Assembly (NCBI GenBank): GCA_003217735.2
Contig: CP031585.1
Span: forward strand, 1,971,501 to 2,035,500
Direction of reading: 5' to 3'
DNA: 64,000 nt
Source: Marinibacterium anthonyi
GTDB lineage: Bacteria; Pseudomonadota; Alphaproteobacteria; Rhodobacterales; Rhodobacteraceae
This document shows, piece by piece, positions 1 to 64,000 of this stretch. Every line of letters starts with the position of its first letter. Position 1 is the stretch's first letter. The position numbers and the translations under genes are program-made. The notes beneath the pieces were generated by a model. It had not been told where the DNA came from, did no database searches, and saw nothing but the letters and a program-made list of their open reading frames with translations.

Positions 1-91
1 GCAGGATGTGGTCCTGGGCCACCTCGCGCAGCCCCGCGTGGGCCGTGGCGGGCAGCAGAAGGGCGGCGATCAGGGGAAGGCGGGTCTTCAT
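1..91 (-). CDS. imelysin-family periplasmic protein, N-terminal fragment
   Basis: Only the first 30 codons lie in the window; the gene runs off the left edge. They encode a signal peptide (MKTRLPLIAALLLPATAHA) followed by GLREVAQDHIL. The ATG at 91-89 overlaps the stop of the upstream di-heme gene by ATGA, so the two are translationally coupled. In many alphaproteobacteria a second, shorter imelysin follows a di-heme thiol-oxidoreductase gene, and the sequence fits that pattern, but 30 residues cannot prove the family. A periplasmic iron-uptake role is inferred from context only. Confidence 0.6.
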   Translation of the reverse strand, partial: MKTRLPLIAALLLPATAHAGLREVAQDHIL

Positions 92-1626
92 AGGCTCTCC
101 AGAAACCGGATCAGGGCGTCGCGGTCGGGCTTGGGCATGGCGATGACGGCCTCGCGGGCGGGCTCGGCCTCGCCCCCGTGCCACAGGATCGCCTCGAGCA
201 GGGACCGCGCGCGACCGTCATGCAGGAAATAGGTATGTCCCGCCACCGTTTCCGTCATGCCCACGCCCCACAGCGGTGCGGTGCGCCATTCGCTGCCCGT
301 CGCGCGGGCTTCGGGGCGGTTGTCGGCCAGGCCGGGGCCCATGTCGTGCAGCAGCATGTCGGTATAGGGCCAGATCAGCTGAAAGCTTTGTTCGGGCTGG
401 TCTTGCAGGCGGTGGGTGACGAATTTCGGCGTGTGGCAGGACGTGCAGCCGGTGTCGTAGAACACCTGCTTGCCGTGCAGCACTTGCGCGTCGTCCACGT
501 CGGCGCGTTCGGGCACGGCGAGGTTGCGGGAATAAAAGGTCACGAGGTCGAGGCCTTCGGTGCCGATTTCCACGCCCTGGCTTTCGGGGCTGTTGCCGTC
601 GGGGGCGGCCATGCAATCGGGCTGCGAGGCGGTGCAGTCGCCGTAGCCCGCCGGATGCAGCGTCGTGGAAATACCGATGTCGCCGGCAAAGGCGGCGGCG
701 GATTGTTCGTGGATCGACGGCTGGCCGGCCTTGGCCCCGAAACGGCCCAGCATGGGGCGGTCGTATTCGGCGGACCAGACGATGTTGGGCCGCCCCGAAA
801 TGCCGTCGCCGTCCGCGTCGTCGGGATCGGCCAGCGCCAGGATGTCGGCGGCGGGGATCGCGTCCAGCAGCCCCAGCCCGATCATCTGGGGCGCGACGCG
901 GGCGCTGACCATCAGGTCGTCGCGCATCGGGCCGTAACCGGGATCGGCCAATGTCAGGGTGGGGCGGCGCAGGGTGGCGGTGTCGCCATCCGACAGGGCG
1001 ATGACCTCTTCGTCATAGGTGATCTGGACACGGGCCTCGGCGGGGTGGCCGGCGATGGCGAAATCCTGCAGCTGGCCGCCGTAGACCGGGTCGGGCAGAT
1101 CGGCAAGGTAACCTTCGATCGCGGGGACATGGGCGGTGCCGTCATCGGGGACGGATAGGCGCACCAGCATGGAGACGGCCGAATCGTCGACGGATTCGGG
1201 CGGGTGGCCGCGCCCGTCCTTGAGGTGGCAGCGCTGACAGGACCGGGCGTTGTACAGCGGGCCGAGCCCGTCGGAGGCCAGGGTCGAGGAGGGGGCCGAC
1301 ACCCAGAGCTTCTTGAACAGACCGTTGCCGACCTTGAAGTCCAGTTCCCGTTCGAAGGCCATGTTGCCGGATGGCTGGCTGAACGCATCCGCCGTGTCGC
1401 GCCGGCGCACGGACGCGGCGCCGCCCGGCTTGTTTTCATAGACCTCGGGCGCCGAAAAATCGGTGGTGGGCCGGATCACGGCATCAATCCGCTCCTGCTC
1501 GGCCGCCGTGCGGGGCACGATGGCGATGTGCAGATCCTGCAGCTCATCACGGGCAAGGGCCGGGACGGCCAGGGCGCACAGGAAGGTGGTCAACAGAAGG
1601 TGATTCACGGCTACACAGCTTTTCAT
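88..1626 (-). CDS. di-heme cytochrome c-type oxidoreductase (DUF1111 / thiol oxidoreductase family)
   Basis: A 512-residue exported protein. The start at 1626 is chosen because it opens a good signal peptide (MKSCVAVNHLLLTTFLCALA, cleavage near ALA-RDE); longer in-frame starts add a non-conserved leader. Two CxxCH heme c sites are visible, CQRCH in the first third and CTSCH in the last third, as in the di-heme oxidoreductases encoded beside imelysins. It probably works in the periplasm as an electron-transfer or redox partner in iron acquisition; the substrate is unknown. It is coupled to the downstream imelysin fragment. The intergenic stretch 1627-1714 separates it from a divergent gene and presumably holds both promoters. 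Confidence 0.85.
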   Translation of the reverse strand: MKSCVAVNHLLLTTFLCALAVPALARDELQDLHIAIVPRTAAEQERIDAVIRPTTDFSAPEVYENKPGGAASVRRRDTADAFSQPSGNMAFERELDFKVGNGLFKKLWVSAPSSTLASDGLGPLYNARSCQRCHLKDGRGHPPESVDDSAVSMLVRLSVPDDGTAHVPAIEGYLADLPDPVYGGQLQDFAIAGHPAEARVQITYDEEVIALSDGDTATLRRPTLTLADPGYGPMRDDLMVSARVAPQMIGLGLLDAIPAADILALADPDDADGDGISGRPNIVWSAEYDRPMLGRFGAKAGQPSIHEQSAAAFAGDIGISTTLHPAGYGDCTASQPDCMAAPDGNSPESQGVEIGTEGLDLVTFYSRNLAVPERADVDDAQVLHGKQVFYDTGCTSCHTPKFVTHRLQDQPEQSFQLIWPYTDMLLHDMGPGLADNRPEARATGSEWRTAPLWGVGMTETVAGHTYFLHDGRARSLLEAILWHGGEAEPAREAVIAMPKPDRDALIRFLESL

Positions 1627-1714
1627 TGCTTTTGGCGACGATTTCTTATCTTTATAGTCGGAATAGAGGAAGGCGAGTCTTTCTCTTGGGTATACAGGCA
1701 AACGAGGCTGCGGC

Positions 1715-2152
1715 ATGGTGCCACTGCGTATCGTAAAAGACGACATCAGTGCGGAAAATGCGGTGTTCCCCACCATGGTGGAACCCGCGGCAGAGGTCAG
1801 GGAGTTCCTGAACCGGCTGCGCTGGGTCGCGCGACGCTGCCGGGCTTCTGCCCGGCTGGACCTGTTTCATGCCTGCGCCGTGCTGTCCACCGACCGTGAC
1901 GTCGCCGACACGGCCCATGCCGAAGTCCTGATGAAAGGTCTGAGCCAAGCACTTGGAAAGATGCCGGTTTTCTTCCGGCCGGGGGTTCAGGAAATCTCGT
2001 TCGACGAGGCCTGGCTGCTGCGCATCTTCGACGCCATGTCACGCGATGACGATCCCAGCCTGCTGTTCCTGCTGCGCTCGCGCGTGCACCCGGCGGCGTG
2101 CCGCAACCTCAGCTACCTCATCCGCTCGGTATCCGAGCGTTTTAGTCGGTAA
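1715..2152 (+). CDS. conserved roseobacter-type hypothetical protein, 145 aa
   Basis: No domain is recognised with confidence. The protein is soluble, has no signal peptide or membrane segment, and appears mainly alpha-helical, with Arg-rich helices (residues 28-46) and a C-terminal helix. The start is supported by GAGG at 1704-1707, seven bases upstream of the ATG. It is divergent from the di-heme oxidoreductase and precedes dps by 157 bp on the same strand. GC and codon use match the neighbours, so it looks like a real gene. A link to iron is only by position. Confidence 0.6.
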   Translation: MVPLRIVKDDISAENAVFPTMVEPAAEVREFLNRLRWVARRCRASARLDLFHACAVLSTDRDVADTAHAEVLMKGLSQALGKMPVFFRPGVQEISFDEAWLLRIFDAMSRDDDPSLLFLLRSRVHPAACRNLSYLIRSVSERFSR

Positions 2153-2192
2153 GGCAGGGCCAAGTCCCCGGAATCCGAGCAATTTTCTCAAC

Positions 2193-2209
2193 ATTAGAAT
2201 AATTCTAAA
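2193..2209 (+). promoter_or_regulatory. Irr-type iron control element (ICE box) upstream of dps
   Basis: The 17-mer ATTAGAATAATTCTAAA matches the published Irr/ICE consensus TTTAGAAnnnTTCTAAA at every defined position except the first base. The arms TTAGAA and TTCTAA are perfect. It lies about 100 bp before the dps start and just upstream of a candidate promoter. Irr is known to control iron-storage genes in alphaproteobacteria, which fits dps. Binding is inferred from the match. Confidence 0.85.
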
Positions 2210-2215
2210 AAACTC

Positions 2216-2243
2216 TTGGCATCGGCGTCAGGAAGGTTATGTA
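2216..2243 (+). promoter_or_regulatory. candidate sigma-70 promoter of dps
   Basis: TTGGCA (2216-2221) and TATGTA (2238-2243) are separated by 16 bases, seven bases downstream of the Irr box. The -10 is imperfect. Placement between the operator and the dps start is the main support. Confidence 0.35.
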
Positions 2244-2309
2244 TGGCTCAACGGACAGCCAGCATAGCAGCCAGTCCAGTCGATTTTCCCTGTCAGAGAG
2301 GATTGTTCC

Positions 2310-2780
2310 ATGACCGAGACAGCCGCCGCCCTTTCGCCCGATGCGAAGACCCAGATCGTCGAAGCCCTGACCCAGTCGGTTGCGGAAACCGCCGTGACCA
2401 CGATGCTGGCGCAGAACTTTCACTGGAACGTCACCGGCATGGCATTCGGCCCGCTGCACGCGCTGTTCCAGCAGATCTACGAAGACCATTTCACCGCCCA
2501 GGACGACCTGGCCGAGCGTGTGAAGGCGCTGAACGCCCATGCCGAAGGCACCCTGGCGGGCATGCTGAAGCGGTCGAAAGTGTCCGAGTTCGAGGGCAAG
2601 GCCAGCGCCAAGGAAATGATCGAGATGATGCTTGCCGCCCAGGAAACGCTGGCCGCCACCGTGGCCGGCGCCGGTGAGCTGGCGGCCGAGCATGGCGATA
2701 CCCTGACCGAGGATCTCTGCATCGCCCGCGGGCAGACGCACGAGAAATTCGCCTGGTTCCTGCGCGCTCACCTGGAGTGA
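2310..2780 (+). CDS. dps: Dps-family DNA-binding/ferroxidase iron-storage protein
   Basis: A 156-residue protein of standard Dps length. Dps dodecamers oxidise Fe(II) with peroxide, store the mineral and protect DNA. The hallmark is clear: QNFHWNVTGMAFGPLH (from about residue 34) supplies the first ferroxidase histidine, and HFTAQDDLAERV the second-subunit His, Asp and Glu ligands. The N-terminal tail is short with few lysines, so DNA binding may be weak. It is preceded by an Irr box (2193-2209), which implies repression or derepression with iron and heme status. It converges on the DUF1289 gene; the 258-bp spacer holds two hairpins. Confidence 0.95.
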   Translation: MTETAAALSPDAKTQIVEALTQSVAETAVTTMLAQNFHWNVTGMAFGPLHALFQQIYEDHFTAQDDLAERVKALNAHAEGTLAGMLKRSKVSEFEGKASAKEMIEMMLAAQETLAATVAGAGELAAEHGDTLTEDLCIARGQTHEKFAWFLRAHLE

Positions 2781-3012
2781 TCCGCAGAACCCGGGGGGCC
2801 CATGGCCCCTTCGGTCAGAAGCCCAGGTCCGCAGCCAGGCGACCCAGCCACGCAGCCAGAAACGCACCCCGCGACGTCGTGATCTCTCAACCCCACCACG
2901 TAGCCAGGTCCGGATCCAAGCCACGCCGTCAGGTCACCCCAGCAACGAACCCAGGATCTTCTGTTGACGTGCGCGGCGCGGGAGGAAACTCTCGCGTCGC
3001 TGCCGTTTTGCG

Positions 3013-3032
3013 GGGCGGGGTGTGACCCGCCC
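3013..3032 (-). terminator. GC-rich hairpin after the DUF1289 gene
   Basis: GGGCGGG (3013-3019) and CCCGCCC (3026-3032) form a 7-bp stem just past the minus-strand stop at 3039. There is no strong T-run on either strand, so it is a weak or factor-assisted terminator candidate. A second hairpin with a GAAA loop lies nearby in the same spacer (around 2978-2997). Confidence 0.45.
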
Positions 3033-3038
3033 GATAGG

Positions 3039-3308
3039 TCAGGCCGCCTTGTCCATGGGCTTGCCGACGTTGACAAGCGGCTTGGTCTTCTTCTTCGCGC
3101 AGCGCCGCAGATAGGCCGGTGCCCAGTGCAGGTACCGACCCATCCGCTTCTGCTGCTCGATCAGCATTTCCACGAAAACCGTGCGATGCTTGTCCTTCTT
3201 GAGGGACTTGTACATCGACTTCTGGGCCTTGGTCATCGAACAGCCGATGCAATGGCCTTCACGCTTGAACTTGCACACACCGATACAGGGGCTCGAGGAT
3301 TTGCTCAT
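3039..3308 (-). CDS. DUF1289-family cysteine-rich protein
   Basis: An 89-residue protein. The N-terminal SPCIGVCKF followed by GHCIGCSMTK gives the Cys pattern C-x3-C-x(8-9)-C-x2-C of DUF1289, a small putative metal-binding module. The C-terminal half is Lys/Arg-rich (CAKKKTKPLVNVGKP) and longer than the minimal domain. The biochemical function is unknown. It lies 65 bp downstream of the imelysin gene on the same strand and may be cotranscribed with it. Confidence 0.8.
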   Translation of the reverse strand: MSKSSSPCIGVCKFKREGHCIGCSMTKAQKSMYKSLKKDKHRTVFVEMLIEQQKRMGRYLHWAPAYLRRCAKKKTKPLVNVGKPMDKAA

Positions 3309-3373
3309 GACTGGGAACCTTGCGAAGGGCGGGGGCGTTTCGAGGGCCGCCCGCCCGGCTGGGTATTGAGGGG

Positions 3374-4639
3374 TTACTGGAAGACGGCGTTGGGGTTGTC
3401 GAGGCTGTCGGAGCCTTCGAAGTCGATCTGATCGACCCCCAGAACCGCCACGGCGCGTTCGATCGAAGCGGTCTGGTCGACCAGCGCGTTCACCGCGCCC
3501 ATGATCAGCGCCTCGCCCTTGTCGTTGCCGCGTTCAAGCATCATGTCGTAGGAAAACCCGGCTTCGGCCGCGGTCTTCATCTCGGCCATTTCCATCATCG
3601 TGGCGTCAAGCTTGGCCTTCAGTTCCGCATCCACCGCCGGGTCGGTTTCGGCCACCAGGTCCGACAGCGACGCGCCGGTCACCACGGTGCCGTCGACGCG
3701 GGTGTAGGACCCCAGGTAGACGTTGCGCACGCCCATCGCGTCGTAGAAGTGGCTGTTGTAGGTGTTGTCCGAGAAGCAGTCGTGTTCTTCCTCGGGGTCG
3801 TTCAGCATGACGCCCAGCTTCATGCGTTCGCCCGCCTGTTCGCCGTAGGACAGCGAGCCCATGCCGGTCAGCATGGCCGAGATCCCGGCGTTTTCATCTT
3901 CCATGACCGCGGCGCGCGCGTCGCCGTCATCGCCCCATTGCGCGGTCATCCATTCCAGGTCGGTCACCAGCAGATCGGTCGCGGCCTTCAGGTAGGCGCC
4001 GCGGCGGTCGCAATTGGCGTTGGTGCAGTCGTCGCCGGTGGCGTAATCGGTCCAGGGGCGGTTGCCGGCGCCGTAGCCGTGGCCGTTCAGGTCCTGGCCC
4101 CAGAGCAGGAATTCGATGGCGTGATAGCCGGTGGCCACGTTCGATTCGACCTCGTCGGCCTCGTGCAGGGTGTCCGACAGCAGGGCGGGCGTGATCTCGG
4201 TCGCGTCGATCTCTTCGCCCGACAGGGTGAAGGTCGGGTTGGCGACGACGTTCAGCACGGCGTATTCGTTTTCTTCCGTGGCGCCGCCATAGGTGGCGTC
4301 GACATAATCGATCAGGCCTTCATCCAGCGGCCAGGCGTTCACCTTGCCTTCCCAGTCGTCCACGATCGCGTTGCCAAAGCGGAAGGCTTCGGTCTGCTGG
4401 TAGGGGACGCGGGCTTCGAGCCAGGCGGCTTTCGCGTCCTGCAGCGCTTCGGCCGAGGGATCGGCGATCAGCGCCGCGACGGCGGCCTGCAGGGCCTGCG
4501 CGGTGACCAGGCTGTCTTCGTACCCGGCGTGGGCGATATCGGCATAGGTGGTCAGGACGTCGGTCTTGGAGGTTTCCGCAAAAGCCGGAACGGCCGTCAG
4601 CGCGGTGGTGCCCAGGATGGCGAAGGTCTTGAGGTTCAT
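3374..4639 (-). CDS. imelysin-family iron-regulated periplasmic protein (IrpA-like)
   Basis: 421 residues with a signal peptide (MNLKTFAILGTTALTAVPAFA). The start at 4639 is supported by AGGGGA about nine bases upstream. The GxHxxE signature of imelysins appears as GYHAIEFLLWG in the middle of the protein, followed by a Gly-rich segment. Two duplicated helical halves are suggested by repeated alanine-rich helices. Imelysins are periplasmic or outer-membrane proteins induced by low iron; the chemistry is not settled. Here the gene sits between the Fe(III)-binding protein gene and DUF1289, away from the di-heme/imelysin pair further left, so the usual contiguous cluster is split. Confidence 0.9.
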   Translation of the reverse strand: MNLKTFAILGTTALTAVPAFAETSKTDVLTTYADIAHAGYEDSLVTAQALQAAVAALIADPSAEALQDAKAAWLEARVPYQQTEAFRFGNAIVDDWEGKVNAWPLDEGLIDYVDATYGGATEENEYAVLNVVANPTFTLSGEEIDATEITPALLSDTLHEADEVESNVATGYHAIEFLLWGQDLNGHGYGAGNRPWTDYATGDDCTNANCDRRGAYLKAATDLLVTDLEWMTAQWGDDGDARAAVMEDENAGISAMLTGMGSLSYGEQAGERMKLGVMLNDPEEEHDCFSDNTYNSHFYDAMGVRNVYLGSYTRVDGTVVTGASLSDLVAETDPAVDAELKAKLDATMMEMAEMKTAAEAGFSYDMMLERGNDKGEALIMGAVNALVDQTASIERAVAVLGVDQIDFEGSDSLDNPNAVFQ

Positions 4640-4809
4640 CGGTGGCTGTCCCCTGTCATGATGACCGCCCCGGCGCGGCACGGCGTGGGGCGGGTGTTTG
4701 TTCCCGTAATTGTTGAGTGAAGCCGTCGGGTAAGTCAATCCCGATTGTTTACGTCGGATATGTGTCAGGGGAGAGTTTTCGGGGATTTGCGGTTGATTTG
4801 GCGGGGAAA

Positions 4810-4866
4810 GGGTGGATCGCAGGCAAAGCGCCCGCCCACCCACCCCGCTTTGCCTGCGATCCACCC
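4810..4866. repeat. long hairpin with G-quadruplex-type loop, copy 1
   Basis: A perfect 21-bp inverted repeat (4810-4830 with 4846-4866) encloses the 15-nt loop CCCGCCCACCCACCC (4831-4845). The opposite strand of the loop reads GGGTGGGTGGGCGGG, four G3 tracts with one-base spacers, an ideal parallel G-quadruplex. It lies 24 bp past the terminator of the Fe-binding-protein gene and 170 bp before the imelysin start. The same 15-mer forms the loop of a second long hairpin at 56913-56980 with an unrelated stem. Function unknown. Confidence 0.85.
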
Positions 4867-4889
4867 GCCTGAGGGGAGTAAGCAATAAG

Positions 4890-4911
4890 GGCGCGCCGGA
4901 TCCGGCGCGCC
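4890..4911 (-). terminator. palindromic terminator of the Fe(III)-binding protein gene
   Basis: A 22-bp perfect palindrome (GGCGCGCCGGA and its mirror) lies 43 bp past the stop at 4954. On the minus strand it is followed by CTTATT. On the plus strand it is followed by CTTTTCC, so it could work in both directions. Confidence 0.65.
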
Positions 4912-4953
4912 TTTTCCGGCGTCTGGTGAATTGCCTTTCGGCGGAAGGGCGGA

Positions 4954-6018
4954 TTACTTCCAGCCGACCTCGTTATAAATCTTTTGCGCGGCGGGCAGGT
5001 TGGCGGCCACGGCCGACAGGTCCACGTCGTCGGGTTTGAAGAACCCAAGTGCGGCGACCGAGGGGCTGATGCCCACGCCCGGCACTGCCGGGTATTCATC
5101 GTTGCCGGCCGAGAAATACTGCTGCGCCTGGTCGCTGGCGAGGTATTCCAGGAACAGGATCGCGTTGGCCTTGTTGGGCGCGTTTTTCGCCAGCCCCGCG
5201 CCCGACAGGTTCATGTGCGCGCCATAGCCGGCCTGGTCGGGGAAGATCCAGCCGATGCGGTCCAGCCCTTCGGTCACACCGCTGACGTCGGTGCGGATGG
5301 CGCGGGCGAAGTAGTAGGTGTTCGACATGGCGATATCGCATTCGCCCGACACCAGGCCGCGCAGCTGATCGGTGTCGCCGCCCTGCGGATCGCGGGCGAA
5401 ATTGGCCAGAACGCCGGTGGCCCAATCCCTGGCGGCGGCTTCGCCTTCATGTTCGATGATCGCGGCCAGCAGCGTCTGCATGTAGGTGCTTTGCGACGAC
5501 CGGATGCAGACCATGCCCTTGTACTGGGGATCGGCCAGTTCGGCGTAGCTGTGGGGCGGGTTTTCCACGTCCTGCTTGTCGTAGAAGATGATCCGCGCGC
5601 GCTGGGTAAAGCCGAACCATTCGTTGTCCTTGTCCTGCAGGTAGGACGGGATGCGTCTTTCCAGGATGGCGCTGTCGACCGGCTGCAGGACCCCTGCCTC
5701 CTTGGCGCGGGCCAGGCGCGAGGTGTCGACCGTCACCAGGATGTCGGCGGGGGAATTGGGGCCTTCGGCCACCATCCGCGCGACCAGTTCGTCGGCGTCG
5801 CCCTCGATCCGGTTGATGCGGATGCCGGTGGCGTCCTCGAAGTCGGAATAAAGCCGTTCGTCGGTGTCGTAGTGGCGGGCCGAGTAGATGTTGACCTCGT
5901 CCCTGGCAAGCGCGGCCGCGGGTGCCAGAACGGCCGTCACCGCACAGATGGCCGACAGCCGCGCAAAGGTGGATCGAAGCCCCCAAGGAAGCCCGAAATC
6001 AAGCCCGGAATGAAGCAT
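4954..6018 (-). CDS. Fe(III) ABC transporter periplasmic binding protein (FutA/FbpA type)
   Basis: 354 residues. GGGAGA just upstream supports the ATG at 6018. The N-terminus carries a signal peptide ending near AAALA-RDEVNIYSAR. The mature start, VNIYSARHYDTDERLYSDFEDATGIRI, is typical of the class of ferric-ion binding proteins that use several tyrosines; a C-terminal SNTYYFAR segment supplies adjacent tyrosines as in FutA proteins. It would deliver Fe(III) to an inner-membrane permease. No permease or ATPase gene lies nearby, so it is an orphan or works with components elsewhere. The binding class is inferred from motifs. Confidence 0.88.
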   Translation of the reverse strand: MLHSGLDFGLPWGLRSTFARLSAICAVTAVLAPAAALARDEVNIYSARHYDTDERLYSDFEDATGIRINRIEGDADELVARMVAEGPNSPADILVTVDTSRLARAKEAGVLQPVDSAILERRIPSYLQDKDNEWFGFTQRARIIFYDKQDVENPPHSYAELADPQYKGMVCIRSSQSTYMQTLLAAIIEHEGEAAARDWATGVLANFARDPQGGDTDQLRGLVSGECDIAMSNTYYFARAIRTDVSGVTEGLDRIGWIFPDQAGYGAHMNLSGAGLAKNAPNKANAILFLEYLASDQAQQYFSAGNDEYPAVPGVGISPSVAALGFFKPDDVDLSAVAANLPAAQKIYNEVGWK

Positions 6019-6144
6019 CGTATTCTCCCTGTCCCGGCGCGCCGTCACCGGGCCACGCCATTTGATCCTGTTGTGTATCCCGGAAATCTGATCGTTTTGG
6101 TAGGATACGGATCGTCGCATAGTGAAGCGAGTGGTGCGGTGTCA

Positions 6145-6158
6145 ACACACGTATGTGT
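6145..6158. promoter_or_regulatory. short inverted repeat upstream of the Fe(III)-binding protein gene
   Basis: ACACACGTATGTGT has 5-bp arms (ACACA/TGTGT) and lies 127 bp upstream of the minus-strand start at 6018, in the only spacer between this gene and the phosphopantetheinyl transferase gene. It could be an operator. It does not match the Irr consensus and no regulator can be named. Confidence 0.3.
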
Positions 6159-6176
6159 CATGTTGCCCGGTCGAGG

Positions 6177-6920
6177 TCAGGACGCCGCCGCGGTGCCATG
6201 TGCGGGCAGCGGCGCGCCAAGCAGCGGCAGGCGGCCTTCGCGCAGGGCGATGGGGCCCAGGGGGGCGCCATGGGTCACGGCGGCTACGGCGCCGCAGAAA
6301 CCGGGACCGGTGTCGAGGTTGACCAGCGTCCAGTCGGGCGCTGCGGGCAGGGGGCCGCGCGACCGCAGGACGCGGGCGGGGACATCGGGCAGCAGCGAGA
6401 CATCGAAGCTTTTGAGATCGACGCCCAGCCCGTGGCCGGTGGCCTTGATCACCGCTTCCTTGCGGGTCCAGCCGTTGAAGAAGCCGCGCATCCAGCCGGC
6501 GGGCAGAAGGCGACGCATCTCGGCTTGTTCATGGGGGGAAAACGCCCGTGTGGCGACGGCGGGATTGATCGGGCGGATCGCCTCGATGTCGACGCCCAGC
6601 TGCAGCCCCGGATGATCGGGCGCGACGGCCAGCGCCGCCCAGCCGCCCGCGTGGGACAGGTTGAAGGCCGGTCCGTCGCGCAGCGCGGGTTTGCCCCGGG
6701 CAATGGTGTGAAAGTCCAGCATCGACGCGGCGGCGCCGGTATAGCCCGACAGGATCTCGCGCAGGCGGCCGCGGGCGGCGATATAGCGGGTGCGGTCCAC
6801 CGGCTTGATGAAGCTTTGCGCGCGCAGGCGTTCATGGTCCGACAGCGGCCAGGCGAGCGTTTCAAGCTCGTCCTTGCCGCGGTCCAGGGGCCAGAGCCAG
6901 AGATCGACGTGAATCGACAT
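6177..6920 (-). CDS. 4'-phosphopantetheinyl transferase, Sfp type
   Basis: A 247-residue protein that would transfer the phosphopantetheine arm of CoA to a serine on carrier proteins. The two family motifs are present: GVDIEAI (about residue 112) and the helix WTRKEAVIKATGHGLGVDL (about residue 150), which give the Mg- and CoA-binding Asp, Glu and Lys. The length fits the Sfp/EntD class rather than AcpS. Its start lies nine bases after the stop of the Ser/Thr kinase gene, so it is probably cotranscribed with it. No NRPS or PKS gene is visible in the window. Only one carrier (acpP, 61346) is seen and it is distant, so the target is unknown. Confidence 0.92.
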   Translation of the reverse strand: MSIHVDLWLWPLDRGKDELETLAWPLSDHERLRAQSFIKPVDRTRYIAARGRLREILSGYTGAAASMLDFHTIARGKPALRDGPAFNLSHAGGWAALAVAPDHPGLQLGVDIEAIRPINPAVATRAFSPHEQAEMRRLLPAGWMRGFFNGWTRKEAVIKATGHGLGVDLKSFDVSLLPDVPARVLRSRGPLPAAPDWTLVNLDTGPGFCGAVAAVTHGAPLGPIALREGRLPLLGAPLPAHGTAAAS

Positions 6921-6929
6921 CCCGGGCCG

Positions 6930-9113
6930 TCAGGGTTTCTGGGTGACCAGCAGACGGGTGTCCATCGACTGGATCAGCTGATCGTTGGTCTGGGCGTGCT
7001 GCTGCAATGCCTTGGCAAAGCCTTCGGCGGATTCCGCCATCGGGCGCAAGCCGTCGAACAGCGGTTCGGTGGAATGGATCGCGACGACCTCGCTTTTGCC
7101 AAGGGCGCTGTCGTCGACGCGGAACACCAGCCGCTGGTCGGTGCGGTCGGGATCGTCGGGAAAGGCCACGCGGATCGGCACGGCGCCGGTGCGCCCGGCG
7201 CGCAGGCTTTCGATGGCATTGTCTTCGAACATCAGGTTCGGCAGCAGGTGATAGACATTGCCCGACACGTCCATGATCGACACCGACAGGTAGCCGTCGG
7301 TCATGTCGGCGGGGATGACGACGTCGATCACCGGGTTCTCGCCGACGATGAAATTGCCCGATGGATTGGCTTCGCCCGTGTCGCCGATCGTGTAGTCGAT
7401 GGTGACCCCGCCGGCCGGCGCCTGCGGCATGTAATCGGCCAGCAGGCACAGCGTGGGGTTCAAAACGTCTAGGTCCAGAACCACCTGCCGGTCTCCGGCC
7501 AGCGCGCGCAGGCGGTCGAACAATTCGACCCGCGTGGCGGTTTCGGCGACATGGCCATGCACCGTCAGCGTGTCGTCGGGGCCAAAGCCCGCCGGCCCCG
7601 CACCGTCCAGCGTCAGGGGCCCGCAATTGGCCAGGTCCGTCAGGACGGGCGTGACGGTGGCGGGGTTCAGGAAGACGTCGCGCAGCGCGATGTCGACCGT
7701 GCCGGTCAGGTTGCCGGGCGGGCCGTCGGCAAAGGCGGCTTCGACCCGGGTCTCGATCGCCGGGTCGGTGGTTTCGCCGGTGACGTCGATCCGGGGACCC
7801 TGCGCGGCGATGGTCCAGGTGTCGAGCGGCTTGACAAGGTCCATGGTGCTGAGGATGTCGGCGCCCCAGTCCGGCGTCAGGTCCCCCGACGACAGCGTCA
7901 GGTCCGACGTGCCCCCCTGGGCCGAGAAATCGGCGGCCAGCCGGTCGCGCAGGCCCTCGCTGGGCACGTGACCCACGGCGGTGGGCGTGCCGTCGGCGGG
8001 ATGCGTCAGCGTCAGCGTGAAGGGATCGGCCAGCGGGTATTTCGGCCCGATCACCCCGTCCAGCGCGCCCGACACATAGGCCCCGGCCGCCCCGATCGAC
8101 AGCACCGCCACCACGCCGGCGGCGATAAGACCGGTGCGCCGGGGGCGCGTGGCGGGGGGAGAGGCGGCCGCGGGTCCCGGGATGCCCAGCATCTCGGGTT
8201 CGGCCAGCGCGGCCCCGGCATCGGACGACGGCGCCTGCGCGGCGGGCGCGCCCAGGGGGATGATCGTGGCCGGATCCAGCAAATCGTCCCCGGGCGCGTC
8301 GAGGAAGGCCAGCAGCGCGGTGGCCGAAGGAAAGCGGTCGTCGGGTTCGGGCGCGGTCATCCGGTCGATGAGCGTTTTCAGCGGCTCGGGCACGCCTTCG
8401 GTGTCCAGGGGCCGCGTCTTGGACTGGATGACCTCCATCGGGTTGTTGCCCAGGCGGGGCGGTTCGCCGCGGAAGTTCGCCAGCAGCAGCGCGCCAAGGG
8501 AATACAGATCGGTGCGCGCATCGGTGCGCCCGTGCAGCTGTTCGGGGGCGGCATAGGCGTATTTGCCGGCGAATTCGTTGCCCACGATGGTTTCTGCGCC
8601 CGGGTTGGTGTCCTTGGCGATGCCAAAGTCGATGATCACCGCCTGCGCCGGATCGTCGCCCCGCAGGATGATGTTGTCGGGGCTGAGGTCGCGGTGCACG
8701 ATGTGGCGCGCATGGGCGGCCTGCAGCCCTTGGGCCACGCGCCGGCAGATCACCAGCAGGTCGTCCGCCGACATCGGCCCGTCGCGCATCTTGCGGTCCA
8801 GTCCCGGCCCGTCGACGTAATCCATCAGCAGATAGACCCGCCCGTCGCTCATCCGGTGGTTTTCGGAATAGCGCACCACGGCGTCGTGGCGGACCTCGCG
8901 GATCTCCTCCTCGCGCTTGAGCAGCACGAGATAGTCGTCGTTGGTGGAAAATTCGGCCTTCAGCACCTTGATCGCCATCGCCCGTTCCGAGATGACGTTG
9001 CGGGCCTTGTAGACGTCAGATGTGCCGCCCCGACCCAGCAACGCTTCGATCCGGTAGGTATTGTTGATCACGTCACCGGGTTGGAACGCGTCGGCGGGGC
9101 GGGAGCTGTTCAT
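6930..9113 (-). CDS. ppkA: T6SS-associated Ser/Thr protein kinase PpkA with periplasmic C-terminal region
   Basis: 727 residues. The kinase domain (about 20-272) shows the glycine-rich loop GRGGTSDVY (28-36), catalytic Lys49, HRDLSPDN with Asp142, and DFG at 162-164. An Ala/Pro linker and one membrane segment (about 327-350) follow, then a periplasmic region of about 370 residues. The last 140 residues (GNVYHLLPN ... LFDGLRP ... LLVT) resemble the end of the TonB-like protein at 12722-14509, a DUF4384-like domain. Its topology suggests an envelope signal is sensed outside and a cytoplasmic target is phosphorylated; known PpkA targets are Fha and TssL. The matching phosphatase gene is at 43664, the other end of the T6SS region. 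Confidence 0.9.
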   Translation of the reverse strand: MNSSRPADAFQPGDVINNTYRIEALLGRGGTSDVYKARNVISERAMAIKVLKAEFSTNDDYLVLLKREEEIREVRHDAVVRYSENHRMSDGRVYLLMDYVDGPGLDRKMRDGPMSADDLLVICRRVAQGLQAAHARHIVHRDLSPDNIILRGDDPAQAVIIDFGIAKDTNPGAETIVGNEFAGKYAYAAPEQLHGRTDARTDLYSLGALLLANFRGEPPRLGNNPMEVIQSKTRPLDTEGVPEPLKTLIDRMTAPEPDDRFPSATALLAFLDAPGDDLLDPATIIPLGAPAAQAPSSDAGAALAEPEMLGIPGPAAASPPATRPRRTGLIAAGVVAVLSIGAAGAYVSGALDGVIGPKYPLADPFTLTLTHPADGTPTAVGHVPSEGLRDRLAADFSAQGGTSDLTLSSGDLTPDWGADILSTMDLVKPLDTWTIAAQGPRIDVTGETTDPAIETRVEAAFADGPPGNLTGTVDIALRDVFLNPATVTPVLTDLANCGPLTLDGAGPAGFGPDDTLTVHGHVAETATRVELFDRLRALAGDRQVVLDLDVLNPTLCLLADYMPQAPAGGVTIDYTIGDTGEANPSGNFIVGENPVIDVVIPADMTDGYLSVSIMDVSGNVYHLLPNLMFEDNAIESLRAGRTGAVPIRVAFPDDPDRTDQRLVFRVDDSALGKSEVVAIHSTEPLFDGLRPMAESAEGFAKALQQHAQTNDQLIQSMDTRLLVTQKP

Positions 9114-9147
9114 GTGGTCTTGGTTCCGCCTGATGCGGCGCGCGGGA

Positions 9148-9741
9148 TCAGCCGAGCGCCTGGAATTCGACCCGGCGGTTCACGTCGGCCTTGGGGTGCT
9201 GTGCGTCGAAGGGCGCGGTTTCGCCCAGGCCGATGGCCTTCAGGCGGGTGTCCTGGATGCCGCAGTCGCTGACCAGGTGGCGCTTGACCTCTTCGGCGCG
9301 CAGAAGCGACAGGCGTTCGTTGTAATCCGCCTTGCCCGAGCTGTCGGTGTGACCGATGATCTGGAACACCGCGACATCGTCAGTGGCCTTCATCGCCATG
9401 CAAAGCTGTTCCAGCTTCGGTTTCTGGTCGGGGCGCAGCGCTGCGCTGTCGAAATCGAACGAGATCTGGATGTTCACCTGATCCTCGCGCGCGACCTCGT
9501 TGTATTCCCCGGCCGCGGCGGCGGTGACGGCGGCTTCCTCGAGCCCGGTGTCGGTGGCCCCGTCGGTGGCCCCGCCAGTGGCCGGCACGATGACCAGGCC
9601 GCGGGTCTTCTGTTTCTTGAACGCCTCGGAAATCTGTTCCGCCGTCATGCTGTCGCCGGACGATTGCGCGGCGGCGGGACCCGACAGCGCGACCAGGCCG
9701 GCAATCAGCGGAATTGTCACGAAAGTTGCAATGCGGCTCAT
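9148..9741 (-). CDS. OmpA-family outer-membrane/peptidoglycan-binding protein
   Basis: 197 residues with a signal peptide (cleavage near GPAAA-QSS). The C-terminal 100 residues form an OmpA domain: FDFDSAALRPDQKPKLEQL, IIGHTDSSGKADYN, LSLLRAEEVKRHL and NRRVEFQALG, including the Asp and Arg that bind diaminopimelate. The N-terminal 80 residues are an Ala/Gly/Thr linker, so the protein is probably a free periplasmic or membrane-attached peptidoglycan binder. It lies 34 bp upstream of ppkA on the same strand and is divergent from the M15 peptidase gene. Confidence 0.9.
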   Translation of the reverse strand: MSRIATFVTIPLIAGLVALSGPAAAQSSGDSMTAEQISEAFKKQKTRGLVIVPATGGATDGATDTGLEEAAVTAAAAGEYNEVAREDQVNIQISFDFDSAALRPDQKPKLEQLCMAMKATDDVAVFQIIGHTDSSGKADYNERLSLLRAEEVKRHLVSDCGIQDTRLKAIGLGETAPFDAQHPKADVNRRVEFQALG

Positions 9742-9976
9742 GAACGAACCCTCCTATGAACAAATGAAAAGAAATACGGAAGGATTGCGCCGAACGTAGC
9801 GTAATGGCGACGGTCCGACAACGATTTTGCCATTGGCATCGAAACCGGGGTGCGGACCGAATTCTTGGGCGCAATCAAGGGGAAGACCCGGCGGGAAATA
9901 TCCACCGGGGGATGAATGCCTCCTGCGCACCGATGTTCGAAATGGTGAGTGGTGCGGTGGCGGCAAACCTGCTTTA

Positions 9977-10013
9977 CTTCGTCCCGTTCCCGCACTTTGC
10001 GGCGGGGACGAAG
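9977..10013 (+). other. leader hairpin before the M15 peptidase gene
   Basis: CTTCGTCCC (9977-9985) and GGGACGAAG (10005-10013) form a 9-bp stem with a 19-nt loop, 21 bp upstream of the chosen M15 start. It may fold in the mRNA leader. No T-run follows, so it is not a simple terminator. Confidence 0.4.
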
Positions 10014-10034
10014 GGAAAACGGACGGATGCGGCG

Positions 10035-10892
10035 ATGCGACTGATACCGGCGATCATCATTGCGGTGGCGCTGATCCTGGCACCGGTGATCTGGGTGGGC
10101 ATGACCTACCTGCTGACCGGCGGTGGCCAGGCGGTCGAGGGCGGCTTTGGGTCGTCCGCCGTCGATTCCGCCGCAAGGATCGAACTTGAGAGGATGCGCC
10201 AGCAGCTGGAAGACGTGCAGGCCCGGCTGGAACGGCTGGAAAGCGAGCTGGCCGCGGCTGTGGCGGGGGCACAGCGCGCGCCGGTCCCTTTCGATGACGG
10301 GGACGATGGATTTCGTCCCGACACCGGTGCCGACAACGACATCATCGATGCCTATGCCCAGGTCGTCCTGATCGCCAACCGGCGCAACGTGAACCGCGGC
10401 CTCGAGGTGGCGGGGCCCGATTACCTTGAGGCCAGGCTGGGCCGCCCCCGCGAGGTCCTGTCCGACACCTGCGAATCGATCACCAACGTCAGCCTCGCCG
10501 CGCGGCTGGTGACCGAAGAGGTCGGACCGATCCGGGTGCGGATGCTGCAGCCGGCGGTGGATTCGCTGAAACGGGTCTTTGCCAACGTGGACCGCGCCGA
10601 CCCCGACCTGTATGCGCGGATCAACACGGCCGGGTCGCTGTGCGTGCGGCGCATCCGGGGCACGCAGAACCGGCTGTCGACCCATTCCTACGGGCTGGCG
10701 GTGGACCTGAACATCGACGGGCACCTGGACACGCTGGGCGACGGGCGCACCCAGCTGGGCCTGACCATCCTGGCGGATTTCTTCCACGAGGAAGGCTGGG
10801 TCTGGGGGGCCGGGTTCGGGCGCGAAGACAGCATGCACTTCGAGATCAGCCGCAAGCAGCTGGACGAATGGCTGTCCGAGGGGCTGCTGTGA
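10035..10892 (+). CDS. membrane-anchored M15 (VanY-like) peptidase
   Basis: 285 residues. The start at 10035 is chosen because it opens a signal anchor (MRLIPAIIIAVALILAPVIW); an SD is not obvious. A short coiled coil (residues 47-75) precedes the peptidase domain. The zinc site of D-Ala-D-Ala carboxypeptidase-like M15 enzymes is visible: STHSYGLAVDLN gives His217 and Asp224, and SMHFEIS gives His268. It would trim peptidoglycan peptides in the periplasm, perhaps to let the secretion apparatus cross the wall. It is the only plus-strand gene in a minus-strand module and converges on the caspase-like gene with a 25-bp gap. Confidence 0.85.
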   Translation: MRLIPAIIIAVALILAPVIWVGMTYLLTGGGQAVEGGFGSSAVDSAARIELERMRQQLEDVQARLERLESELAAAVAGAQRAPVPFDDGDDGFRPDTGADNDIIDAYAQVVLIANRRNVNRGLEVAGPDYLEARLGRPREVLSDTCESITNVSLAARLVTEEVGPIRVRMLQPAVDSLKRVFANVDRADPDLYARINTAGSLCVRRIRGTQNRLSTHSYGLAVDLNIDGHLDTLGDGRTQLGLTILADFFHEEGWVWGAGFGREDSMHFEISRKQLDEWLSEGLL

Positions 10893-10917
10893 CCGGCGTT
10901 CGCCCGCCGGGCCGGGA

Positions 10918-12447
10918 TCAATCGTCAAGACCATAGGCAAGGCGGATGCCACGCTTGGTGCCGGGGCCGATGTCGCCGTCGATGGCGCCCTGGTAGAAGC
11001 CGAATTCGGTCAGCTGCGCCTGCAGCGCGCGACGGGTTTCGGCGGTGAACATGTTGGGCCGTTCCTGCAGGATCTTCAGAACGTCCGGGCTGCCCGAGCG
11101 CAGCGCGGCGTACAGGTAGCGGGCCGATTCTGCGGGGCCGGCGCCGTCGACCAGGCCGTCATCGATCAGCGCGGCATAGTTGAACTGCGCCTGCGGATGG
11201 CGCAGGTCGGCGGCGCGCTTGAAATAGTCCAGCGCCTTGGGCGGGTTGGCCGGCAGGCCCAGGCCGCCCTGGTAATACAGGAACCCCAGGTCGTTGATCG
11301 CATCGGCATAGCCGGCATCCGCGGCCGCCTGGTACAGTTGCAGCGCGCGGTCGAAATCGACCACCACGGCCAGGCCGCGTTCGTACAGCTTGGCCAGTTC
11401 GAACTGTGCCTCGGGGGATCCGGCAGCGGCGGCGCGTTCCAGGAAATCGACCGCCTGGTCGGGGTCGAAGCGTTCCTCGTTCGGGTTCAGCCGCATGTAG
11501 GCCAGCCCCAGCATGGACCGCGTGTCGCCCTGTTCGGCCAATGCCAGAAGCTGCTGTTCCTGGTCGGGCCGGATCTGGGCCCAGGTGTCGATGGCGGGCG
11601 CCTGGGTGCCCTGGACCTGGCCTTCGCCGGGGCCAGCCAGGTAGAAGGGCACGCCGGTCAGGGAACCGTAGGTATGGGGTTCCTGCAGGTTGCTGGTGAT
11701 CTGCAGCACCTCGTCGCGGACCTGGCGGAACATCAGCGAGATTTCCAGCCCCGGCTGAACCATCTTGTCCATCAGCGCGGTGGCATAGGGGCTGTGCAGG
11801 CCCTTGCCGTCCAGCGCGACCTGGCCGTCCTTGGCGGCGAAGGCCACCAGCGTGCCGCGATCGGGATCGGCCGGGGCCAGCCCGCCGGTGGTGCCGGTGC
11901 CGCGCGCGGCGTCCGTGGACGACGCGGCCGTGGCGGCGGCGTTGACCAGGTCGATGGCATCGCCCAGCGGGTTGTCGCGGCAGCTGTCCAGGATCACGAT
12001 GCGCAGGCTGCGGGCGTGATCGACCGCCGCCAGCATCTGCTTCAGCGACACCGACTGGCGCTGCACGTCGCGGTTCGACCGCACGTCCGCATCCACCGGG
12101 ATCATGAAATTCTCGCCCGCGACCTCGACCCCGTGGCCGGCGAAGTAGATCAGCGCCAGGTCGGCGGTTTCCGAGCGGAAGGCAAAGTCGTCCAGCTGCT
12201 GGCGCAATTCGTTGCCGGTGGCATCGATGGACAGCGTCACGTCGAAGCCGATGGATGTCAGCGTATCGGCGACGCCGCGGGCGTCATTGGCGGTGTTTTC
12301 CAGGTGGCCGATGGTCTGGTATTCGGCCATGCCGATCACCAGGGCCTGCCGGTCGGTATCGGCACGCGCGGGATCGGCCAGTGTGATCAGAACCGCGCAG
12401 GACAGGAATCCGACCATGCGCGCAAACGGGCGCAGAACAGGTTGCAT
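10918..12447 (-). CDS. exported caspase-like (C14) protein with SEL1 repeats and peptidoglycan-binding end
   Basis: 509 residues. AAGGTG six bases upstream supports the ATG at 12447, which opens a signal peptide ending near DPARA-DTD. The caspase/metacaspase domain (about 33-270) has both catalytic residues: His105 in YFAGHGVE and Cys156 in ILDSCRDNP. Four to five SEL1-type helical repeats (about 320-460; AVDFLERAAAAGSPEAQFEL, ALDYFKRAADLRHPQAQFNY) follow, and the last 35 residues look like a peptidoglycan-binding domain (FYQGAIDGDIGPGTKRGI). It is probably a periplasmic protease or pseudo-protease that sits on the wall. The substrate is unknown. Confidence 0.88.
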   Translation of the reverse strand: MQPVLRPFARMVGFLSCAVLITLADPARADTDRQALVIGMAEYQTIGHLENTANDARGVADTLTSIGFDVTLSIDATGNELRQQLDDFAFRSETADLALIYFAGHGVEVAGENFMIPVDADVRSNRDVQRQSVSLKQMLAAVDHARSLRIVILDSCRDNPLGDAIDLVNAAATAASSTDAARGTGTTGGLAPADPDRGTLVAFAAKDGQVALDGKGLHSPYATALMDKMVQPGLEISLMFRQVRDEVLQITSNLQEPHTYGSLTGVPFYLAGPGEGQVQGTQAPAIDTWAQIRPDQEQQLLALAEQGDTRSMLGLAYMRLNPNEERFDPDQAVDFLERAAAAGSPEAQFELAKLYERGLAVVVDFDRALQLYQAAADAGYADAINDLGFLYYQGGLGLPANPPKALDYFKRAADLRHPQAQFNYAALIDDGLVDGAGPAESARYLYAALRSGSPDVLKILQERPNMFTAETRRALQAQLTEFGFYQGAIDGDIGPGTKRGIRLAYGLDD

Positions 12448-12560
12448 AGAGCACCTTCTTGTAAAATCAACTTGCTTCAATAGGCTCTATATCAGACCGA
12501 TCTGCAAAAAATGCCATAGGTATCGATCAAAAAATTGCGCGCCGGCCAAAATTGAGACGG

Positions 12561-12721
12561 TCAATCCGGCAATCGGAACTCGATCCGCCGGTTCTGTGCG
12601 CGGCTTTGCGCGCTGGTCTTCGGCCGATCGGTCGCCGGTCGCCATGGGCGACCGAGGGCCTGCGCAATCACGCGCCGGGCGCGCGGGCGATGCCCGACGG
12701 GACGGCGGCGGCCATGACGGG
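12561..12721 (-). pseudogene. remnant of an OmpA C-terminal domain
   Basis: Just past the stop of the TonB-like gene, another minus-strand frame reads ARRVIAQALG ... DRPKTSAQSRAQNRRIEFRL before a stop at 12561. The ending TSAQSRAQNRRIEFRL is the typical last strand of OmpA domains. There is no start codon with an SD and the front of the domain is missing or scrambled, so it appears to be a decayed gene end or a frameshifted former C-terminus of the neighbouring protein. The remaining spacer to 12447 holds no other recognised element. Confidence 0.55.
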
Positions 12722-14509
12722 TCAGTCGGCTGAAGTCGTGACGAAGAAATAGACCCATTCGCCCTTGAAATCGCTGTTTTCCGCGCGGGCGTCGGCGACG
12801 CGGCCGCGCAGCCAGTCAAGGTATGGTTCGGCCGGTTCCCGGATCGGGCGCAAGGCGTCGTAAAGCGGTGCCGAGGCGGCGAAGGCCACGGCGATTTCCT
12901 GGCCAAAGGGCGGACCCACGAACAGCTTGAGCCCCGGATCGGATTGCGATGCGGCGCCGACGCGGAAGGTGCTTTCGGCGGCGACCTTGATCAGGGGCGC
13001 GCTGTCGTTGGGCGACAGGTGCAGCACGTTGCCTTCGGCGTCGAAGTAATCGACGTAGACGAAGGCGTCGTAATCGGGGGCGGTGAGGTCGAAGTAGAGC
13101 AGGTCTCTGTCCGTGAAAGGCAGGGCGCGCGCCTGCAGCGTTTCCCCGATCAGCAGCGGATTGGTGGTCTGGTCGGTCGATTGCGGCAGGTCGATGCGGC
13201 TGATGCCGGCCAGCGCGCCGCATTGCGGGCGGGGCAGGATCGCCATGTTGTCCGACACGCCGATATCTTCGCCCATTTCCTGTTGCAGCGCGCCGAGGAT
13301 CTGCGCGCGCAACCCGTCCTCGGGGATCTGGCCGTCGACGCGCAGGGACGCGGTGTCGGGGTCGAAGGCGATCTGCAGGCGGGAACAGGGGACGGCGGCC
13401 AGGATCCCCTGCAGGCCGTCGCGCAGGGTGGCTTCGGTGGCGGCAGGTCCGGGGGCGACAAAGCTTTGGAACGCGGCAAGCGAGACCGGGTCGATATCGC
13501 CGTCGCCGCCGGTGAAGGCGAGCGACGCGGTCATGCGCTGGGGCTGCGGTTCCGCCGAAGGAAGCGGGCGGGACGGCGCGGTGCCCGGCGGGACGGTGTA
13601 GGGGATGGGCGCTTTGGGCGCGGCGGGGCGGGCGCTGGCGGCGACGGCGGGCGCGCTGTCAAGCCGGGCGGTGCCGGTGGTGGCGCGGGTGGCCTGGCCC
13701 CGGGACGGCGCGGCGCGGTTGACCGATGGCGCGGCGGATTGCGCCTGCGCCTGTGCCGGCTGGGCAGAGCTGGCCGGATCGGGCGTCAGCGCGGCGGCGA
13801 TGGCGGTGACCGAGGCGGGGCGGGCGGTGTCGACCGGCAGGGCGTCGGGCAGCGCGGCATTGGCGGTGAAGGCGGCGGCCCGCGCGGGGTCCAGCCCCTG
13901 GGGCGCGGGGCGCGTGGGGGGCAGGCCGGTGGCGGGTGCTTCGGCGGTGGAGGCGACGGCAAAGGCGGGGCGGGCCGCGTCGATGAGGCTGGGCGCGGGG
14001 ATGTGGCTGCGCGCGGGCAAGGCGGGCGGGGGCAGGTCGCTGAGGGCCGATAGGGTCGGCGCCGTGTCGGGCAGGCGGGCGTTCTGTGGCGCGGCGGCGG
14101 CGACGCCCGAGAAGCTGGGCGCGGTGGCCAGGATGGGCGCGCCGGCGGTGTCGGTGGCGGGCAGCGCCTGCGACGGCGGATCGGCCGGGTCGGCGGGGGC
14201 CAGATCGGGTGGTTCCGCCGTGGCGGGCTGGGCCGTTGCGGGGACGGCGGTGCCGGGGGTGACCGGGATGGCGCCGGACCCGATCTGGGTGCCTTGCGCG
14301 GCGTCTTGGGTGGCGCGGTCGGGATCGGGCGTGGCCTGCGGCGCTTCGGTGCGGTCAAGGCGGTAGGCGGCGACGTCGATCTGTGTCTGCGGGCGGGGCT
14401 GGTCGGGGACCGGTTGGGGCTGCAGAAGTGCTGCAAGGCCCGCGACCGCGCCCGCGTTGAGCAGGAGGGAGGCGAAAAGCCCCGCAGGCCAGGCAAGCAG
14501 GCGGGTCAT
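12722..14509 (-). CDS. Pro/Ala-rich TonB-like membrane protein with DUF4384-like C-terminus
   Basis: 595 residues. One N-terminal membrane segment (AGLFASLLLNAGAVAGLAALL) is followed by about 300 residues of Pro/Ala/Thr-rich low-complexity linker and a globular C-terminal region (about 330-595). That region ends in GNVLHLSPN ... LYDALRP (549-555) ... FFVTTSAD, resembling the C-terminus of the PpkA kinase. The start overlaps the upstream exbD stop by ATGA. The position after ExbB-ExbD-ExbD is where TonB is expected, and the layout (anchor, long periplasmic linker, folded end) is TonB-like, but no TonB C-terminal domain is seen. It probably passes proton-motive force to an unknown periplasmic partner. 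Confidence 0.75.
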   Translation of the reverse strand: MTRLLAWPAGLFASLLLNAGAVAGLAALLQPQPVPDQPRPQTQIDVAAYRLDRTEAPQATPDPDRATQDAAQGTQIGSGAIPVTPGTAVPATAQPATAEPPDLAPADPADPPSQALPATDTAGAPILATAPSFSGVAAAAPQNARLPDTAPTLSALSDLPPPALPARSHIPAPSLIDAARPAFAVASTAEAPATGLPPTRPAPQGLDPARAAAFTANAALPDALPVDTARPASVTAIAAALTPDPASSAQPAQAQAQSAAPSVNRAAPSRGQATRATTGTARLDSAPAVAASARPAAPKAPIPYTVPPGTAPSRPLPSAEPQPQRMTASLAFTGGDGDIDPVSLAAFQSFVAPGPAATEATLRDGLQGILAAVPCSRLQIAFDPDTASLRVDGQIPEDGLRAQILGALQQEMGEDIGVSDNMAILPRPQCGALAGISRIDLPQSTDQTTNPLLIGETLQARALPFTDRDLLYFDLTAPDYDAFVYVDYFDAEGNVLHLSPNDSAPLIKVAAESTFRVGAASQSDPGLKLFVGPPFGQEIAVAFAASAPLYDALRPIREPAEPYLDWLRGRVADARAENSDFKGEWVYFFVTTSAD

Positions 14510-14916
14510 GGGGTGGCTGTCGCGGGGGTGACGACCAGCACGGTGTCCGGCACGCCGGTTTCCTCGGCGAGAGACACCAGCGGCAGGACGAACCGCAGTT
14601 CCGCGTCGCGGTGGGCGTTGATGCGCACCAGCAGGTCGGGTTTCGCCCGAAGCGCGGCGGCGATGCGGGCGGGCAGGGCATCCCGCGTGACAGGGGCGCC
14701 ATCCCAGGCCAGCGCGCCGTCGGCGGCGATGGACAGCGTCACGCCGCCCGCCGGCATGTCCTGGCCGGTGCTGGCGACGGGGGGCAGCACGTCGAACGGC
14801 GCGGTGGCGTCCATCCGCCCGATCAGCATGAAGAAGACGAGCAGGAAGAAGACCACGTCGATCAGGGCGACGATGGTCTCGGAATGGGCCGGGCGCGCGG
14901 GGCGGGCAAGCTTCAT
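14506..14916 (-). CDS. ExbD/TolR-family protein (second copy)
   Basis: 136 residues with one membrane segment (IVALIDVVFFLLVFFMLIG) that carries the proton-path aspartate of the family (LIDVVFFLLVFF), then a periplasmic domain. It overlaps the first exbD stop by ATGA at 14913-14916. Two ExbD paralogues in tandem suggest a heterodimer inside one ExbB pentamer. The energised partner is likely the next protein, not TonB itself. Confidence 0.9.
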   Translation of the reverse strand: MKLARPARPAHSETIVALIDVVFFLLVFFMLIGRMDATAPFDVLPPVASTGQDMPAGGVTLSIAADGALAWDGAPVTRDALPARIAAALRAKPDLLVRINAHRDAELRFVLPLVSLAEETGVPDTVLVVTPATATP

Positions 14917-15350
14917 GGCCGCGCCTCCAGCCGGATGACGCGCAGGCGGGTGATGCCGGCCTGCGTGGCGATCTCCATCACCGACACCAAGGCCTGGGTG
15001 GTCGCGGCGGCGGAGGGCAGGATCAGCACCTGGGTCAGCGGCGCGTCGGCCACCTGGGCGGACAGGCGGTCCGACAGGGCCTGCGCATCCATCCGCTGGC
15101 CGCGCAGGACCGGCACGCCATCGGCGCCGAGGCGGATCATCAAGGTGCCCGCGCCGGCGCCGTCGCCTTCGGTGGCGGTGGGGGCGTCGGCCTGCGCCGC
15201 GCCGCGCCGGGCGGCGGGGATCATGTCGAGGTCAAGGTAGGTGGACGTCACCATGAAGAAGACCAGCAGGATCAGCATCACGTCGATCATCGGCACCAGC
15301 GAGATCAGCGCCTTCGGCCGGGACGGACGGGTAAGGGTCGGCCCCGCCAT
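14913..15350 (-). CDS. ExbD/TolR-family protein (first copy)
   Basis: 145 residues with the ExbD signature SLVPMIDVMLILLVFFMV, including the conserved Asp in the membrane helix, and a short periplasmic domain with an acidic Ala-rich insertion (about 52-68). It lies four bases after the exbB stop. It would form the stator/plug element of the proton channel with ExbB. Sequence divergence from the second copy suggests different roles. Confidence 0.92.
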   Translation of the reverse strand: MAGPTLTRPSRPKALISLVPMIDVMLILLVFFMVTSTYLDLDMIPAARRGAAQADAPTATEGDGAGAGTLMIRLGADGVPVLRGQRMDAQALSDRLSAQVADAPLTQVLILPSAAATTQALVSVMEIATQAGITRLRVIRLEARP

Positions 15351-15354
15351 GGGC

Positions 15355-15972
15355 TTACCCCCCGGGCTCGTCGAGGCTGAGAAGCCGGCCGACCGCGCTT
15401 TCGATGGCCAGCGCCGCGCGGTCGATGCGGGCCGCGAAGAGGCCCGAGGCGACAGCCGCCGGGATCGCCACCAGCAGGCCGGCGGCGGTGGTCAAAAGCG
15501 CCTGCCAGATGCCGCCCGCCAGAACGGAGGCATTGGCCGACCCTTCGGCCATCTCCAGTTCCTGGAACGACTGGATCATGCCCAGAACGGTGCCCAGAAG
15601 CCCCAGCAGCGGCGCGATCATGGCGATGATCTCCAGCAGCCGGATGAGGCGGTTCATGTGGGCCACCTCCTCGTTGCCGCGCCGTTGCAGGTCGGCCTCG
15701 ATCCGGGCGGGGGAACGGCCGGCGTCCAGATCCTCCATCGCGGCGACCAGCATGCGGTCGGCGGGCGCGGTGCCGGCGCGGGCGGCGGTCAGGGCCTCGG
15801 TTTTCTCGCCCCGTTCCCACTGCCGGATCGCCCGGTCGCGCCGGTCACGGCCCGAGGTGGCGGGCCAGAGGTCGATGACCTTGACCACGATCACCGTCAG
15901 CGACAGCAGCGACAACAGGGCGAGGACGATGATGATCGGGCCGCCGTTGCCCAGGGTCTGAAGCGCGGGCAC
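15355..15972 (-). CDS. exbB: MotA/TolQ/ExbB proton channel protein
   Basis: 205 residues with three membrane segments (about 12-32, 115-137, 155-177). The core shows the ExbB/TolQ pattern: RRLLEIIAMIAPLLGLLGTV-like helix, then GGIWQALLTTAAGLLVAIPA. It starts with GTG directly next to the TAG of the preceding gene (TAGGTG). It forms the proton-driven motor with the two ExbD proteins. Its operon links it to a TonB-like protein and a caspase-like protein rather than to iron uptake. Confidence 0.92.
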   Translation of the reverse strand: MPALQTLGNGGPIIIVLALLSLLSLTVIVVKVIDLWPATSGRDRRDRAIRQWERGEKTEALTAARAGTAPADRMLVAAMEDLDAGRSPARIEADLQRRGNEEVAHMNRLIRLLEIIAMIAPLLGLLGTVLGMIQSFQELEMAEGSANASVLAGGIWQALLTTAAGLLVAIPAAVASGLFAARIDRAALAIESAVGRLLSLDEPGG

Positions 15973-16407
15973 CTATTTCACCAGCGGCGCAGGCGTCTTG
16001 CTGTCGAGTTCGAGGAAGGGGAAGCAATCGGTCTCCTCCTCGTTCTGGGGTTGGCACGAGGTCACCTCGTGCAACAGCACCTCGGAGATGTCGGAACAGG
16101 ACAGATCGGGAATCTCGAAGAGTTTCAGCGTGGTACGGGCGACGGGCAGGGGGGCGGCGTCGATCGCCAGCAGCCGGTCGATGACGCCGTTCCCGTCCAG
16201 GATCGCCAGCGACATCTCGAACCCTTCGAAGGTCTTTCCGGTCTGGTTGCGGAACAGGAAGAAGGCCCGGCAGCCGCCGCCGTCGATGTCCTCGAACTTG
16301 TTCAGTTCGACGGTCAGCGTGCCGGTGGGCGCGGTCTGGGCCTGCAGGGGCATGGCAAGGGTGACGGCCGCCGCAAGGGTTGCGGCAAGGCGGGATGGGA
16401 TCGGCAT
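15973..16407 (-). CDS. small periplasmic protein, first gene of the exb module
   Basis: 144 residues. AGGAGC seven bases upstream supports the ATG at 16407, which opens a signal peptide (cleavage near PLQAQ-TAP). The mature part has four cysteines (GGCRAFF, LSCSD, TSCQ, DCFPF), likely two disulfides, in a beta-rich fold with DGNGVIDRLL. No family is recognised with certainty. It opens the minus-strand operon that contains exbB, two exbD and the TonB-like gene, and is divergent from tssA, so it may be a periplasmic partner of the motor. Confidence 0.65.
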   Translation of the reverse strand: MPIPSRLAATLAAAVTLAMPLQAQTAPTGTLTVELNKFEDIDGGGCRAFFLFRNQTGKTFEGFEMSLAILDGNGVIDRLLAIDAAPLPVARTTLKLFEIPDLSCSDISEVLLHEVTSCQPQNEEETDCFPFLELDSKTPAPLVK

Positions 16408-16673
16408 GAAAAGCTCCTGCAGGGCGGGAAAGGCGTGGCGGGCCGCAGGGGCGGCGTGCCCCTGCACCTGACCGCGACGATACGATGGGCGGACCAACAT
16501 GCAATCAGGTCCTCTTTGGGAAATCCGACGAAACCAATTGACTTTGAGAAGACGATAAGGCTGACTTCCGGTCAAGAATTTGTTTTGATGTGTATTTGTG
16601 TGATGTTTCTTGATTTCGATTTCATCGTCGGCTCGGTCGAGCCGTCTTTGTGCCGGATACCTGGGGAGGTATG
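16408..16673. promoter_or_regulatory. divergent control region of the exb module and the T6SS operon
   Basis: A 266-bp spacer between divergent operons. The part from about 16505 to 16625 is clearly AT-richer than its surroundings and is the likely promoter area for tssA. A hairpin CGGCTC-GGTC-GAGCCG (16629-16644) lies in the tssA leader 19 bp before the SD. I see no convincing sigma-54 -24/-12 box. Confidence 0.5.
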
Positions 16674-17732
16674 ATGGATCTGCGCGCGCTCCTCGAGCCG
16701 AGGGATAGCGAGCCGCCCAGCGGTGACAATCTGGAATACGACCCGGTCTTCACCGAGATGGAGCTTGCCGCCCAGCCGGGAGAAGAGCGCCAGATCGGAG
16801 ACGAAGTCACCGCCGCTGAAGATCCCGAATATCGCGATGTGAAACGCACGGCTTTGGACGTGCTGGGGCGCAGCCACGATCTGCGCGCGGCGATATTCCT
16901 TGGCGACGCTGTTTTGCGTCTGGATGGTATTCAGGCCTTTGCGGACGTGACGTCCTATATTCGCGGATGTCTCGAGAATTATTGGGAAACCTGCCACCCG
17001 GAGCTGGATGCGGATGACGATGACGATCCGACGATGCGGATCAATGCCATCCAGGGATTGTGCGGCCAGCCGGGGGGGCTGGGCGGTCCGTCGCAGATCT
17101 ATGCCTCGCTGCGCCGGGCGGCGCTGACCGACAGCCGCAACTTCGGGCACGTGTCGCTGCGCGACATCGAGATTGCCGAAGGGGTGATTCCCCTGCCGTC
17201 GAACATGGACTCGGCGCCCGACACGGGAACCATTGGCGCGGCGTTCAAGGATTCCCCGGACGACTTCCTGTCGGCCACGCTGGACGCGGTGCGCCGGGCG
17301 CGCGAGGACGTGAAGGCGATCAACGCGGTTTTCGACGACAAGACCCCGGGCCGGGGGCCCGAGCTGGACGAGCTGATCAAGCTGCTGGGCACGATGGACC
17401 GGCGGCTGACGGCCTATGGCAATGTCGGCGACGCGGCCGACGGGGATGCACCCGATGACGCGGGCGTGACGGCGGCGCAGGCGTCCGGTGGCGGCGTCGT
17501 CTCGGCGCCCGCGATCCCCGGCGCGATCAACTCGCCGGCCGATGTGTCGGCCGCGCTGGACCGGATCATCGGCTATTATCGCCGCCAGGAACCGTCCAGC
17601 CCGATCCCGATCCTGCTGGAGCGGGCCAAGCGGCTTGTCGGGGCGGATTTCCTTACGATTATCAGGGACATGGCCCCTTCCGGGATGGACAATGTCCAGA
17701 CGGTCGGGGGGCTTGAAGACGATGACGATTGA
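16674..17732 (+). CDS. tssA: T6SS baseplate/cap protein TssA
   Basis: 352 residues. The ImpA N-terminal domain is visible (LRALLEPRDSEPPSGDNLEYDP, then a segment ending in CLENYWETCHPELDADDDDDP). The C-terminal half is a helical region followed by an acidic tail ending in LEDDDD. TssA organises baseplate assembly and tail-tube/sheath polymerisation. The ATG at 16674 is chosen over 16671 and a GTG at 16650 because GGGGAGG (16663-16669) is nearest to usable spacing. The first 300 bases have lower GC than the rest of the operon. It starts the main T6SS run. Confidence 0.92.
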   Translation: MDLRALLEPRDSEPPSGDNLEYDPVFTEMELAAQPGEERQIGDEVTAAEDPEYRDVKRTALDVLGRSHDLRAAIFLGDAVLRLDGIQAFADVTSYIRGCLENYWETCHPELDADDDDDPTMRINAIQGLCGQPGGLGGPSQIYASLRRAALTDSRNFGHVSLRDIEIAEGVIPLPSNMDSAPDTGTIGAAFKDSPDDFLSATLDAVRRAREDVKAINAVFDDKTPGRGPELDELIKLLGTMDRRLTAYGNVGDAADGDAPDDAGVTAAQASGGGVVSAPAIPGAINSPADVSAALDRIIGYYRRQEPSSPIPILLERAKRLVGADFLTIIRDMAPSGMDNVQTVGGLEDDDD

Positions 17733-17821
17733 GATTGACCAAGTGCAACCTCCACTTTTTCCGCCGGAAAATTTGAACCGGACGGGGGTGGTACGCGACC
17801 AAGGGTATTAAGGAGCAAAGC

Positions 17822-18328
17822 ATGGCCGACAGTTCACAGAAATTCATCGCGCGCAACCGCGCGCCCCGGGTTCAGATCGAATACGACGTGGAGCTTTACG
17901 GCGCCGAGAAGAAGGTGCAGCTGCCCTTCGTGATGGGCGTCATGTCGGACCTTGCCGGCAAGTCCGAGGTCGAACAGCCCCCCGTGGCCGACCGCAAGTT
18001 CCTGGAAATCGACGTCGACAATTTCGACGACCGGATGAAGTCGATGGCCCCCCGGGTCGCCTTTACCGTGCCCAATACCCTGACCGGCGAGGGCAACCTG
18101 GCCGTCGACATCACCTTTGAGAGCATGGACGATTTCACCCCGGCCGCCATCGCCGCCAAGGTGGAGCCGCTGAAGGAACTGCTGGATGCGCGCACCCAGC
18201 TGGCCAACCTGATGACCTACATGGACGGCAAGACCGGCGCCGAGGACCTGATCGCCAAGATCATCCAGGACCCGGCCCTGCTGAAGACGCTGGCGGCGCA
18301 GCCGGCACCCAAGGCCACCGAGGAATAA
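17822..18328 (+). CDS. tssB: T6SS contractile sheath small subunit TssB
   Basis: 168 residues, normal TssB length. It starts with SSQKFIARNRAPRVQIEYDV and contains LPFVMGVMSDLAG, FLEIDVDNFDDRM and the C-terminal helix with MTYMDGK, all TssB hallmarks. With TssC it forms the contractile sheath. AAGGAG lies upstream at good spacing. The gene has a paralogue as the first 160 residues of the fusion protein at 28433, roughly four-fifths identical by eye. Confidence 0.97.
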   Translation: MADSSQKFIARNRAPRVQIEYDVELYGAEKKVQLPFVMGVMSDLAGKSEVEQPPVADRKFLEIDVDNFDDRMKSMAPRVAFTVPNTLTGEGNLAVDITFESMDDFTPAAIAAKVEPLKELLDARTQLANLMTYMDGKTGAEDLIAKIIQDPALLKTLAAQPAPKATEE

Positions 18329-18338
18329 GGAGAGGTTC

Positions 18339-19835
18339 ATGGCAGAAGAACAAGTCCAGTCCGAAGCCGGGGCCGAAGCCACCGCATTCGGGTCATCTGA
18401 ATTCGCCGCGCTGCTGCAAAAGGAGTTTCGGCCCAAGTCCGACCAGGCCAAGACCGCCGTCGAAGTCGCCGTCAAGACGCTGGCCCAACAGGCGCTGGCC
18501 AACACGGCGCTGATTTCCGACGACGCGCTGCGGTCGATCGAAGGCATCGTGGCCGAGATCGACAAGAAGCTGACCGAGCAGGTCAACCTGATCCTGCACA
18601 CCGAGGATTTCCAGAAGATGGAGAGCGCCTGGCGCGGGCTTCATTATCTTGTCAACAACACCGAAACCGACGAGATGCTGAAGATCCGGGTCATGAACAT
18701 TTCCAAGAAGGACATGCACAAGACCCTGCGCAAGTTCAAGGGAACCGCCTGGGACCAGTCGCCGATCTTCAAGAAGGTCTACGAAGAGGAATTCGGCCAG
18801 TTCGGCGGTGAACCCTTTGGCACGCTGGTGGCGGATTACCATTTCGACCATTCGCCGCCCGACGTCGAACTGCTGGGCGAGATGTCCAAGATCGCCGCGG
18901 CCGCCCATGCGCCGCTGATCACCGGCGCGCAGCCGTCGCTGTTCCAGATGGACAGCTGGTCGGAACTGGCCAATCCGCGCGACCTGACCAAGATCTTCCA
19001 GACGCCGGAATACGCGTCCTGGCGGTCCTTGCGCGAAAGCGAGGATGCCAAGTACGTCGGCCTGGCGATGCCGCGCTTCCTGGGCCGGCTGCCCTATGGC
19101 GCCAAGACCGAGCCGGTGGAGGCATTCGCCTTCGAGGAAGACACCGAAGGCGCCGACAGCAACAAGTATTCCTGGGTGAACGCCGCCTACGGGATGGCGG
19201 TCAACATCAACCGGTCGTTCAAGTCCTACGGCTGGTGCTCGCGCATCCGCGGGGTGGAGTCGGGCGGCGCGCTGGAAAACCTGCCCAGCCATACCTTCCC
19301 CACCGACGATGGCGGGGTGGATCAGAAATGCCCGACCGAAATCGCCATTTCGGACCGGCGTGAAGCCGAATTGGCTAAAAATGGAATGATGCCGCTGATC
19401 CACAGGAAAAATTCGGACCTGGCGGCATTTATCGGGGCACAGTCCCTGCACAAGCCGGCAGAATATGACGATCCGGACGCGACCGCCAATGCGAATCTTG
19501 CGGCAAGGCTCCCATATTTGTTTGCAACGTGCCGGTTCGCTCACTATCTAAAGTGCATGGTTCGGGACAAACTCGGATCCTTTAAAAGCCGAAACGATAT
19601 GGAGGCATGGCTCCAAGATTGGATTAATAAGTACGTTGATTTGAACGCAGATATTTCCTCGGAAGCCGAAAAGGCCAGGAAGCCGCTTGCCGCGGCAGAA
19701 GTTCTGGTCGAAGAGGTGGAAGGAAACCCAGGATATTATTCCTCGAAATTCTTCTTGCGACCGCATTACCAGCTTGAAGGACTTTCGGTCTCCCTGCGGC
19801 TTGTTTCCAAGCTGCCTTCGGAGAAGGGCGCATAA
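18339..19835 (+). CDS. tssC: T6SS contractile sheath large subunit TssC
   Basis: 498 residues, standard length. Landmarks include LSELANPRDL-type segment WSELANPRDLTKIFQ, the LPYGAKTEPVEAFAFEE motif and the full C-terminal end PGYYSSKFFLRPHYQLEG with the strands that interlock sheath subunits. It lies 10 bp after tssB with AAGGAG. From about 19370 to the stop, codon use changes sharply toward AT-rich codons (TTG, AAA, ATT, CTA, TTT) while the protein stays well conserved. This implies a recombined or differently selected 3' third. Confidence 0.97.
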   Translation: MAEEQVQSEAGAEATAFGSSEFAALLQKEFRPKSDQAKTAVEVAVKTLAQQALANTALISDDALRSIEGIVAEIDKKLTEQVNLILHTEDFQKMESAWRGLHYLVNNTETDEMLKIRVMNISKKDMHKTLRKFKGTAWDQSPIFKKVYEEEFGQFGGEPFGTLVADYHFDHSPPDVELLGEMSKIAAAAHAPLITGAQPSLFQMDSWSELANPRDLTKIFQTPEYASWRSLRESEDAKYVGLAMPRFLGRLPYGAKTEPVEAFAFEEDTEGADSNKYSWVNAAYGMAVNINRSFKSYGWCSRIRGVESGGALENLPSHTFPTDDGGVDQKCPTEIAISDRREAELAKNGMMPLIHRKNSDLAAFIGAQSLHKPAEYDDPDATANANLAARLPYLFATCRFAHYLKCMVRDKLGSFKSRNDMEAWLQDWINKYVDLNADISSEAEKARKPLAAAEVLVEEVEGNPGYYSSKFFLRPHYQLEGLSVSLRLVSKLPSEKGA

Positions 19836-19871
19836 TGGCGGCCTTCCGTTAACACTCATCCCAATTAGATC

Positions 19872-19890
19872 CGCCGGCATAGCTCTCCGG
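19872..19890 (+). promoter_or_regulatory. hcp leader with small hairpin
   Basis: The 81-bp spacer between tssC and hcp contains GCCGG...CCGGC (about 19873-19891) followed by AGAGAAAGG before the hcp ATG. It may be an internal control or processing point that allows high Hcp expression. Nothing else is recognised here. Confidence 0.35.
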
Positions 19891-19916
19891 CACGTTGACC
19901 AGAGAAAGGTTACGAA

Positions 19917-20417
19917 ATGGCTGAAAATTCATTTATGGAAATCAAAGACATCAAGGGTGAAGGCACCGAGAAGAACCACAAGGACTGGATCCCGCTCAAG
20001 TCCTTCGACTGGGGCCTGGAACGCACGCTTGACATGGACGACCTGTCCACCACCCAGCGCGGCTATGCCAACGCCAAGTTCAACAAGGTCTCGGTGACCA
20101 CCGAACTGTCCAAGGCCTCGGCCAAGATCATGACCTCGGTCGCCAACGGCACCGTCCGGGACGAGATCAAGATCCACCTGTGCCGGTCGGGCGACGACCC
20201 GTCCAAGGGGATGGAACCCTACCTGATCGTCACGCTCAAGCACGTCGTCATCGACAGCTACACCGTGAACGGCGGCGAGGAACAGGTTCCCGAGGAAAGC
20301 TGGGCGCTGGCCTATCGCTTCATCGAAGTCCTCTACAAGCTGTCGGATCCCAAGACCGGCAAGCTCAAGGACGAGAACGTGTTCGCCTGGGATCTGCTGC
20401 AGGGCATCGCCGGCTGA
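19917..20417 (+). CDS. hcp: T6SS tube protein Hcp (TssD)
   Basis: 166 residues, typical Hcp length. The protein begins AENSFMEIKDIKGEGTEKNH and has the beta-rich Hcp1 pattern with IHLCRSG, ITVTLKHVVIDSY-like strand LIVTLKHVVIDSYTVNGGEE and C-terminal FAWDLLQGIAG. Hcp hexamers stack to form the tube propelled by the sheath. Codon use is strongly biased to C/G-ending codons, consistent with high expression and unlike the end of tssC just upstream. Confidence 0.96.
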   Translation: MAENSFMEIKDIKGEGTEKNHKDWIPLKSFDWGLERTLDMDDLSTTQRGYANAKFNKVSVTTELSKASAKIMTSVANGTVRDEIKIHLCRSGDDPSKGMEPYLIVTLKHVVIDSYTVNGGEEQVPEESWALAYRFIEVLYKLSDPKTGKLKDENVFAWDLLQGIAG

Positions 20418-20509
20418 TCGCCACCCCCCTTTTCCGGCCCGGCCGCATGGTGTGGCACGGGCCGGATTTCCCTTTGAATACAGAATTTTCCAGAACGGAG
20501 TCCGGACCC

Positions 20510-21322
20510 ATGACGCCGGAAGAGCATCTCAAAGCCGGAGATCTCGCTGCGACGCTGGCCACATTGCAGGACAAGGTCCGCAAGGATCCGGCCGACGCAA
20601 GGCTGCGGATTTTCCTGTTTCAGCTGCTCTGCGTCCTGGGCGACTGGAAACGTGCCATCACCCAGCTGAAGGTTTCCGCCGAACTTGACCCATCGGCCGA
20701 GATGATGGCCCGCACGTACCGCGAGGCGATCATCTGCGAGGTCTATCGCGACAAGGTCTTCGCGGGCGAAAAGGACCCGATGGTCATGGGTGCGCCGCGC
20801 GAATGGCTGGCCCTGCTGATCGAGGCGCAGAAGCTGCTGGCGGCGAGGCAGCCTGAAAAGGCTGCAGAGCTGCGTGCCCGGGCTTTCGATGCCGCGCCCG
20901 CGACGCCGGGCATGGCGGACGGAACCGCGTTCGACTGGATCTCGGACGCCGACATGCGGCTGGGCCCGGTGCTGGAGGTCATCGTCAACGGGCGCTACTT
21001 CTGGCTGCCGTTCGACCAGATCACCGCGCTTGCCATGGAAGACCCGACCGACCTGCGCGATGCGGTCTGGACGGCGGCGACGCTGACGCTGGTGTCCGGC
21101 GGCGAGCTTCCCGCGCTGATCCCCACCCGGTATCCCGGCACCGCCGCCACCGGCGACGATGCCGCGAAACTGGCGCGCACCACCACCTGGGACGACGCGG
21201 GCGCCGATACTTTCGTGGGCACTGGCCAGCGGCTGCTGGCCACCTCTGCCGCCGATATCCCGCTGTGGGACCTGCGCGCGCTGTCCCTGCACCCCGTTGC
21301 CGTGCCGGCCTCCGATGGCTGA
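20510..21322 (+). CDS. tagJ: T6SS accessory protein TagJ (ImpE family)
   Basis: 270 residues. The N-terminal TPR-like part (LKAGDLAATLATLQDKVRKD, LRIFLFQLLCVLGDW) and the C-terminal module (FDWISDADMRLGPVLEVIVN, YFWLPFDQI) are the ImpE/TagJ pattern. TagJ proteins bind the sheath subunit TssB in some systems. The start ATG at 20510 has GGAG upstream. The end overlaps tssE by eight bases. Confidence 0.92.
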   Translation: MTPEEHLKAGDLAATLATLQDKVRKDPADARLRIFLFQLLCVLGDWKRAITQLKVSAELDPSAEMMARTYREAIICEVYRDKVFAGEKDPMVMGAPREWLALLIEAQKLLAARQPEKAAELRARAFDAAPATPGMADGTAFDWISDADMRLGPVLEVIVNGRYFWLPFDQITALAMEDPTDLRDAVWTAATLTLVSGGELPALIPTRYPGTAATGDDAAKLARTTTWDDAGADTFVGTGQRLLATSAADIPLWDLRALSLHPVAVPASDG

Positions 21323-21812
21323 CAAGACGCTCACCGACCGCCTTCAACCTTCGCTGCTGGACCGGCTGACGGATCACGAACCGGGCAGCCTCAAGGAACG
21401 GCGCGAAGACCGGGTGATCGATGTCGCCCGCCTGCGCGACATCATCCAGCGCGACCTGTCGTGGCTGTTGAACACCACCAACCTGGAAAGCACCTTCGAC
21501 CCCGAGGCGCTGCCGATGGTGGCCGGTTCGGTGCTGAACTTCGGGCTGTCCGAAGTGTCGGGCGAATTTTCCACCGCGCGTCGGGCGGAACTGATCCGCG
21601 CCTCGATCGACCGGGCCATAGCGCTGCATGAACCGCGCATCATCCCCGGATCGGTCGACGTGACGCTGGCGGCGGATGACAACAAGGGGTCGATGACCGT
21701 GGCGCTGGATATCCGCGCCGACATGTGGGCCAAGCCGCTGCCGCTGGAATTGTACCTGCGCAGCGTGGTCGACGTGACCACCGGCGAAGTCGCCGTGGAA
21801 CGGAGGCTGTAG
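21315..21812 (+). CDS. tssE: T6SS baseplate protein TssE (gp25-like)
   Basis: 165 residues. The gp25/lysozyme-like fold is indicated by SLLDRLTDHEPGS, the RLRDIIQRDLSWLLNTTNLES segment, and SVLNFGLSEVSG with the conserved Glu. TssE is the wedge protein of the baseplate with TssF, TssG and TssK. The start at 21315 lies inside the tagJ end (overlap), and the stop abuts the tssF start, so translation is coupled along this part. Confidence 0.94.
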   Translation: MADKTLTDRLQPSLLDRLTDHEPGSLKERREDRVIDVARLRDIIQRDLSWLLNTTNLESTFDPEALPMVAGSVLNFGLSEVSGEFSTARRAELIRASIDRAIALHEPRIIPGSVDVTLAADDNKGSMTVALDIRADMWAKPLPLELYLRSVVDVTTGEVAVERRL

Positions 21813-23690
21813 ATGGATACCCGCTTGCTGCGCCATTACGAGACCGAATTGCTTTACCTTCGCGACATGGGCGCCGAATTCGCCGAAGCCTTCCCCAAGA
21901 TCGCGTCGCGCCTGGGGATGGAGGGGGTGGAGGTTCTTGACCCCTACGTGGAACGCCTGCTGCAGGGCGTGGCCTTTCTGTCGGCGCGGGTGCAGCTGGA
22001 ACTGGAACTGCAATATCCCAACATCACCCAGCACCTGCTGGAAATCGTCTATCCCCATTACCTGGCGCCGACGCCGTCGATGATGATCGCGGCGTTCGGC
22101 GCCGACGTGACCAACACCGCGCTGAAGGACGGCTATACCCTGCCGCGCGGCACGCCGCTGCGCAGCCGCCCGCTGGAAGGGGAAACGACCGCCTGCGAAT
22201 TCCGCACCGCCGCCGACGTGACCATGTGGCCGATCGAGATCCGGGAGGCCGAATACATCGACGGGCGCGGGGAGCTGGTGGCGGCCGGGGTCACCGCCGG
22301 CCGCGATGCCCGTGCGGCCATCCGGTTGCGCCTGGCCCGTGTCGATGGCGAGCCGATGGCGGATCTGTCGATGGACAGCCTGGTGCTGCATGTCAGCCCC
22401 GGGGCTGGGAACGCCTGGATGCTGCAGGAATTGCTGTGCAGCCAGGTCACCGGGCTGACCGGACGGTCGCCCGACCGGCGCGACGACTGGCGGCTGCCGC
22501 TGCCCAGGGGCGAGGTGGTCCAGCGCGGGTTCGACCCCGAAGAGGCCCTGTTGCCGCGCCCGCGCCGCACCTTCGATGGCTACCGGCTGCTGCAGGAATA
22601 TTTCGCCATGCCCGAACGGTTCCTGTTCGCGGAACTGAAGGGCCTGCAACCGGCGCTGAAGAAGGCGCAGGGCACCGAGGTCGACATCTACATCCTCTTG
22701 CGCGAGGGGCGGAGGGAGCTGATCCCGATGGTGGTGCCCGCCGCCTTCGTGCTGAACGCGGTGCCTGCGGTGAACCTGTTTCCCAAGCGCTGCGACCGGG
22801 TGCACCTGTCGACCCGCGATACCGAACACCACGTAGTGCCGTCGCGTACGGCGGGCCTGGATTATGAGATCCACACGATCACCTCGGTCACCGGCATCAC
22901 CACCGGCACCGCCGATGACGTGCAGTTCCGTCCCTTCTATTCGTCGGACGATTTCACCGCCGCCGGGGAAAGCCACCCGGCCTATTACACGATCAGCCGC
23001 AAGATGCGGCAGCGGTCGGAAAAGGAACGGCTGCGCGGCGTGCGCACCAATTACCTGGGCTCCGAAGTCTACCTGACCCTGATCGATCGCGCGCAGTCGC
23101 CCTATGGCGCCGGGCTGGACCAGGTCGCGGTCGAAGCGCTGTGTTCCAACCGCGATCTGCCGCTGCTGCTGGCCACCGGGGGCGATGACGTGTTCCACCT
23201 GTCCGAGGGCGGGCCGGTCAACAAGGTGACCATCCCCGTCACGCCCACCCGGCCGTCGCCGACGCTGGCGCAGGGGGATACCGCCTGGCGGCTGATCTCG
23301 CATCTCAGCCTGAACTACCTGTCGATTTCCGACACCGGCCGTGGCGACGGGGCCGAGGCCCTGCGCGAGATGATCGGGCTGTATGCGCCGCTGGGCGACA
23401 AGGTGACCGAGAAACAGCTGGAAGGCATCACCGGCGTCACCAGCCGCCCCATCGTGCGACGGATGAGCGACGAGGTGCTCTCGACCGCCGTGCGCGGGCT
23501 CGAGATCACGCTGCATTTCGACGACAGCTTCTTCGAGGGATCCAGCGTCTACGTGCTGGGCGCGGTGCTGGAACGGTTCTTCCGCAAGTATTCGACGATC
23601 AACAGCTTTACCGAAACGGTTCTGAAAACCCGCGAACGGGGGGAGATCACGCGATGGCGACCGGTCAGCGGCCTGGCCCGGATCATCTGA
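21813..23690 (+). CDS. tssF: T6SS baseplate protein TssF
   Basis: 625 residues, normal TssF (ImpG/VasA) length. The N-terminus LLRHYETELLYLRDMGAEFA followed by LGMEGVEVLDPYVERLLQG is the family signature, and DRVHLSTRDTEHHVV and HFDDSFFEGSSVYVLGAVLE follow. TssF forms the core wedge with TssG. It begins one base after the tssE stop and overlaps tssG by 37 bp. Confidence 0.97.
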   Translation: MDTRLLRHYETELLYLRDMGAEFAEAFPKIASRLGMEGVEVLDPYVERLLQGVAFLSARVQLELELQYPNITQHLLEIVYPHYLAPTPSMMIAAFGADVTNTALKDGYTLPRGTPLRSRPLEGETTACEFRTAADVTMWPIEIREAEYIDGRGELVAAGVTAGRDARAAIRLRLARVDGEPMADLSMDSLVLHVSPGAGNAWMLQELLCSQVTGLTGRSPDRRDDWRLPLPRGEVVQRGFDPEEALLPRPRRTFDGYRLLQEYFAMPERFLFAELKGLQPALKKAQGTEVDIYILLREGRRELIPMVVPAAFVLNAVPAVNLFPKRCDRVHLSTRDTEHHVVPSRTAGLDYEIHTITSVTGITTGTADDVQFRPFYSSDDFTAAGESHPAYYTISRKMRQRSEKERLRGVRTNYLGSEVYLTLIDRAQSPYGAGLDQVAVEALCSNRDLPLLLATGGDDVFHLSEGGPVNKVTIPVTPTRPSPTLAQGDTAWRLISHLSLNYLSISDTGRGDGAEALREMIGLYAPLGDKVTEKQLEGITGVTSRPIVRRMSDEVLSTAVRGLEITLHFDDSFFEGSSVYVLGAVLERFFRKYSTINSFTETVLKTRERGEITRWRPVSGLARII

Positions 23691-24736
23691 GCCGGGATCA
23701 TAGGGCGTCGGACGATCCGAGCCTGTTCGACCGCCTGGTCGAGAAGCCCCAGGAACATCACCTGTTCCAGGCGCTGCGCGTGATCGAGGCGCATTATTCC
23801 GACGCCCCGCGCCTGGGCGAAAGCCGCCGCCCGCGCGAGGACCGCGTGCGTCTGGGGCAGGAGGCCGAGCTGGCCTTTCCGCCATCGACCATCGCGTCCT
23901 ACAAGAAGGGCGAGCATGGCAAGCCCGACAAGCTGACCAACCGGTTCTTCGGCCTGTTCGGGCCGCACGGGCCGCTGCCGCTGCACATGACGGAATACGC
24001 CCGCGACCGGCGGCGCAATCACCGCGACTGGACGCTGCAGGCCTTCGCCGACACGCTGACCCACCGGATGATGTGCCTGTTCTACCGGGCCTGGGCCACC
24101 GGCCAGCCGGCGCCGAATTACGACCGCACCGATTCCGAGGACAAGGTCGCTGCCAAGGTCGCGGCGTTGGGCGGGTTCCACGGCGATGCGATGCACGACC
24201 GCGACGCGATTCCGGGTCTGGGGCGGCTGGGGTTCACCGGCCACATGTCGCAGGGCCCGCGCAATGCCGAAGGGCTGCTGTCGATCCTGTCGGCCTATTT
24301 CGAGGTGCCGGTCAGGATCGAGGAATTCATCGGGTCCTGGCTGACGCTGGAACCCGATGACCAGTGGCAATTGGGCCGGCCCGCCGCGCTGGGGCAGAAC
24401 ACGTCCATCGGCAGCCGGGTGTGGTCGCGCAATTCCAAGTTCCGCATCCGCATCGGCCCGCTGGCGAAGACGGATTACGAACGCCTTCTGCCCGGCGGCG
24501 CGGCGCTGGACCGGATGACGTCGATCGTGCGGTCCTACGTGGGCGACGCGCTGGAGTGGGACATCCACATGATCCTGAAGGGCGACGAGGTGCCGCGCAC
24601 TTCGCTGGGGGGCAGCACGCGGCTGGGATTGCTCAGCTGGACGGGGGCGAAACCGGATCCCGACGACACGCGCCCCGATGCGGAAGACCTGTACATTTAT
24701 CCCCGGCTTGGACCGGGACCATATTTTGCGGATTAG
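23654..24736 (+). CDS. tssG: T6SS baseplate protein TssG
   Basis: 360 residues. Typical ImpH/VasB landmarks are LFDRLVEKPQEHHLFQALRV, LPLHMTEYAR, FYRAWATGQP, FGFTGHM-like LGFTGHMSQ and LGQNTSIGSRVW. It joins TssF in the baseplate wedge. The start at 23654 has a G-rich SD and overlaps the tssF end. An SD (GGAGGAA) for clpV follows the stop within 16 bp. Confidence 0.96.
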   Translation: MATGQRPGPDHLSRDHRASDDPSLFDRLVEKPQEHHLFQALRVIEAHYSDAPRLGESRRPREDRVRLGQEAELAFPPSTIASYKKGEHGKPDKLTNRFFGLFGPHGPLPLHMTEYARDRRRNHRDWTLQAFADTLTHRMMCLFYRAWATGQPAPNYDRTDSEDKVAAKVAALGGFHGDAMHDRDAIPGLGRLGFTGHMSQGPRNAEGLLSILSAYFEVPVRIEEFIGSWLTLEPDDQWQLGRPAALGQNTSIGSRVWSRNSKFRIRIGPLAKTDYERLLPGGAALDRMTSIVRSYVGDALEWDIHMILKGDEVPRTSLGGSTRLGLLSWTGAKPDPDDTRPDAEDLYIYPRLGPGPYFAD

Positions 24737-24751
24737 ACCGGAGGAATCGAG

Positions 24752-27460
24752 ATGACGGAAATCAGCCGCGTCGCCCTGTTCGGCAAGCTCAACAAGCTGG
24801 GCTACCAGGCGGTCGAAAGCGCCACGGTCTTCTGCAAGATGCGGGGGAACCCCTATGTCGAGGTGGTGCACTGGATGCACCAGATCCTGAACGCCCAGGA
24901 CAGCGACCTGCACCGCATCATCCGGCACTACGACCTGGACCCCGGCGCCATCGCGACCGAGATCACCCGCGCGCTGGATCGCCTGCCGCGCGGGGCGACG
25001 ACGATTTCCGATCTGTCCGAACACCTGATGGACGCGATGGAACGCGGCTGGGTCTGGGGCTCGCTGCTGTATTCGTCCAACCAGGTGCGCACGGGGCACC
25101 TGTTGCTGGGGATGCTGAAGACGCCGTCCCTGCGCAACATCCTGCAGACGATGTCGCCCGAACTGGGCAGGATCGGGCCCGACGACCTGGCCGATCATTT
25201 CGCCAAGGCCACCGATGGATCCCCCGAAGGGTCGATGCGCCCGCAGGACGGGTCGCACACCGGCGGCGGCGCCCACCCGGGCGAGGCATCGGACGCCATG
25301 CACGCCCCCCAGATGGGCCATGGCGAGGCTTTGGCGCAGTTCTGCACCGACCTGACCGAACAGGCGAGGAACGGAGAGATCGACCCGATCGTCGGCCGTG
25401 ACGAGGAAATCCGCCAGATCGTCGACGTGCTGATGCGGCGGCGCCAGAACAACCCGATCCTCACGGGCGAGGCCGGGGTGGGCAAGACGGCGGTGGTCGA
25501 AGGCTTTGCCCTGCGCATCTCACGGGGGGATGTGCCGCCGGCGCTGAAGGACGTGCGGCTGCTGGTGCTGGACGTGGGGCTGTTGCAGGCGGGCGCGTCG
25601 ATGAAGGGCGAATTTGAAAACCGCCTGCGCCAGGTGATCGACGAGGTGCAGGCCAGCCCGGTGCCCATCGTCATGTTCGTCGATGAAACCCATACGCTGG
25701 TGGGGGCCGGGGGGGCCGCCGGAACCGGGGATGCCGCCAACCTGCTGAAACCGGCGCTGGCGCGGGGGACGCTGCGCACCATCGGTGCCACCACCTGGGC
25801 CGAGTACAAGAAGTATATCGAGAAGGACCCCGCACTGACCCGCCGTTTCCAGGTGGTGCAGGTGGACGAACCGGGCATCGACAAGGCCATCCTGATGATG
25901 CGCGGCATTGCGTCCATGCTGGAAAAACATCACCGCGTGCAGATCCTGGATGAAGGCATCGAGGCCGCCGTGACGCTGTCCGCCCGCTACATCCCCGCCC
26001 GCCAGCTGCCCGACAAGTCGGTCAGCCTGCTGGATACGGCCTCGGCCCGCGTCGCGGTCAGCCAGCATGCGGTTCCGGCCGAGGTCGACGACAGCCGCCG
26101 CCGGATCGAGGCGCTGACCACGGAACTGGAGATCATCGAACGCGACGAGACCGCCGGTTACGAGGTCGGCGACCGCCGCGAGGCGGTGACAGCAGCGAAG
26201 ACTGCCGAGGAGGAGCGTCTGACCGGCCTCACCGAACGGTGGGACAATGAGAAGGCCGTGGTCGAGGCCATCCTCGACCTGCGGGCCAGGCTGCGCGAAG
26301 GCGGCGCGCCCGTGGACGCCGAGGCGGCCACGCCAGAGGCCGCAGAGGTCAGCCCGCTGAGCGCCGACCAGCGCGCCGGGTTGCTGACCGAGCTGAAGGC
26401 GAAGAACGCCGAGTTGACGCGGATCCAGGGCGACAGCCCGCTGATCCTGCCCATCGTCGACCACCAGGCCGTGGCAAGCGTTGTCGGCGACTGGACGGGC
26501 ATCCCCGTGGGCCGCATGGTCAAGGACGAGATCCAGACGATCCTCAGCCTCGAAGACCACCTGGCCAAGCGGGTCATCGGCCAGGATCACGCGATGAAGA
26601 TGATCGCCAAGCGCATCCAGACCTCGCGCGCGGGGCTCGACAACCCGTCGAAACCCATCGGGGTCTTCATGCTGGCCGGCACTTCGGGCGTCGGCAAGAC
26701 CGAAACCGCGCTGGCCCTGGCCGAAGTGCTTTATGGCGGCGAACAGAACGTCATCACCATCAACATGTCCGAATACCAGGAGGCCCACACCGTCAGTTCG
26801 CTGAAAGGCGCGCCGCCGGGGTATGTCGGCTACGGCGAGGGTGGTGTGCTGACCGAGGCGGTGCGGCGCAAGCCCTATTCCGTGGTCCTGCTGGACGAGG
26901 TCGAAAAGGCCCACCCGGACGTGCACGAGATCTTCTTTCAGGTCTTCGACAAGGGCGTGATGGAGGACGGCGAGGGGCGGATCATCGACTTCAAGAACAC
27001 GCTGATCCTGCTGACGTCGAACGTGGGATCGGACCTGATCATGGACCTCTGTGCGGATCCCGACCTGATGCCCGAACCCGACGGCATCGCCAAGGCCCTG
27101 CGCGAGCCGCTGCTGAAGGTCTTCCCGCCCGCGCTGCTGGGCCGGCTGGTGACGATCCCGTATTACCCGCTGTCCCCCGACATGATCGCGGCCATCACCC
27201 GGCTGCAGCTGAACCGCATCAAGAAACGCGTGTCCGAGGCCCATGGCGTGCCCTTTACCTATTCCGATGCCGTCGTCGACACGATCGTCGAACGCTGCCA
27301 GGAGCTGGAGAGCGGCGGGCGGATGATCGACGCCATCGTCACCAACACCATGCTGCCCGAGATCTCGGCCGAATTCCTGCGCCGGATGATGGAGGGCGGC
27401 GCGATCAGCGCCGTTTCGGTCGACGCGAAGGACGGCGAATTCGCCTACGGCTTCGAATAA
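24752..27460 (+). CDS. clpV: T6SS sheath-recycling AAA+ ATPase ClpV (TssH)
   Basis: 902 residues with the ClpB/ClpV layout: N-terminal Clp repeat domain, first AAA+ domain with Walker A GEAGVGKT (about 238) and VDETHTLVGAGG, a middle coiled coil (about 450-560), and second AAA+ domain with GTSGVGKT (about 645) and LLDEVEKAHPDV. ClpV disassembles contracted sheath by acting on the TssC N-terminus. An extra poor-complexity segment rich in Gly/His/Pro (about 150-180) joins the N-domain to the first ATPase. A hairpin-forming stretch follows the stop (about 27484-27507) before the channel gene. Confidence 0.97.
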   Translation: MTEISRVALFGKLNKLGYQAVESATVFCKMRGNPYVEVVHWMHQILNAQDSDLHRIIRHYDLDPGAIATEITRALDRLPRGATTISDLSEHLMDAMERGWVWGSLLYSSNQVRTGHLLLGMLKTPSLRNILQTMSPELGRIGPDDLADHFAKATDGSPEGSMRPQDGSHTGGGAHPGEASDAMHAPQMGHGEALAQFCTDLTEQARNGEIDPIVGRDEEIRQIVDVLMRRRQNNPILTGEAGVGKTAVVEGFALRISRGDVPPALKDVRLLVLDVGLLQAGASMKGEFENRLRQVIDEVQASPVPIVMFVDETHTLVGAGGAAGTGDAANLLKPALARGTLRTIGATTWAEYKKYIEKDPALTRRFQVVQVDEPGIDKAILMMRGIASMLEKHHRVQILDEGIEAAVTLSARYIPARQLPDKSVSLLDTASARVAVSQHAVPAEVDDSRRRIEALTTELEIIERDETAGYEVGDRREAVTAAKTAEEERLTGLTERWDNEKAVVEAILDLRARLREGGAPVDAEAATPEAAEVSPLSADQRAGLLTELKAKNAELTRIQGDSPLILPIVDHQAVASVVGDWTGIPVGRMVKDEIQTILSLEDHLAKRVIGQDHAMKMIAKRIQTSRAGLDNPSKPIGVFMLAGTSGVGKTETALALAEVLYGGEQNVITINMSEYQEAHTVSSLKGAPPGYVGYGEGGVLTEAVRRKPYSVVLLDEVEKAHPDVHEIFFQVFDKGVMEDGEGRIIDFKNTLILLTSNVGSDLIMDLCADPDLMPEPDGIAKALREPLLKVFPPALLGRLVTIPYYPLSPDMIAAITRLQLNRIKKRVSEAHGVPFTYSDAVVDTIVERCQELESGGRMIDAIVTNTMLPEISAEFLRRMMEGGAISAVSVDAKDGEFAYGFE

Positions 27461-27587
27461 CGCCGCCTGGGTCAAGGATACTACCGACATCGTACTTGCG
27501 ACGTCGGCGCACGCGCGGAAAGATCCGGTCGGGCCGTCAGGTCAAGCGCGCCAGGACGGGCGCCGGTCAACGAGGGAAGGAATGCAC

Positions 27588-28436
27588 ATGACGGAGGCGG
27601 CTCAGCCCACAGGTTCGCGCGACAAGGTCCGTGCCTTCGTCGAAAGGCCGGATGTCGGCAATGCCATCCTGGGGATCATCGTCATCAACGCGATCATCCT
27701 CGGCCTGCAGACGTCGGAGCAGGTGACCGCCGCCATAGGGGGGCCGCTGAAGACGCTCGACCGGCTGATCCTGGGCATCTTCGTGATCGAGATGGCGCTG
27801 AAGCTTTATGCCTATGGGCTGGGCTTCTTCCGCAATGCCTGGAACATCTTCGACCTTGTGGTCGTGGGCCTGGGCCTGCTGCCCGACGGCAAGCAATTGT
27901 CGGCGCTGCGCGGCCTGCGTGTCATCCGGGCGATGCGGGTGCTGTCGGCGGTGCCGCAGATGCGGGCCGTGGTGCAGGCGCTGTTCGATGCGCTGCCGGG
28001 GATGGGCGCGGTCGTGGTGATGCTGTCGATCGTCTATTACGTCTTCGGCGTGATGGCGACGCTGATGTACGGCGATGCCTTCCCCGACTGGTTCGGCACG
28101 CTGGGGCGGTCGATCTATTCGCTGTTCCAGATCATGACGCTGGAAAGCTGGTCCATGGGCATCGTGCGCCCCGTCATGGCCGAATACCCCTATGCCTGGG
28201 CCTTCTTCGTGCCCTTCATCGTGGCCACGGCCTTTTCGGTGCTGAACCTGTTCATCGGCCTTCTGGTCAACACGATGCAATCGGCCGTGGAGGCCGAAAC
28301 GGAAGCCGAATTCGAACGCCTGCGCGACCTGGTCCGGGCCGAGACGGACATTGTCGACGAACATGTCCTGTCGCTGACGGACGAGATCAAGGCGCTGCGC
28401 CGCGAGATCGGCGAATTGCGCGGGGGGACCGCATGA
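27588..28436 (+). CDS. bacterial voltage-gated sodium channel-like protein inside the T6SS operon
   Basis: 282 residues with six membrane segments. S4 carries arginines 108, 111, 114 and 117 at every third position (ALRGLRVIRAMRVLS), as in voltage sensors. The pore loop reads TLESWS (184-189), the NaChBac-type sodium filter with Glu186. S6 (FSVLNLFIGLLVNTM) leads to a C-terminal acidic then helical coiled coil (about 233-278), the usual tetramer stalk. ATG 27588 is chosen over 27582 because GAGGGAAGG ends seven bases before it. The stop overlaps the next start by ATGA. A role in sensing voltage or sodium for the T6SS is inferred only from this position. Confidence 0.92.
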   Translation: MTEAAQPTGSRDKVRAFVERPDVGNAILGIIVINAIILGLQTSEQVTAAIGGPLKTLDRLILGIFVIEMALKLYAYGLGFFRNAWNIFDLVVVGLGLLPDGKQLSALRGLRVIRAMRVLSAVPQMRAVVQALFDALPGMGAVVVMLSIVYYVFGVMATLMYGDAFPDWFGTLGRSIYSLFQIMTLESWSMGIVRPVMAEYPYAWAFFVPFIVATAFSVLNLFIGLLVNTMQSAVEAETEAEFERLRDLVRAETDIVDEHVLSLTDEIKALRREIGELRGGTA

Positions 28437-31400
28437 GCGACAGCCAGAAGTTCATCGCCCGCAACCGCGCGCCCCGCGTCCAGATCGAATACGACGTGGA
28501 ACTTTACGGGTCGGAGAAAACCGTGCAGCTGCCCTTTGTCATGGGGGTGATGTCGGATCTTGCGGGCAAGTCGCATGTGGAACAGCCGGCGCCGGGCGAC
28601 CGGAAGTTCCTTGAGATCGACGTCGACAATTTCGACGACCGGATGAAGGCGATGGCGCCCCGCGTGGCCTTTGCGGTGCCCAACACGCTGACGGGCGAGG
28701 GCAACCTCGAGGTCGACCTGACTTTCGAGAAGATGTCCGACTTCGACCCGGGCGCGATCGCGGCGAAGATCGGCCCGCTGAAGGCGTTGCTTGAGGCGCG
28801 CACGCAATTGTCGAACCTGATGGCCTACATGGACGGCAAGGCCGGCGCCGAGCGGCTGATCGAGACGATCCTGTCGGACCCATCGCTTCTGGCCGCGCTG
28901 GGCGCAGCCGCCCCGGCCGGCAGCGCCGAAGCCGACGCCGCCCTCGACCGCCTCCGGGCCCTTGCCCCCACCGAGCCTGCCGAAGCTGCCGAACATGCCG
29001 AGGAGGACCGGAGCGACGCCATCCTGTCTTCCCTGGCGGCCGCAGCCCCCGAGGAGGGCCCTGAGGCCGATGCCACCTCTGATGTGCTCTCCGGGCTGGC
29101 GGCCGCAGCCCCGGTGGAGGAGGAGAGAGACGGCACGGGCGATATCCTGTCCGCTCTCACGACGGGCGCATCCGAAGAGCGGCCTTCAGAGGATACGACC
29201 TCCCGGGTGTTGTCGGGTCTGGCGGGACAGGCCCCCGTGGCGGAAGACGTGGAGGAAGAACAGGACACCTTCAAGGATATCCTGTCAGGCCTTGCGGCTA
29301 CGGCACCTGAGGACGAAGCGGTCAGGGACACGACCACCGACGTCCTGTCGGGCTTGTCTGCGCGCGCCCCGGTGGAGGAAGAAACGGACACCTTCGAGGA
29401 TATCCTGTCTGGCCTTGCGACCTCTGCACACGAGGAAGCGTCCACCGAGGACACGACCACCGACGTCCTGTCGGGCTTGTCTGCGCGCGCCCCGGTGGAG
29501 GAAGAAACGGACACCTTCGACGACATCCTGTCTGGCCTCGCTACCTCTGCTCCGCAGGACGCGCCCGAGGATGCGACAGCCGAAATCCTGTCGGACATGA
29601 CCGCTCGGGCGGGTGAACCGGCTCCGGGGGCGGATCAGGCCTCGGCCATTCTCGGGGATCTCTCCGTTTCGCCAGCACCGGCGCCTGAGCCCGATGCCCG
29701 AACCGAAGATATCCTTGCGGAACTGGGCACCGGGCAAACTCGGCTTCCGCCACGGGACACCGATACGGATGACGGTCTGGACGACCTGCTGGCAGACCTC
29801 GATCCCACGCCCCCCGCCGAGACCGGGGATGACGGTCTGGATGACATCCTTGGCGACCTGGGGGTCGCCGCGCTGGACGACGCCCGGATGATTGAGCCGA
29901 TTGAAGACGCGCCGGTTGCCAAGGACGATCCCGCGCCTGTGGCCCAGACAGACGATCTTGGTCTGGATGACCTTCTTGGGGGGGCGGATACGGCCGAACC
30001 CGCCGGGATCGGCGTGGCCGATGACGACGGGCTGGATGATCTGCTTGGTGACCTTGGCGCCCTGATGGGGGATGAGGCGGACGAGGCCGCGACGCGGGAA
30101 GACGCGACGGCGGTTGGCGAGGTGGATGACGATGGCCTTGATGACCTGCTCGGGGATCTTGCGGTTGCGGGCGGGGAAGACGGCAAAGTGCCGGATGTCC
30201 TGGCGGAGCCGCCGGGCGATGGCGGGCAGGGCGCGGCGCCCGGGCCTGAGGTCGATCCGCTGGACGATCTGCTGAACAGCCTGACCGACCTGACCATGGA
30301 TGGGGCGGACGCCGAGGAAGACGCGGCATCGCCGGACGTCGGGCTGCTGGACGACCTGCCGAGCGCGGTCGAGGCGCCGCCGCAATCAGAACCGGATCTG
30401 GTGTTCGGATCGATGACGGCGGATCGGCCCGATCCGCAGCGGCTGAACCGCAAACGGTTCCGTATCGCGCTGTTCGGCGATTTCAGCGGACGCGCGGCGC
30501 GCGGGGCGCTGGAGACCGGGGATGCCCTGGCCGCGCGCGCGCCGGTCATGCTGGACCCCGACAGCGTCGAGGAGATCATCGCGCGCTTCGCCGGAGACCT
30601 GGTCCTGCCGGTGGGCAGGGACGGGGCCGGGGTGAAAGTGCCGGTGTCGGGGCTGGATGACCTGCATCCCGACGAGATCTACGAGAAGGTGGAGTTGTTC
30701 GCAGAACTGAACGGGCTCCGGGGGCAGCTGAAGGCGGGGGCGACCTCGGCCGGGGCGCTGGCACGGCTGAAGCAATGGGCCGAGGCGCATGACGTGCCGC
30801 TGGCGCCGACGCATCGGCGGTCGGCGGCGACCTCGGTGCCGGCGGATCGCAAGCTGAGCGATTTCCAGCGGCTGATCGGGGACCATGGCGCAACGCTGAC
30901 GCAGACGTCTCCGGTGGAGGACATGATCGCGCGCATCATCGGCCCCCATGTGCGGCGTGCGCCGGACATGGATGCGGTAAAGCTGGTGGACGAGGCGATC
31001 TCGTCTGCCATGCGGCTGATCCTGCATCACCCGGATTTCCAGGCGCTGGAAAGCCAATGGCGCAGCCTGGACCTGCTGGCGCGCTCGATCGAGGCGGACG
31101 ACAAGCTGGATGTCATGCTCTACGACGTTTCGGCCGAGGAGATCGCCGCCGACCTGGCCGCTGCGGAGGACCTGGCGCAGAGCGGGATCGTCCGGCTGCT
31201 GACCGGGCCGCCTTTGGACGAGGAGACCGGGCGCGGTGGCTATTCGGCGCTGATCGGGCTGTATACCTTCGAGGAAACGCCGCCCCATGCGCAGATCCTG
31301 GGCCGGATCGCGCGGGTCGCGGCGCATGTGGACGCGCCGTTCGTGGCGGCGATGTCGCCGGGGTTCCTGGAGGTGAAGAAGGAAGACCGCCATCCGCTGG

Positions 31401-32074
31401 TGGCCGAGGCCTGGGACACGCTGCGCGCGATGCCCGAGGCCGCGTATATCGGCCTGGCGACGCCGCGGTTCATGCTGCGCCGCCCCTACGGGGCCAAGTC
31501 AGAGCCGATCTACGAATTCGACTTCGAGGAATTCACCATGGCCGAGGGGCTTAAGGGGCTGCTGTGGGCCAACCCGGTGGTTCTGGTGACGATCCTGATG
31601 GCGCAAAGCTTCCGCAGGAACGGGCCGGCGCTGGACCTGGGCAGCGTGATGTCGCTGGGTGACGTGCCGTTCCATTTCATCACCGACCGGTACGGCGACC
31701 AGGTGGCGCTGCCCTGCACGGAACGCAACCTGACGCTGTCGCGGGTCGAGGACGTGATGGCGCGCGGCTTCATGCCGGTGGTGTCGATCAAGGGCCGGGA
31801 CGAGATCCGGCTGGGGTCCTTCAACGCGCTGGGCGGCGCGCCGATCCGGGGGGCGTGGAGCGATCTGCCGCCGCCCGAGACATCGCCGCCCCGCCCGCCG
31901 GCCCCCAAAAAAGAAACGCCATCTGTGACCGAGACCACAGACATCATGGCGGAACTCGACGATATCTTGTCTGGATTTTCAGACGATGCGGCACCGGCAC
32001 AGCCGGCCCTGTCAGCATCGGGCGGCGATGGCGATATTGACGCCGATCTCGCCGCATTATTGGAGGACCTGTGA
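28433..32074 (+). CDS. TssB-repeat-TssC fusion protein, 1213 aa
   Basis: Residues 1-160 are a near copy of TssB (QKFIARNRAPRVQIEYDV, FLEIDVDNFDDRM). Residues about 185-645 are acidic and carry about 19 copies of a short motif, first [DE]-[IV]-L-S-[GDA]-[LM] every 20-21 residues (196-432), then D-G-L-D-D-L-L-G-D-L (447-618). Residues 673-790 (RFRIALFGDFSGR, LDDLHPDEIY) resemble the front of ImpD/TssC-like proteins, and 805-1145 are TssC-like (LATPRFMLRRPYGAKSEP). The canonical TssC end (PGYYSSKFFLRPHYQLEG) is missing. The tail repeats the motif (LDDILSGF, DLAALLEDL). It probably binds sheath or baseplate but cannot interlock like TssC. Start overlaps the channel stop. Function unknown. Confidence 0.85.
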   Translation: MSDSQKFIARNRAPRVQIEYDVELYGSEKTVQLPFVMGVMSDLAGKSHVEQPAPGDRKFLEIDVDNFDDRMKAMAPRVAFAVPNTLTGEGNLEVDLTFEKMSDFDPGAIAAKIGPLKALLEARTQLSNLMAYMDGKAGAERLIETILSDPSLLAALGAAAPAGSAEADAALDRLRALAPTEPAEAAEHAEEDRSDAILSSLAAAAPEEGPEADATSDVLSGLAAAAPVEEERDGTGDILSALTTGASEERPSEDTTSRVLSGLAGQAPVAEDVEEEQDTFKDILSGLAATAPEDEAVRDTTTDVLSGLSARAPVEEETDTFEDILSGLATSAHEEASTEDTTTDVLSGLSARAPVEEETDTFDDILSGLATSAPQDAPEDATAEILSDMTARAGEPAPGADQASAILGDLSVSPAPAPEPDARTEDILAELGTGQTRLPPRDTDTDDGLDDLLADLDPTPPAETGDDGLDDILGDLGVAALDDARMIEPIEDAPVAKDDPAPVAQTDDLGLDDLLGGADTAEPAGIGVADDDGLDDLLGDLGALMGDEADEAATREDATAVGEVDDDGLDDLLGDLAVAGGEDGKVPDVLAEPPGDGGQGAAPGPEVDPLDDLLNSLTDLTMDGADAEEDAASPDVGLLDDLPSAVEAPPQSEPDLVFGSMTADRPDPQRLNRKRFRIALFGDFSGRAARGALETGDALAARAPVMLDPDSVEEIIARFAGDLVLPVGRDGAGVKVPVSGLDDLHPDEIYEKVELFAELNGLRGQLKAGATSAGALARLKQWAEAHDVPLAPTHRRSAATSVPADRKLSDFQRLIGDHGATLTQTSPVEDMIARIIGPHVRRAPDMDAVKLVDEAISSAMRLILHHPDFQALESQWRSLDLLARSIEADDKLDVMLYDVSAEEIAADLAAAEDLAQSGIVRLLTGPPLDEETGRGGYSALIGLYTFEETPPHAQILGRIARVAAHVDAPFVAAMSPGFLEVKKEDRHPLVAEAWDTLRAMPEAAYIGLATPRFMLRRPYGAKSEPIYEFDFEEFTMAEGLKGLLWANPVVLVTILMAQSFRRNGPALDLGSVMSLGDVPFHFITDRYGDQVALPCTERNLTLSRVEDVMARGFMPVVSIKGRDEIRLGSFNALGGAPIRGAWSDLPPPETSPPRPPAPKKETPSVTETTDIMAELDDILSGFSDDAAPAQPALSASGGDGDIDADLAALLEDL
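29018..30361 (+). repeat. coding region of the periodic acidic motif array
   Basis: Codons 196-643 of the fusion gene. Motif starts fall at residues 196, 217, 237, 258, 282, 303, 323, 344, 364, 384, 405, 426, 447 and 467, a nearly constant 20-21 residue step, then more widely at 509, 532, 567, 608 and 637. Between motifs the sequence is Ala/Pro/Glu/Thr-rich and likely disordered, so the motifs look like short docking helices on a flexible string. Confidence 0.85.
29327..29520 (+). repeat. exact 71-bp direct repeat within the motif array
   Basis: The 71 bases at 29327-29397 recur exactly at 29450-29520, offset 123 bp (41 codons, two motif units). Similarity continues past both ends. Third-codon positions are identical too, so this is a recent duplication or gene conversion and the array length may vary between strains. 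Confidence 0.9.
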
Positions 32075-32121
32075 TGCGGGTTATTGACCGGGCAACAAGC
32101 CGGGGCGGAGGGGCACAATGA
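32074..32121 (+). CDS. 15-codon minigene bridging the fusion gene and vgrG
   Basis: ATG at 32074 overlaps the fusion stop (TGATG) and the TGA at 32119-32121 overlaps the vgrG ATG (ATGA). It would encode MRVIDRATSRGGGAQ. GGAGG at 32062-32066 sits seven bases before its ATG, better spacing than for many genes here. It may serve only to hand ribosomes on to vgrG. The peptide matches nothing I know. Confidence 0.45.
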   Translation: MRVIDRATSRGGGAQ

Positions 32122-34301
32122 CCGTCAGCAAGCCTCATGACGACGCGATCGCCTGGATGTCGGGCGATTACAGCGCCGGCGACCTGCAGTTCCGCAAGGC
32201 CATCATCCGCGAACGGATGAGCGCGCTGACCGAGATGACGGTGTCTTTCCAGTCCAAGACCAAGGACCTGGACCTGACGCAGTTCGTGGGCAAGAAGATG
32301 CTTGTCCACCTGTCGACCAAGGACAAGAACGTCCGCGATTTCGGTGGCATCTGCGTGTCGGTCGAAAACCTGGGGCTGCGCGCGGGGGTGCGCCAGTACG
32401 TGGCCGAGGTGCGGCCGTGGTTCTATTTCCTGACCCGGACGACCGATTGCCGGGTGTTCCAGAGCCTGTCCACCCAGAAGATCGTCGAACGCATCTTCGG
32501 CGAATACGGCTTCACCGATTATGCCTTCAAGCTGTCGGACAAGTACGACGACCGGCAATATTGCGTGCAGTACCGGGAAAGCGATTACGCCTTCATCTGC
32601 CGGCTGCTGGAACAAGAGGGGATCTATTTCTTCTTCGACACCAAGTCCGATAGCGAAACGCCCGATCAGCTTACCTTCTGCGACAGCAAAAGTTCGCACA
32701 AGCCGGTGCCCGAGATCCCGGAGGTCGAATTCAAGGCGCGCACCAACGCCGACAACCAGCGCGAGGATCACATCACCGAATGGGCGGCGTCGCGCAATTT
32801 CACATCCGGCAAGGTGACGATCGACGATTACGAATTCTTCGCGCCCAAGGCCGCCAAGGCCACGACGGAGGCCGCGCAAAAGCGGGATTTCCCGCGCAAC
32901 GACATGGAACTCTATGACGTCCCCGGCCGGTTCCGGGGCGAAGGCAACACGCCCAAGGACAAGCCCGTCACCACCGAAGGCGACCGCGCGCAGCGCCGCG
33001 CGCGCGTCCGGCTTGAGGCCGAGACGGTGCGCCACAAGACATGGCGCGGATCGTCGGGCGTTCGCACCATGGGAGTGGGCCACAGCTTCAAGCTGACGGA
33101 TCATCCCGACAAGGAGGCCAAGAAGGAATACCTGGTGGTCCAGGCGGTGCATTACGTGCAGACCGACATGGACGTGGCCGACGACCCCACCGATTACGAC
33201 ATCAAGGAAAAGAACCTTGATATCCCGGAAGGGCTGAAGGGGTTCGCCTATGGCGCCACGGTCGAGGCGATCGATATCGCCGATCCCTACCGCGCGCCGC
33301 TGCGCACGCCCTGGCCGGTGATGACCGGCCTGCAGACCGCCGTGGTGGTCGGCCCCAGGGGCGAAGAGATCTATACCGACGATTACGGGCGCATCCGCGT
33401 GCAGTTCCACTGGGACCGCGAAGGCAAGATGGACGAGACATCGTCGTGCTGGGTGCGGGTGGCGACGCCCTGGGCCGGCAAGACCTGGGGCTTTGCCGCC
33501 GTGCCGCGCATCGGACAAGAAGTCGTGATCCAGTTCGAGGAAGGCGATCCCAGCCGACCGATGTGCATCGGGATGCTGTATAACGAGGACAACCCGACCT
33601 TCTATTCCAAGAAGGAGACATCGACCCAGGTGGGCATACGGTCCGACAGCACCAAGGGCGTGAACGACGCCCAGGCCTTCAACGAGATGATGTTCGACGA
33701 CAAGGCCGGGGCCGAGATGGTCCGGATGCAGGCGCAGAAGGACCACCAGTTCCTGACCAAGAACATCTCGCGCATCGGGGTCGGGCTGAAGGATGCCGAG
33801 ACGCTGAAGGGGTACGGCTTCAAGAACGCGACGGACGGATCGCTCTTGCAGGTGGTCAAGGCCAACATGGAACACGAGGTCCAGCAGGGCGATCATTTCT
33901 ATTACATCACCAAGGGCAGCCAGGAGAAGGTGATTCACAAGGATTTCAAGACCAAGGTCGAAACCGGTGATACAACGTTGGACGTGGTCAAGGGCAAGCT
34001 GCTGGAGACGATCAAGGACAACCACGAGACGACGGTGCAGTCGGGCAACCAGACCAACACGGTGAAGCAGGGCAACATCGCGGTCGAGGCGTCGATGGGC
34101 AAGATCGAGATCGAGGCGAAGCAGAAGATCGTGCTGAAGGTGGGGCAGTCGACGATCACGCTTGACCCGGCCGGGATCACGATCGAGGCGCCCATGATCG
34201 ACGTCAAGGCCAAGGGCATGGCGACCGTCGACAGCAAGATGACCACCGTGAAGGGTGCGGCGATGCTGACCCTGAAGGGCGGCATCACGATGATAAACTA
34301 G
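32118..34301 (+). CDS. vgrG: T6SS spike protein VgrG (TssI)
   Basis: 727 residues. The gp27/gp44-like region (about 1-370) includes WFYFLTRTTDCRVFQ and the family string LLEQEGIYFFF; the gp5-like OB fold shows GRIRVQFHWDREGK, WVRVATPWAGK and GQEVVIQFEEGDPSRPMCIG; the C-terminus is a beta-helix ending in GGITMIN. There is no extension with an effector domain. The trimer caps the Hcp tube. No PAAR gene lies beside it, so the tip protein must be elsewhere. SD is GGAGGGG. Confidence 0.96.
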   Translation: MTVSKPHDDAIAWMSGDYSAGDLQFRKAIIRERMSALTEMTVSFQSKTKDLDLTQFVGKKMLVHLSTKDKNVRDFGGICVSVENLGLRAGVRQYVAEVRPWFYFLTRTTDCRVFQSLSTQKIVERIFGEYGFTDYAFKLSDKYDDRQYCVQYRESDYAFICRLLEQEGIYFFFDTKSDSETPDQLTFCDSKSSHKPVPEIPEVEFKARTNADNQREDHITEWAASRNFTSGKVTIDDYEFFAPKAAKATTEAAQKRDFPRNDMELYDVPGRFRGEGNTPKDKPVTTEGDRAQRRARVRLEAETVRHKTWRGSSGVRTMGVGHSFKLTDHPDKEAKKEYLVVQAVHYVQTDMDVADDPTDYDIKEKNLDIPEGLKGFAYGATVEAIDIADPYRAPLRTPWPVMTGLQTAVVVGPRGEEIYTDDYGRIRVQFHWDREGKMDETSSCWVRVATPWAGKTWGFAAVPRIGQEVVIQFEEGDPSRPMCIGMLYNEDNPTFYSKKETSTQVGIRSDSTKGVNDAQAFNEMMFDDKAGAEMVRMQAQKDHQFLTKNISRIGVGLKDAETLKGYGFKNATDGSLLQVVKANMEHEVQQGDHFYYITKGSQEKVIHKDFKTKVETGDTTLDVVKGKLLETIKDNHETTVQSGNQTNTVKQGNIAVEASMGKIEIEAKQKIVLKVGQSTITLDPAGITIEAPMIDVKAKGMATVDSKMTTVKGAAMLTLKGGITMIN

Positions 34302-34309
34302 GACACGTC

Positions 34310-34900
34310 ATGACGGACAGGTTCAAAGGGATGATAAAGGTGCCGCAGGAACCCGCGGCAAAGCTGCTTGCACGGGCCAGCGCCCGGCTGAGCGCCGCAA
34401 TCGACGCGCCGGCCTCGGCCTCGGTCGACGAAGTGCTGAGCGAACTGGCCGAGAAGGGCGAATTGTTCGACATGCTGCACCTGCTGGCGGTGGCGTTGCC
34501 GGCCCGGGAACGGGTGTGGTGGGCCTGCCTGGCGGCGCGCGATTACGTCGGCCCGAAATCCGAGAAGGATCCGCGCCCGCTGACGGCGGCCGAGGCCTGG
34601 GTGTTCGAACCCTGCGACGACAACCGCACGTTGGCCAGCGACGCGATCGACGCGGCCTACGTGGATGACAACACGGTGCATTGCGCGATGGCCGCGCTGT
34701 ATTGCGACGGCACGCTTGGGCCCGGCGATCTGGCCAAGTTTCCGGCCCCCGCCGGGATGGCGGAAGCGGCGGCTTTCGGAATGAATATGGTAGCGTTGGG
34801 GGAAATGTCTGATAGGTTTGAGGAACATGGCATTCTTCTGGTCGATCGGGCCGTTGACATCGCACGCGGCGGCAACGGACGCGTGGGAGAACCGGTTTGA
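34310..34900 (+). CDS. unknown protein linked to vgrG (DUF6931-like)
   Basis: 196 residues, soluble, no signal peptide. A central segment ERVWWACLAARDYVGPK with the following LTAAEAWVFEPCDDNR resembles a family found near vgrG genes (DUF6931; from memory, moderate certainty). It lies eight bases after the vgrG stop. Position suggests an adaptor or chaperone for cargo on VgrG, but no adaptor family (DUF4123, DUF2169, DUF1795) is recognised. The 106-bp spacer to the FHA gene holds nothing clear. Confidence 0.65.
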   Translation: MTDRFKGMIKVPQEPAAKLLARASARLSAAIDAPASASVDEVLSELAEKGELFDMLHLLAVALPARERVWWACLAARDYVGPKSEKDPRPLTAAEAWVFEPCDDNRTLASDAIDAAYVDDNTVHCAMAALYCDGTLGPGDLAKFPAPAGMAEAAAFGMNMVALGEMSDRFEEHGILLVDRAVDIARGGNGRVGEPV

Positions 34901-35006
34901 GACGGCGGCTTGAACCTTGTGGGAGCACGCAAGTCACACATGATCACGCTGGAGTCCGAAAACAGACAGCCGGCCCGCGCACGCCTGGGCAAGATCTGAG
35001 GATTCC

Positions 35007-36629
35007 ATGTCCGTGACCGTGTCCTTCCAGCCGACAGGCCCCGTGCCCGGCAATTCCGGCCCCGTCACCATGCGGGGCCCCAGCCTGACCATCGGTCGCG
35101 GCCCCGCCAACGACCTGGTGCTGCCCGATCCCGACCGGATGCTGTCCAAAAGCCACTGCGTGATCGAAGACCAGGGCGGCAATGTCGTGGTGATCGACCT
35201 GTCCACCAACGGCACCTTCCTGAATTATTCCAAGGTCGCCCTGGGCCCGGTGCCGACGCCGCTCAGCAATGGCGACGTGCTGACGCTGGGGCTGTTCGAG
35301 CTGGTGGTCAACATCACGTCCGAGATGCCTTCGGCCCTGGACCTGGCGCCCGACCCGATCGGCGATCTGCCGATCACGCCGGGCCATACGCCGCTGGGCC
35401 ATGACCCGCTGGCCGACCTGCTGGATGGGCCCGGCTCGGGCGGCGACGTGCTGGACGAATTGCTGGGCGGACAATCGGTGCCGACGGGGCCGTCGCAGAT
35501 CACGCCGGTCGATCCCATCGACGAACTGCTGCCCCCCGGGGGCGAGGACGACGACGATCCGTTCTTCTTGAAACCCCTGGACGGGCGGGAAGGCGAGGGA
35601 GCGAGCTTTTCGGCGCACAACGCTTCGCATCGCGATGTTTTCGAACCGCCGCGCCCCAGCCGGTCGATCATCCCCGACGACTGGGACGACCTGCTGGAAC
35701 CCGGCCCCGGCGAGGCCGGGCCGCCCGCCGCAAAACCGGCGCCGATGCCCGATAGGGTGCCCGATCCGATGCCCGATCCGCTCGCGCCGGACCCCCTGGC
35801 CGATTTCGCGGCGCCCGATCCCGATCCGATCCGTCCGCCCACCGCGGCCAGGGTGGCGCCGCCGTCGATCCCCGAAGCGCCTCCGGGGCCGGACCCGCAG
35901 GCAGCCCCGCCCGAACCTCCACAGGCGGATGGCGCCGCCGATCCGACACCGCCAAAACCCGATTTCGCCGCCGATTTTACCCCCGGCGCACCGCCGACAC
36001 CCCCGATACCCCCGTCCGCCGCGCCGGTGTCCACGGACGCCGCGCGCGCCTTTCTGACGGCGCTTGGAGCGGACGACATCGACATCCCCGACGCGGACCT
36101 GCCCCAGACGATGGAGCGGGCCGGCGCGATCATGCGCGAACTGGTCACCGGCATCCGCGAGATCCTGATGACCCGCAGTTCGATCAAGTCGGAGTTCCGC
36201 ATCGAACAGACGATGATCGCCGCCGGGGGCAACAACCCGCTGAAGTTCTCGGTCAGCCCCGAACAGGCGCTGGAAGCGCTGCTGCGCCCGCGCAGGCGGG
36301 GCTACATGGCACCCGAGGCCGCCGCGCGCGAGGCGCTGGACGACATCGCCGCACACGAGGTGGCGATGGTGGCCGGCATGGAAACGGCCATCAAGTCCGT
36401 GCTGGCCAAGCTCAGCCCCGAGGTGCTGTCCGACAAGATCGAGACATCGGGCCGCCTGGGCAGTTTCCTGCGGGGCGGGCGCAAGGCGCAGTACTGGGAT
36501 GTTTACGAAAAGATGTTCGCCGAGATCTCGGACCAGGCGGAAAACGAGTTTCATCATTTCTTCAGCCGTGAATTTGCAAGGGCCTACCAGGAACAATTGA
36601 ACCGGCTGAAGGCCCGGAACGACCAATAA
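35007..36629 (+). CDS. tagH: T6SS FHA-domain protein (TagH/Fha)
   Basis: 540 residues. The FHA domain (about 25-100) has all phospho-threonine-binding landmarks: GRGPANDLVLP with Arg31, SKSH (47-50) and STNGTFLN with Asn68. A long acidic, Pro-rich linker (about 105-340) carries DPLADLL, DVLDELL, DPIDELL and DDWDDLL (133-230), similar to motifs of the fusion protein. The C-terminal 190 residues are the TagH domain (MRELVTGIREILMTRSSIKS, NEFHHFFSREFARAY). It should read phosphorylation by PpkA, probably on TssL. Confidence 0.93.
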   Translation: MSVTVSFQPTGPVPGNSGPVTMRGPSLTIGRGPANDLVLPDPDRMLSKSHCVIEDQGGNVVVIDLSTNGTFLNYSKVALGPVPTPLSNGDVLTLGLFELVVNITSEMPSALDLAPDPIGDLPITPGHTPLGHDPLADLLDGPGSGGDVLDELLGGQSVPTGPSQITPVDPIDELLPPGGEDDDDPFFLKPLDGREGEGASFSAHNASHRDVFEPPRPSRSIIPDDWDDLLEPGPGEAGPPAAKPAPMPDRVPDPMPDPLAPDPLADFAAPDPDPIRPPTAARVAPPSIPEAPPGPDPQAAPPEPPQADGAADPTPPKPDFAADFTPGAPPTPPIPPSAAPVSTDAARAFLTALGADDIDIPDADLPQTMERAGAIMRELVTGIREILMTRSSIKSEFRIEQTMIAAGGNNPLKFSVSPEQALEALLRPRRRGYMAPEAAAREALDDIAAHEVAMVAGMETAIKSVLAKLSPEVLSDKIETSGRLGSFLRGGRKAQYWDVYEKMFAEISDQAENEFHHFFSREFARAYQEQLNRLKARNDQ

Positions 36630-36669
36630 CAGGCCCCGTATTTCACGGGTCACGAAGGAGAAGACGTCC

Positions 36670-38010
36670 ATGTCCTGGGACAGCAAGGTGCTTTGGACCG
36701 AAGGCCTGTTTCTGCAGCCTCATCACTTCCAGCAGGCCGACCGCTATGCCGAGGCCCTGGTCACCGGCCTTGCGCGCCGGTTGACGCCTTATGCCTGGGG
36801 CGTGTCGACGCTGGAAATCGACTATGACGTGCTGAAGGTGGGCCAGTTCGCGCTGAAGACCGCGACGGGGCTGACGCAGGATGGCACTGTCTTCCGCATT
36901 CCCATGGCCGAACCCCATCCGCCCGCGCTGGAGGTGCCCGAGACGGTCAAGGATTGCATCGTCTACCTGACCGTGCCGCAGCGCCGCCAGGGCGCGTCCG
37001 AGGTCGACCTGACCGGCGCCGAAAGCTCTGCCAGCCGCCTGCGCCCGGCCGAGATCGAAGTCGTCGACACCATGAGCCAGGACCGCAAGCCGGTGACCCT
37101 GGGCGTGGGCCGGATGCGCCTGCAATTCGCGCTGGAGGTCGACGACCTGTCGGACCGGCTGGCGATCCCGGTGGCCAAGATCATCGAGGTCCGATCGGAC
37201 CGCGAGATCATCCTGGACCAGTCCTTCATTCCCGCCTGCCTGGATATCCGCGCCAGCCAGACCCTGGCGGGGTTCTTTCGCGAACTCGACGGTCTGCTGT
37301 CGCACCGCATGACCGCGCTGGCGGGGCGGCTGTCGGAAGGCGGCGCTGCGCGGGGCGTGGCCGAGGTGTCGGATTTCCTGCTGCTGACGATCATCAACCG
37401 GGTGGTGCCGCAGGTTCAGCACATGGGCCAGATCGAGAACGTGCATCCCGAACAGGCCTATCGGTTCCTGGCGGGACTGGCGGGCGAATTGTCGGTCTTC
37501 ATGACCGTGGAAAAGGTCGCGCCGGAACTGCCGCCTTATACCCATGACAACCTTTCCAACTGTTTCCTGCCGGTGATGCGGATCCTTCGGCAATATCTCA
37601 GTTCGGTTCTGGAACAGACGGCGATCCCGATCCCGCTGGAGCTGCGCAAGTACGGCATCTCGGTCGGCGTGATCGCCGACCGCAAGCTGATCGGCAACGC
37701 GGGGTTCGTTCTGGCCGTGGATGCGGATATTCCGACCGAGGACGTGCGCCGCCACTTTGCCGGCCAGGCCAAGATCGGGCCCGTGGAAGAGATCCGGCAG
37801 CTGGTGAATTCGGCGCTGCCGGGGATCACCCTGCGCCCCCTGCCGGTGGCGCCGCGCCAGATCCCGTACCATGCGGGCGTGGTGTATTTCGAAATGGACG
37901 GCGACAGCCCGTACTGGCGCAAGATGACGACCTCGGGCGGGATCGCGGTGCATGTGTCGGGGCAATTTCCCGGGCTCAAGATGGAGCTCTGGGCGATCCG
38001 CAATACGTGA
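36670..38010 (+). CDS. tssK: T6SS baseplate-membrane connector TssK
   Basis: 446 residues, normal TssK (ImpJ/VasE) length. The start VLWTEGLFLQPHHFQQADRY is the family signature, and FLLLTIINRVVPQ, YRFLAGLAGEL and YHAGVVYFEMDGDSPYW follow. TssK links the baseplate wedges to the TssJLM/TssLM complex. AAGGAG lies ten bases upstream. It is followed by tssL after ten bases. Confidence 0.97.
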   Translation: MSWDSKVLWTEGLFLQPHHFQQADRYAEALVTGLARRLTPYAWGVSTLEIDYDVLKVGQFALKTATGLTQDGTVFRIPMAEPHPPALEVPETVKDCIVYLTVPQRRQGASEVDLTGAESSASRLRPAEIEVVDTMSQDRKPVTLGVGRMRLQFALEVDDLSDRLAIPVAKIIEVRSDREIILDQSFIPACLDIRASQTLAGFFRELDGLLSHRMTALAGRLSEGGAARGVAEVSDFLLLTIINRVVPQVQHMGQIENVHPEQAYRFLAGLAGELSVFMTVEKVAPELPPYTHDNLSNCFLPVMRILRQYLSSVLEQTAIPIPLELRKYGISVGVIADRKLIGNAGFVLAVDADIPTEDVRRHFAGQAKIGPVEEIRQLVNSALPGITLRPLPVAPRQIPYHAGVVYFEMDGDSPYWRKMTTSGGIAVHVSGQFPGLKMELWAIRNT

Positions 38011-38020
38011 GGGATGACGG

Positions 38021-39430
38021 ATGGCGGACAAGGACCCCTTTGCAGAACCGGGTGACACCGACAAGACGGTGATCCGGCCCAATCCGGGCGGCCGCCGCCC
38101 GGTGCAGCAGCCGGCCGACCCGTTCGCGCCGCCGCCCCCCGCCGGTGCTCCGCCACCGCAGCCGCAGGGGGGCGAGGCTTATGGCGTGGCCCACGCCGCC
38201 CGCCCGCAGCCCCAGGGCGATGCGACCGCCGCGCAGGCGATGACGGGGATGAACCAGCTTGTGGCCTGTGCCTCGACGCTGTTTTCGCTGATCTCGCGCA
38301 TCCGCAACCGCGCCCAGCACATGGACCCCGACAAGCTGCGCCAGTCCGTGGTGGCCGAGGTGCGCGCGTTTGAAAACCGCGCGTTGCAGGCCGGGATCCA
38401 GGCGCAGACCGTGAAGGTCGCGCGCTATGCCATGTGCGCCACGATCGACGACGTGGTGCTGAACACGCCCTGGGGCGGGCAGTCGAACTGGGGCCTGCAA
38501 TCGATGGTCGGCACGTTCCATCGCGAAACCGTGGGGGGCGACCGGTTCTACGACCTGCTGGCCCGGCTGGAAAAGGATCCGTCCAACAACATCGACATGC
38601 TGGAATTCCTGTACATGTGCATGTCGCTGGGGTTCGAAGGGCGTCTGCGCATCGAACCGAACGGGTCGGAAAAGCACCTGCGCATCCGCGAAGGCCTGGC
38701 GCGGATCATCCGCGCGCAGCGGGGACAGATCGAACGGGATTTGTCGCCCAACTGGAAAGGGGTCGTGAAACCGTTTCGCGTGCTGTCGGCCTGGAAGGTG
38801 GTGTGGATCGCCGTGGGCGTCACCGCGTTGCTGATGCTGATGGAATTCGGCGGGCTGTCCTATGCGCTGTCGGTCCAGACCGAACGGATCATCGGCCAGC
38901 TGGGCATCATCGACAGCGGCCCGGTCGCCCGGCTGGAACGGCGCGCGCCGCCGCCGCCGCCCGCACCGCCCGCGCCCACGGTCGAGGAACGCATCGCCAA
39001 GGTCGAAGGCTTCCTGACCGAGGAGATCAAGGAGGGCATCGTCGAGGTGTTCCAGAAGGGAAATACGCTGATCATCCGCATCAAGGGCTCGGGCATGTTC
39101 GCGTCCGGGTCGGACCAGCTTCAGGATCGGTTCCGGGAACCGGTGAACCGTGTGGCGGCCGCGCTGAACGACGAACCGGGCCCGGTGATCGTGACCGGGC
39201 ATTCCGACAACGTGCCGATCCGGTCTTCGCGTTTTCCCGACAACCTGGCGCTGTCGCTGGCGCGGGCCAAATCGGTGATGGCGGGGATGAAGGGCAAGAT
39301 GGACGATCCCTCGCGCCTGACCGCCGAAGGGCGCGCCGACAAGGAACCCATCGCCGACAATGGAACCCGTGAAGGGCGCGCCGCCAACCGGCGGATCGAA
39401 GTCCTTCTGGTGCAGGAGACCGACGGATGA
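38021..39430 (+). CDS. tssL: T6SS membrane protein TssL with C-terminal OmpA domain
   Basis: 469 residues. The cytoplasmic IcmH/DotU domain (about 75-250) shows LSLISRIRNRAQH-like and MSLGFEGRLRI; a membrane segment (about 259-285) is followed by a Pro-rich stretch and an OmpA/peptidoglycan-binding domain (MFASGSDQL, VTGHSDNVPI, NRRIEVLLV). The N-terminus has DKTVIRPNPGGRR with Thr16, in the context of the PpkA target threonine near the start of Agrobacterium TssL. The OmpA domain could replace wall anchoring normally given by TagL/TssJ. Stop overlaps tssM by ATGA. Confidence 0.95.
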   Translation: MADKDPFAEPGDTDKTVIRPNPGGRRPVQQPADPFAPPPPAGAPPPQPQGGEAYGVAHAARPQPQGDATAAQAMTGMNQLVACASTLFSLISRIRNRAQHMDPDKLRQSVVAEVRAFENRALQAGIQAQTVKVARYAMCATIDDVVLNTPWGGQSNWGLQSMVGTFHRETVGGDRFYDLLARLEKDPSNNIDMLEFLYMCMSLGFEGRLRIEPNGSEKHLRIREGLARIIRAQRGQIERDLSPNWKGVVKPFRVLSAWKVVWIAVGVTALLMLMEFGGLSYALSVQTERIIGQLGIIDSGPVARLERRAPPPPPAPPAPTVEERIAKVEGFLTEEIKEGIVEVFQKGNTLIIRIKGSGMFASGSDQLQDRFREPVNRVAAALNDEPGPVIVTGHSDNVPIRSSRFPDNLALSLARAKSVMAGMKGKMDDPSRLTAEGRADKEPIADNGTREGRAANRRIEVLLVQETDG

Positions 39431-42400
39431 TCGTACGCACCTTCCTGCGGCTGTTCCGGTCGATCTATTTCGTGCTGTTCTTCGTGGCGGCCATTCTGTG
39501 CGGGGCGTTCTGGTATTTCGCGCCCCTGATCGGCAACGACGACTGGCGCCCCTTCGCCGCCGTGATCCCGCGTGTCGTGGTGATCGCGGTCATCGCGCTG
39601 CTGTTTGCCACGGCGATGCTGATCGTCTTCCTGTCGCGGCGCAAGCACGACGACGACATGGCCGAGCAGATCGTCGAGGCCGTCGATCCCGGCCAGGCGA
39701 TGATCTCGGCCGAGATGGACGAGCTGAAGGCCAAGTTCAAGACCGCCATGGCCGAGCTGCGCAAGTCCAAGGGCGGGCGGCGGACCCTGAACGAATTGCC
39801 GTGGTACGTGATGATCGGGCCGCCGGGCGCGGGCAAGACCACGGCGATCGTCAATTCCGGCCTGCAGTTTCCCCTGGCGGAAAAGCTGGGCAAGGCGGCC
39901 ATCGGCGGTGTGGGGGGCACGCGCAACTGCGACTGGTGGTTCACCAACGAGGCCGTGCTGATCGACACCGCCGGGCGCTACACGACGCAGGAAAGCGATG
40001 CCGAGGCCAACAACAAGGCGTGGCTGGGCTTTCTGGGCTTGCTGAAGAAATACCGCCCGCGCCAGCCGGTCAACGGGGCCATCGTGGCGATCAGCCTGTC
40101 CGATCTGTACCTGCAGGACGAGATGACGCAAAAGGCCCACGCCCAGGCCGTGCGCCGCCGGTTGCACGAGCTGCGCGAACAGCTGGGCGTGCGGTTTCCG
40201 GTCTACGTGCTGTTCACCAAGGCCGACCTGATCGCGGGCTTTGCCGAATATTACGACATCCTGGGCAAGGAGGAACGCGAGCAGGTCTGGGGCTTTACCC
40301 TGCCGGTCAATGTCTCGGCGGCGGAAGAGGGCGCGCTGGGGATGTTCGACCAGGAATTCGCCAAGCTGCTGGGCCAGCTGAACGCGCAATTGCTGGAACG
40401 CATGCAGGGCGAGACCGATCCGCAGCGCCGGGCGCTGATCGCCGGGTTCCCGTCACAGGTGGCGTCGATGCGCGGCGTGGCGCGCGCGTTCCTGACCGAG
40501 GTCTTCCAGGACAACCGGTACGAAACGCGCCAGATGATGCGCGGCGTCTATTTCACCTCGGGCACGCAGGAGGGCACGCCGATCGACCGGCTGATGCTGT
40601 CCATGGCCCAGACCTTCGGCATCGGCCGGCAGGCGATTGGGTCGGGGCAGGGGACGGGGCGGTCGTATTTCCTGACGCGGGTCTTCGACGGGGTGATGTT
40701 CCCCGAAGCCGGTCTGGTGTCGGCCGACGACAAGGTCGAACGCCGCTACCGCATTGCCCGGATCGCCGCCATCGCCGCCACGGTGCTGATCGCGCTGACC
40801 ACCGGCGCGCTGTGGGTGCGCAGCTACATGGGCAACGTCGCGCTGATCCAGACGGCGGGCGATCACGTGGCGGCCTATTCCGCCGCCGCCGCGACCCTGC
40901 CGGCCAGCCCCATCGGCGATACCGACCTGCCGCCCGTGGTCGAGGCGCTGAACCAGCTGCGCGACCTGCCCGGCAACCCCGCCGTCAACGAACCCGACCC
41001 GGATCCGGCGCTGACCTGGGGGCTTTATCGTGGCGAGGTCATCGGCACCCAGGCCGCCCAGACCTATCGCGCCGCGCTGAACCAGCGCTTCCTGCCGCGC
41101 CTGCTGCTGCGGCTGGAAGAACAGATGGCGGCCAACATGAACGACCCCGACCGCCTGTACGAGGCTTTGAAGATCTACCTGATGCTGGGCCTGCAGGGGC
41201 CGATGAACGCCGACCTGGTCACCCAGTGGATGACCGAGGACTGGGACCTGGCCTATCGCGGCCCCACGCGCGGCCAGCTGCGCGAAGACCTGGGCACCCA
41301 CCTTCAGGCGCTGCTGTCCCAACCCATGCAGGAAATCGCGCTGAACGGTCCGCTGGTCGAGCAGGTGCAATCGGTTCTGACGGAACTGCCGCTGGCGCAG
41401 CGGGTCTACAACGGCATCATCGCGTCCGAGAAGGCGACCAGCCTGCCCGAATGGCGCGTGACCGACATCGGCGGGCCGGCCGTGGCGCGGGCGATGGTGC
41501 GATCCTCGGGCAAGCCGCTGAACGAGGGCGTCGAGGGGATATTCACCTACAACGGCTTCTACCAGGTCTTCCTGCCCGAAGCCGTCAGCGTCGCCGAACG
41601 CGTCCAGAACGAGGCCTGGGTGCTGGGCGAACAGGGCAGCCTGCTGGAAAACGAAAGCGCGCTGCTGGCGCTCAGCCGCGACGTGCTGGACCTGTATTAC
41701 AACGACTACGTGTCGCGTTATGACAGCCTGCTGAGCGATCTGGACATCATCCCGATGGAAAGCCTCAGCCATGCGGTCGAGGTGACGAACGTGCTGTCGG
41801 GTCCGACCTCGCCCATCGTCAACATCCTGACGGAGATCTCGAAGGAAACCAGCCTGACCGAGGATCGCAACGCCATCGACACCTCGGCGGTGTCGGGCGG
41901 GCTGGACCGGATCGTGTCGATCGAAAGCCAGGCGAACCTTTCGGTACAGGGCCAGATCCTGCTGGGCGCGCTGCTGGATTCGGCCACCACGCCCACCGGC
42001 GAACCGGTGCCGCCGCCGGGCGCCTACGTGGAAAACCGGTTCGACTGGCTGCACCAGATGGTGGCGCGCCGCGACGGCAAGGCGTCGCAGCTGGACCAGC
42101 TGATGACGATCCTGACCGAGGTCTACCAGGAGCTGCAGAAGATGTCGTTTTCCGGCGTGACCTCGGGCACCCAGACGGGCGAGGCGATCCAGGCGTTCCA
42201 GCAGATGGCCGCCCGCATGGAAGGGCCGATTCCCCGCTGGGCGACGCAGATCGTCACCGGGTCGTCGGGGATCGCGGCGGATGGCACGCGGGCGTCGATC
42301 AACGCGCGCTGGCAGTCCAACGTGCTGCCGTTCTGCGAACAGGCGCTGGCGGATCGCTATCCGTTCAACCGGCGTGCGCGCGCCGACGTGGCGGTGCAGG

Positions 42401-42993
42401 ACTTTTCCCGCCTGTTTGCACCCGGCGGACAGATCGACGGGTTCTTCAACGAGAACCTGCTGAAGTTCGTCGACACCCGCACGCGCCCCTGGACCTGGAA
42501 GCGCGTGAACGACGTGGATCTGGGGATCTCGCAGCAGGTGCTGGAGCAGTTCCAGTACGCCTCCGAGATCCGCGATGCCTTCTTCAACGGCAACCCCACG
42601 CCCCTGGTCCAGTTCCAGATCACGCCCGAGGCGCTGGACCCCAAGGCCAAGGCGGTGACCCTGTCGATCGACGGTCAGACCGTCGCGTTCGATCAGCGCT
42701 CGGGCCAGCCGCCGCCGACGGCGGTGACCTGGCCGGGCGGCGTGGGATCGGCGCGGGTGACGTTCGAACCCAACCGCAACACCACCGAAAGCATCCTGGA
42801 CCGCAACGGTCCCTGGGCCTGGTTCCGGCTGCTGGACGCGGCCGAGGTGCGGTCGACCAACGTGTCCGACCGCAAGCGGGTGATCTTCAACGTGGGCGGG
42901 CGGATCGCGATCTTTCAGATGCAATCGGGATCGGTTCTGAACCCCTTCGCCCTGCCGGCGCTGGCCAAGTTCAGCTGCCCCAAGTCGCTGTGA
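39427..42993 (+). CDS. tssM: T6SS membrane-complex protein TssM
   Basis: 1188 residues, typical IcmF length. Two N-terminal membrane segments (about 12-33 and 48-70), a GTPase-like domain with intact Walker A GPPGAGKTT (131-139), IDTAGRYTTQ and FTKADL, a third segment (about 435-460), then a large periplasmic part ending in the conserved IFQMQSGSVLNPFALPALAKF. Walker A is not conserved in all TssM, so this may be an active NTPase. The stop overlaps tagF (TGATG). Confidence 0.97.
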   Translation: MIVRTFLRLFRSIYFVLFFVAAILCGAFWYFAPLIGNDDWRPFAAVIPRVVVIAVIALLFATAMLIVFLSRRKHDDDMAEQIVEAVDPGQAMISAEMDELKAKFKTAMAELRKSKGGRRTLNELPWYVMIGPPGAGKTTAIVNSGLQFPLAEKLGKAAIGGVGGTRNCDWWFTNEAVLIDTAGRYTTQESDAEANNKAWLGFLGLLKKYRPRQPVNGAIVAISLSDLYLQDEMTQKAHAQAVRRRLHELREQLGVRFPVYVLFTKADLIAGFAEYYDILGKEEREQVWGFTLPVNVSAAEEGALGMFDQEFAKLLGQLNAQLLERMQGETDPQRRALIAGFPSQVASMRGVARAFLTEVFQDNRYETRQMMRGVYFTSGTQEGTPIDRLMLSMAQTFGIGRQAIGSGQGTGRSYFLTRVFDGVMFPEAGLVSADDKVERRYRIARIAAIAATVLIALTTGALWVRSYMGNVALIQTAGDHVAAYSAAAATLPASPIGDTDLPPVVEALNQLRDLPGNPAVNEPDPDPALTWGLYRGEVIGTQAAQTYRAALNQRFLPRLLLRLEEQMAANMNDPDRLYEALKIYLMLGLQGPMNADLVTQWMTEDWDLAYRGPTRGQLREDLGTHLQALLSQPMQEIALNGPLVEQVQSVLTELPLAQRVYNGIIASEKATSLPEWRVTDIGGPAVARAMVRSSGKPLNEGVEGIFTYNGFYQVFLPEAVSVAERVQNEAWVLGEQGSLLENESALLALSRDVLDLYYNDYVSRYDSLLSDLDIIPMESLSHAVEVTNVLSGPTSPIVNILTEISKETSLTEDRNAIDTSAVSGGLDRIVSIESQANLSVQGQILLGALLDSATTPTGEPVPPPGAYVENRFDWLHQMVARRDGKASQLDQLMTILTEVYQELQKMSFSGVTSGTQTGEAIQAFQQMAARMEGPIPRWATQIVTGSSGIAADGTRASINARWQSNVLPFCEQALADRYPFNRRARADVAVQDFSRLFAPGGQIDGFFNENLLKFVDTRTRPWTWKRVNDVDLGISQQVLEQFQYASEIRDAFFNGNPTPLVQFQITPEALDPKAKAVTLSIDGQTVAFDQRSGQPPPTAVTWPGGVGSARVTFEPNRNTTESILDRNGPWAWFRLLDAAEVRSTNVSDRKRVIFNVGGRIAIFQMQSGSVLNPFALPALAKFSCPKSL

Positions 42994-43667
42994 TGGCCGG
43001 TGTTTTCGGCGCCTTTGGCAAGATGCCGGCGGTGGGGGACTTCTTTCGCATCGCGCCGCCGCCGGGGTTTGTCGAGGCCTGGGATCCCTGGCTGCAGCAG
43101 GCGCTGCTGACCGGGCAGCAGGCCTTTGGCGGCGGCTGGGACGCGGTCTACATGTCGGCGCCGATCTGGCGGTTCACGCTGGCGGCGGGCGTGGCGGGGC
43201 CAACGTCGGTGATCGGGGTGCTGATGCCATCGGTCGACCGGGTCGGGCGGCGGTTCCCGCTGACGCTGGCCTGCGGGATGGCGCCGGGTCCGATCGGGCC
43301 GGTGCATTTCGCCAACGATGCCCTCTTCGAGGCGCTGGAAGACCTGGCGCTGGCGGCGCTGGACGACGGGATGACGCGCGACAAACTGGCCGAAGGGCTG
43401 GCGCCCCTGCCGGCCCCCGTCCGACCGGGAGCGTTGACAAGGCTGGCCCGCGCGGGGCAGACAGTAATCGGGATTGGGGCAAGTCCTCTTCAAGCCGGAT
43501 TGGCGGCTGCACATATCGGGGCGATCGCGGGCGGACAAAGCCTGTGGTCGGCAGAGCTGAACGGGCGATCCCGTCTGATGCTCTGTTCGGGTCTGCCCGG
43601 GATGGCAGAAATCCCGGCCGTGTTCGATGTTGCGGCAGCGGCCTGGAACGAGGAGGTCGGTGCGTGA
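42993..43667 (+). CDS. tagF: T6SS-associated protein TagF
   Basis: 224 residues. The N-terminus GVFGAFGKMPAVGDFFR is the TagF (DUF2094) signature, with RVGRRFPLTLACG further on. TagF restrains T6SS activity post-translationally in systems with PpkA/PppA, by acting on Fha. ATG 42993 overlaps the tssM stop; it ends inside the pppA start (GTGA). Confidence 0.95.
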   Translation: MAGVFGAFGKMPAVGDFFRIAPPPGFVEAWDPWLQQALLTGQQAFGGGWDAVYMSAPIWRFTLAAGVAGPTSVIGVLMPSVDRVGRRFPLTLACGMAPGPIGPVHFANDALFEALEDLALAALDDGMTRDKLAEGLAPLPAPVRPGALTRLARAGQTVIGIGASPLQAGLAAAHIGAIAGGQSLWSAELNGRSRLMLCSGLPGMAEIPAVFDVAAAAWNEEVGA

Positions 43668-44383
43668 GCGCTACTGATTATCGCTACAATGCGCGCACCC
43701 ATGTGGGTTTGCGGCGCCGGGTGAACGAGGACGCGGTCCTGGCCCTTCCCGATCAGGCCATATGGGTGGTGTCGGACGGCATGGGGGGCCACGACGCCGG
43801 CGATTACGCCGCGAACCTGATCGCCGACACGATCGCGTCGATCCCGTCCGGATTGAACCCGGCCGACAGCCTGCATGCCCTGCGCGACGCCATCGCCCAT
43901 GCCCATGCCGCCATCCTGAAGGAAGCCGAGGTTCGGGGCCGGGGCGTGATCGGCGCCACGGTGGCGGCGCTGATGATGGCAGCGGGGCATTTCGTGGCGC
44001 TCTGGGCCGGGGACAGCCGCATCTACCGGCTGCGCGACGGCAAGATCGAGATGCTGACGACGGATCATTCCGCCGTGGCGGTCTTTGTCGAGGCGGGCCA
44101 GATGACCTGGGACGAGGCCGAACAGCATCCCCAGTCCAACGCCATCACCCGGGCCGTGGGCGTGGGCGACGTGGTGGACCTGGACAAGGTCCGGGGCGAA
44201 ACGCACAAGGGCGACCGGTTCCTGCTGTGTTCGGACGGGCTGACCAAATACGCGACCTTCGGGATGCTGGAAAAGGCGCTGTCCGAGATGCCGATCGAGA
44301 CGGTGACGGATCACCTGATCTCGGTCGCGCTGGCCGGGGGCGGGGCCGACAACATCAGCGTGATCGTCGTCGACGTCCTCTAG
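43664..44383 (+). CDS. pppA: T6SS protein phosphatase PppA (PP2C family)
   Basis: 239 residues starting with GTG at 43664, with AGGAGG seven bases upstream and overlap with the tagF stop. PP2C motifs: RRVNEDAVLA, VSDGMGGHDAGDYA, ALWAGDSRIYRL, LLCSDGLTKY and GGADNISVIVVDVL, which give the metal-binding aspartates. It should reverse PpkA phosphorylation and shut the system down. It is the last gene of the T6SS run. Confidence 0.95.
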   Translation: MSATDYRYNARTHVGLRRRVNEDAVLALPDQAIWVVSDGMGGHDAGDYAANLIADTIASIPSGLNPADSLHALRDAIAHAHAAILKEAEVRGRGVIGATVAALMMAAGHFVALWAGDSRIYRLRDGKIEMLTTDHSAVAVFVEAGQMTWDEAEQHPQSNAITRAVGVGDVVDLDKVRGETHKGDRFLLCSDGLTKYATFGMLEKALSEMPIETVTDHLISVALAGGGADNISVIVVDVL

Positions 44384-44407
44384 ACCGCTCGATCCGGGGC
44401 GCGACCT

Positions 44408-44429
44408 GCAGCGCGCTTCAGCGCGCTGC
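44408..44429. terminator. hairpin after the T6SS operon
   Basis: GCAGCGCGC-TTCA-GCGCGCTGC is a perfect 9-bp stem 24 bp past the pppA stop and between convergent operons. A second GC-rich hairpin (about 44475-44497) follows near the ugpC stop. Neither has a T-run. Confidence 0.5.
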
Positions 44430-44502
44430 CCGGCCCAACGCCCGTCGCGGCGCGGCGATGCCGCGGCGCAGGCGGGGGGCGGGAGCCGCCCCCGACCAGT
44501 CG

Positions 44503-45564
<1,062 letters not shown>

Positions 45565-45576
45565 GGGCCGTGACTC

Positions 45577-46479
45577 CTATTTATCGCTTTCGACCAGGCC
45601 CTTGACGAACCAGCTCTGGAAAAAGATGACGACCAGCACCGGCGGCAGCACCGCGAGGATGGCCAGCAGGTTGGATCGTCCGAATTCGGGGATGTGGTTG
45701 CCCTCGAGGCCTTGCGTGATCTGGCGGATCCCCTGGACCAGGGTCATCTTGCCCTCTTCGGTGACGACCATGGTGGGCCAGAGGTACTGGTTCCAGCCGT
45801 AGACGAACATGATGATGAAGATCGCCGCGATCATGGTCTGGCTCAGCGGCACCAGGATATCGATGAAGAACTTGACCGGCCCGGCCCCGTCGATCCGCGC
45901 CGCTTCAACCAGTTCTTCCGGAACCGACATGAAGAACTGGCGGAAGAAGAACGTGGCCGTCGCCGAGGCGATCAGCGGGATGATCAGCCCGCCATAGCTG
46001 TTCAGCAGCCCCAGCTTCTGGGTGACCTCGTAGGACGGCACGATGCGCACCTCCAGCGGCAGCAGCAGCGTGGTGAAGATCAGCCAGAAGGCCAATGTGG
46101 CGAAGCGCAGGCGGAAGTAGACGATCGCGTAGGCGGCCAGCATCGAGATGACGATCTTGCCCAGGGCGAACCCCAGCCCCAGGATCAGCGAATTCCGGAA
46201 CATCGACAGCCCGGTGTTTTCGCCGGAAAACGACATCGACTGGAACAGCGCCTTGTGCAGGTTCGCCCAGAACTGGTCGCCGATCTGCAGCGACGGTCCG
46301 GACTTCATGATGTCGGTATCGGGGATCGTGCTCATCTGCAGCAGCATCAGCAGCGGCGCCATCATGATGAAGGCGCCGATGATCAGCACGACATGATCGC
46401 CCAGGGTTTCCCAGCGAAAGCGGCGACGCTTGGCCGGGGCGGCGGCGGTGGCGGTATGGGGATGAGACATCTCGGCCAT
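45577..46479 (-). CDS. ugpE: CUT1 ABC transporter permease (UgpE type)
   Basis: 300 residues with six membrane segments. The EAA loop that contacts the ATPase reads EELVEAARIDGAGPVKFFIDILVPLS-like (EAARIDGAG near residue 195). The N-terminus has a His/Ala-rich tail. It pairs with the UgpA-type permease encoded 10 bp upstream. Confidence 0.92.
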   Translation of the reverse strand: MAEMSHPHTATAAAPAKRRRFRWETLGDHVVLIIGAFIMMAPLLMLLQMSTIPDTDIMKSGPSLQIGDQFWANLHKALFQSMSFSGENTGLSMFRNSLILGLGFALGKIVISMLAAYAIVYFRLRFATLAFWLIFTTLLLPLEVRIVPSYEVTQKLGLLNSYGGLIIPLIASATATFFFRQFFMSVPEELVEAARIDGAGPVKFFIDILVPLSQTMIAAIFIIMFVYGWNQYLWPTMVVTEEGKMTLVQGIRQITQGLEGNHIPEFGRSNLLAILAVLPPVLVVIFFQSWFVKGLVESDK

Positions 46480-46489
46480 GTTCCGGTCC

Positions 46490-47371
46490 TCAGGTATAAT
46501 GGATGCGGCGTTCGACCATCCGGAACTGGAAGATCGTCAGCGCCAGCACGAGCACCATCAGAACCACCGACTGCGCCGAGGAGCCGCCCAGGTCCTGGCC
46601 ACGGAAACCGTCGAGGTAGACCTTGTAGACAAGCGTGATAGGGCTGTCGCCGGGGTTGTTGCGCAGGATCGTGTCGATCGTGCCGAAGGTGTCGAACAGC
46701 GAATAGGTGATGTTGATGATCAGCAGGAAGAACCCCGTCGGCGCCAGAAGCGGAAAGGTCACCGTCCAGAACCGGCTTGCGGCGGACCGGTTGTCGATCA
46801 TCGCGGCCTCGCGCACGGCGCGGGGAATGGATTGCAGGCCCGACAGGAAGAAGATGAAATTCACCGGAATCTGCTTCCAGACCGAGGCGATCACCAGCGC
46901 GATGGACGTGTCGTAGTAATCCAGCCGCACGCGGAAATCCCAGCCGAAGAGGGCGAAGAATTCCGTCAGCGGCCCCCAGCGCTGGTTGAACATGATCAGC
47001 GTGATGAAGCCCGCGACGGGCGGGGCGACCGCGTAGACCCACATCAAGAGCGTGCGATAGGTCTTGGCGCCGCGGATCACCTTGTCGGCCTTGACCGCGA
47101 AGAGAAGGGCGATGGACAGGGAGAAGAAGGTGACCAGGACCGAGAAGACAAGGGTGAACCAGGCGATGGACCCGTATTCACTGCTGCGCAACAGGCGCGT
47201 GTAATTGTCGAAGCCCACGAAGGTGGACCCGAAGCCGAACGGATCTTCCAGGAAGAAGGACGATTTCAGCGCCTGCCAGGCGGGCCAGTAGAAGAACAGG
47301 CAGATGATGCCCAGCTGCGGGACCAGCAGCAGGACCGGAAGCCAGGGATTGGAGAAGCCAGCGCGTTTCAA
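46490..47371 (-). CDS. ugpA: CUT1 ABC transporter permease (UgpA type)
   Basis: 293 residues with six membrane segments; the EAA loop is REAAMIDNRSAASRFWTVTF near residue 195. The protein fits UgpA (MalF-like without the large periplasmic loop). It is separated from the binding-protein gene by 73 bp that contain a strong hairpin, so it is likely expressed at a lower level than the binding protein. Confidence 0.92.
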   Translation of the reverse strand: MKRAGFSNPWLPVLLLVPQLGIICLFFYWPAWQALKSSFFLEDPFGFGSTFVGFDNYTRLLRSSEYGSIAWFTLVFSVLVTFFSLSIALLFAVKADKVIRGAKTYRTLLMWVYAVAPPVAGFITLIMFNQRWGPLTEFFALFGWDFRVRLDYYDTSIALVIASVWKQIPVNFIFFLSGLQSIPRAVREAAMIDNRSAASRFWTVTFPLLAPTGFFLLIINITYSLFDTFGTIDTILRNNPGDSPITLVYKVYLDGFRGQDLGGSSAQSVVLMVLVLALTIFQFRMVERRIHYT

Positions 47372-47396
47372 GGAAGGAGCCTCGTGCAGAAACGGG

Positions 47397-47425
47397 GACT
47401 GGCGGCCCGGGACGGGCCGCCAGTC
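47397..47425 (-). terminator. strong hairpin between the binding-protein and permease genes
   Basis: A perfect 13-bp stem (47397-47409 with 47413-47425) and 3-nt loop lie 20 bp past the ugpB stop. On the minus strand it is followed by CCCCGTTTCTG, not a long T-run. Such hairpins after ABC binding-protein genes usually stabilise the 5' message or partly terminate, giving excess binding protein. Confidence 0.7.
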
Positions 47426-47444
47426 GGAAGGGTGGGGCAGACGA

Positions 47445-48752
<1,308 letters not shown>

Positions 48753-49007
48753 TGACGACTCCACGTGTTGTGAATGGGGCCTCATCCGTGGCCCCTTAAG
48801 GCCGCTGCCTAGGCAGTTTGCGAAACGGGTAGATGACGGTTTGATGAAGCTCGCGTAACAGCGGCCGTTGACGTGCGGTCGCCTTGCCGCCGATCCGGGC
48901 AGATGCCGCAACGGCAGGCCGTGTCTGTGGATAAACCGCCGGGGTCTCTGGCGCTTGGCCGCGGGCTGGCGCATGAACGGCGGCGAACATCGATGACGGA
49001 GAAGAAA

Positions 49008-50153
49008 ATGGCGGATGCGACCTCGGACATCCTGGTGATCGGCGGCGGCATGGCCGGCGCCTCGGCCGCGGCCGAACTGGCGGGCCGGGCCAGCGTGACC
49101 CTGCTGGAGATGGAGGCCCAGCCGGGCTATCACACCACCGGCCGATCCGCCGCGATGTACGAACCGGCCTATGGCCCTGCGGCGATGCGGGCACTGACCC
49201 GCGCCGGGCTCGACGTCTTTTCCAACCCGCCCGCGATCTTCGGGGACGGCCCGCTGATTTCCTCCCGCGCGTCGCTGTTCGTCGCCACCCAGGACGAACG
49301 CCCCCTGCTTGAGGCGATGCGCGACGACGTGGGCCGGGACAGGTTCGAGGATCTGGACGCCGAGCAGATCCGCGCGATGGTGCCGATCCTCAAGGAAGGC
49401 TACATCGTCGACGGCGCGCTGAACCGGGGCGGGTCGGATATTGACGTGGGCCGCATGCACCAGGGGTATCTGCGGATGCTGAAGGCCTCTGGCGGGTCGG
49501 TGGTGACCGGTGCCGAGGTGACGGCGCTGGCCCGTGCCGATGGCCTGTGGACGGCCCGGACGCGGGCGGGCAGCTTTTCCGCGCCGATCGTGGTGAACGC
49601 AGCGGGCGCCTGGGCGGACATGGTCGGTGCGCTGGCCGGGGCCGAACCCATCGGCCTGACGCCCAAGCGGCGCACCGCGCTGATCGTGGCCGCGCCGCAG
49701 GGCATGGACGTGTCGGCTTGGCCGCTGGTCGTGAACGCATCGGAAACCTGGTACCTGAAACCGGACGCCGGGCGGCTGCTGATCTCGCCCGCCAACGAGG
49801 ATCCGCAACTGCCCTCCGACGCCCAGCCCGACGAGATGGACGTGGCGATCTGCGTCGACCGGGTGATGACCGCCTGCGACATCGACATCCGCCGGATCGA
49901 AAACCAGTGGGCCGGGCTGCGCAGCTTTGTCGCCGACAAGGAGCCGGTGGCGGGCTTTTCCGACGTGGTCGACGGGTTCTACTGGCTGGCCGGGCAGGGC
50001 GGTTATGGAATCCAGTCGGCACCCGCCATGGCCCGCCTGGTCGCCGCGCAGGTGCTGGGACAGCCGTTGCCCGACATCATCGCCGCCGAAGGGCTGGACC
50101 CCGCGGTGCTGGCGCCCGGCCGGCTGGCCGGTGCAAAGCGTTTTCATATTTAG
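49008..50153 (+). CDS. DAO-family FAD-dependent oxidoreductase
   Basis: 381 residues. The FAD-binding dinucleotide fold reads ILVIGGGMAGASAAAELAG near the N-terminus; GQGGYGIQSAPAMARLVA near the end is the second FAD contact. The start at 49008 is chosen over 48993 because CGGAGAAG lies seven bases upstream. The family oxidises amines or hydroxy acids (D-amino acids, glycine, glycerol-3-phosphate); the substrate is not clear. Divergence from ugpB suggests its substrate could be delivered by that importer. Confidence 0.85.
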   Translation: MADATSDILVIGGGMAGASAAAELAGRASVTLLEMEAQPGYHTTGRSAAMYEPAYGPAAMRALTRAGLDVFSNPPAIFGDGPLISSRASLFVATQDERPLLEAMRDDVGRDRFEDLDAEQIRAMVPILKEGYIVDGALNRGGSDIDVGRMHQGYLRMLKASGGSVVTGAEVTALARADGLWTARTRAGSFSAPIVVNAAGAWADMVGALAGAEPIGLTPKRRTALIVAAPQGMDVSAWPLVVNASETWYLKPDAGRLLISPANEDPQLPSDAQPDEMDVAICVDRVMTACDIDIRRIENQWAGLRSFVADKEPVAGFSDVVDGFYWLAGQGGYGIQSAPAMARLVAAQVLGQPLPDIIAAEGLDPAVLAPGRLAGAKRFHI

Positions 50154-50195
50154 GTTTTGTGTGGCCGGAAATGCGGTTTCGGCGCGCCGGGGATT

Positions 50196-50205
50196 AACCT
50201 AGGTT
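50196..50205. promoter_or_regulatory. 10-bp palindrome upstream of the porin gene
   Basis: AACCTAGGTT is a perfect palindrome 110 bp before the porin start, in a 161-bp spacer after the DAO-family gene. It could be an operator or part of a promoter. No regulator can be named. Confidence 0.3.
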
Positions 50206-50314
50206 CAGGGTGTTTGGCGCTAACGTCATCCCGATGTTATTCTGGAACCGCACTAATACCCGTGTGACCCGCTCGCTGTCGCGGTGCCGGGCACACGTTC
50301 AAGGAGTTGAGCCT

Positions 50315-51442
50315 ATGCGCAAAGCATACTTCCCCGCCGCGCTTGCGATTGGTCTGGTCCTGCCGGCCGGCATGGCGGCCGCCGGCCCCAAGTATACCAA
50401 CGATTCCGGCGGCACGATGTGGTACTACGGGCAACTGAACCCGGGCTACCTGTCGGCCGACGACGGATCGGACACCACGGACGAACTGATCGACAACTCG
50501 GCCTCGAATTCGCGGGTCGGGATCTGGATCGTCCAGCCGTTCGACAACGGAATGGAATTCTCGTTCAACCTGGAAACCGGGCTTGGCTTCCGGTCCAGTT
50601 CGGGGCTGAGCCAGCTGAACGCGGGCGACCGGTCCTGGTTCGACTGGGACCAGCAGGACATCCGCAAGGTCGATCTGAGCCTCAAGACCAGCTACGGCAC
50701 CGTCTGGGCCGGGCAGGGCAGCATGGCGTCTGACGGGGCCGGGCAGGTCGACAAAAGCGGCACGACACTGGCCGGCTACGTCTCGCTGAGGGATGTCGCG
50801 GGCGCCATCCTGCTGCGCGATTCCACCGGCGCGCTGACGGATGTGACCATCGGCAGCGCCTTCGACAGCTATGACGGCGGCCGCTATGGCCGCATCCGCT
50901 ACGAGACGCCGGACCTGGCCGGCTTTACCGTCAGCGCGGCCTGGGGACAGGAGATCCTGGACAAGGACAGCGACGACGAATTCTGGGACGCCGCGCTGCG
51001 CTACAGGGGCGAATTCGGCAACGTCCTGCTGGACGCCGCCGTCGGCTACCAGTCGCGGATGCGCCCCGGCGCCGAGGATCGCAACGACACCTTCGCATCG
51101 GCATCGCTGTACCACCTGTCCGGCGTCAGCCTGACGCTGGGCGTGGGCGAACGCAACACCGCCGGCACCTATGTCTACACCAAGCTCGGCTACAAGCGGG
51201 ACTGGCTGCCCATCGGCGACACGGCGGTGTCGATCGACTATTACAGCGCCGACGACATGGGGCTGACCGGCACGGCGACCTCGTCCAGCTCGGACGCCAT
51301 CGGGGTGGAACTGGTCCAGCAAGTCGCCGACTACAATCTCGAAGGCTATCTGGGCTACCGCAGCTACAGCTTCGACGACAACAGCGCCACGTCCTACAAG
51401 GATGCCAGCACGGTCCTGGTCGGCGCGCGCTGGAAGTTCTGA
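50315..51442 (+). CDS. outer-membrane porin-like beta-barrel protein
   Basis: 375 residues. AAGGAG eight bases before the ATG at 50315 and the signal peptide ([20 protein letters not shown], cleavage near AAA-GPK) fix the start. The mature protein alternates polar and non-polar residues in short strands separated by Gly/Asp turns, and it ends in VGARWKF with a terminal phenylalanine, the outer-membrane assembly signal. It resembles Gram-negative porins of roseobacters ([32 protein letters not shown]). The solute is unknown. Confidence 0.85.
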
Positions 51443-51472
51443 AACCGGCACGCGCGGATTGACAGGAACACT

Positions 51473-51496
51473 GGGCGCGGCAGCAATGCCGCGCCC
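51473..51496 (+). terminator. hairpin terminator of the porin gene
   Basis: GGGCGCGGCA-GCAA-TGCCGCGCCC is a perfect 10-bp stem with a GCAA tetraloop 31 bp after the porin stop. No long T-run follows; instead a 14-bp tandem repeat begins at the next base. Confidence 0.6.
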
Positions 51497-51538
51497 CGTC
51501 ATTTGCGGCACGTCATTTGCGCCCCGTCATTTGCGGCA
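51497..51538 (+). repeat. three tandem 14-bp repeats before tig
   Basis: Units begin at 51497, 51511 and 51525: CGTCATTTGCGGCA, CGTCATTTGCGCCC, CGTCATTTGCGGCA. Units 1 and 3 are identical. They lie 140 bp upstream of tig and could be an iterated binding site or polymerase-slippage repeats. Confidence 0.85.
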
Positions 51539-51677
51539 CGTTCGGCGGTTTTCACCGGCCATTTCCGGTCAAAAGGCGTTAGCGGCTTGCACAGGCCCGG
51601 CCCGCCCAATAGAAGGTGCCAAATTTTCGCGCGCCGCGTGGGCTGACCCCGTGCGGCGGAGCCAGGGGAAAGACGAC

Positions 51678-53006
51678 ATGCAGGTTACCGAGACGCTGAA
51701 CGAGGGTCTGAAACGCGGCTACACCATCACGGTGTCCGCGGCCGAGCTGGAAGACAAGGTCGCCGAGAAGCTGACCGAAGCCCAGCCCGACATCGAGATG
51801 AAGGGCTTCCGCAAGGGCAAGGTGCCCCTGCCGTTGCTCAAGCGCCAGTTCGGTCAGCGCCTTCTGGGCGAAGTCATGCAGGAAAGCATCGACGGCGCCA
51901 TGAGCAAGCATTTCGAGGACAGCGGCGAACGTCCCGCGCTTCAGCCCCAGGTCAAGATGACCAACGAGGACTGGAAAGAAGGCGACGACGTCGAGGTCGA
52001 GATGACCTACGAAGCGCTGCCCCAGATCCCCGAGGTCGACCTGTCGACCATCACGCTGGAACGCCTGGTGGTGAAGGCCGACGAAGAGTCGGTGAAGGAA
52101 GCGCTGGAAAGCCTGGCCGAAAGCGCCCAGGATTTCGACACCAAGGACGGCGCGGCCGAAGACGGCGACCAGGTGGTGTTCGACTTCGTGGGCAAGGTCG
52201 ACGGCGAAGCCTTCGACGGCGGTTCGGCCGAGGATTACCCGCTGGTGCTGGGTTCGGGCAGCTTCATCCCCGGCTTCGAGGAACAGCTGGTCGGCGTCAC
52301 CGCCGGTGACTCCAAGGATGTCACCGTGACCTTCCCCGAGGAATACGGCGCCGAGAATCTGGCCGGCAAGGAAGCCGTGTTCGAATGCACCGTCAAGGAA
52401 GTGAAGGCGCCCAAGAAGGCCGAGGTCGACGACGAGCTGGCCAAGAAGTTCGGCGCCGAGGATCTTGAGGCCCTGAAAGGCCAGATCACCGAGCGCCTGG
52501 AAGCCGAATACGCCGGCGCATCGCGGTCGGTGCTGAAGCGCAAGCTGCTGGACGCGCTGGACGACGTGGTCAGCTTTGACCTGCCGCCGAGCCTGGTCGA
52601 CGCCGAGGCCAGCCAGATCGCGCACCAGCTGTGGCACGAGGAAAACCCGGACGTGCATGGCCACGATCACCCGGAAATCGAAACCACGGACGAACACAAG
52701 GCCCTGGCAGAGCGCCGCGTGCGTCTTGGCCTGCTGCTGGCCGAGCTGGGCCAGAAGGCCGAAGTTGAAGTGTCCGACGCCGAGATGACCCAGGCGGTCA
52801 TGGCGCAGGCACGTCAATACCCGGGCCAGGAACGCCAGTTCTTCGAATTCGTCCAGCAGAACCCGCAGATGCAACAGCAGCTGCGCGCGCCGATCTTCGA
52901 GGACAAGGTCGTTGACTATGTCTTCGAACTGGCCCAGATCTCGGAGAAGGACGTGACCAAGGACGAGCTTAAGGCAGCCGTCGAGGCACTGGAGGACGAG
53001 GAGTAA
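51678..53006 (+). CDS. tig: trigger factor, ribosome-associated chaperone and prolyl isomerase
   Basis: 442 residues. The N-terminal ribosome-binding domain has [20 protein letters not shown], the trigger-factor signature for L23 contact. The FKBP domain (about 160-245) includes [13 protein letters not shown] and [18 protein letters not shown]. The helical C-terminal arms follow, with a His/Asp insert ([14 protein letters not shown]). It assists folding of nascent chains. GGGGAAAG lies upstream. A strong terminator follows. Confidence 0.97.
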
Positions 53007-53040
53007 TCCTTTGTCCTGCACCTGAGGGGAAATCATTGGA

Positions 53041-53068
53041 AAAGGCCGGCCATTGCGCCGGCCTTTTT
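53041..53068 (+). terminator. rho-independent terminator of tig
   Basis: AAAGGCCGGC and GCCGGCCTTT form the stem around CATTGC, followed by TTTTTC. It lies about 35 bp past the tig stop. Confidence 0.9.
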
Positions 53069-53396
53069 CTTTGCATGCGCGATCCCGTGACCGGCGCATC
53101 TGCCCGGTCCGCTTCCCCGGAACAGTAGGACAGACGTGCTGACCAACCGCCTTATTTTCAGGCGCTGTTAACCACAGTTTCTTATTTCCAGACACGGTGA
53201 AGCATATCCGCTTTCCATTCCTGCTGCGTTGCAGCATTCACGGACTCAACCTGCGGCACATCGGTCGCAAGCACGGTCTGCGGCAGGTGAGAAAAGTCCT
53301 GAAGGAGCGTGCGCACGATCAACCGGACTTTAGGGGAGGAGCCAGAAGGTTTCGCTGTGGCGAAGCCGTGTCGAGCGGTAGCCCAAAGGAGGTCCC
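53069..53396. other. spacer between tig and the small conserved gene
   Basis: This 328-bp stretch has no convincing gene. An in-frame reading on the plus strand lacks an SD and recognisable features. It holds a small hairpin (GGTTTCGC-TGTG-GCGAAGCC, 53348-53367) just before the SD of the next gene. The promoter of 53397-53609 should lie here but I cannot place it. Confidence 0.5.
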
Positions 53397-53609
53397 ATGA
53401 TCGCTCTCGTATTCGTAACCTGCCTGCAGACCAGCCCCACGGTCTGCGAAGAACGCAGCCTGCTGTTCAGCGAACAGATGACCCCGATGGCCTGCCTGAT
53501 GAACGCACAACCGCACCTGGCCGAGTGGCGCGCGCAGCATCCGAACTGGAAGATCTCAAGCTTTCGCTGCGGTCGTCCGGAACAATTCCAGAAGCACAAG
53601 ACCGTCTGA
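53397..53609 (+). CDS. small conserved protein, 70 aa
   Basis: A strong SD (AAAGGAGG) sits six bases before the ATG. The 70-residue product starts MIALVFVTCLQTSPTVCEER and has four cysteines (C9, C17, C33, C58) spread over the chain, which suggests disulfides or metal binding; the first 12 residues are a short hydrophobic stretch. Small proteins of this pattern occur in roseobacters with no assigned function. It converges on the lytic transglycosylase gene. Confidence 0.7.
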   Translation: MIALVFVTCLQTSPTVCEERSLLFSEQMTPMACLMNAQPHLAEWRAQHPNWKISSFRCGRPEQFQKHKTV

Positions 53610-53683
53610 AACCGTCCGTTCGGGCGACGTCCGGCGCACGGACGTCCGCCCACGGAAAACGGCCAAACGGCCAAACGACAAAA

Positions 53684-53701
53684 GGCGGGGAATACCCCGC
53701 C
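53684..53701 (-). terminator. terminator of the lytic transglycosylase gene
   Basis: GGCGGGG-AATA-CCCCGCC (53684-53701) is a perfect 7-bp stem. On the minus strand it is followed by TTTTGTCG. It lies 66 bp past the stop at 53767 and may also serve the converging small gene. Confidence 0.8.
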
Positions 53702-53766
53702 TGTGTCACGTCCAAGTCGATTGTCGGCGTCTGCGAGACGCCCCTGGGGGCCTGTGGCGCGCTTGC

Positions 53767-54255
53767 TCAGCGCAGGCCGGTTTCCTCGAGCATGCCAAGC
53801 CTCTTGGCCTGGTAATAGTAGCCTTTCGCGTACCAGCCCACGGCGTCGCTTTCCGTCCCGTCCGAGACAAGCCACGCGCCGCGCAGGTACTTCACCGCCC
53901 ATTGCAGGTTCGTGTCCGCATCCAGCAGGCCGGTCGCGGAGCCCTTGTACCCCATGCCGCGGGCAGTCTGCGGCAGGATCTGCATCAGCCCGTAATACGG
54001 GCCGTTGCGCGCACCGGGGCGGTGCGTGCTTTCCCGGATCACGACGCGTTGAACCAGCGAGCGGGGGACCTCGTAATGGTCGGCCCACTTGTTGATCTTC
54101 GCGCGAAGCTCGGGAGTTTCATTTGGATAAAGCGGGGGGTCACCCGCCGCGAATTGCAGCTTGGCCGATTCTTGGACCGGACTGCTCGTACAACCCGCAA
54201 CCGCTAACATCGCAGCGAGGGTCATGACGAAGAGAGGGCGCATCATCTGGGTCAT
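53767..54255 (-). CDS. lytic transglycosylase lipoprotein (SLT domain)
   Basis: 162 residues. A lipobox (LAVAGC) near residue 21 marks an outer- or inner-membrane lipoprotein. The SLT domain begins about residue 50: VVIREST with the catalytic Glu, then NGPYYGLMQILPQTARGMGY, DADTNLQWAVKYL and the short YAKGYYYQAKRLG end. It cleaves peptidoglycan glycan strands. The domain is compact and lacks extra repeats. An alternative start at the next methionine would not change the product type. It is next to the ribosomal operon, with 250 bp between. Confidence 0.9.
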   Translation of the reverse strand: MTQMMRPLFVMTLAAMLAVAGCTSSPVQESAKLQFAAGDPPLYPNETPELRAKINKWADHYEVPRSLVQRVVIRESTHRPGARNGPYYGLMQILPQTARGMGYKGSATGLLDADTNLQWAVKYLRGAWLVSDGTESDAVGWYAKGYYYQAKRLGMLEETGLR

Positions 54256-54450
54256 GAATTCGTATTAGACGGGCTTTTGCGACCTGCAAAGCTTGGGGTT
54301 CCCAACCATTCTGTCGCATCGGCGAGGTTTTGCCGATCGCGACGGGGAACTGCCGAACCGGGGCAGGAACCGCGTTTCAGGCCGGGTCGCGACGAAATTC
54401 GTCCTTGATCGGGGCGATTTCGCGAATCCGAAGGCCGCATGAAATGAAAA

Positions 54451-54479
54451 GGGCCGCGCCGGAATGCCCGGCGCGGCCC
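54451..54479 (-). terminator. terminator of the rpsF-rpsR-rplI operon
   Basis: A perfect 12-bp stem (54451-54462 with 54468-54479), 5-nt loop, followed on the minus strand by TTTTCATTTC. It lies 27 bp past the rplI stop. The rest of the spacer up to 54255 shows nothing recognisable. Confidence 0.9.
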
Positions 54480-54505
54480 TGATGACGCATCCGATCCGAA
54501 GCGGA

Positions 54506-55129
54506 TCAGGCGTTGTTGGTGTCGTCTTCTTCGCCAGCTTCGGGCGCCGGTGCGAAGTCGTCGTCGTCCGATGCGGCCGAACCGATGTCTTCGAACAATT
54601 CGGCGATCTCGAATTCGGCGGCGGCTTCTTCTTCCGCGGCCAGCTCCTGGATCGACTTGCCCGACGCCTGCAGCTCGGCCTCTTCGGCAGAGCGGGCGAC
54701 GTTCAGCTTGATCGTGACCTCGACCTCGGGGTGCAGGGTCACGTGCACGTCGTGCAGGCCCAGTTCCTTGATCGGCTGCGCGATCAGGACCTGCTTGCGG
54801 TCGATGGTGAAGCCGGCGTCGGTGGCGGCGTCCGCGGCGTCACGGGTGGTGACGGAACCGTAGAGCGAACCGCCGTCCGAAGCCTGACGAATCACGACGA
54901 ACTGCTGTCCGTCGAGCTTTTGGCCAAGCGATTCGGCTTCCTTGCGGGATTCAAGGTTGCGGGCTTCCAGCTGGGCTTTCTGATCTTCGAAGGCAGCGAT
55001 GTTCGCCTTCGACGCGGTCAGCGCCTTTTTCTGGGGCAGCAGGTAATTGCGGGCGTAGCCCGGCTTGACGTCGACGACTTCGCCCATCTGGCCAAGCTTT
55101 GCGACGCGCTCAAGAAGGATGACTTGCAT
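54506..55129 (-). CDS. rplI: large-subunit ribosomal protein L9
   Basis: 207 residues. The N-terminal domain [20 protein letters not shown] and [10 protein letters not shown] are diagnostic, followed by the long connecting helix and the C-terminal RNA-binding domain ([23 protein letters not shown]). The protein is about 55 residues longer than E. coli L9 because of an acidic tail ([25 protein letters not shown]). It ends the operon rpsF-rpsR-rplI. Confidence 0.97.
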
Positions 55130-55142
55130 CTGGGTCTCTCCC

Positions 55143-55370
55143 TTACTTCACCGCATAGGGCAGAAGAGCGAGGAAACGGGCACGCTTGATGGCGCGGGCC
55201 AGTTCACGCTGCTTCTTCGCCGACACGGCGGTGATGCGCGAGGGGACGATCTTGCCGCGCTCGGAAATGTAGCGCTGCAGAAGACGGGTGTCCTTGTAAT
55301 CGATCGCGGGTGCATTGTCGCCCGAGAACGGGCAGACCTTGCGGCGGCGGAAAAACGGTTTTGCGGCCAT
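55143..55370 (-). CDS. rpsR: small-subunit ribosomal protein S18
   Basis: 75 residues of standard length. [30 protein letters not shown] and [20 protein letters not shown] are the S18 signature. It binds the central domain of 16S rRNA together with S6, encoded 25 bp upstream. Confidence 0.98.
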
Positions 55371-55395
55371 GGCTTAGATCCTTTCCTTCAACCGA

Positions 55396-55755
55396 TCAGC
55401 GACGCTCGCGGCGGTCGCCGCGGTCACGTTCGTCACGCTTCTGCATCTGGATGGACGGGCCTTCTTCGTGGCCGTCGACCTTGATGGTCAGAACGCGCAT
55501 GACATCGTCATGAAGGCGCATCAGACGCTCCATTTCCTGGATCGCCGGCGCCGGTGCGTCGGTTTTCAGGAAGGCGTAATGGCCCTTGCGGTTCTTGTTG
55601 ATCTTGTAGGCCATCGTCTTGACGCCCCAGTATTCCTGGTCGACGATCTTGCCGCCGTTGTCGGCGAGAACGGCACCGAAGTGTTCGATCAGCCCTTCCG
55701 CCTGCGCGTTGGACAGGTCCTGACGCGCGATGAAGACATGCTCGTAAAGCGGCAT
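55396..55755 (-). CDS. rpsF: small-subunit ribosomal protein S6
   Basis: 119 residues. PLYEHVFIARQDLSNAQAEG, WGVKTMAYKINKNRKGHYAF and LRLHDDVMRVLTIK are diagnostic. The C-terminal tail is Arg/Asp-rich (RDERDRGDRRERR). It is the first gene of the operon; a leader with possible S6:S18 control would lie in the upstream spacer, but I cannot point to the motif. Confidence 0.98.
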   Translation of the reverse strand: MPLYEHVFIARQDLSNAQAEGLIEHFGAVLADNGGKIVDQEYWGVKTMAYKINKNRKGHYAFLKTDAPAPAIQEMERLMRLHDDVMRVLTIKVDGHEEGPSIQMQKRDERDRGDRRERR

Positions 55756-56250
55756 GTGTGCTCCTGCTTCTGTCTAGGCGCATTTCATAGGCGGGACATG
55801 TCACCCCCGCGGTCCCACCACGAGAGTCTGCGCGGTTCATGCGTGATGCGGGGAGAGGTCCTCATACACGGTTTCCCTGGCTGATCAAGGCGGAAAGGCC
55901 CCGGGGGCGGACAGGGGGCGTTGCCCATGTTTCGACATGCGGGATGGATCCCGGGATTGGCAAGGATGGCCCGGCCCGGGCGTGGCGCGGGTGTCGCGCC
56001 GCGGTGTGCACCGACATGGGGGTGCGGGGCGGGTTGGGCGGTGAATGATGGTAGTCGTTTGATTTCGGTTGGATAATTCCGCGGGGATCGGGGCCGCGGG
56101 ATCGGTGAGCGGCGCGCCTGTGCACAGTCCATAGCTGCAGCTGTTCGCGGATCCACAGATCCTGTGGGGAATTGTGCAATTGCCCGAAGGCCGATTATTC
56201 GCACATGACAGGCCAGACGCTTTTGTCATTTCCTGAATGGAGACAACGAG
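55756..56250. other. 495-bp spacer between rpsF and yceI
   Basis: It should contain the divergent promoters of rpsF and yceI. No gene is supported. A plus-strand G-rich run at 56018-56038 (GGGGG, GGGG, GGG, GGG with spacers of 3, 1 and 2) fits a G-quadruplex motif. An AT-rich patch (56043-56080) contains GGATAATT. No operator is identified. Confidence 0.5.
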
Positions 56251-56826
56251 ATGAAAACTACGCTTCTGGCCGCCGGCTTCCTTGTCGCTGCCGCCACCGC
56301 CGCCTTTGCCGCCCCCGAAGAATACGTTCTGGATTCCAGCCACAGCCAGATCGTCTTTTCCTACAACCACCTGGGCTTTTCGACCGGCTACGGCATGTTC
56401 TCGGGGTTCGAGGGCACCATCGAATTCGACGCCGAAGACCCGGCCAGCTCGACTGTTTCGGTCTCGATGCCCGTTGAATCGATGATCACCGGCTGGCAGC
56501 CGCGCTTCGACCACTTTATGTCGGATGACTTCTTTGGCGCCAGCGACGACGACGTCGTGACCTTCACGTCGACCTCGATCGAAGTGACCGGCGACGACAC
56601 CGCGCTGATCACCGGCGACCTGACGCTGAACGGCGTGACCAAGGAAGTCGTGCTGGACACCAAGCTGAACCAGGCCGGCGAACACCCGATGGAAGGCAAG
56701 CCCTGGCTTGGCTTCGCCGCCACCACCACGCTGGTGCGGTCGGATTACAACCTTGGCATGTTCGCTCCCTACGTCAGCGACGAAGTACAGGTCGAGATCT
56801 CGATCGAGGCGATGAAGGCCGAATAA
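56251..56826 (+). CDS. YceI-family periplasmic lipid-binding protein
   Basis: 191 residues. Signal peptide MKTTLLAAGFLVAAATAAFA, then the lipocalin-like YceI domain: YVLDSSHSQIVFSYNHLGFS at the start, FDHFMSDDFFGASDD, and TTTLVRSDYNLGMFAPYVSDE with the closing strands. YceI proteins bind isoprenoids such as polyprenyl chains in the periplasm. A second YceI domain occurs in the b561 fusion on the opposite strand just downstream. A strong terminator follows. Confidence 0.93.
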   Translation: MKTTLLAAGFLVAAATAAFAAPEEYVLDSSHSQIVFSYNHLGFSTGYGMFSGFEGTIEFDAEDPASSTVSVSMPVESMITGWQPRFDHFMSDDFFGASDDDVVTFTSTSIEVTGDDTALITGDLTLNGVTKEVVLDTKLNQAGEHPMEGKPWLGFAATTTLVRSDYNLGMFAPYVSDEVQVEISIEAMKAE

Positions 56827-56850
56827 GACCACACGGTCTGACCCGATTGG

Positions 56851-56882
56851 ACGCCGGTTCCCGAAAGGGGGCCGGCGTTTTT
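56851..56882 (+). terminator. rho-independent terminator of yceI
   Basis: ACGCCGGTTCCC-GAAA-GGGGGCCGGCGT forms a 12-bp stem (two G-T pairs) with a GAAA loop, followed by TTTTT. It lies 24 bp past the stop. Confidence 0.9.
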
Positions 56883-56912
56883 CGTTTGTCCGGCCTCTGG
56901 TGCGCGTGGTGG

Positions 56913-56980
56913 GGCCGGGGCCGCGCCCGAAGCCCGCTCCCGCCCACCCACCCCGCGCGCTTCGGGCGCGGGTCCCGGTC
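56913..56980. repeat. long hairpin with G-quadruplex-type loop, copy 2
   Basis: A 13-bp perfect core stem (56921-56933 with 56959-56971) extends outward by eight more pairs (two G-T) with one bulged G. The loop contains the same 15-mer CCCGCCCACCCACCC (56939-56953) as copy 1 at 4831-4845; the stem differs. It lies 31 bp past the yceI terminator, as copy 1 lies 24 bp past a terminator. The C-rich strand is the sense strand here, the opposite relation from copy 1. Function unknown. Confidence 0.85.
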
Positions 56981-57078
56981 GAGCGGGCAGTCCTTGAAGG
57001 ACCCGGCGGTCCCATGTCGCCATCCCGCAGGACCTGACGGCAAGCGGCACGGCGCAAGCGGGACGTGCGAAACGCAAA

Positions 57079-57112
57079 GCGCCGGCCCCTTGTTCGGGGT
57101 CGGCGCCTTTTT
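57079..57112. terminator. bidirectional terminator between yceI and the b561 fusion gene
   Basis: GCGCCGGCCCC and GGGGTCGGCGC form an 11-bp stem with loop TTGTTC. A T-run (TTTTT) follows on the plus strand and TTT on the minus strand, which serves the b561 fusion gene ending at 57134. Confidence 0.8.
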
Positions 57113-57133
57113 CGGACGGTCGGGCGCGGGCGG

Positions 57134-58366
57134 TCAGGACCCGGTGCGCGTTGCCGTCAGGTCGACCGAGATGGCGACCGTGAAGCCCAGGGTCTTTTCG
57201 TCCGGGACGCCCGCACCGACGCCGAAATCCATCCGGTTGATTTCGGTCTGCCCCGACATCTTGGCGGTATCGCCGTCCAGCTCCAGCGTGAAGGGCAGTT
57301 CCACCGGCAGGGTGGTGTCGCGGATCGTCAGCGTGCCGGGCGCGGTATAGCCGTCTTCGGTGCGCAGGATCTGGGCGATGAAGGTGGCGGTGGGATATTC
57401 CTCGGCGTTGAAATAGTCCGCGCCCATGGCCTGGCCGGTGACCGAGCCCAGCGTCAGCGACGGGATCGAGATCGTCACCTGCACCTCGCCCGCAGGGCCG
57501 GGGGTGTCGCGCGGATCGAAGGTGATCGCGGCGGTCCAGTCCGAGAAGCTGCCTGTAACGGTCGAGCCCATCTGCTGCACGTTGATGGCCAGCGTGCCAT
57601 CCTGCACCGCCCAGCCGGAGGCGACCTGTTCCAGCGGCGCCTGGCCCGCGCTGGCGGCCGGGGCCGCGTGACCGTACATGCCCAGCACCCCGCCGGTTCC
57701 CAGGGCGAGCGCGGCCAGGACCAGCGCGGCAAGCGGCGGGATCAGGCCCGGACGATGGGCCGGCGGGGTCGGTGCGTCGCTTTTGCCGGGCCACATCCGG
57801 CGCAGCGTGGCATCGCGGTCGATCACATGATGTTTCACCGCTCCGGCGATATGTAACAGAACCGAGACAAGCAGAACCTTGGTCAGAACCTCGTGCACCC
57901 CGCCCGAAATCTGGGCCAGGCGCGGATCCTTGGGCACGAAGAACAGCGACTGGCCGAAGGGCCACCAGATCGGCGCGTAGCCGGTGGTGGCGGCATGGTG
58001 GATCCAGCCGGTCAGCGGCACGAAGACAAGGCTGCCGTACAGCAGCCAGTGCACGGTCTCGGCCAGCCCGGCCTCAAGCGTCTTGTCGCCGTTCAGAAGG
58101 CCGGGGCGTTCCTGGGTCAGGGCCCAGACGATGCGCAGCAGGGCCACGAAAAACACGGTAATCCCGAGGGTTTTGTGCATCGAGAACAGGAACACGGTGC
58201 GGCGGATGAAGCCTTCGGTCACCGTGATGTCGGGGTTGGTGATCTGGTGCGACATGTCGTTGGCGATCAGGCCAAGGGGGAAGGCGGCAAAGATCAGGAT
58301 GGCGGTCAGCCAGTGGAAGGTCTTGGCCACCGAACCATAGCTTCTGGCGGTGTTAGCGGCGGTCAT
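57134..58366 (-). CDS. cytochrome b561-YceI fusion protein
   Basis: 410 residues. AAAGGA supports the ATG at 58366. The first 180 residues form a four-helix cytochrome b561 (FHWLTAILIF, HKTLGITVFFVALLRIVWAL, HWLLYGSLVFVPLTGW, HEVLTKVLLVSVLLHI) with the expected heme histidines. A further membrane segment (PPLAALVLAALALGTGGVLG) leads to a C-terminal YceI domain (DGTLAINVQQMGSTVTGSFS to GFTVAISVDL). The pairing suggests quinone-linked electron transfer to or from a lipid bound by YceI. It is divergent from fabD. Confidence 0.92.
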   Translation of the reverse strand: MTAANTARSYGSVAKTFHWLTAILIFAAFPLGLIANDMSHQITNPDITVTEGFIRRTVFLFSMHKTLGITVFFVALLRIVWALTQERPGLLNGDKTLEAGLAETVHWLLYGSLVFVPLTGWIHHAATTGYAPIWWPFGQSLFFVPKDPRLAQISGGVHEVLTKVLLVSVLLHIAGAVKHHVIDRDATLRRMWPGKSDAPTPPAHRPGLIPPLAALVLAALALGTGGVLGMYGHAAPAASAGQAPLEQVASGWAVQDGTLAINVQQMGSTVTGSFSDWTAAITFDPRDTPGPAGEVQVTISIPSLTLGSVTGQAMGADYFNAEEYPTATFIAQILRTEDGYTAPGTLTIRDTTLPVELPFTLELDGDTAKMSGQTEINRMDFGVGAGVPDEKTLGFTVAISVDLTATRTGS

Positions 58367-58412
58367 CGTTGGTCCTTTCGATCCGGGCGCGGGCGCGGCT
58401 GGGAGGGATGTG

Positions 58413-58432
58413 ACTTGTCTGCGCAAACAAGT
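58413..58432. promoter_or_regulatory. inverted repeat in the b561/fabD divergent region
   Basis: ACTTGTCTGCGCAAACAAGT has 6-bp arms (ACTTGT/ACAAGT) around eight bases. It lies 47 bp upstream of the b561-fusion start and 123 bp before fabD, a good operator position for the former. A MarR- or LysR-type regulator would fit, but none is encoded nearby. Confidence 0.5.
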
Positions 58433-58554
58433 ACGCGACTGCGGCACCGGCGCAATAACATCCGGCGCACATATGCCGTGCATGACGGCCCCGGGTTGTA
58501 CCGTGACCGTCATCGGTCTACATGACCGTCCAATCGACAGATGGGTTAGAGCAG

Positions 58555-59520
58555 ATGACACTCGCATTCGTGTTCCCGGGACAGGGGTCTCAGGTTATCG
58601 GCATGGGCAAGGACCTTGCCGAGGCATATCCGGCCGCAAAGGCCGTCTTCGACGAAGTTGACGAGGCCCTGGGCGAAAAGCTCAGCGACCTGATCTGGAA
58701 CGGAGACATCGAGGCCCTGACGCTGACCGAGAACGCGCAGCCGGCCCTGATGGCCACGTCCATGGCCGCCGTGCGCGCGCTGGAAGCCGAAGGCGTGCCG
58801 GTGACGGCGGCGTCCTTTGTCGCCGGTCATTCGCTGGGTGAATATTCGGCGCTGGCGGCGTCGGGGATGCTGACCATCGCGGACGCGGCCCGCCTGCTGC
58901 GGATCCGGGGCGAGGCGATGCAATCGGCCGTACCGGTCGGGCAGGGCGCCATGGCGGCTGTGCTGGGCCTGGGATTTGAAGCGGTCGAAGAGGTCGCGCG
59001 CCTGGCCGCGCAGGGCGATGTCTGTGCCGCCGCCAATGACAACGACCCCAGCCAGGTGGTCGTGTCGGGCCACCGCGCCGCCGTCGAGCGCGCCGCCGAG
59101 ATCGCCAAGGAACACGGCGCCAAGCGCGTCGTGATGCTGCCTGTCAGCGCGCCGTTCCACTGCGACCTGATGGAACCCGCCGCGCACGCCATGGCCAAGG
59201 CGCTGTCGTCCGTGAATCACGGGGCCCTGCAGGTGCCGCTGATCGCCAATGTCGAAGCGCGTCCCGTCACCGATCCCGCGACCATCTGTTCGCTGCTGGT
59301 CGACCAGGTCACCGGCAACGTGCGCTGGCGCGAAAGCGTCGAATTCATGGTCGCCAACGGCGTGACCGAGATCTGGGAACTGGGCGCCGGCAAGGCGCTG
59401 TGCGGCATGGCCCGCCGGATCGAACGGTCGTTGGCCACCCGTGCGATCGGCACGCCGGACGATGTCCGCGCCGCCGCCGCGTCGCTGGCCGCTGCCCGGG
59501 CGGAAGAAACCGTTTCTTGA
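58555..59520 (+). CDS. fabD: malonyl-CoA:ACP transacylase FabD
   Basis: 321 residues. FVFPGQGSQVIGMGKDLAE opens the protein; GHSLGEYSALAA holds the catalytic Ser, and SAPFHCDLM the catalytic His. It loads malonyl groups onto ACP for fatty acid synthesis. The start at 58555 (MTLAFVFPG) is chosen over 58522 because family members begin close to this point; the SD is weak. It begins the fabD-fabG-acpP-fabF cluster. Confidence 0.97.
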   Translation: MTLAFVFPGQGSQVIGMGKDLAEAYPAAKAVFDEVDEALGEKLSDLIWNGDIEALTLTENAQPALMATSMAAVRALEAEGVPVTAASFVAGHSLGEYSALAASGMLTIADAARLLRIRGEAMQSAVPVGQGAMAAVLGLGFEAVEEVARLAAQGDVCAAANDNDPSQVVVSGHRAAVERAAEIAKEHGAKRVVMLPVSAPFHCDLMEPAAHAMAKALSSVNHGALQVPLIANVEARPVTDPATICSLLVDQVTGNVRWRESVEFMVANGVTEIWELGAGKALCGMARRIERSLATRAIGTPDDVRAAAASLAAARAEETVS

Positions 59521-59595
59521 AAGTCTGGCCCTGCCGGCGGTCTCCCGATATGACGGGCGGCGCTGGCACACCATGGGCCCAAGGGAGATAATCCA

Positions 59596-60333
59596 ATGTT
59601 CGATCTGACGGGCAAGAACGCGCTGGTCACCGGCGCGTCCGGCGGTATTGGCGGCGCGATCGCCAAGGCACTTCACGGGGCGGGGGCCAACGTGGGCCTG
59701 TCCGGCACCCGGACCGAGCCGCTGGAAGACCTGGCCGCCGAGCTGGGCGACCGCGCCTTCGTGCTGCCCTGCAACCTCGGCGACGCCGAGGCGCTGGCCG
59801 CGCTGCCGAAACAGGCGGCCGAGGCGATGGGGTCGGTGGACATCCTGGTGAACAACGCCGGGATCACCCGCGACAACCTCTTCATGCGCATGTCGGACGA
59901 CGACTGGGACAAGGTCCTGGACGTCAACCTGACCGCCACCTTCAAGCTGTGCCGGGGCGTTCTGCGCGGCATGATGAAGGCGCGCTGGGGCCGCATCGTG
60001 AACATCTCGTCGATCGTGGGCGCCACGGGCAACCCGGGGCAGGCCAATTACGCCGCCGCCAAGGCGGGCATGATCGCCATGTCGAAATCGCTGGCCTACG
60101 AGGTCGCATCGCGCGGGATCACCGTGAACGCGGTGGCGCCGGGCTTTATCGAAACGGCGATGACCGACAAGCTGAACGAAGACCAGCGGGCCGGCATCCT
60201 GGGCAACGTGCCCGCCGGGCGCATGGGAACCCCGGAAGAGATCGCCGGCGGCGTGCTGTATCTTGCCAGCGCCGAGGCCGGGTATGTGACGGGCGCGACC
60301 CTGCACATCAACGGCGGCATGGCGATGATCTGA
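59596..60333 (+). CDS. fabG: 3-oxoacyl-ACP reductase FabG
   Basis: 245 residues, a classical short-chain dehydrogenase. TGASGGIGGAIAK binds NADPH; NNAGITRDNL, the Ser of VNISSIVG and Tyr-Lys of NYAAAKAGM form the active site; ITVNAVAPGFIETAMTDKL is the FabG-type substrate loop. It reduces 3-oxoacyl-ACP. It follows fabD by 75 bp and converges on the DUF2726 gene with six bases between the stops. Confidence 0.97.
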   Translation: MFDLTGKNALVTGASGGIGGAIAKALHGAGANVGLSGTRTEPLEDLAAELGDRAFVLPCNLGDAEALAALPKQAAEAMGSVDILVNNAGITRDNLFMRMSDDDWDKVLDVNLTATFKLCRGVLRGMMKARWGRIVNISSIVGATGNPGQANYAAAKAGMIAMSKSLAYEVASRGITVNAVAPGFIETAMTDKLNEDQRAGILGNVPAGRMGTPEEIAGGVLYLASAEAGYVTGATLHINGGMAMI

Positions 60334-60339
60334 CCGGGC

Positions 60340-61056
60340 CTAAGCCTTTTGCGCCGCCGGAAGATGGCGGCGCAGGGCGGCCTCGATATCGGGCTTGGTG
60401 AAAGTCGGTTCGATTTCGATCAGGGGAACGCCCGCCCGGCGCAGGGCTTCCCGCTTGACCGCATCACGGACAAAGGTGCGCGTCTGGTCGGTGTAATGAC
60501 CGGCCCCCTGGTATTCGACCGCGCAGGCCAGGTAGCCGGCGGAATCGAAGATCGCGAAATCCAGGCGTTTGGCGTTGATCGCATGAAACGCCTGTTTCCA
60601 TTCCTTGCTGACACCGTCGCCCACGGGGCGGATGACTTCGGACAGGCTGGTCTGCGCCATCAGCCGATGTCTTGGCGCGATATTGGGCAGGATGTCCTCG
60701 ATCTGGAGGAGCAGCTTGTATTCGCCATGGTTGAGCAGGCGCTGTTTGCGGAACGCGGCACCGGCCACGGCCTGGATCTGCTGGTAATTGGCCGGAACGC
60801 CGCTGAAGGACGGGACAGGCCCCGGGGAGCCGGAGGGCGCGGGGCCGTGGTCGGGGTCGAGGGAGGGGCCGGTTGCCTTCTGTCTAAGTGCGGTGCGGGG
60901 CCGGCGCCCATGGGATAACGCGCCGGACCCATAGGCCCGGATCACCGTCAGCAACAGGAAGATGCCGATCGCGATCGCGACCAGGACCTCGGGTCCGACA
61001 AGGGGCACCGAGTCCGCGTGTGACGGCGAATGCGAGGGAACAGAGATCCATTTCAC
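60340..61056 (-). CDS. DUF2726 membrane-anchored protein
   Basis: 238 residues starting with GTG at 61056, with GGAG seven bases upstream. One membrane segment (EVLVAIAIGIFLLLTVIRA, about 23-41) is followed by a Pro-rich linker and a C-terminal DUF2726 domain (about 95-235): HRLMAQTSLSEVIR, LDFAIFDSAGYLACAVEYQG and AVKREALRRAGVPLIEIEP. This domain has a restriction-endonuclease-like core (D-x(n)-E-Y-Q). Function unknown. It is inserted on the opposite strand between fabG and acpP. Confidence 0.85.
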   Translation of the reverse strand: MKWISVPSHSPSHADSVPLVGPEVLVAIAIGIFLLLTVIRAYGSGALSHGRRPRTALRQKATGPSLDPDHGPAPSGSPGPVPSFSGVPANYQQIQAVAGAAFRKQRLLNHGEYKLLLQIEDILPNIAPRHRLMAQTSLSEVIRPVGDGVSKEWKQAFHAINAKRLDFAIFDSAGYLACAVEYQGAGHYTDQTRTFVRDAVKREALRRAGVPLIEIEPTFTKPDIEAALRRHLPAAQKA

Positions 61057-61162
61057 GTTGTAACTCCACTGCGATTCCCGTACTACCTTGCATTGGATTG
61101 GGTAAAAATTGTGGCGTTCGCACGGCAGCGGTTACGGAGTGAAAGCAACGAGGCTTAACCGT

Positions 61163-61190
61163 TTGCCTTCCCCATTTGGTATGCTATAGG
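61163..61190 (+). promoter_or_regulatory. candidate sigma-70 promoter of acpP
   Basis: TTGCCT (61163-61168) and TATAGG (61185-61190) are 16 bases apart in a locally AT-rich patch, about 150 bp before acpP. A separate promoter is expected because acpP is cut off from fabG by a minus-strand gene. The rest of the leader (61191-61345) is GC-rich and may fold. Confidence 0.55.
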
Positions 61191-61345
61191 CCACGCACAT
61201 TTCGCTTTGGCTGGACGTGTCCCGCCAAGGTGGCCCCGGTGCTGCCGGGACAGAGCCGCCCCCGAAATCGGTGGGCAAAACAGGCCACCCGGTCGGGTAC
61301 AGGCATCACATCAGGGCGAACGCCCGGAAGGAATGAGGAAGTGAC

Positions 61346-61579
61346 ATGAGCGACGTCGAAGATCGCGTTAAAAAGATCGTTGTTGAGCATCTGGGTGTCG
61401 AAGAGGAGAAGGTGACCGAGAATGCGTCGTTCATCGACGATCTCGGCGCGGACAGCCTGGACACCGTGGAACTCGTCATGGCCTTTGAAGAAGAATTCGG
61501 GATCGAGATCCCCGACGACGCGGCCGAGACGATCCAGACCTTCGGCGACGCGGTCAAGTTCATCAAGGAAGCCCAGTAA
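61346..61579 (+). CDS. acpP: acyl carrier protein
   Basis: 77 residues of standard length and high acidity. The phosphopantetheine site is [20 protein letters not shown] with the DSL serine. It carries growing acyl chains for FabD, FabG and FabF encoded around it. GAGGAAG lies just upstream of the ATG. A strong terminator follows, so it can be transcribed on its own, as is common for this abundant protein. Confidence 0.98.
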
Positions 61580-61610
61580 TCGGCGACCTGGCCCTTCGGG
61601 GTCCGTGGGT

Positions 61611-61641
61611 GGCGTTCTCCCGGCGGGAGAGCGCCATTTTT
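61611..61641 (+). terminator. rho-independent terminator of acpP
   Basis: GGCGTTCTCCC-GGC-GGGAGAGCGCC (61611-61635) has an 11-bp stem with one G-T pair, closed by a further T-A, followed by TTTTTATT. It lies 31 bp past the stop. Confidence 0.9.
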
Positions 61642-61727
61642 ATTGTTCCCCGACAAGCGCCACTTGCACAGTCAAAGGCGTGGGGACAGGTTGAGACCGG
61701 ACGACCCGCCTTCTCGAAACCGGCTGC

Positions 61728-62264
61728 ATGACCCGAGCGATTCCCAACATCAACACCGCGCGTCTGACGCTGCGCGCCTTGCGGCCCGAGGACTTCGACC
61801 GCTTTGCCGAGTTGTGGGGATCGCCCACGGCCCAGCGTCACGCGGCGATCGGGCCGCTTTCGCGGTCGCGGGCCTGGGGGGTGTTCCTGCGGGTTGCGGG
61901 GCACTGGCACATGACCGGGTTCGGCGAATGGGCAATCGAGGACCGGCAGACGCGCCGGCTGATCGGGCAGGCCGGGTTTCGCTATTCGGTCAGCGACCTG
62001 GGCGCGGATTTCGATGCCTACCCTGAGGCGTCGGTCATGTTGATGCCCGAGATGCTGCACCAGCGGATCGGGGCCGAGGCGCTGGGTGCGGCGCATGACT
62101 GGTTCGACCGGGTGATCACCGGACCGGTGGTCGCGCGGGTGCGGGACGGAGACGGGGCCGGGGCGGCCCTGGCGACACGGTTGGGTTACGCGCGGCTGCG
62201 CGCAATAGACGAGACCGGCGGGCAGGTTCTGCTTTTAAGGCGGAATTCGCCCCCGGCGGGCTGA
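61728..62264 (+). CDS. GNAT-family N-acetyltransferase (RimJ/RimL type)
   Basis: 178 residues. The start INTARLTLRALRPEDFDRFAELWGSP and GEWAIEDRQTRRLIGQAGF are the acetyltransferase_3 pattern; EMLHQRIGAEALGAAHDWFD covers the pyrophosphate-loop helix, although the usual R/Q-x-x-G-x-G/A is written as QRIGAEA. It acetylates an unknown amine, perhaps a protein N-terminus or small molecule. It lies between acpP and fabF, breaking the usual fab order. Confidence 0.85.
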   Translation: MTRAIPNINTARLTLRALRPEDFDRFAELWGSPTAQRHAAIGPLSRSRAWGVFLRVAGHWHMTGFGEWAIEDRQTRRLIGQAGFRYSVSDLGADFDAYPEASVMLMPEMLHQRIGAEALGAAHDWFDRVITGPVVARVRDGDGAGAALATRLGYARLRAIDETGGQVLLLRRNSPPAG

Positions 62265-62352
62265 CACCGCCATCGGCGCGGTTCCCCTTGCCCATGGCCG
62301 GGGGCGCGCGGTATGAGCGGTGCGCACAAGAGAGAGAGGCAAGAGGGCTGAA

Positions 62353-63612
62353 ATGCGCAGAGTGGTTGTGACAGGGCTGGGTCTGGTGACGCCCCTGGCG
62401 AGCGGTGTCGAGGCGAGCTGGACGCGTCTTCTGGACGGTAAGTCGGGTGCCGGCACGATTGCCCGGTTCGACGCGGATCACCTGGCGACCAACTATGCCT
62501 GCGAAGTGCCGCGGGGCGATGGATCGGATGGAACGTTCAATCCGGACCAGTGGATGGAGCCGAAGGAACAGCGCAAGGTCGATGACTTTATCCTGTTCGG
62601 ATATGCCGCCGCCATCATGGCGGTCGAGGATTCGGGCTGGAAGCCCGAGGCCAAGGAAGACCGCGAACGCACCGGCGTGATGATCGGGTCGGGCATCGGG
62701 GGGCTGAGTTCGATCGCGGACACGTCGATCCTGCTGCGCGACCGTGGTCCGCGCCGGGTGTCGCCGTTCTTCATTCCCGGGGCGCTGATCAACCTTGTGT
62801 CGGGCCAGCTGAGCATCAAGTACGGTTTTCTGGGGCCCAACCATGCGGTCGTGACGGCCTGCGCCACCGGCACCCATGCCATCGGCGACGCCGCCCGGCT
62901 GATCCAGTACGGCGATGCCGACGTGATGGTCGCCGGCGGCACCGAAGCCGCGATCTGCGAGATCGGCATTGCCGGGTTCAACGCCTGCAAGGCGCTGTCG
63001 ACCAAGTACCGCGACAACCCGATGGCCGCGAGCCGGCCCTATGACAGCGACCGGGACGGGTTCGTCATGGGCGAGGGCGCGGGCGTGGTGGTTCTGGAAG
63101 ACTACGACCACGCCGTGGCGCGTGGCGCCAAGATCTATGCCGAAGTTCTGGGCTATGGCCTGTCGGGCGACGCCTATCACATCACCGCCCCGTCCGAGGA
63201 CGGCGACGGCGCCGAACGCGCCATGCGCGCGGCGCTGAAGTCGGCCAGGATGGAACCCGATGCGGTCGACTACATCAACGCGCACGGCACCTCGACCATG
63301 GCCGACACGATCGAGCTGGGCGCGGTGGAGCGCCTGTTGGGCAATTCGGCGGGCAAGGTGACCATGTCGTCGACCAAGTCGGCCATCGGCCACCTGCTGG
63401 GCGCTGCCGGCGCGGTCGAGGCGATCTTTTCGATCCTGGCGATCCGCGACCAGGTCGCGCCGCCGACGATCAACCTGGACAACCCCGCCGTGGACACGCC
63501 GATCGACCTGGCGGCCAATGCCAAGGTGGAACGTGAGATCAACGTGGCGCTGTCGAATTCCTTCGGGTTCGGCGGCACCAATGCCTGCGTGATCTTCGGA
63601 AAGGCAGCGTGA
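62353..63612 (+). CDS. fabF: 3-oxoacyl-ACP synthase II FabF
   Basis: 419 residues. MRRVVVTGLGLVTPLASGVE opens the protein. The catalytic triad is visible: Cys in VTACATGTHAIGD, His in NAHGTSTMADT, His in AIGHLLGAAGAVE. It elongates acyl-ACP with malonyl-ACP. The ATG at 62353 has AGAGGG upstream. The stop overlaps mltG (TGATG). Confidence 0.98.
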   Translation: MRRVVVTGLGLVTPLASGVEASWTRLLDGKSGAGTIARFDADHLATNYACEVPRGDGSDGTFNPDQWMEPKEQRKVDDFILFGYAAAIMAVEDSGWKPEAKEDRERTGVMIGSGIGGLSSIADTSILLRDRGPRRVSPFFIPGALINLVSGQLSIKYGFLGPNHAVVTACATGTHAIGDAARLIQYGDADVMVAGGTEAAICEIGIAGFNACKALSTKYRDNPMAASRPYDSDRDGFVMGEGAGVVVLEDYDHAVARGAKIYAEVLGYGLSGDAYHITAPSEDGDGAERAMRAALKSARMEPDAVDYINAHGTSTMADTIELGAVERLLGNSAGKVTMSSTKSAIGHLLGAAGAVEAIFSILAIRDQVAPPTINLDNPAVDTPIDLAANAKVEREINVALSNSFGFGGTNACVIFGKAA

Positions 63613-64000
63613 TGTGGCGCAGCCTGGCGTCCAATGTTCTGACCTTGCTGATCATCGCCCTGTTCCTGGTGGGCGGTCTGGTGCTGTGGGGGCAGGAGGA
63701 ATACCGCGCGGAGGGGCCGCTGGAGGCGCCGATGTGCCTGCGCGTGGAAAGCGGGTCGAACATGACCCGCGTGTCGCGCAAGCTGGCCGACCAGGGGGCC
63801 GTGTCCAGTGAGAAGCTGTTCCGGATCGGCGCGGATTATTCCGGCAAGTCCAGCGATCTGAAGGCCGGATCCTTCCTGGTGCCCGAGGGCAGTTCCATGG
63901 AAGGCATCGTCGATCTGATCACCCGGGGCGGCGCCAGCACCTGCGGCACGCAGGTGGTGTATCGCGTGGGCGTGACCCGGATCACCGCCGAGGTCGTCAC
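63612..64000 (+). CDS. mltG: endolytic murein transglycosylase MltG, N-terminal part
   Basis: Only the first 129 codons lie inside the window. One membrane segment (VLTLLIIALFLVGGLVLWG) is followed by the LysM-like part VESGSNMTRVSRKLADQGAV and LKAGSFLVPEGSSMEGIV, the standard MltG (YceG) front. MltG cleaves nascent glycan strands and sets their length. It follows fabF with overlapping TGATG, the usual roseobacter order. Confidence 0.9.
   Translation, partial: MWRSLASNVLTLLIIALFLVGGLVLWGQEEYRAEGPLEAPMCLRVESGSNMTRVSRKLADQGAVSSEKLFRIGADYSGKSSDLKAGSFLVPEGSSMEGIVDLITRGGASTCGTQVVYRVGVTRITAEVV

Follow-up and report, generated by a model that had tools for sequence, protein, structure and literature searches.

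The window analysed, 64,000 nt of Marinibacterium anthonyi contig CP031585.1 (1,971,501 to 2,035,500), to which all positions refer, carries a type VI secretion system (T6SS) operon on the plus strand. Its order is tssA (16650), tssB (17822), tssC (18339), hcp (19917), tagJ, tssE, tssF (21813), tssG (23654), clpV (24752), an ion channel gene (27582), a gene with TssB- and TssC-like sequence in one frame (28433-32074), vgrG (32118), a DUF6931 gene (34310), fha (35007), tssK (36670), tssL (38021) and tssM (39427), followed by tagF and a PP2C phosphatase gene. The names of tssA, tssB, tssC, the ion channel, vgrG and DUF6931 come from protein families and those of tagJ and clpV from solved relatives, while the remaining names are our labels, after the gene order of annotated Ruegeria conchae and Qingshengfaniella plasmids. 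The features are collected in Table 1.

Table 1. Features of the T6SS operon and parts of the fusion protein, in window coordinates
Feature	Position	Strand	Description
operon tssB	17822..18328	+	intact; Pfam and TIGRFAM families
operon tssC	18339..19835	+	intact, VipB and VipB_2 domains both present; family matches
tagJ	20510..21322	+	264.6 bits with HsiE1; start codon is our choice
clpV	24752..27460	+	ClpV1-type N domain; 212.4 bits with P. aeruginosa ClpV1 N domain
ion channel gene	27582..28436	+	PF00520, voltage-gated type; overlaps fusion start; cassette partner
TssCL-type fusion gene	28433..32074	+	1213 aa, stop included in coordinates; ORF calls, Pfam, PMC9515649
N-terminal TssB, residues 1-160	28433..28912	+	PF05591 at 9-158; TIGR03358 192 bits; HsiB1 236.6 bits
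residues 4-26	28442..28510	+	counterpart of the TagJ/HsiE1-binding HsiB1 peptide; also start of handshake arm
acidic array, residues 166-655	28928..30397	+	18 units, core D[IV]LSxL or LDDLL
TssB', residues 676-770	30458..30742	+	TssB domain without N-terminal arm; hhalign; Pfam VipA from profile position 28
LSDFQxLIGD stretch	30854..30883	+	hhalign; pattern in 74 of 80 loci
TssC', residues 848-1130	30974..31822	+	VipB N-terminal domain, no gpW/gp25-like domain; Pfam
acidic tail, residues 1148-1213	31874..32071	+	ends DLAALLEDL
fha	35007..36629	+	bears acidic-leucine motifs related to the fusion array

The scores of TagJ with HsiE1, of the N-terminal TssB of the fusion with HsiB1 and of the ClpV N domain with that of ClpV1, compared to 45.5 and 28.2 bits with the ClpV N domains 4hh5 and 3zri, place the operon, by sequence, in the H1 class of P. 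aeruginosa. No RNA element was found in the window at Rfam gathering thresholds. Several neighboring genes were also recorded. A DUF6931 protein (PF22011, 34310-34900) lies between vgrG and fha here and in many related operons. On the minus strand, a divergent set adjoining tssA (12722-15972) encodes a MotA/TolQ/ExbB protein, two ExbD proteins and a DUF4384 protein (12722-14509), and the same set is found beside the T6SS cluster of R. conchae. Upstream of the operon, the minus strand also encodes a Ser/Thr protein kinase (6930-9113) that matches DUF4384 weakly.

The fusion gene is a single frame from ATG to stop, as the initial annotation had read it, and its ATG overlaps the stop of the ion channel gene. 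Because both tssB and tssC are intact at the front of the operon, the fusion is additional to them, again as annotated. A PHROG search for a phage origin gave no match. The initial annotation knew of no described protein with this layout, but the fusion is a TssCL protein, and its layout is already published (PMC9515649) and not new.

Anatomy of the fusion

It is very probable that the protein consists, in order, of TssB, an acidic array, a second TssB domain (TssB'), a TssC part (TssC') and an acidic tail, with handshake parts missing from the C-half. The N-terminal domain is the clearest element, matching VipA at 205 bits (a whole-protein score; cut-off, 24) and passing the curated TIGR03358 cut-off of 97.25 bits. 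The annotated description of this copy as little changed is borne out by 78-82% identity to operon TssB. Conservation is graded along the domain, as residues 4-35 are 97.7% identical to the TssB of the same operon and the stretches further along 82.5, 80.6, 75.4 and 54.6% (27 of 28 fusion/operon pairs; locus L035, whose TssB part is degenerate, was left out). The handshake arm and TagJ peptide are thus the best-kept part of the fused TssB, and the peptide QKFI.RNRAPRVQ is present in 56 of 58 full-length fusions. The N-terminal peptide of HsiB1 binds TagJ/HsiE1, and TagJ binds ClpV1 (PMC4239648). When published contacts (PMC4239648, PMC3840085) are placed on the alignment, the TagJ-contact residues and TssC-facing helix positions are kept, and we would expect the fused TssB to pair with TssC and its N-terminal end to bind TagJ. 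A C-terminal load on TssB is tolerated, as TssB with C-terminal fluorescent fusions assembles and cycles (PMC5511345, PMC3840085).

The acidic motif array noted in the initial annotation is also real. At first its units mostly follow one another at 20 to 21 residues, and further along the spacing becomes less regular. Shuffling the stretch 500 times gave on average 0.67 matches to D[ILVAT]L..[LIM], where the real sequence has 13, so the array is non-random. Net charge over residues 161-655 is -115. Across 61 proteins (the window and 60 loci, some incomplete) the array spans 336-1007 residues, and a looser unit pattern recurs 13 to 67 times in the 57 proteins with a clear TssB. At the DNA level, the window holds 2.5 copies of a 123-bp unit at 86% match. 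The full-length AlphaFold2 model is poor (pLDDT 57) and was relied on only for the low confidence of the array, many of whose units appear as short helices; the array is probably disordered. In the tail, the LAALL motif has four conserved leucines, none of them missing from more than one of 81 tails. The same acidic C-terminus is present in a relative from Burkholderiales, and the relatives in genomes G708, G507 and G891 end before the LAALL position.

Acidic-leucine motifs are conserved in Fha as well (FLDDLL, DPIDDLL and DDWDDLL types) and should have a partner. They also occur in many genomes lacking the fusion, FL[DE][DE]LL being present in the Fha of 11 of 18 such genomes, and a coupling of the Fha motif to TssCL was therefore dropped.

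The C-half differs from its first description. What had been called an ImpD/TssC-like front (673-790) is a divergent second TssB domain by both hhalign and the Pfam profile, with 27% identity to TssB over 94 columns of the profile alignment. In the window this second VipA match falls just below the cut-off (22.9 versus 24 bits), but all 47 members have it at E 0.01. The proposed TssC core (805-1145) does contain the VipB N-terminal domain (PF05943, 157 bits) but lacks the C-terminal domain: the gpW/gp25-like domain PF18945 was not found by Pfam in the window fusion or in any of 47 C-halves and is present in operon TssC. The TssC family TIGR03355 is not reached (149.4 bits; cut-off, 271.5). An AlphaFold2 model of the C-half, with its structural matches, shows TssB-like and TssC-like halves as one sheath protomer across 18-493, with a tail of low confidence. 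Lacking both the TssB' arm and the TssC' gpW/gp25-like domain, the C-half is without the elements that weave a sheath, which argues against TssB'-TssC' building a contractile tube.

In the profile alignment the LSDFQxLIGD stretch lies opposite the N-terminal helix of TssC. In genome G708 the TssC' linker region resembles the N-terminus of its own TssC (5 of 200 shuffles as good), the sole case to stand out. A match of this helix to cognate TssC by T6SS class was apparent by eye and proved not significant, 30 of 120 permutations being as good; we treat the likeness as no more than a lead, to be read with the profile alignment.

Distribution and evolution

A search of 390 genomes from the same order gave matches of some kind in 112. 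In 37 of them, counting that of the window, both front and core match at ≥50% identity. The other 36 loci have a clear TssB part in 26 cases, a weak one in 1 and none in 4, with 5 ended by a contig edge; separate tssB and tssC genes are present in all 31 loci that reach them. A contig scan confirmed 492 relatives, of which the best 80, picked by C-half match, were analysed. Record titles in this set include Ruegeria, Leisingera, Sulfitobacter, Sedimentitalea and Tateyamaria, and the nearest match with a named source is a MAG of the Rhodobacteraceae, at 83% over the C-half. TssB lies in the same frame in 60 of these 80 loci (in L083 and L118 the contig begins within TssB, and the TssB of L106 is weak at 55 bits), the 5' end is off the contig in 14, and TssB is absent in 6, one of which, L149, has TssB and array in an adjoining frame. 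TssB is lost or degenerate in L034, L035, L106 and L109. In the finished plasmids of R. conchae and Qingshengfaniella alkalisoli the whole frame is open through TssB (1386 and 1231 aa, stop to stop), and the deposited CDS of both starts after the TssB part, leaving it unannotated (L074:15565-16315, L076:15967-16471). Many draft contigs stop inside the array or TssB part (L036, L038, L039, L058 and L066, besides 14 of the 80 loci), probably because repeats or the tssB duplicate break assembly.

Short forms without TssB and array are found in same-family or Rhodobacterales loci (L053, L054, L055, L087, L142, L146 and L155), and TssB-less relatives also occur on a plasmid of Eleftheria terrae (Burkholderiales) and in three genomes of other families, G891 in the same class and G708 and G507 in the same phylum. 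These three were the only front-plus-core matches outside the family in searches of 398 and 385 genomes at E 1e-40, indicating that short forms are rare. The initial annotation had treated homologues without a sheath domain as grounds for rejecting the fusion. Such homologues exist, but they make TssB an optional part of the family and are not evidence that the fusion is unreal.

In a tree of TssB domains the fused copies do not form one clade, and the starred branches force at least 4 changes. Two fused TssBs group with the TssB of their own operon (support, 98/93 and 100/94), and these pairs are the firmest part of the tree, as it includes the very long branch of L035 and its deep forks are weak. 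The pairs suggest that operon tssB has been captured, or gene-converted, repeatedly. Pairwise omega is 0.02-0.15 for fused TssB, TssB' and TssC' where computable, and the folded domains are under purifying selection; for the array it is 0.17-0.29 in 5 of 9 pairs, the others being saturated. Four related operons without the fusion, examined out of 75 genomes with only a canonical TssC match (Fha was examined in 18), run from clpV straight into vgrG and lack the ion channel too. Of the 31 fusion loci that extend to clpV, 26 carry the channel, and the fusion is also found without it. Together, fusion and channel behave like an accessory cassette placed between clpV and vgrG.

A possible role at the sheath

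We propose that the N-terminal TssB acts as a working sheath subunit, pairing with operon TssC and entering a minority of sheath protomers. The array would emerge on the outside of the sheath and form a tether with many copies of a short acidic-leucine motif, and TssB'-TssC', with the fold of a sheath protomer and no handshake parts, would hang at its end without being woven into the wall. Pseudo-protomer and TagJ-binding N-terminus could then form a docking hub on the sheath for TagJ and ClpV, aiding recycling. What the sequence shows is the domain order, the lack of handshake parts, the survival of the TagJ peptide and of the helix facing TssC, purifying selection and the presence or absence of the cassette; we infer incorporation and surface display, and the docking partner is a guess. 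The whole explanation has, in our estimate, a probability of roughly 0.35.

A protomer without handshake parts should not polymerise, so its likely use is binding. Docking of TagJ and ClpV is favored because the TssB end should bind TagJ, which in turn binds ClpV1, and because LSDFQxLIGD aligns opposite the TssC helix, with G708 resembling its own TssC there. Against this stand the failure of the unbiased permutation test of TssC' linkers with their own TssC N-termini and the finding that deletion of the first 33 residues of P. aeruginosa TssC1 did not abolish its binding to ClpV1 (PMC4239648), so that in the H1 class ClpV may bind elsewhere than at the N-terminal helix. In addition, short relatives manage without a fused TssB, and it is lost or degenerate in four loci; related operons, if they work, work without the fusion gene altogether; and the full-length model is poor. 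On balance the evidence slightly favors docking by a protein tethered to the sheath, and a role in docking ClpV and TagJ specifically is possible but rather doubtful. Tentatively, TssB'-TssC' could represent a new functional class, a handshake-less pseudo-protomer docking TagJ/ClpV or Fha-type factors, free in several proteobacterial lineages and in roseobacters repeatedly joined to cognate TssB by a multivalent acidic tether, riding on the sheath.

A different and unlikely role is that of an assembly scaffold, in which TssCL, through the motif its array shares with Fha, would collect sheath subunits at the assembly site of Fha and PpkA, which may be a condensate, TssB and the pseudo-protomer serving as its hooks on the sheath side. 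LDxLL-type motifs are densest in the fusion (7.9 per 1000 residues), followed by Fha (3.6), TssK (2.2) and the other operon proteins (0-0.7), and Acidovorax Fha and PpkA condensates recruit T6SS parts (PMC12607579). However, the Fha motif persists in fusion-less genomes, uncoupled from TssCL, short acidic motifs arise easily, and no common partner is known.

Special sheath paralogues act as a cap or first-ring marker in some contractile systems, and a handshake-less pseudo-protomer on the growing distal end could likewise block further rings, or mark the first one. This is improbable: lacking arm and C-terminal domain, it would hold the ring weakly, the array would be an odd requirement, and the distal end is already served by TssA-type proteins (PMC4969574, PMC7545191). 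Still less probable is a chaperone or reservoir, an acidic soluble protein that would hold free TssC through its TssB and prevent polymerisation off the baseplate. The strong negative charge, a TssB part apparently fit to bind TssC and the self-assembly of overproduced TssB1C1 (PMC5807055) would suit such a role, but the best-kept part of the fused TssB, arm and TagJ peptide, would be needless for a mere TssC binder. Finally, an assembly artefact is refuted, and a functionless or decaying duplicate is very improbable, for although TssB is lost or degenerate in four loci and the frame is split in L149, the layout is conserved, being open in 60 of the best 80 of 492 relatives (14 more ended by contigs) and 26 of 36 order-sample loci (5 more), finished plasmids agree, and the folded domains are under purifying selection.

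How sheath subunits are gathered, separated and recycled is an open question in T6SS biology, and for it the proposed sheath-tethered TssCL offers a ready tool, a TssB with a huge natural C-terminal load that occurs in many marine bacteria. Its anatomy predicts that the TssB part incorporates and that TssB'-TssC' cannot polymerise. The database annotation "contractile sheath large subunit" is misleading in this light and can drop the TssB part.

Comparison with known systems

The sheath subunits TssB and TssC (VipA and VipB) are separate proteins, whereas the fusion has both in one chain, adding a long acidic array and a tail, a second TssB without its arm and a TssC without its gpW/gp25-like domain. 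Single-chain sheath proteins of eCIS, pyocins and phages, in which TssB-like and TssC-like halves make up one protomer, are the nearest likeness to the modelled C-half; the fusion differs in lacking the C-terminal handshake domain and in being tethered to TssB. Agrobacterium TssC40 (ImpD) is likewise a second TssC homologue in its cluster, needed for Hcp secretion and not redundant with TssC41 (PMC3702570). As a parent family it was set aside: TssC40-type genes, assigned here by operon position and not Atu4340 itself, keep the C-terminal domain, have no TssB front, unlike the fusion, and co-exist with the fusion family in G891 and G507.

The closest system is TssCL of roseobacter squid symbionts (PMC9515649, Front Microbiol 2022), for which the accessible text of that article gives no function. 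It was the only paper found to name TssCL or TssC-L together with type VI secretion among open-licence PMC papers, and a study of plasmid T6SSs (PMC13098142) does not use the word "fusion" in its main text. There as here, one protein with two VipA domains and one VipB domain belongs to an H1-like cluster that has complete tssB and tssC genes as well; the first VipA is 86% identical to operon TssB there and about 80% here, and the second VipA (about 26-27%) and VipB (about 31-34%) are also alike. The accessible text describes neither a motif in the array nor the loss of handshake parts, mentions no short members or repeated capture of tssB, and reports TssCL as undetected outside Alphaproteobacteria, whereas we find short relatives in E. 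terrae and in two genomes of other classes. New here are the missing handshake parts, the modelling of the C-half as one sheath protomer, the kept TagJ peptide and TssC-facing helix, the purifying selection on the fused TssB, the repeated capture or conversion of tssB suggested by the tree, and the short relatives. With these last the published range of TssCL widens: what looked like a peculiarity of roseobacters becomes a family whose short members also occur beyond the Alphaproteobacteria.
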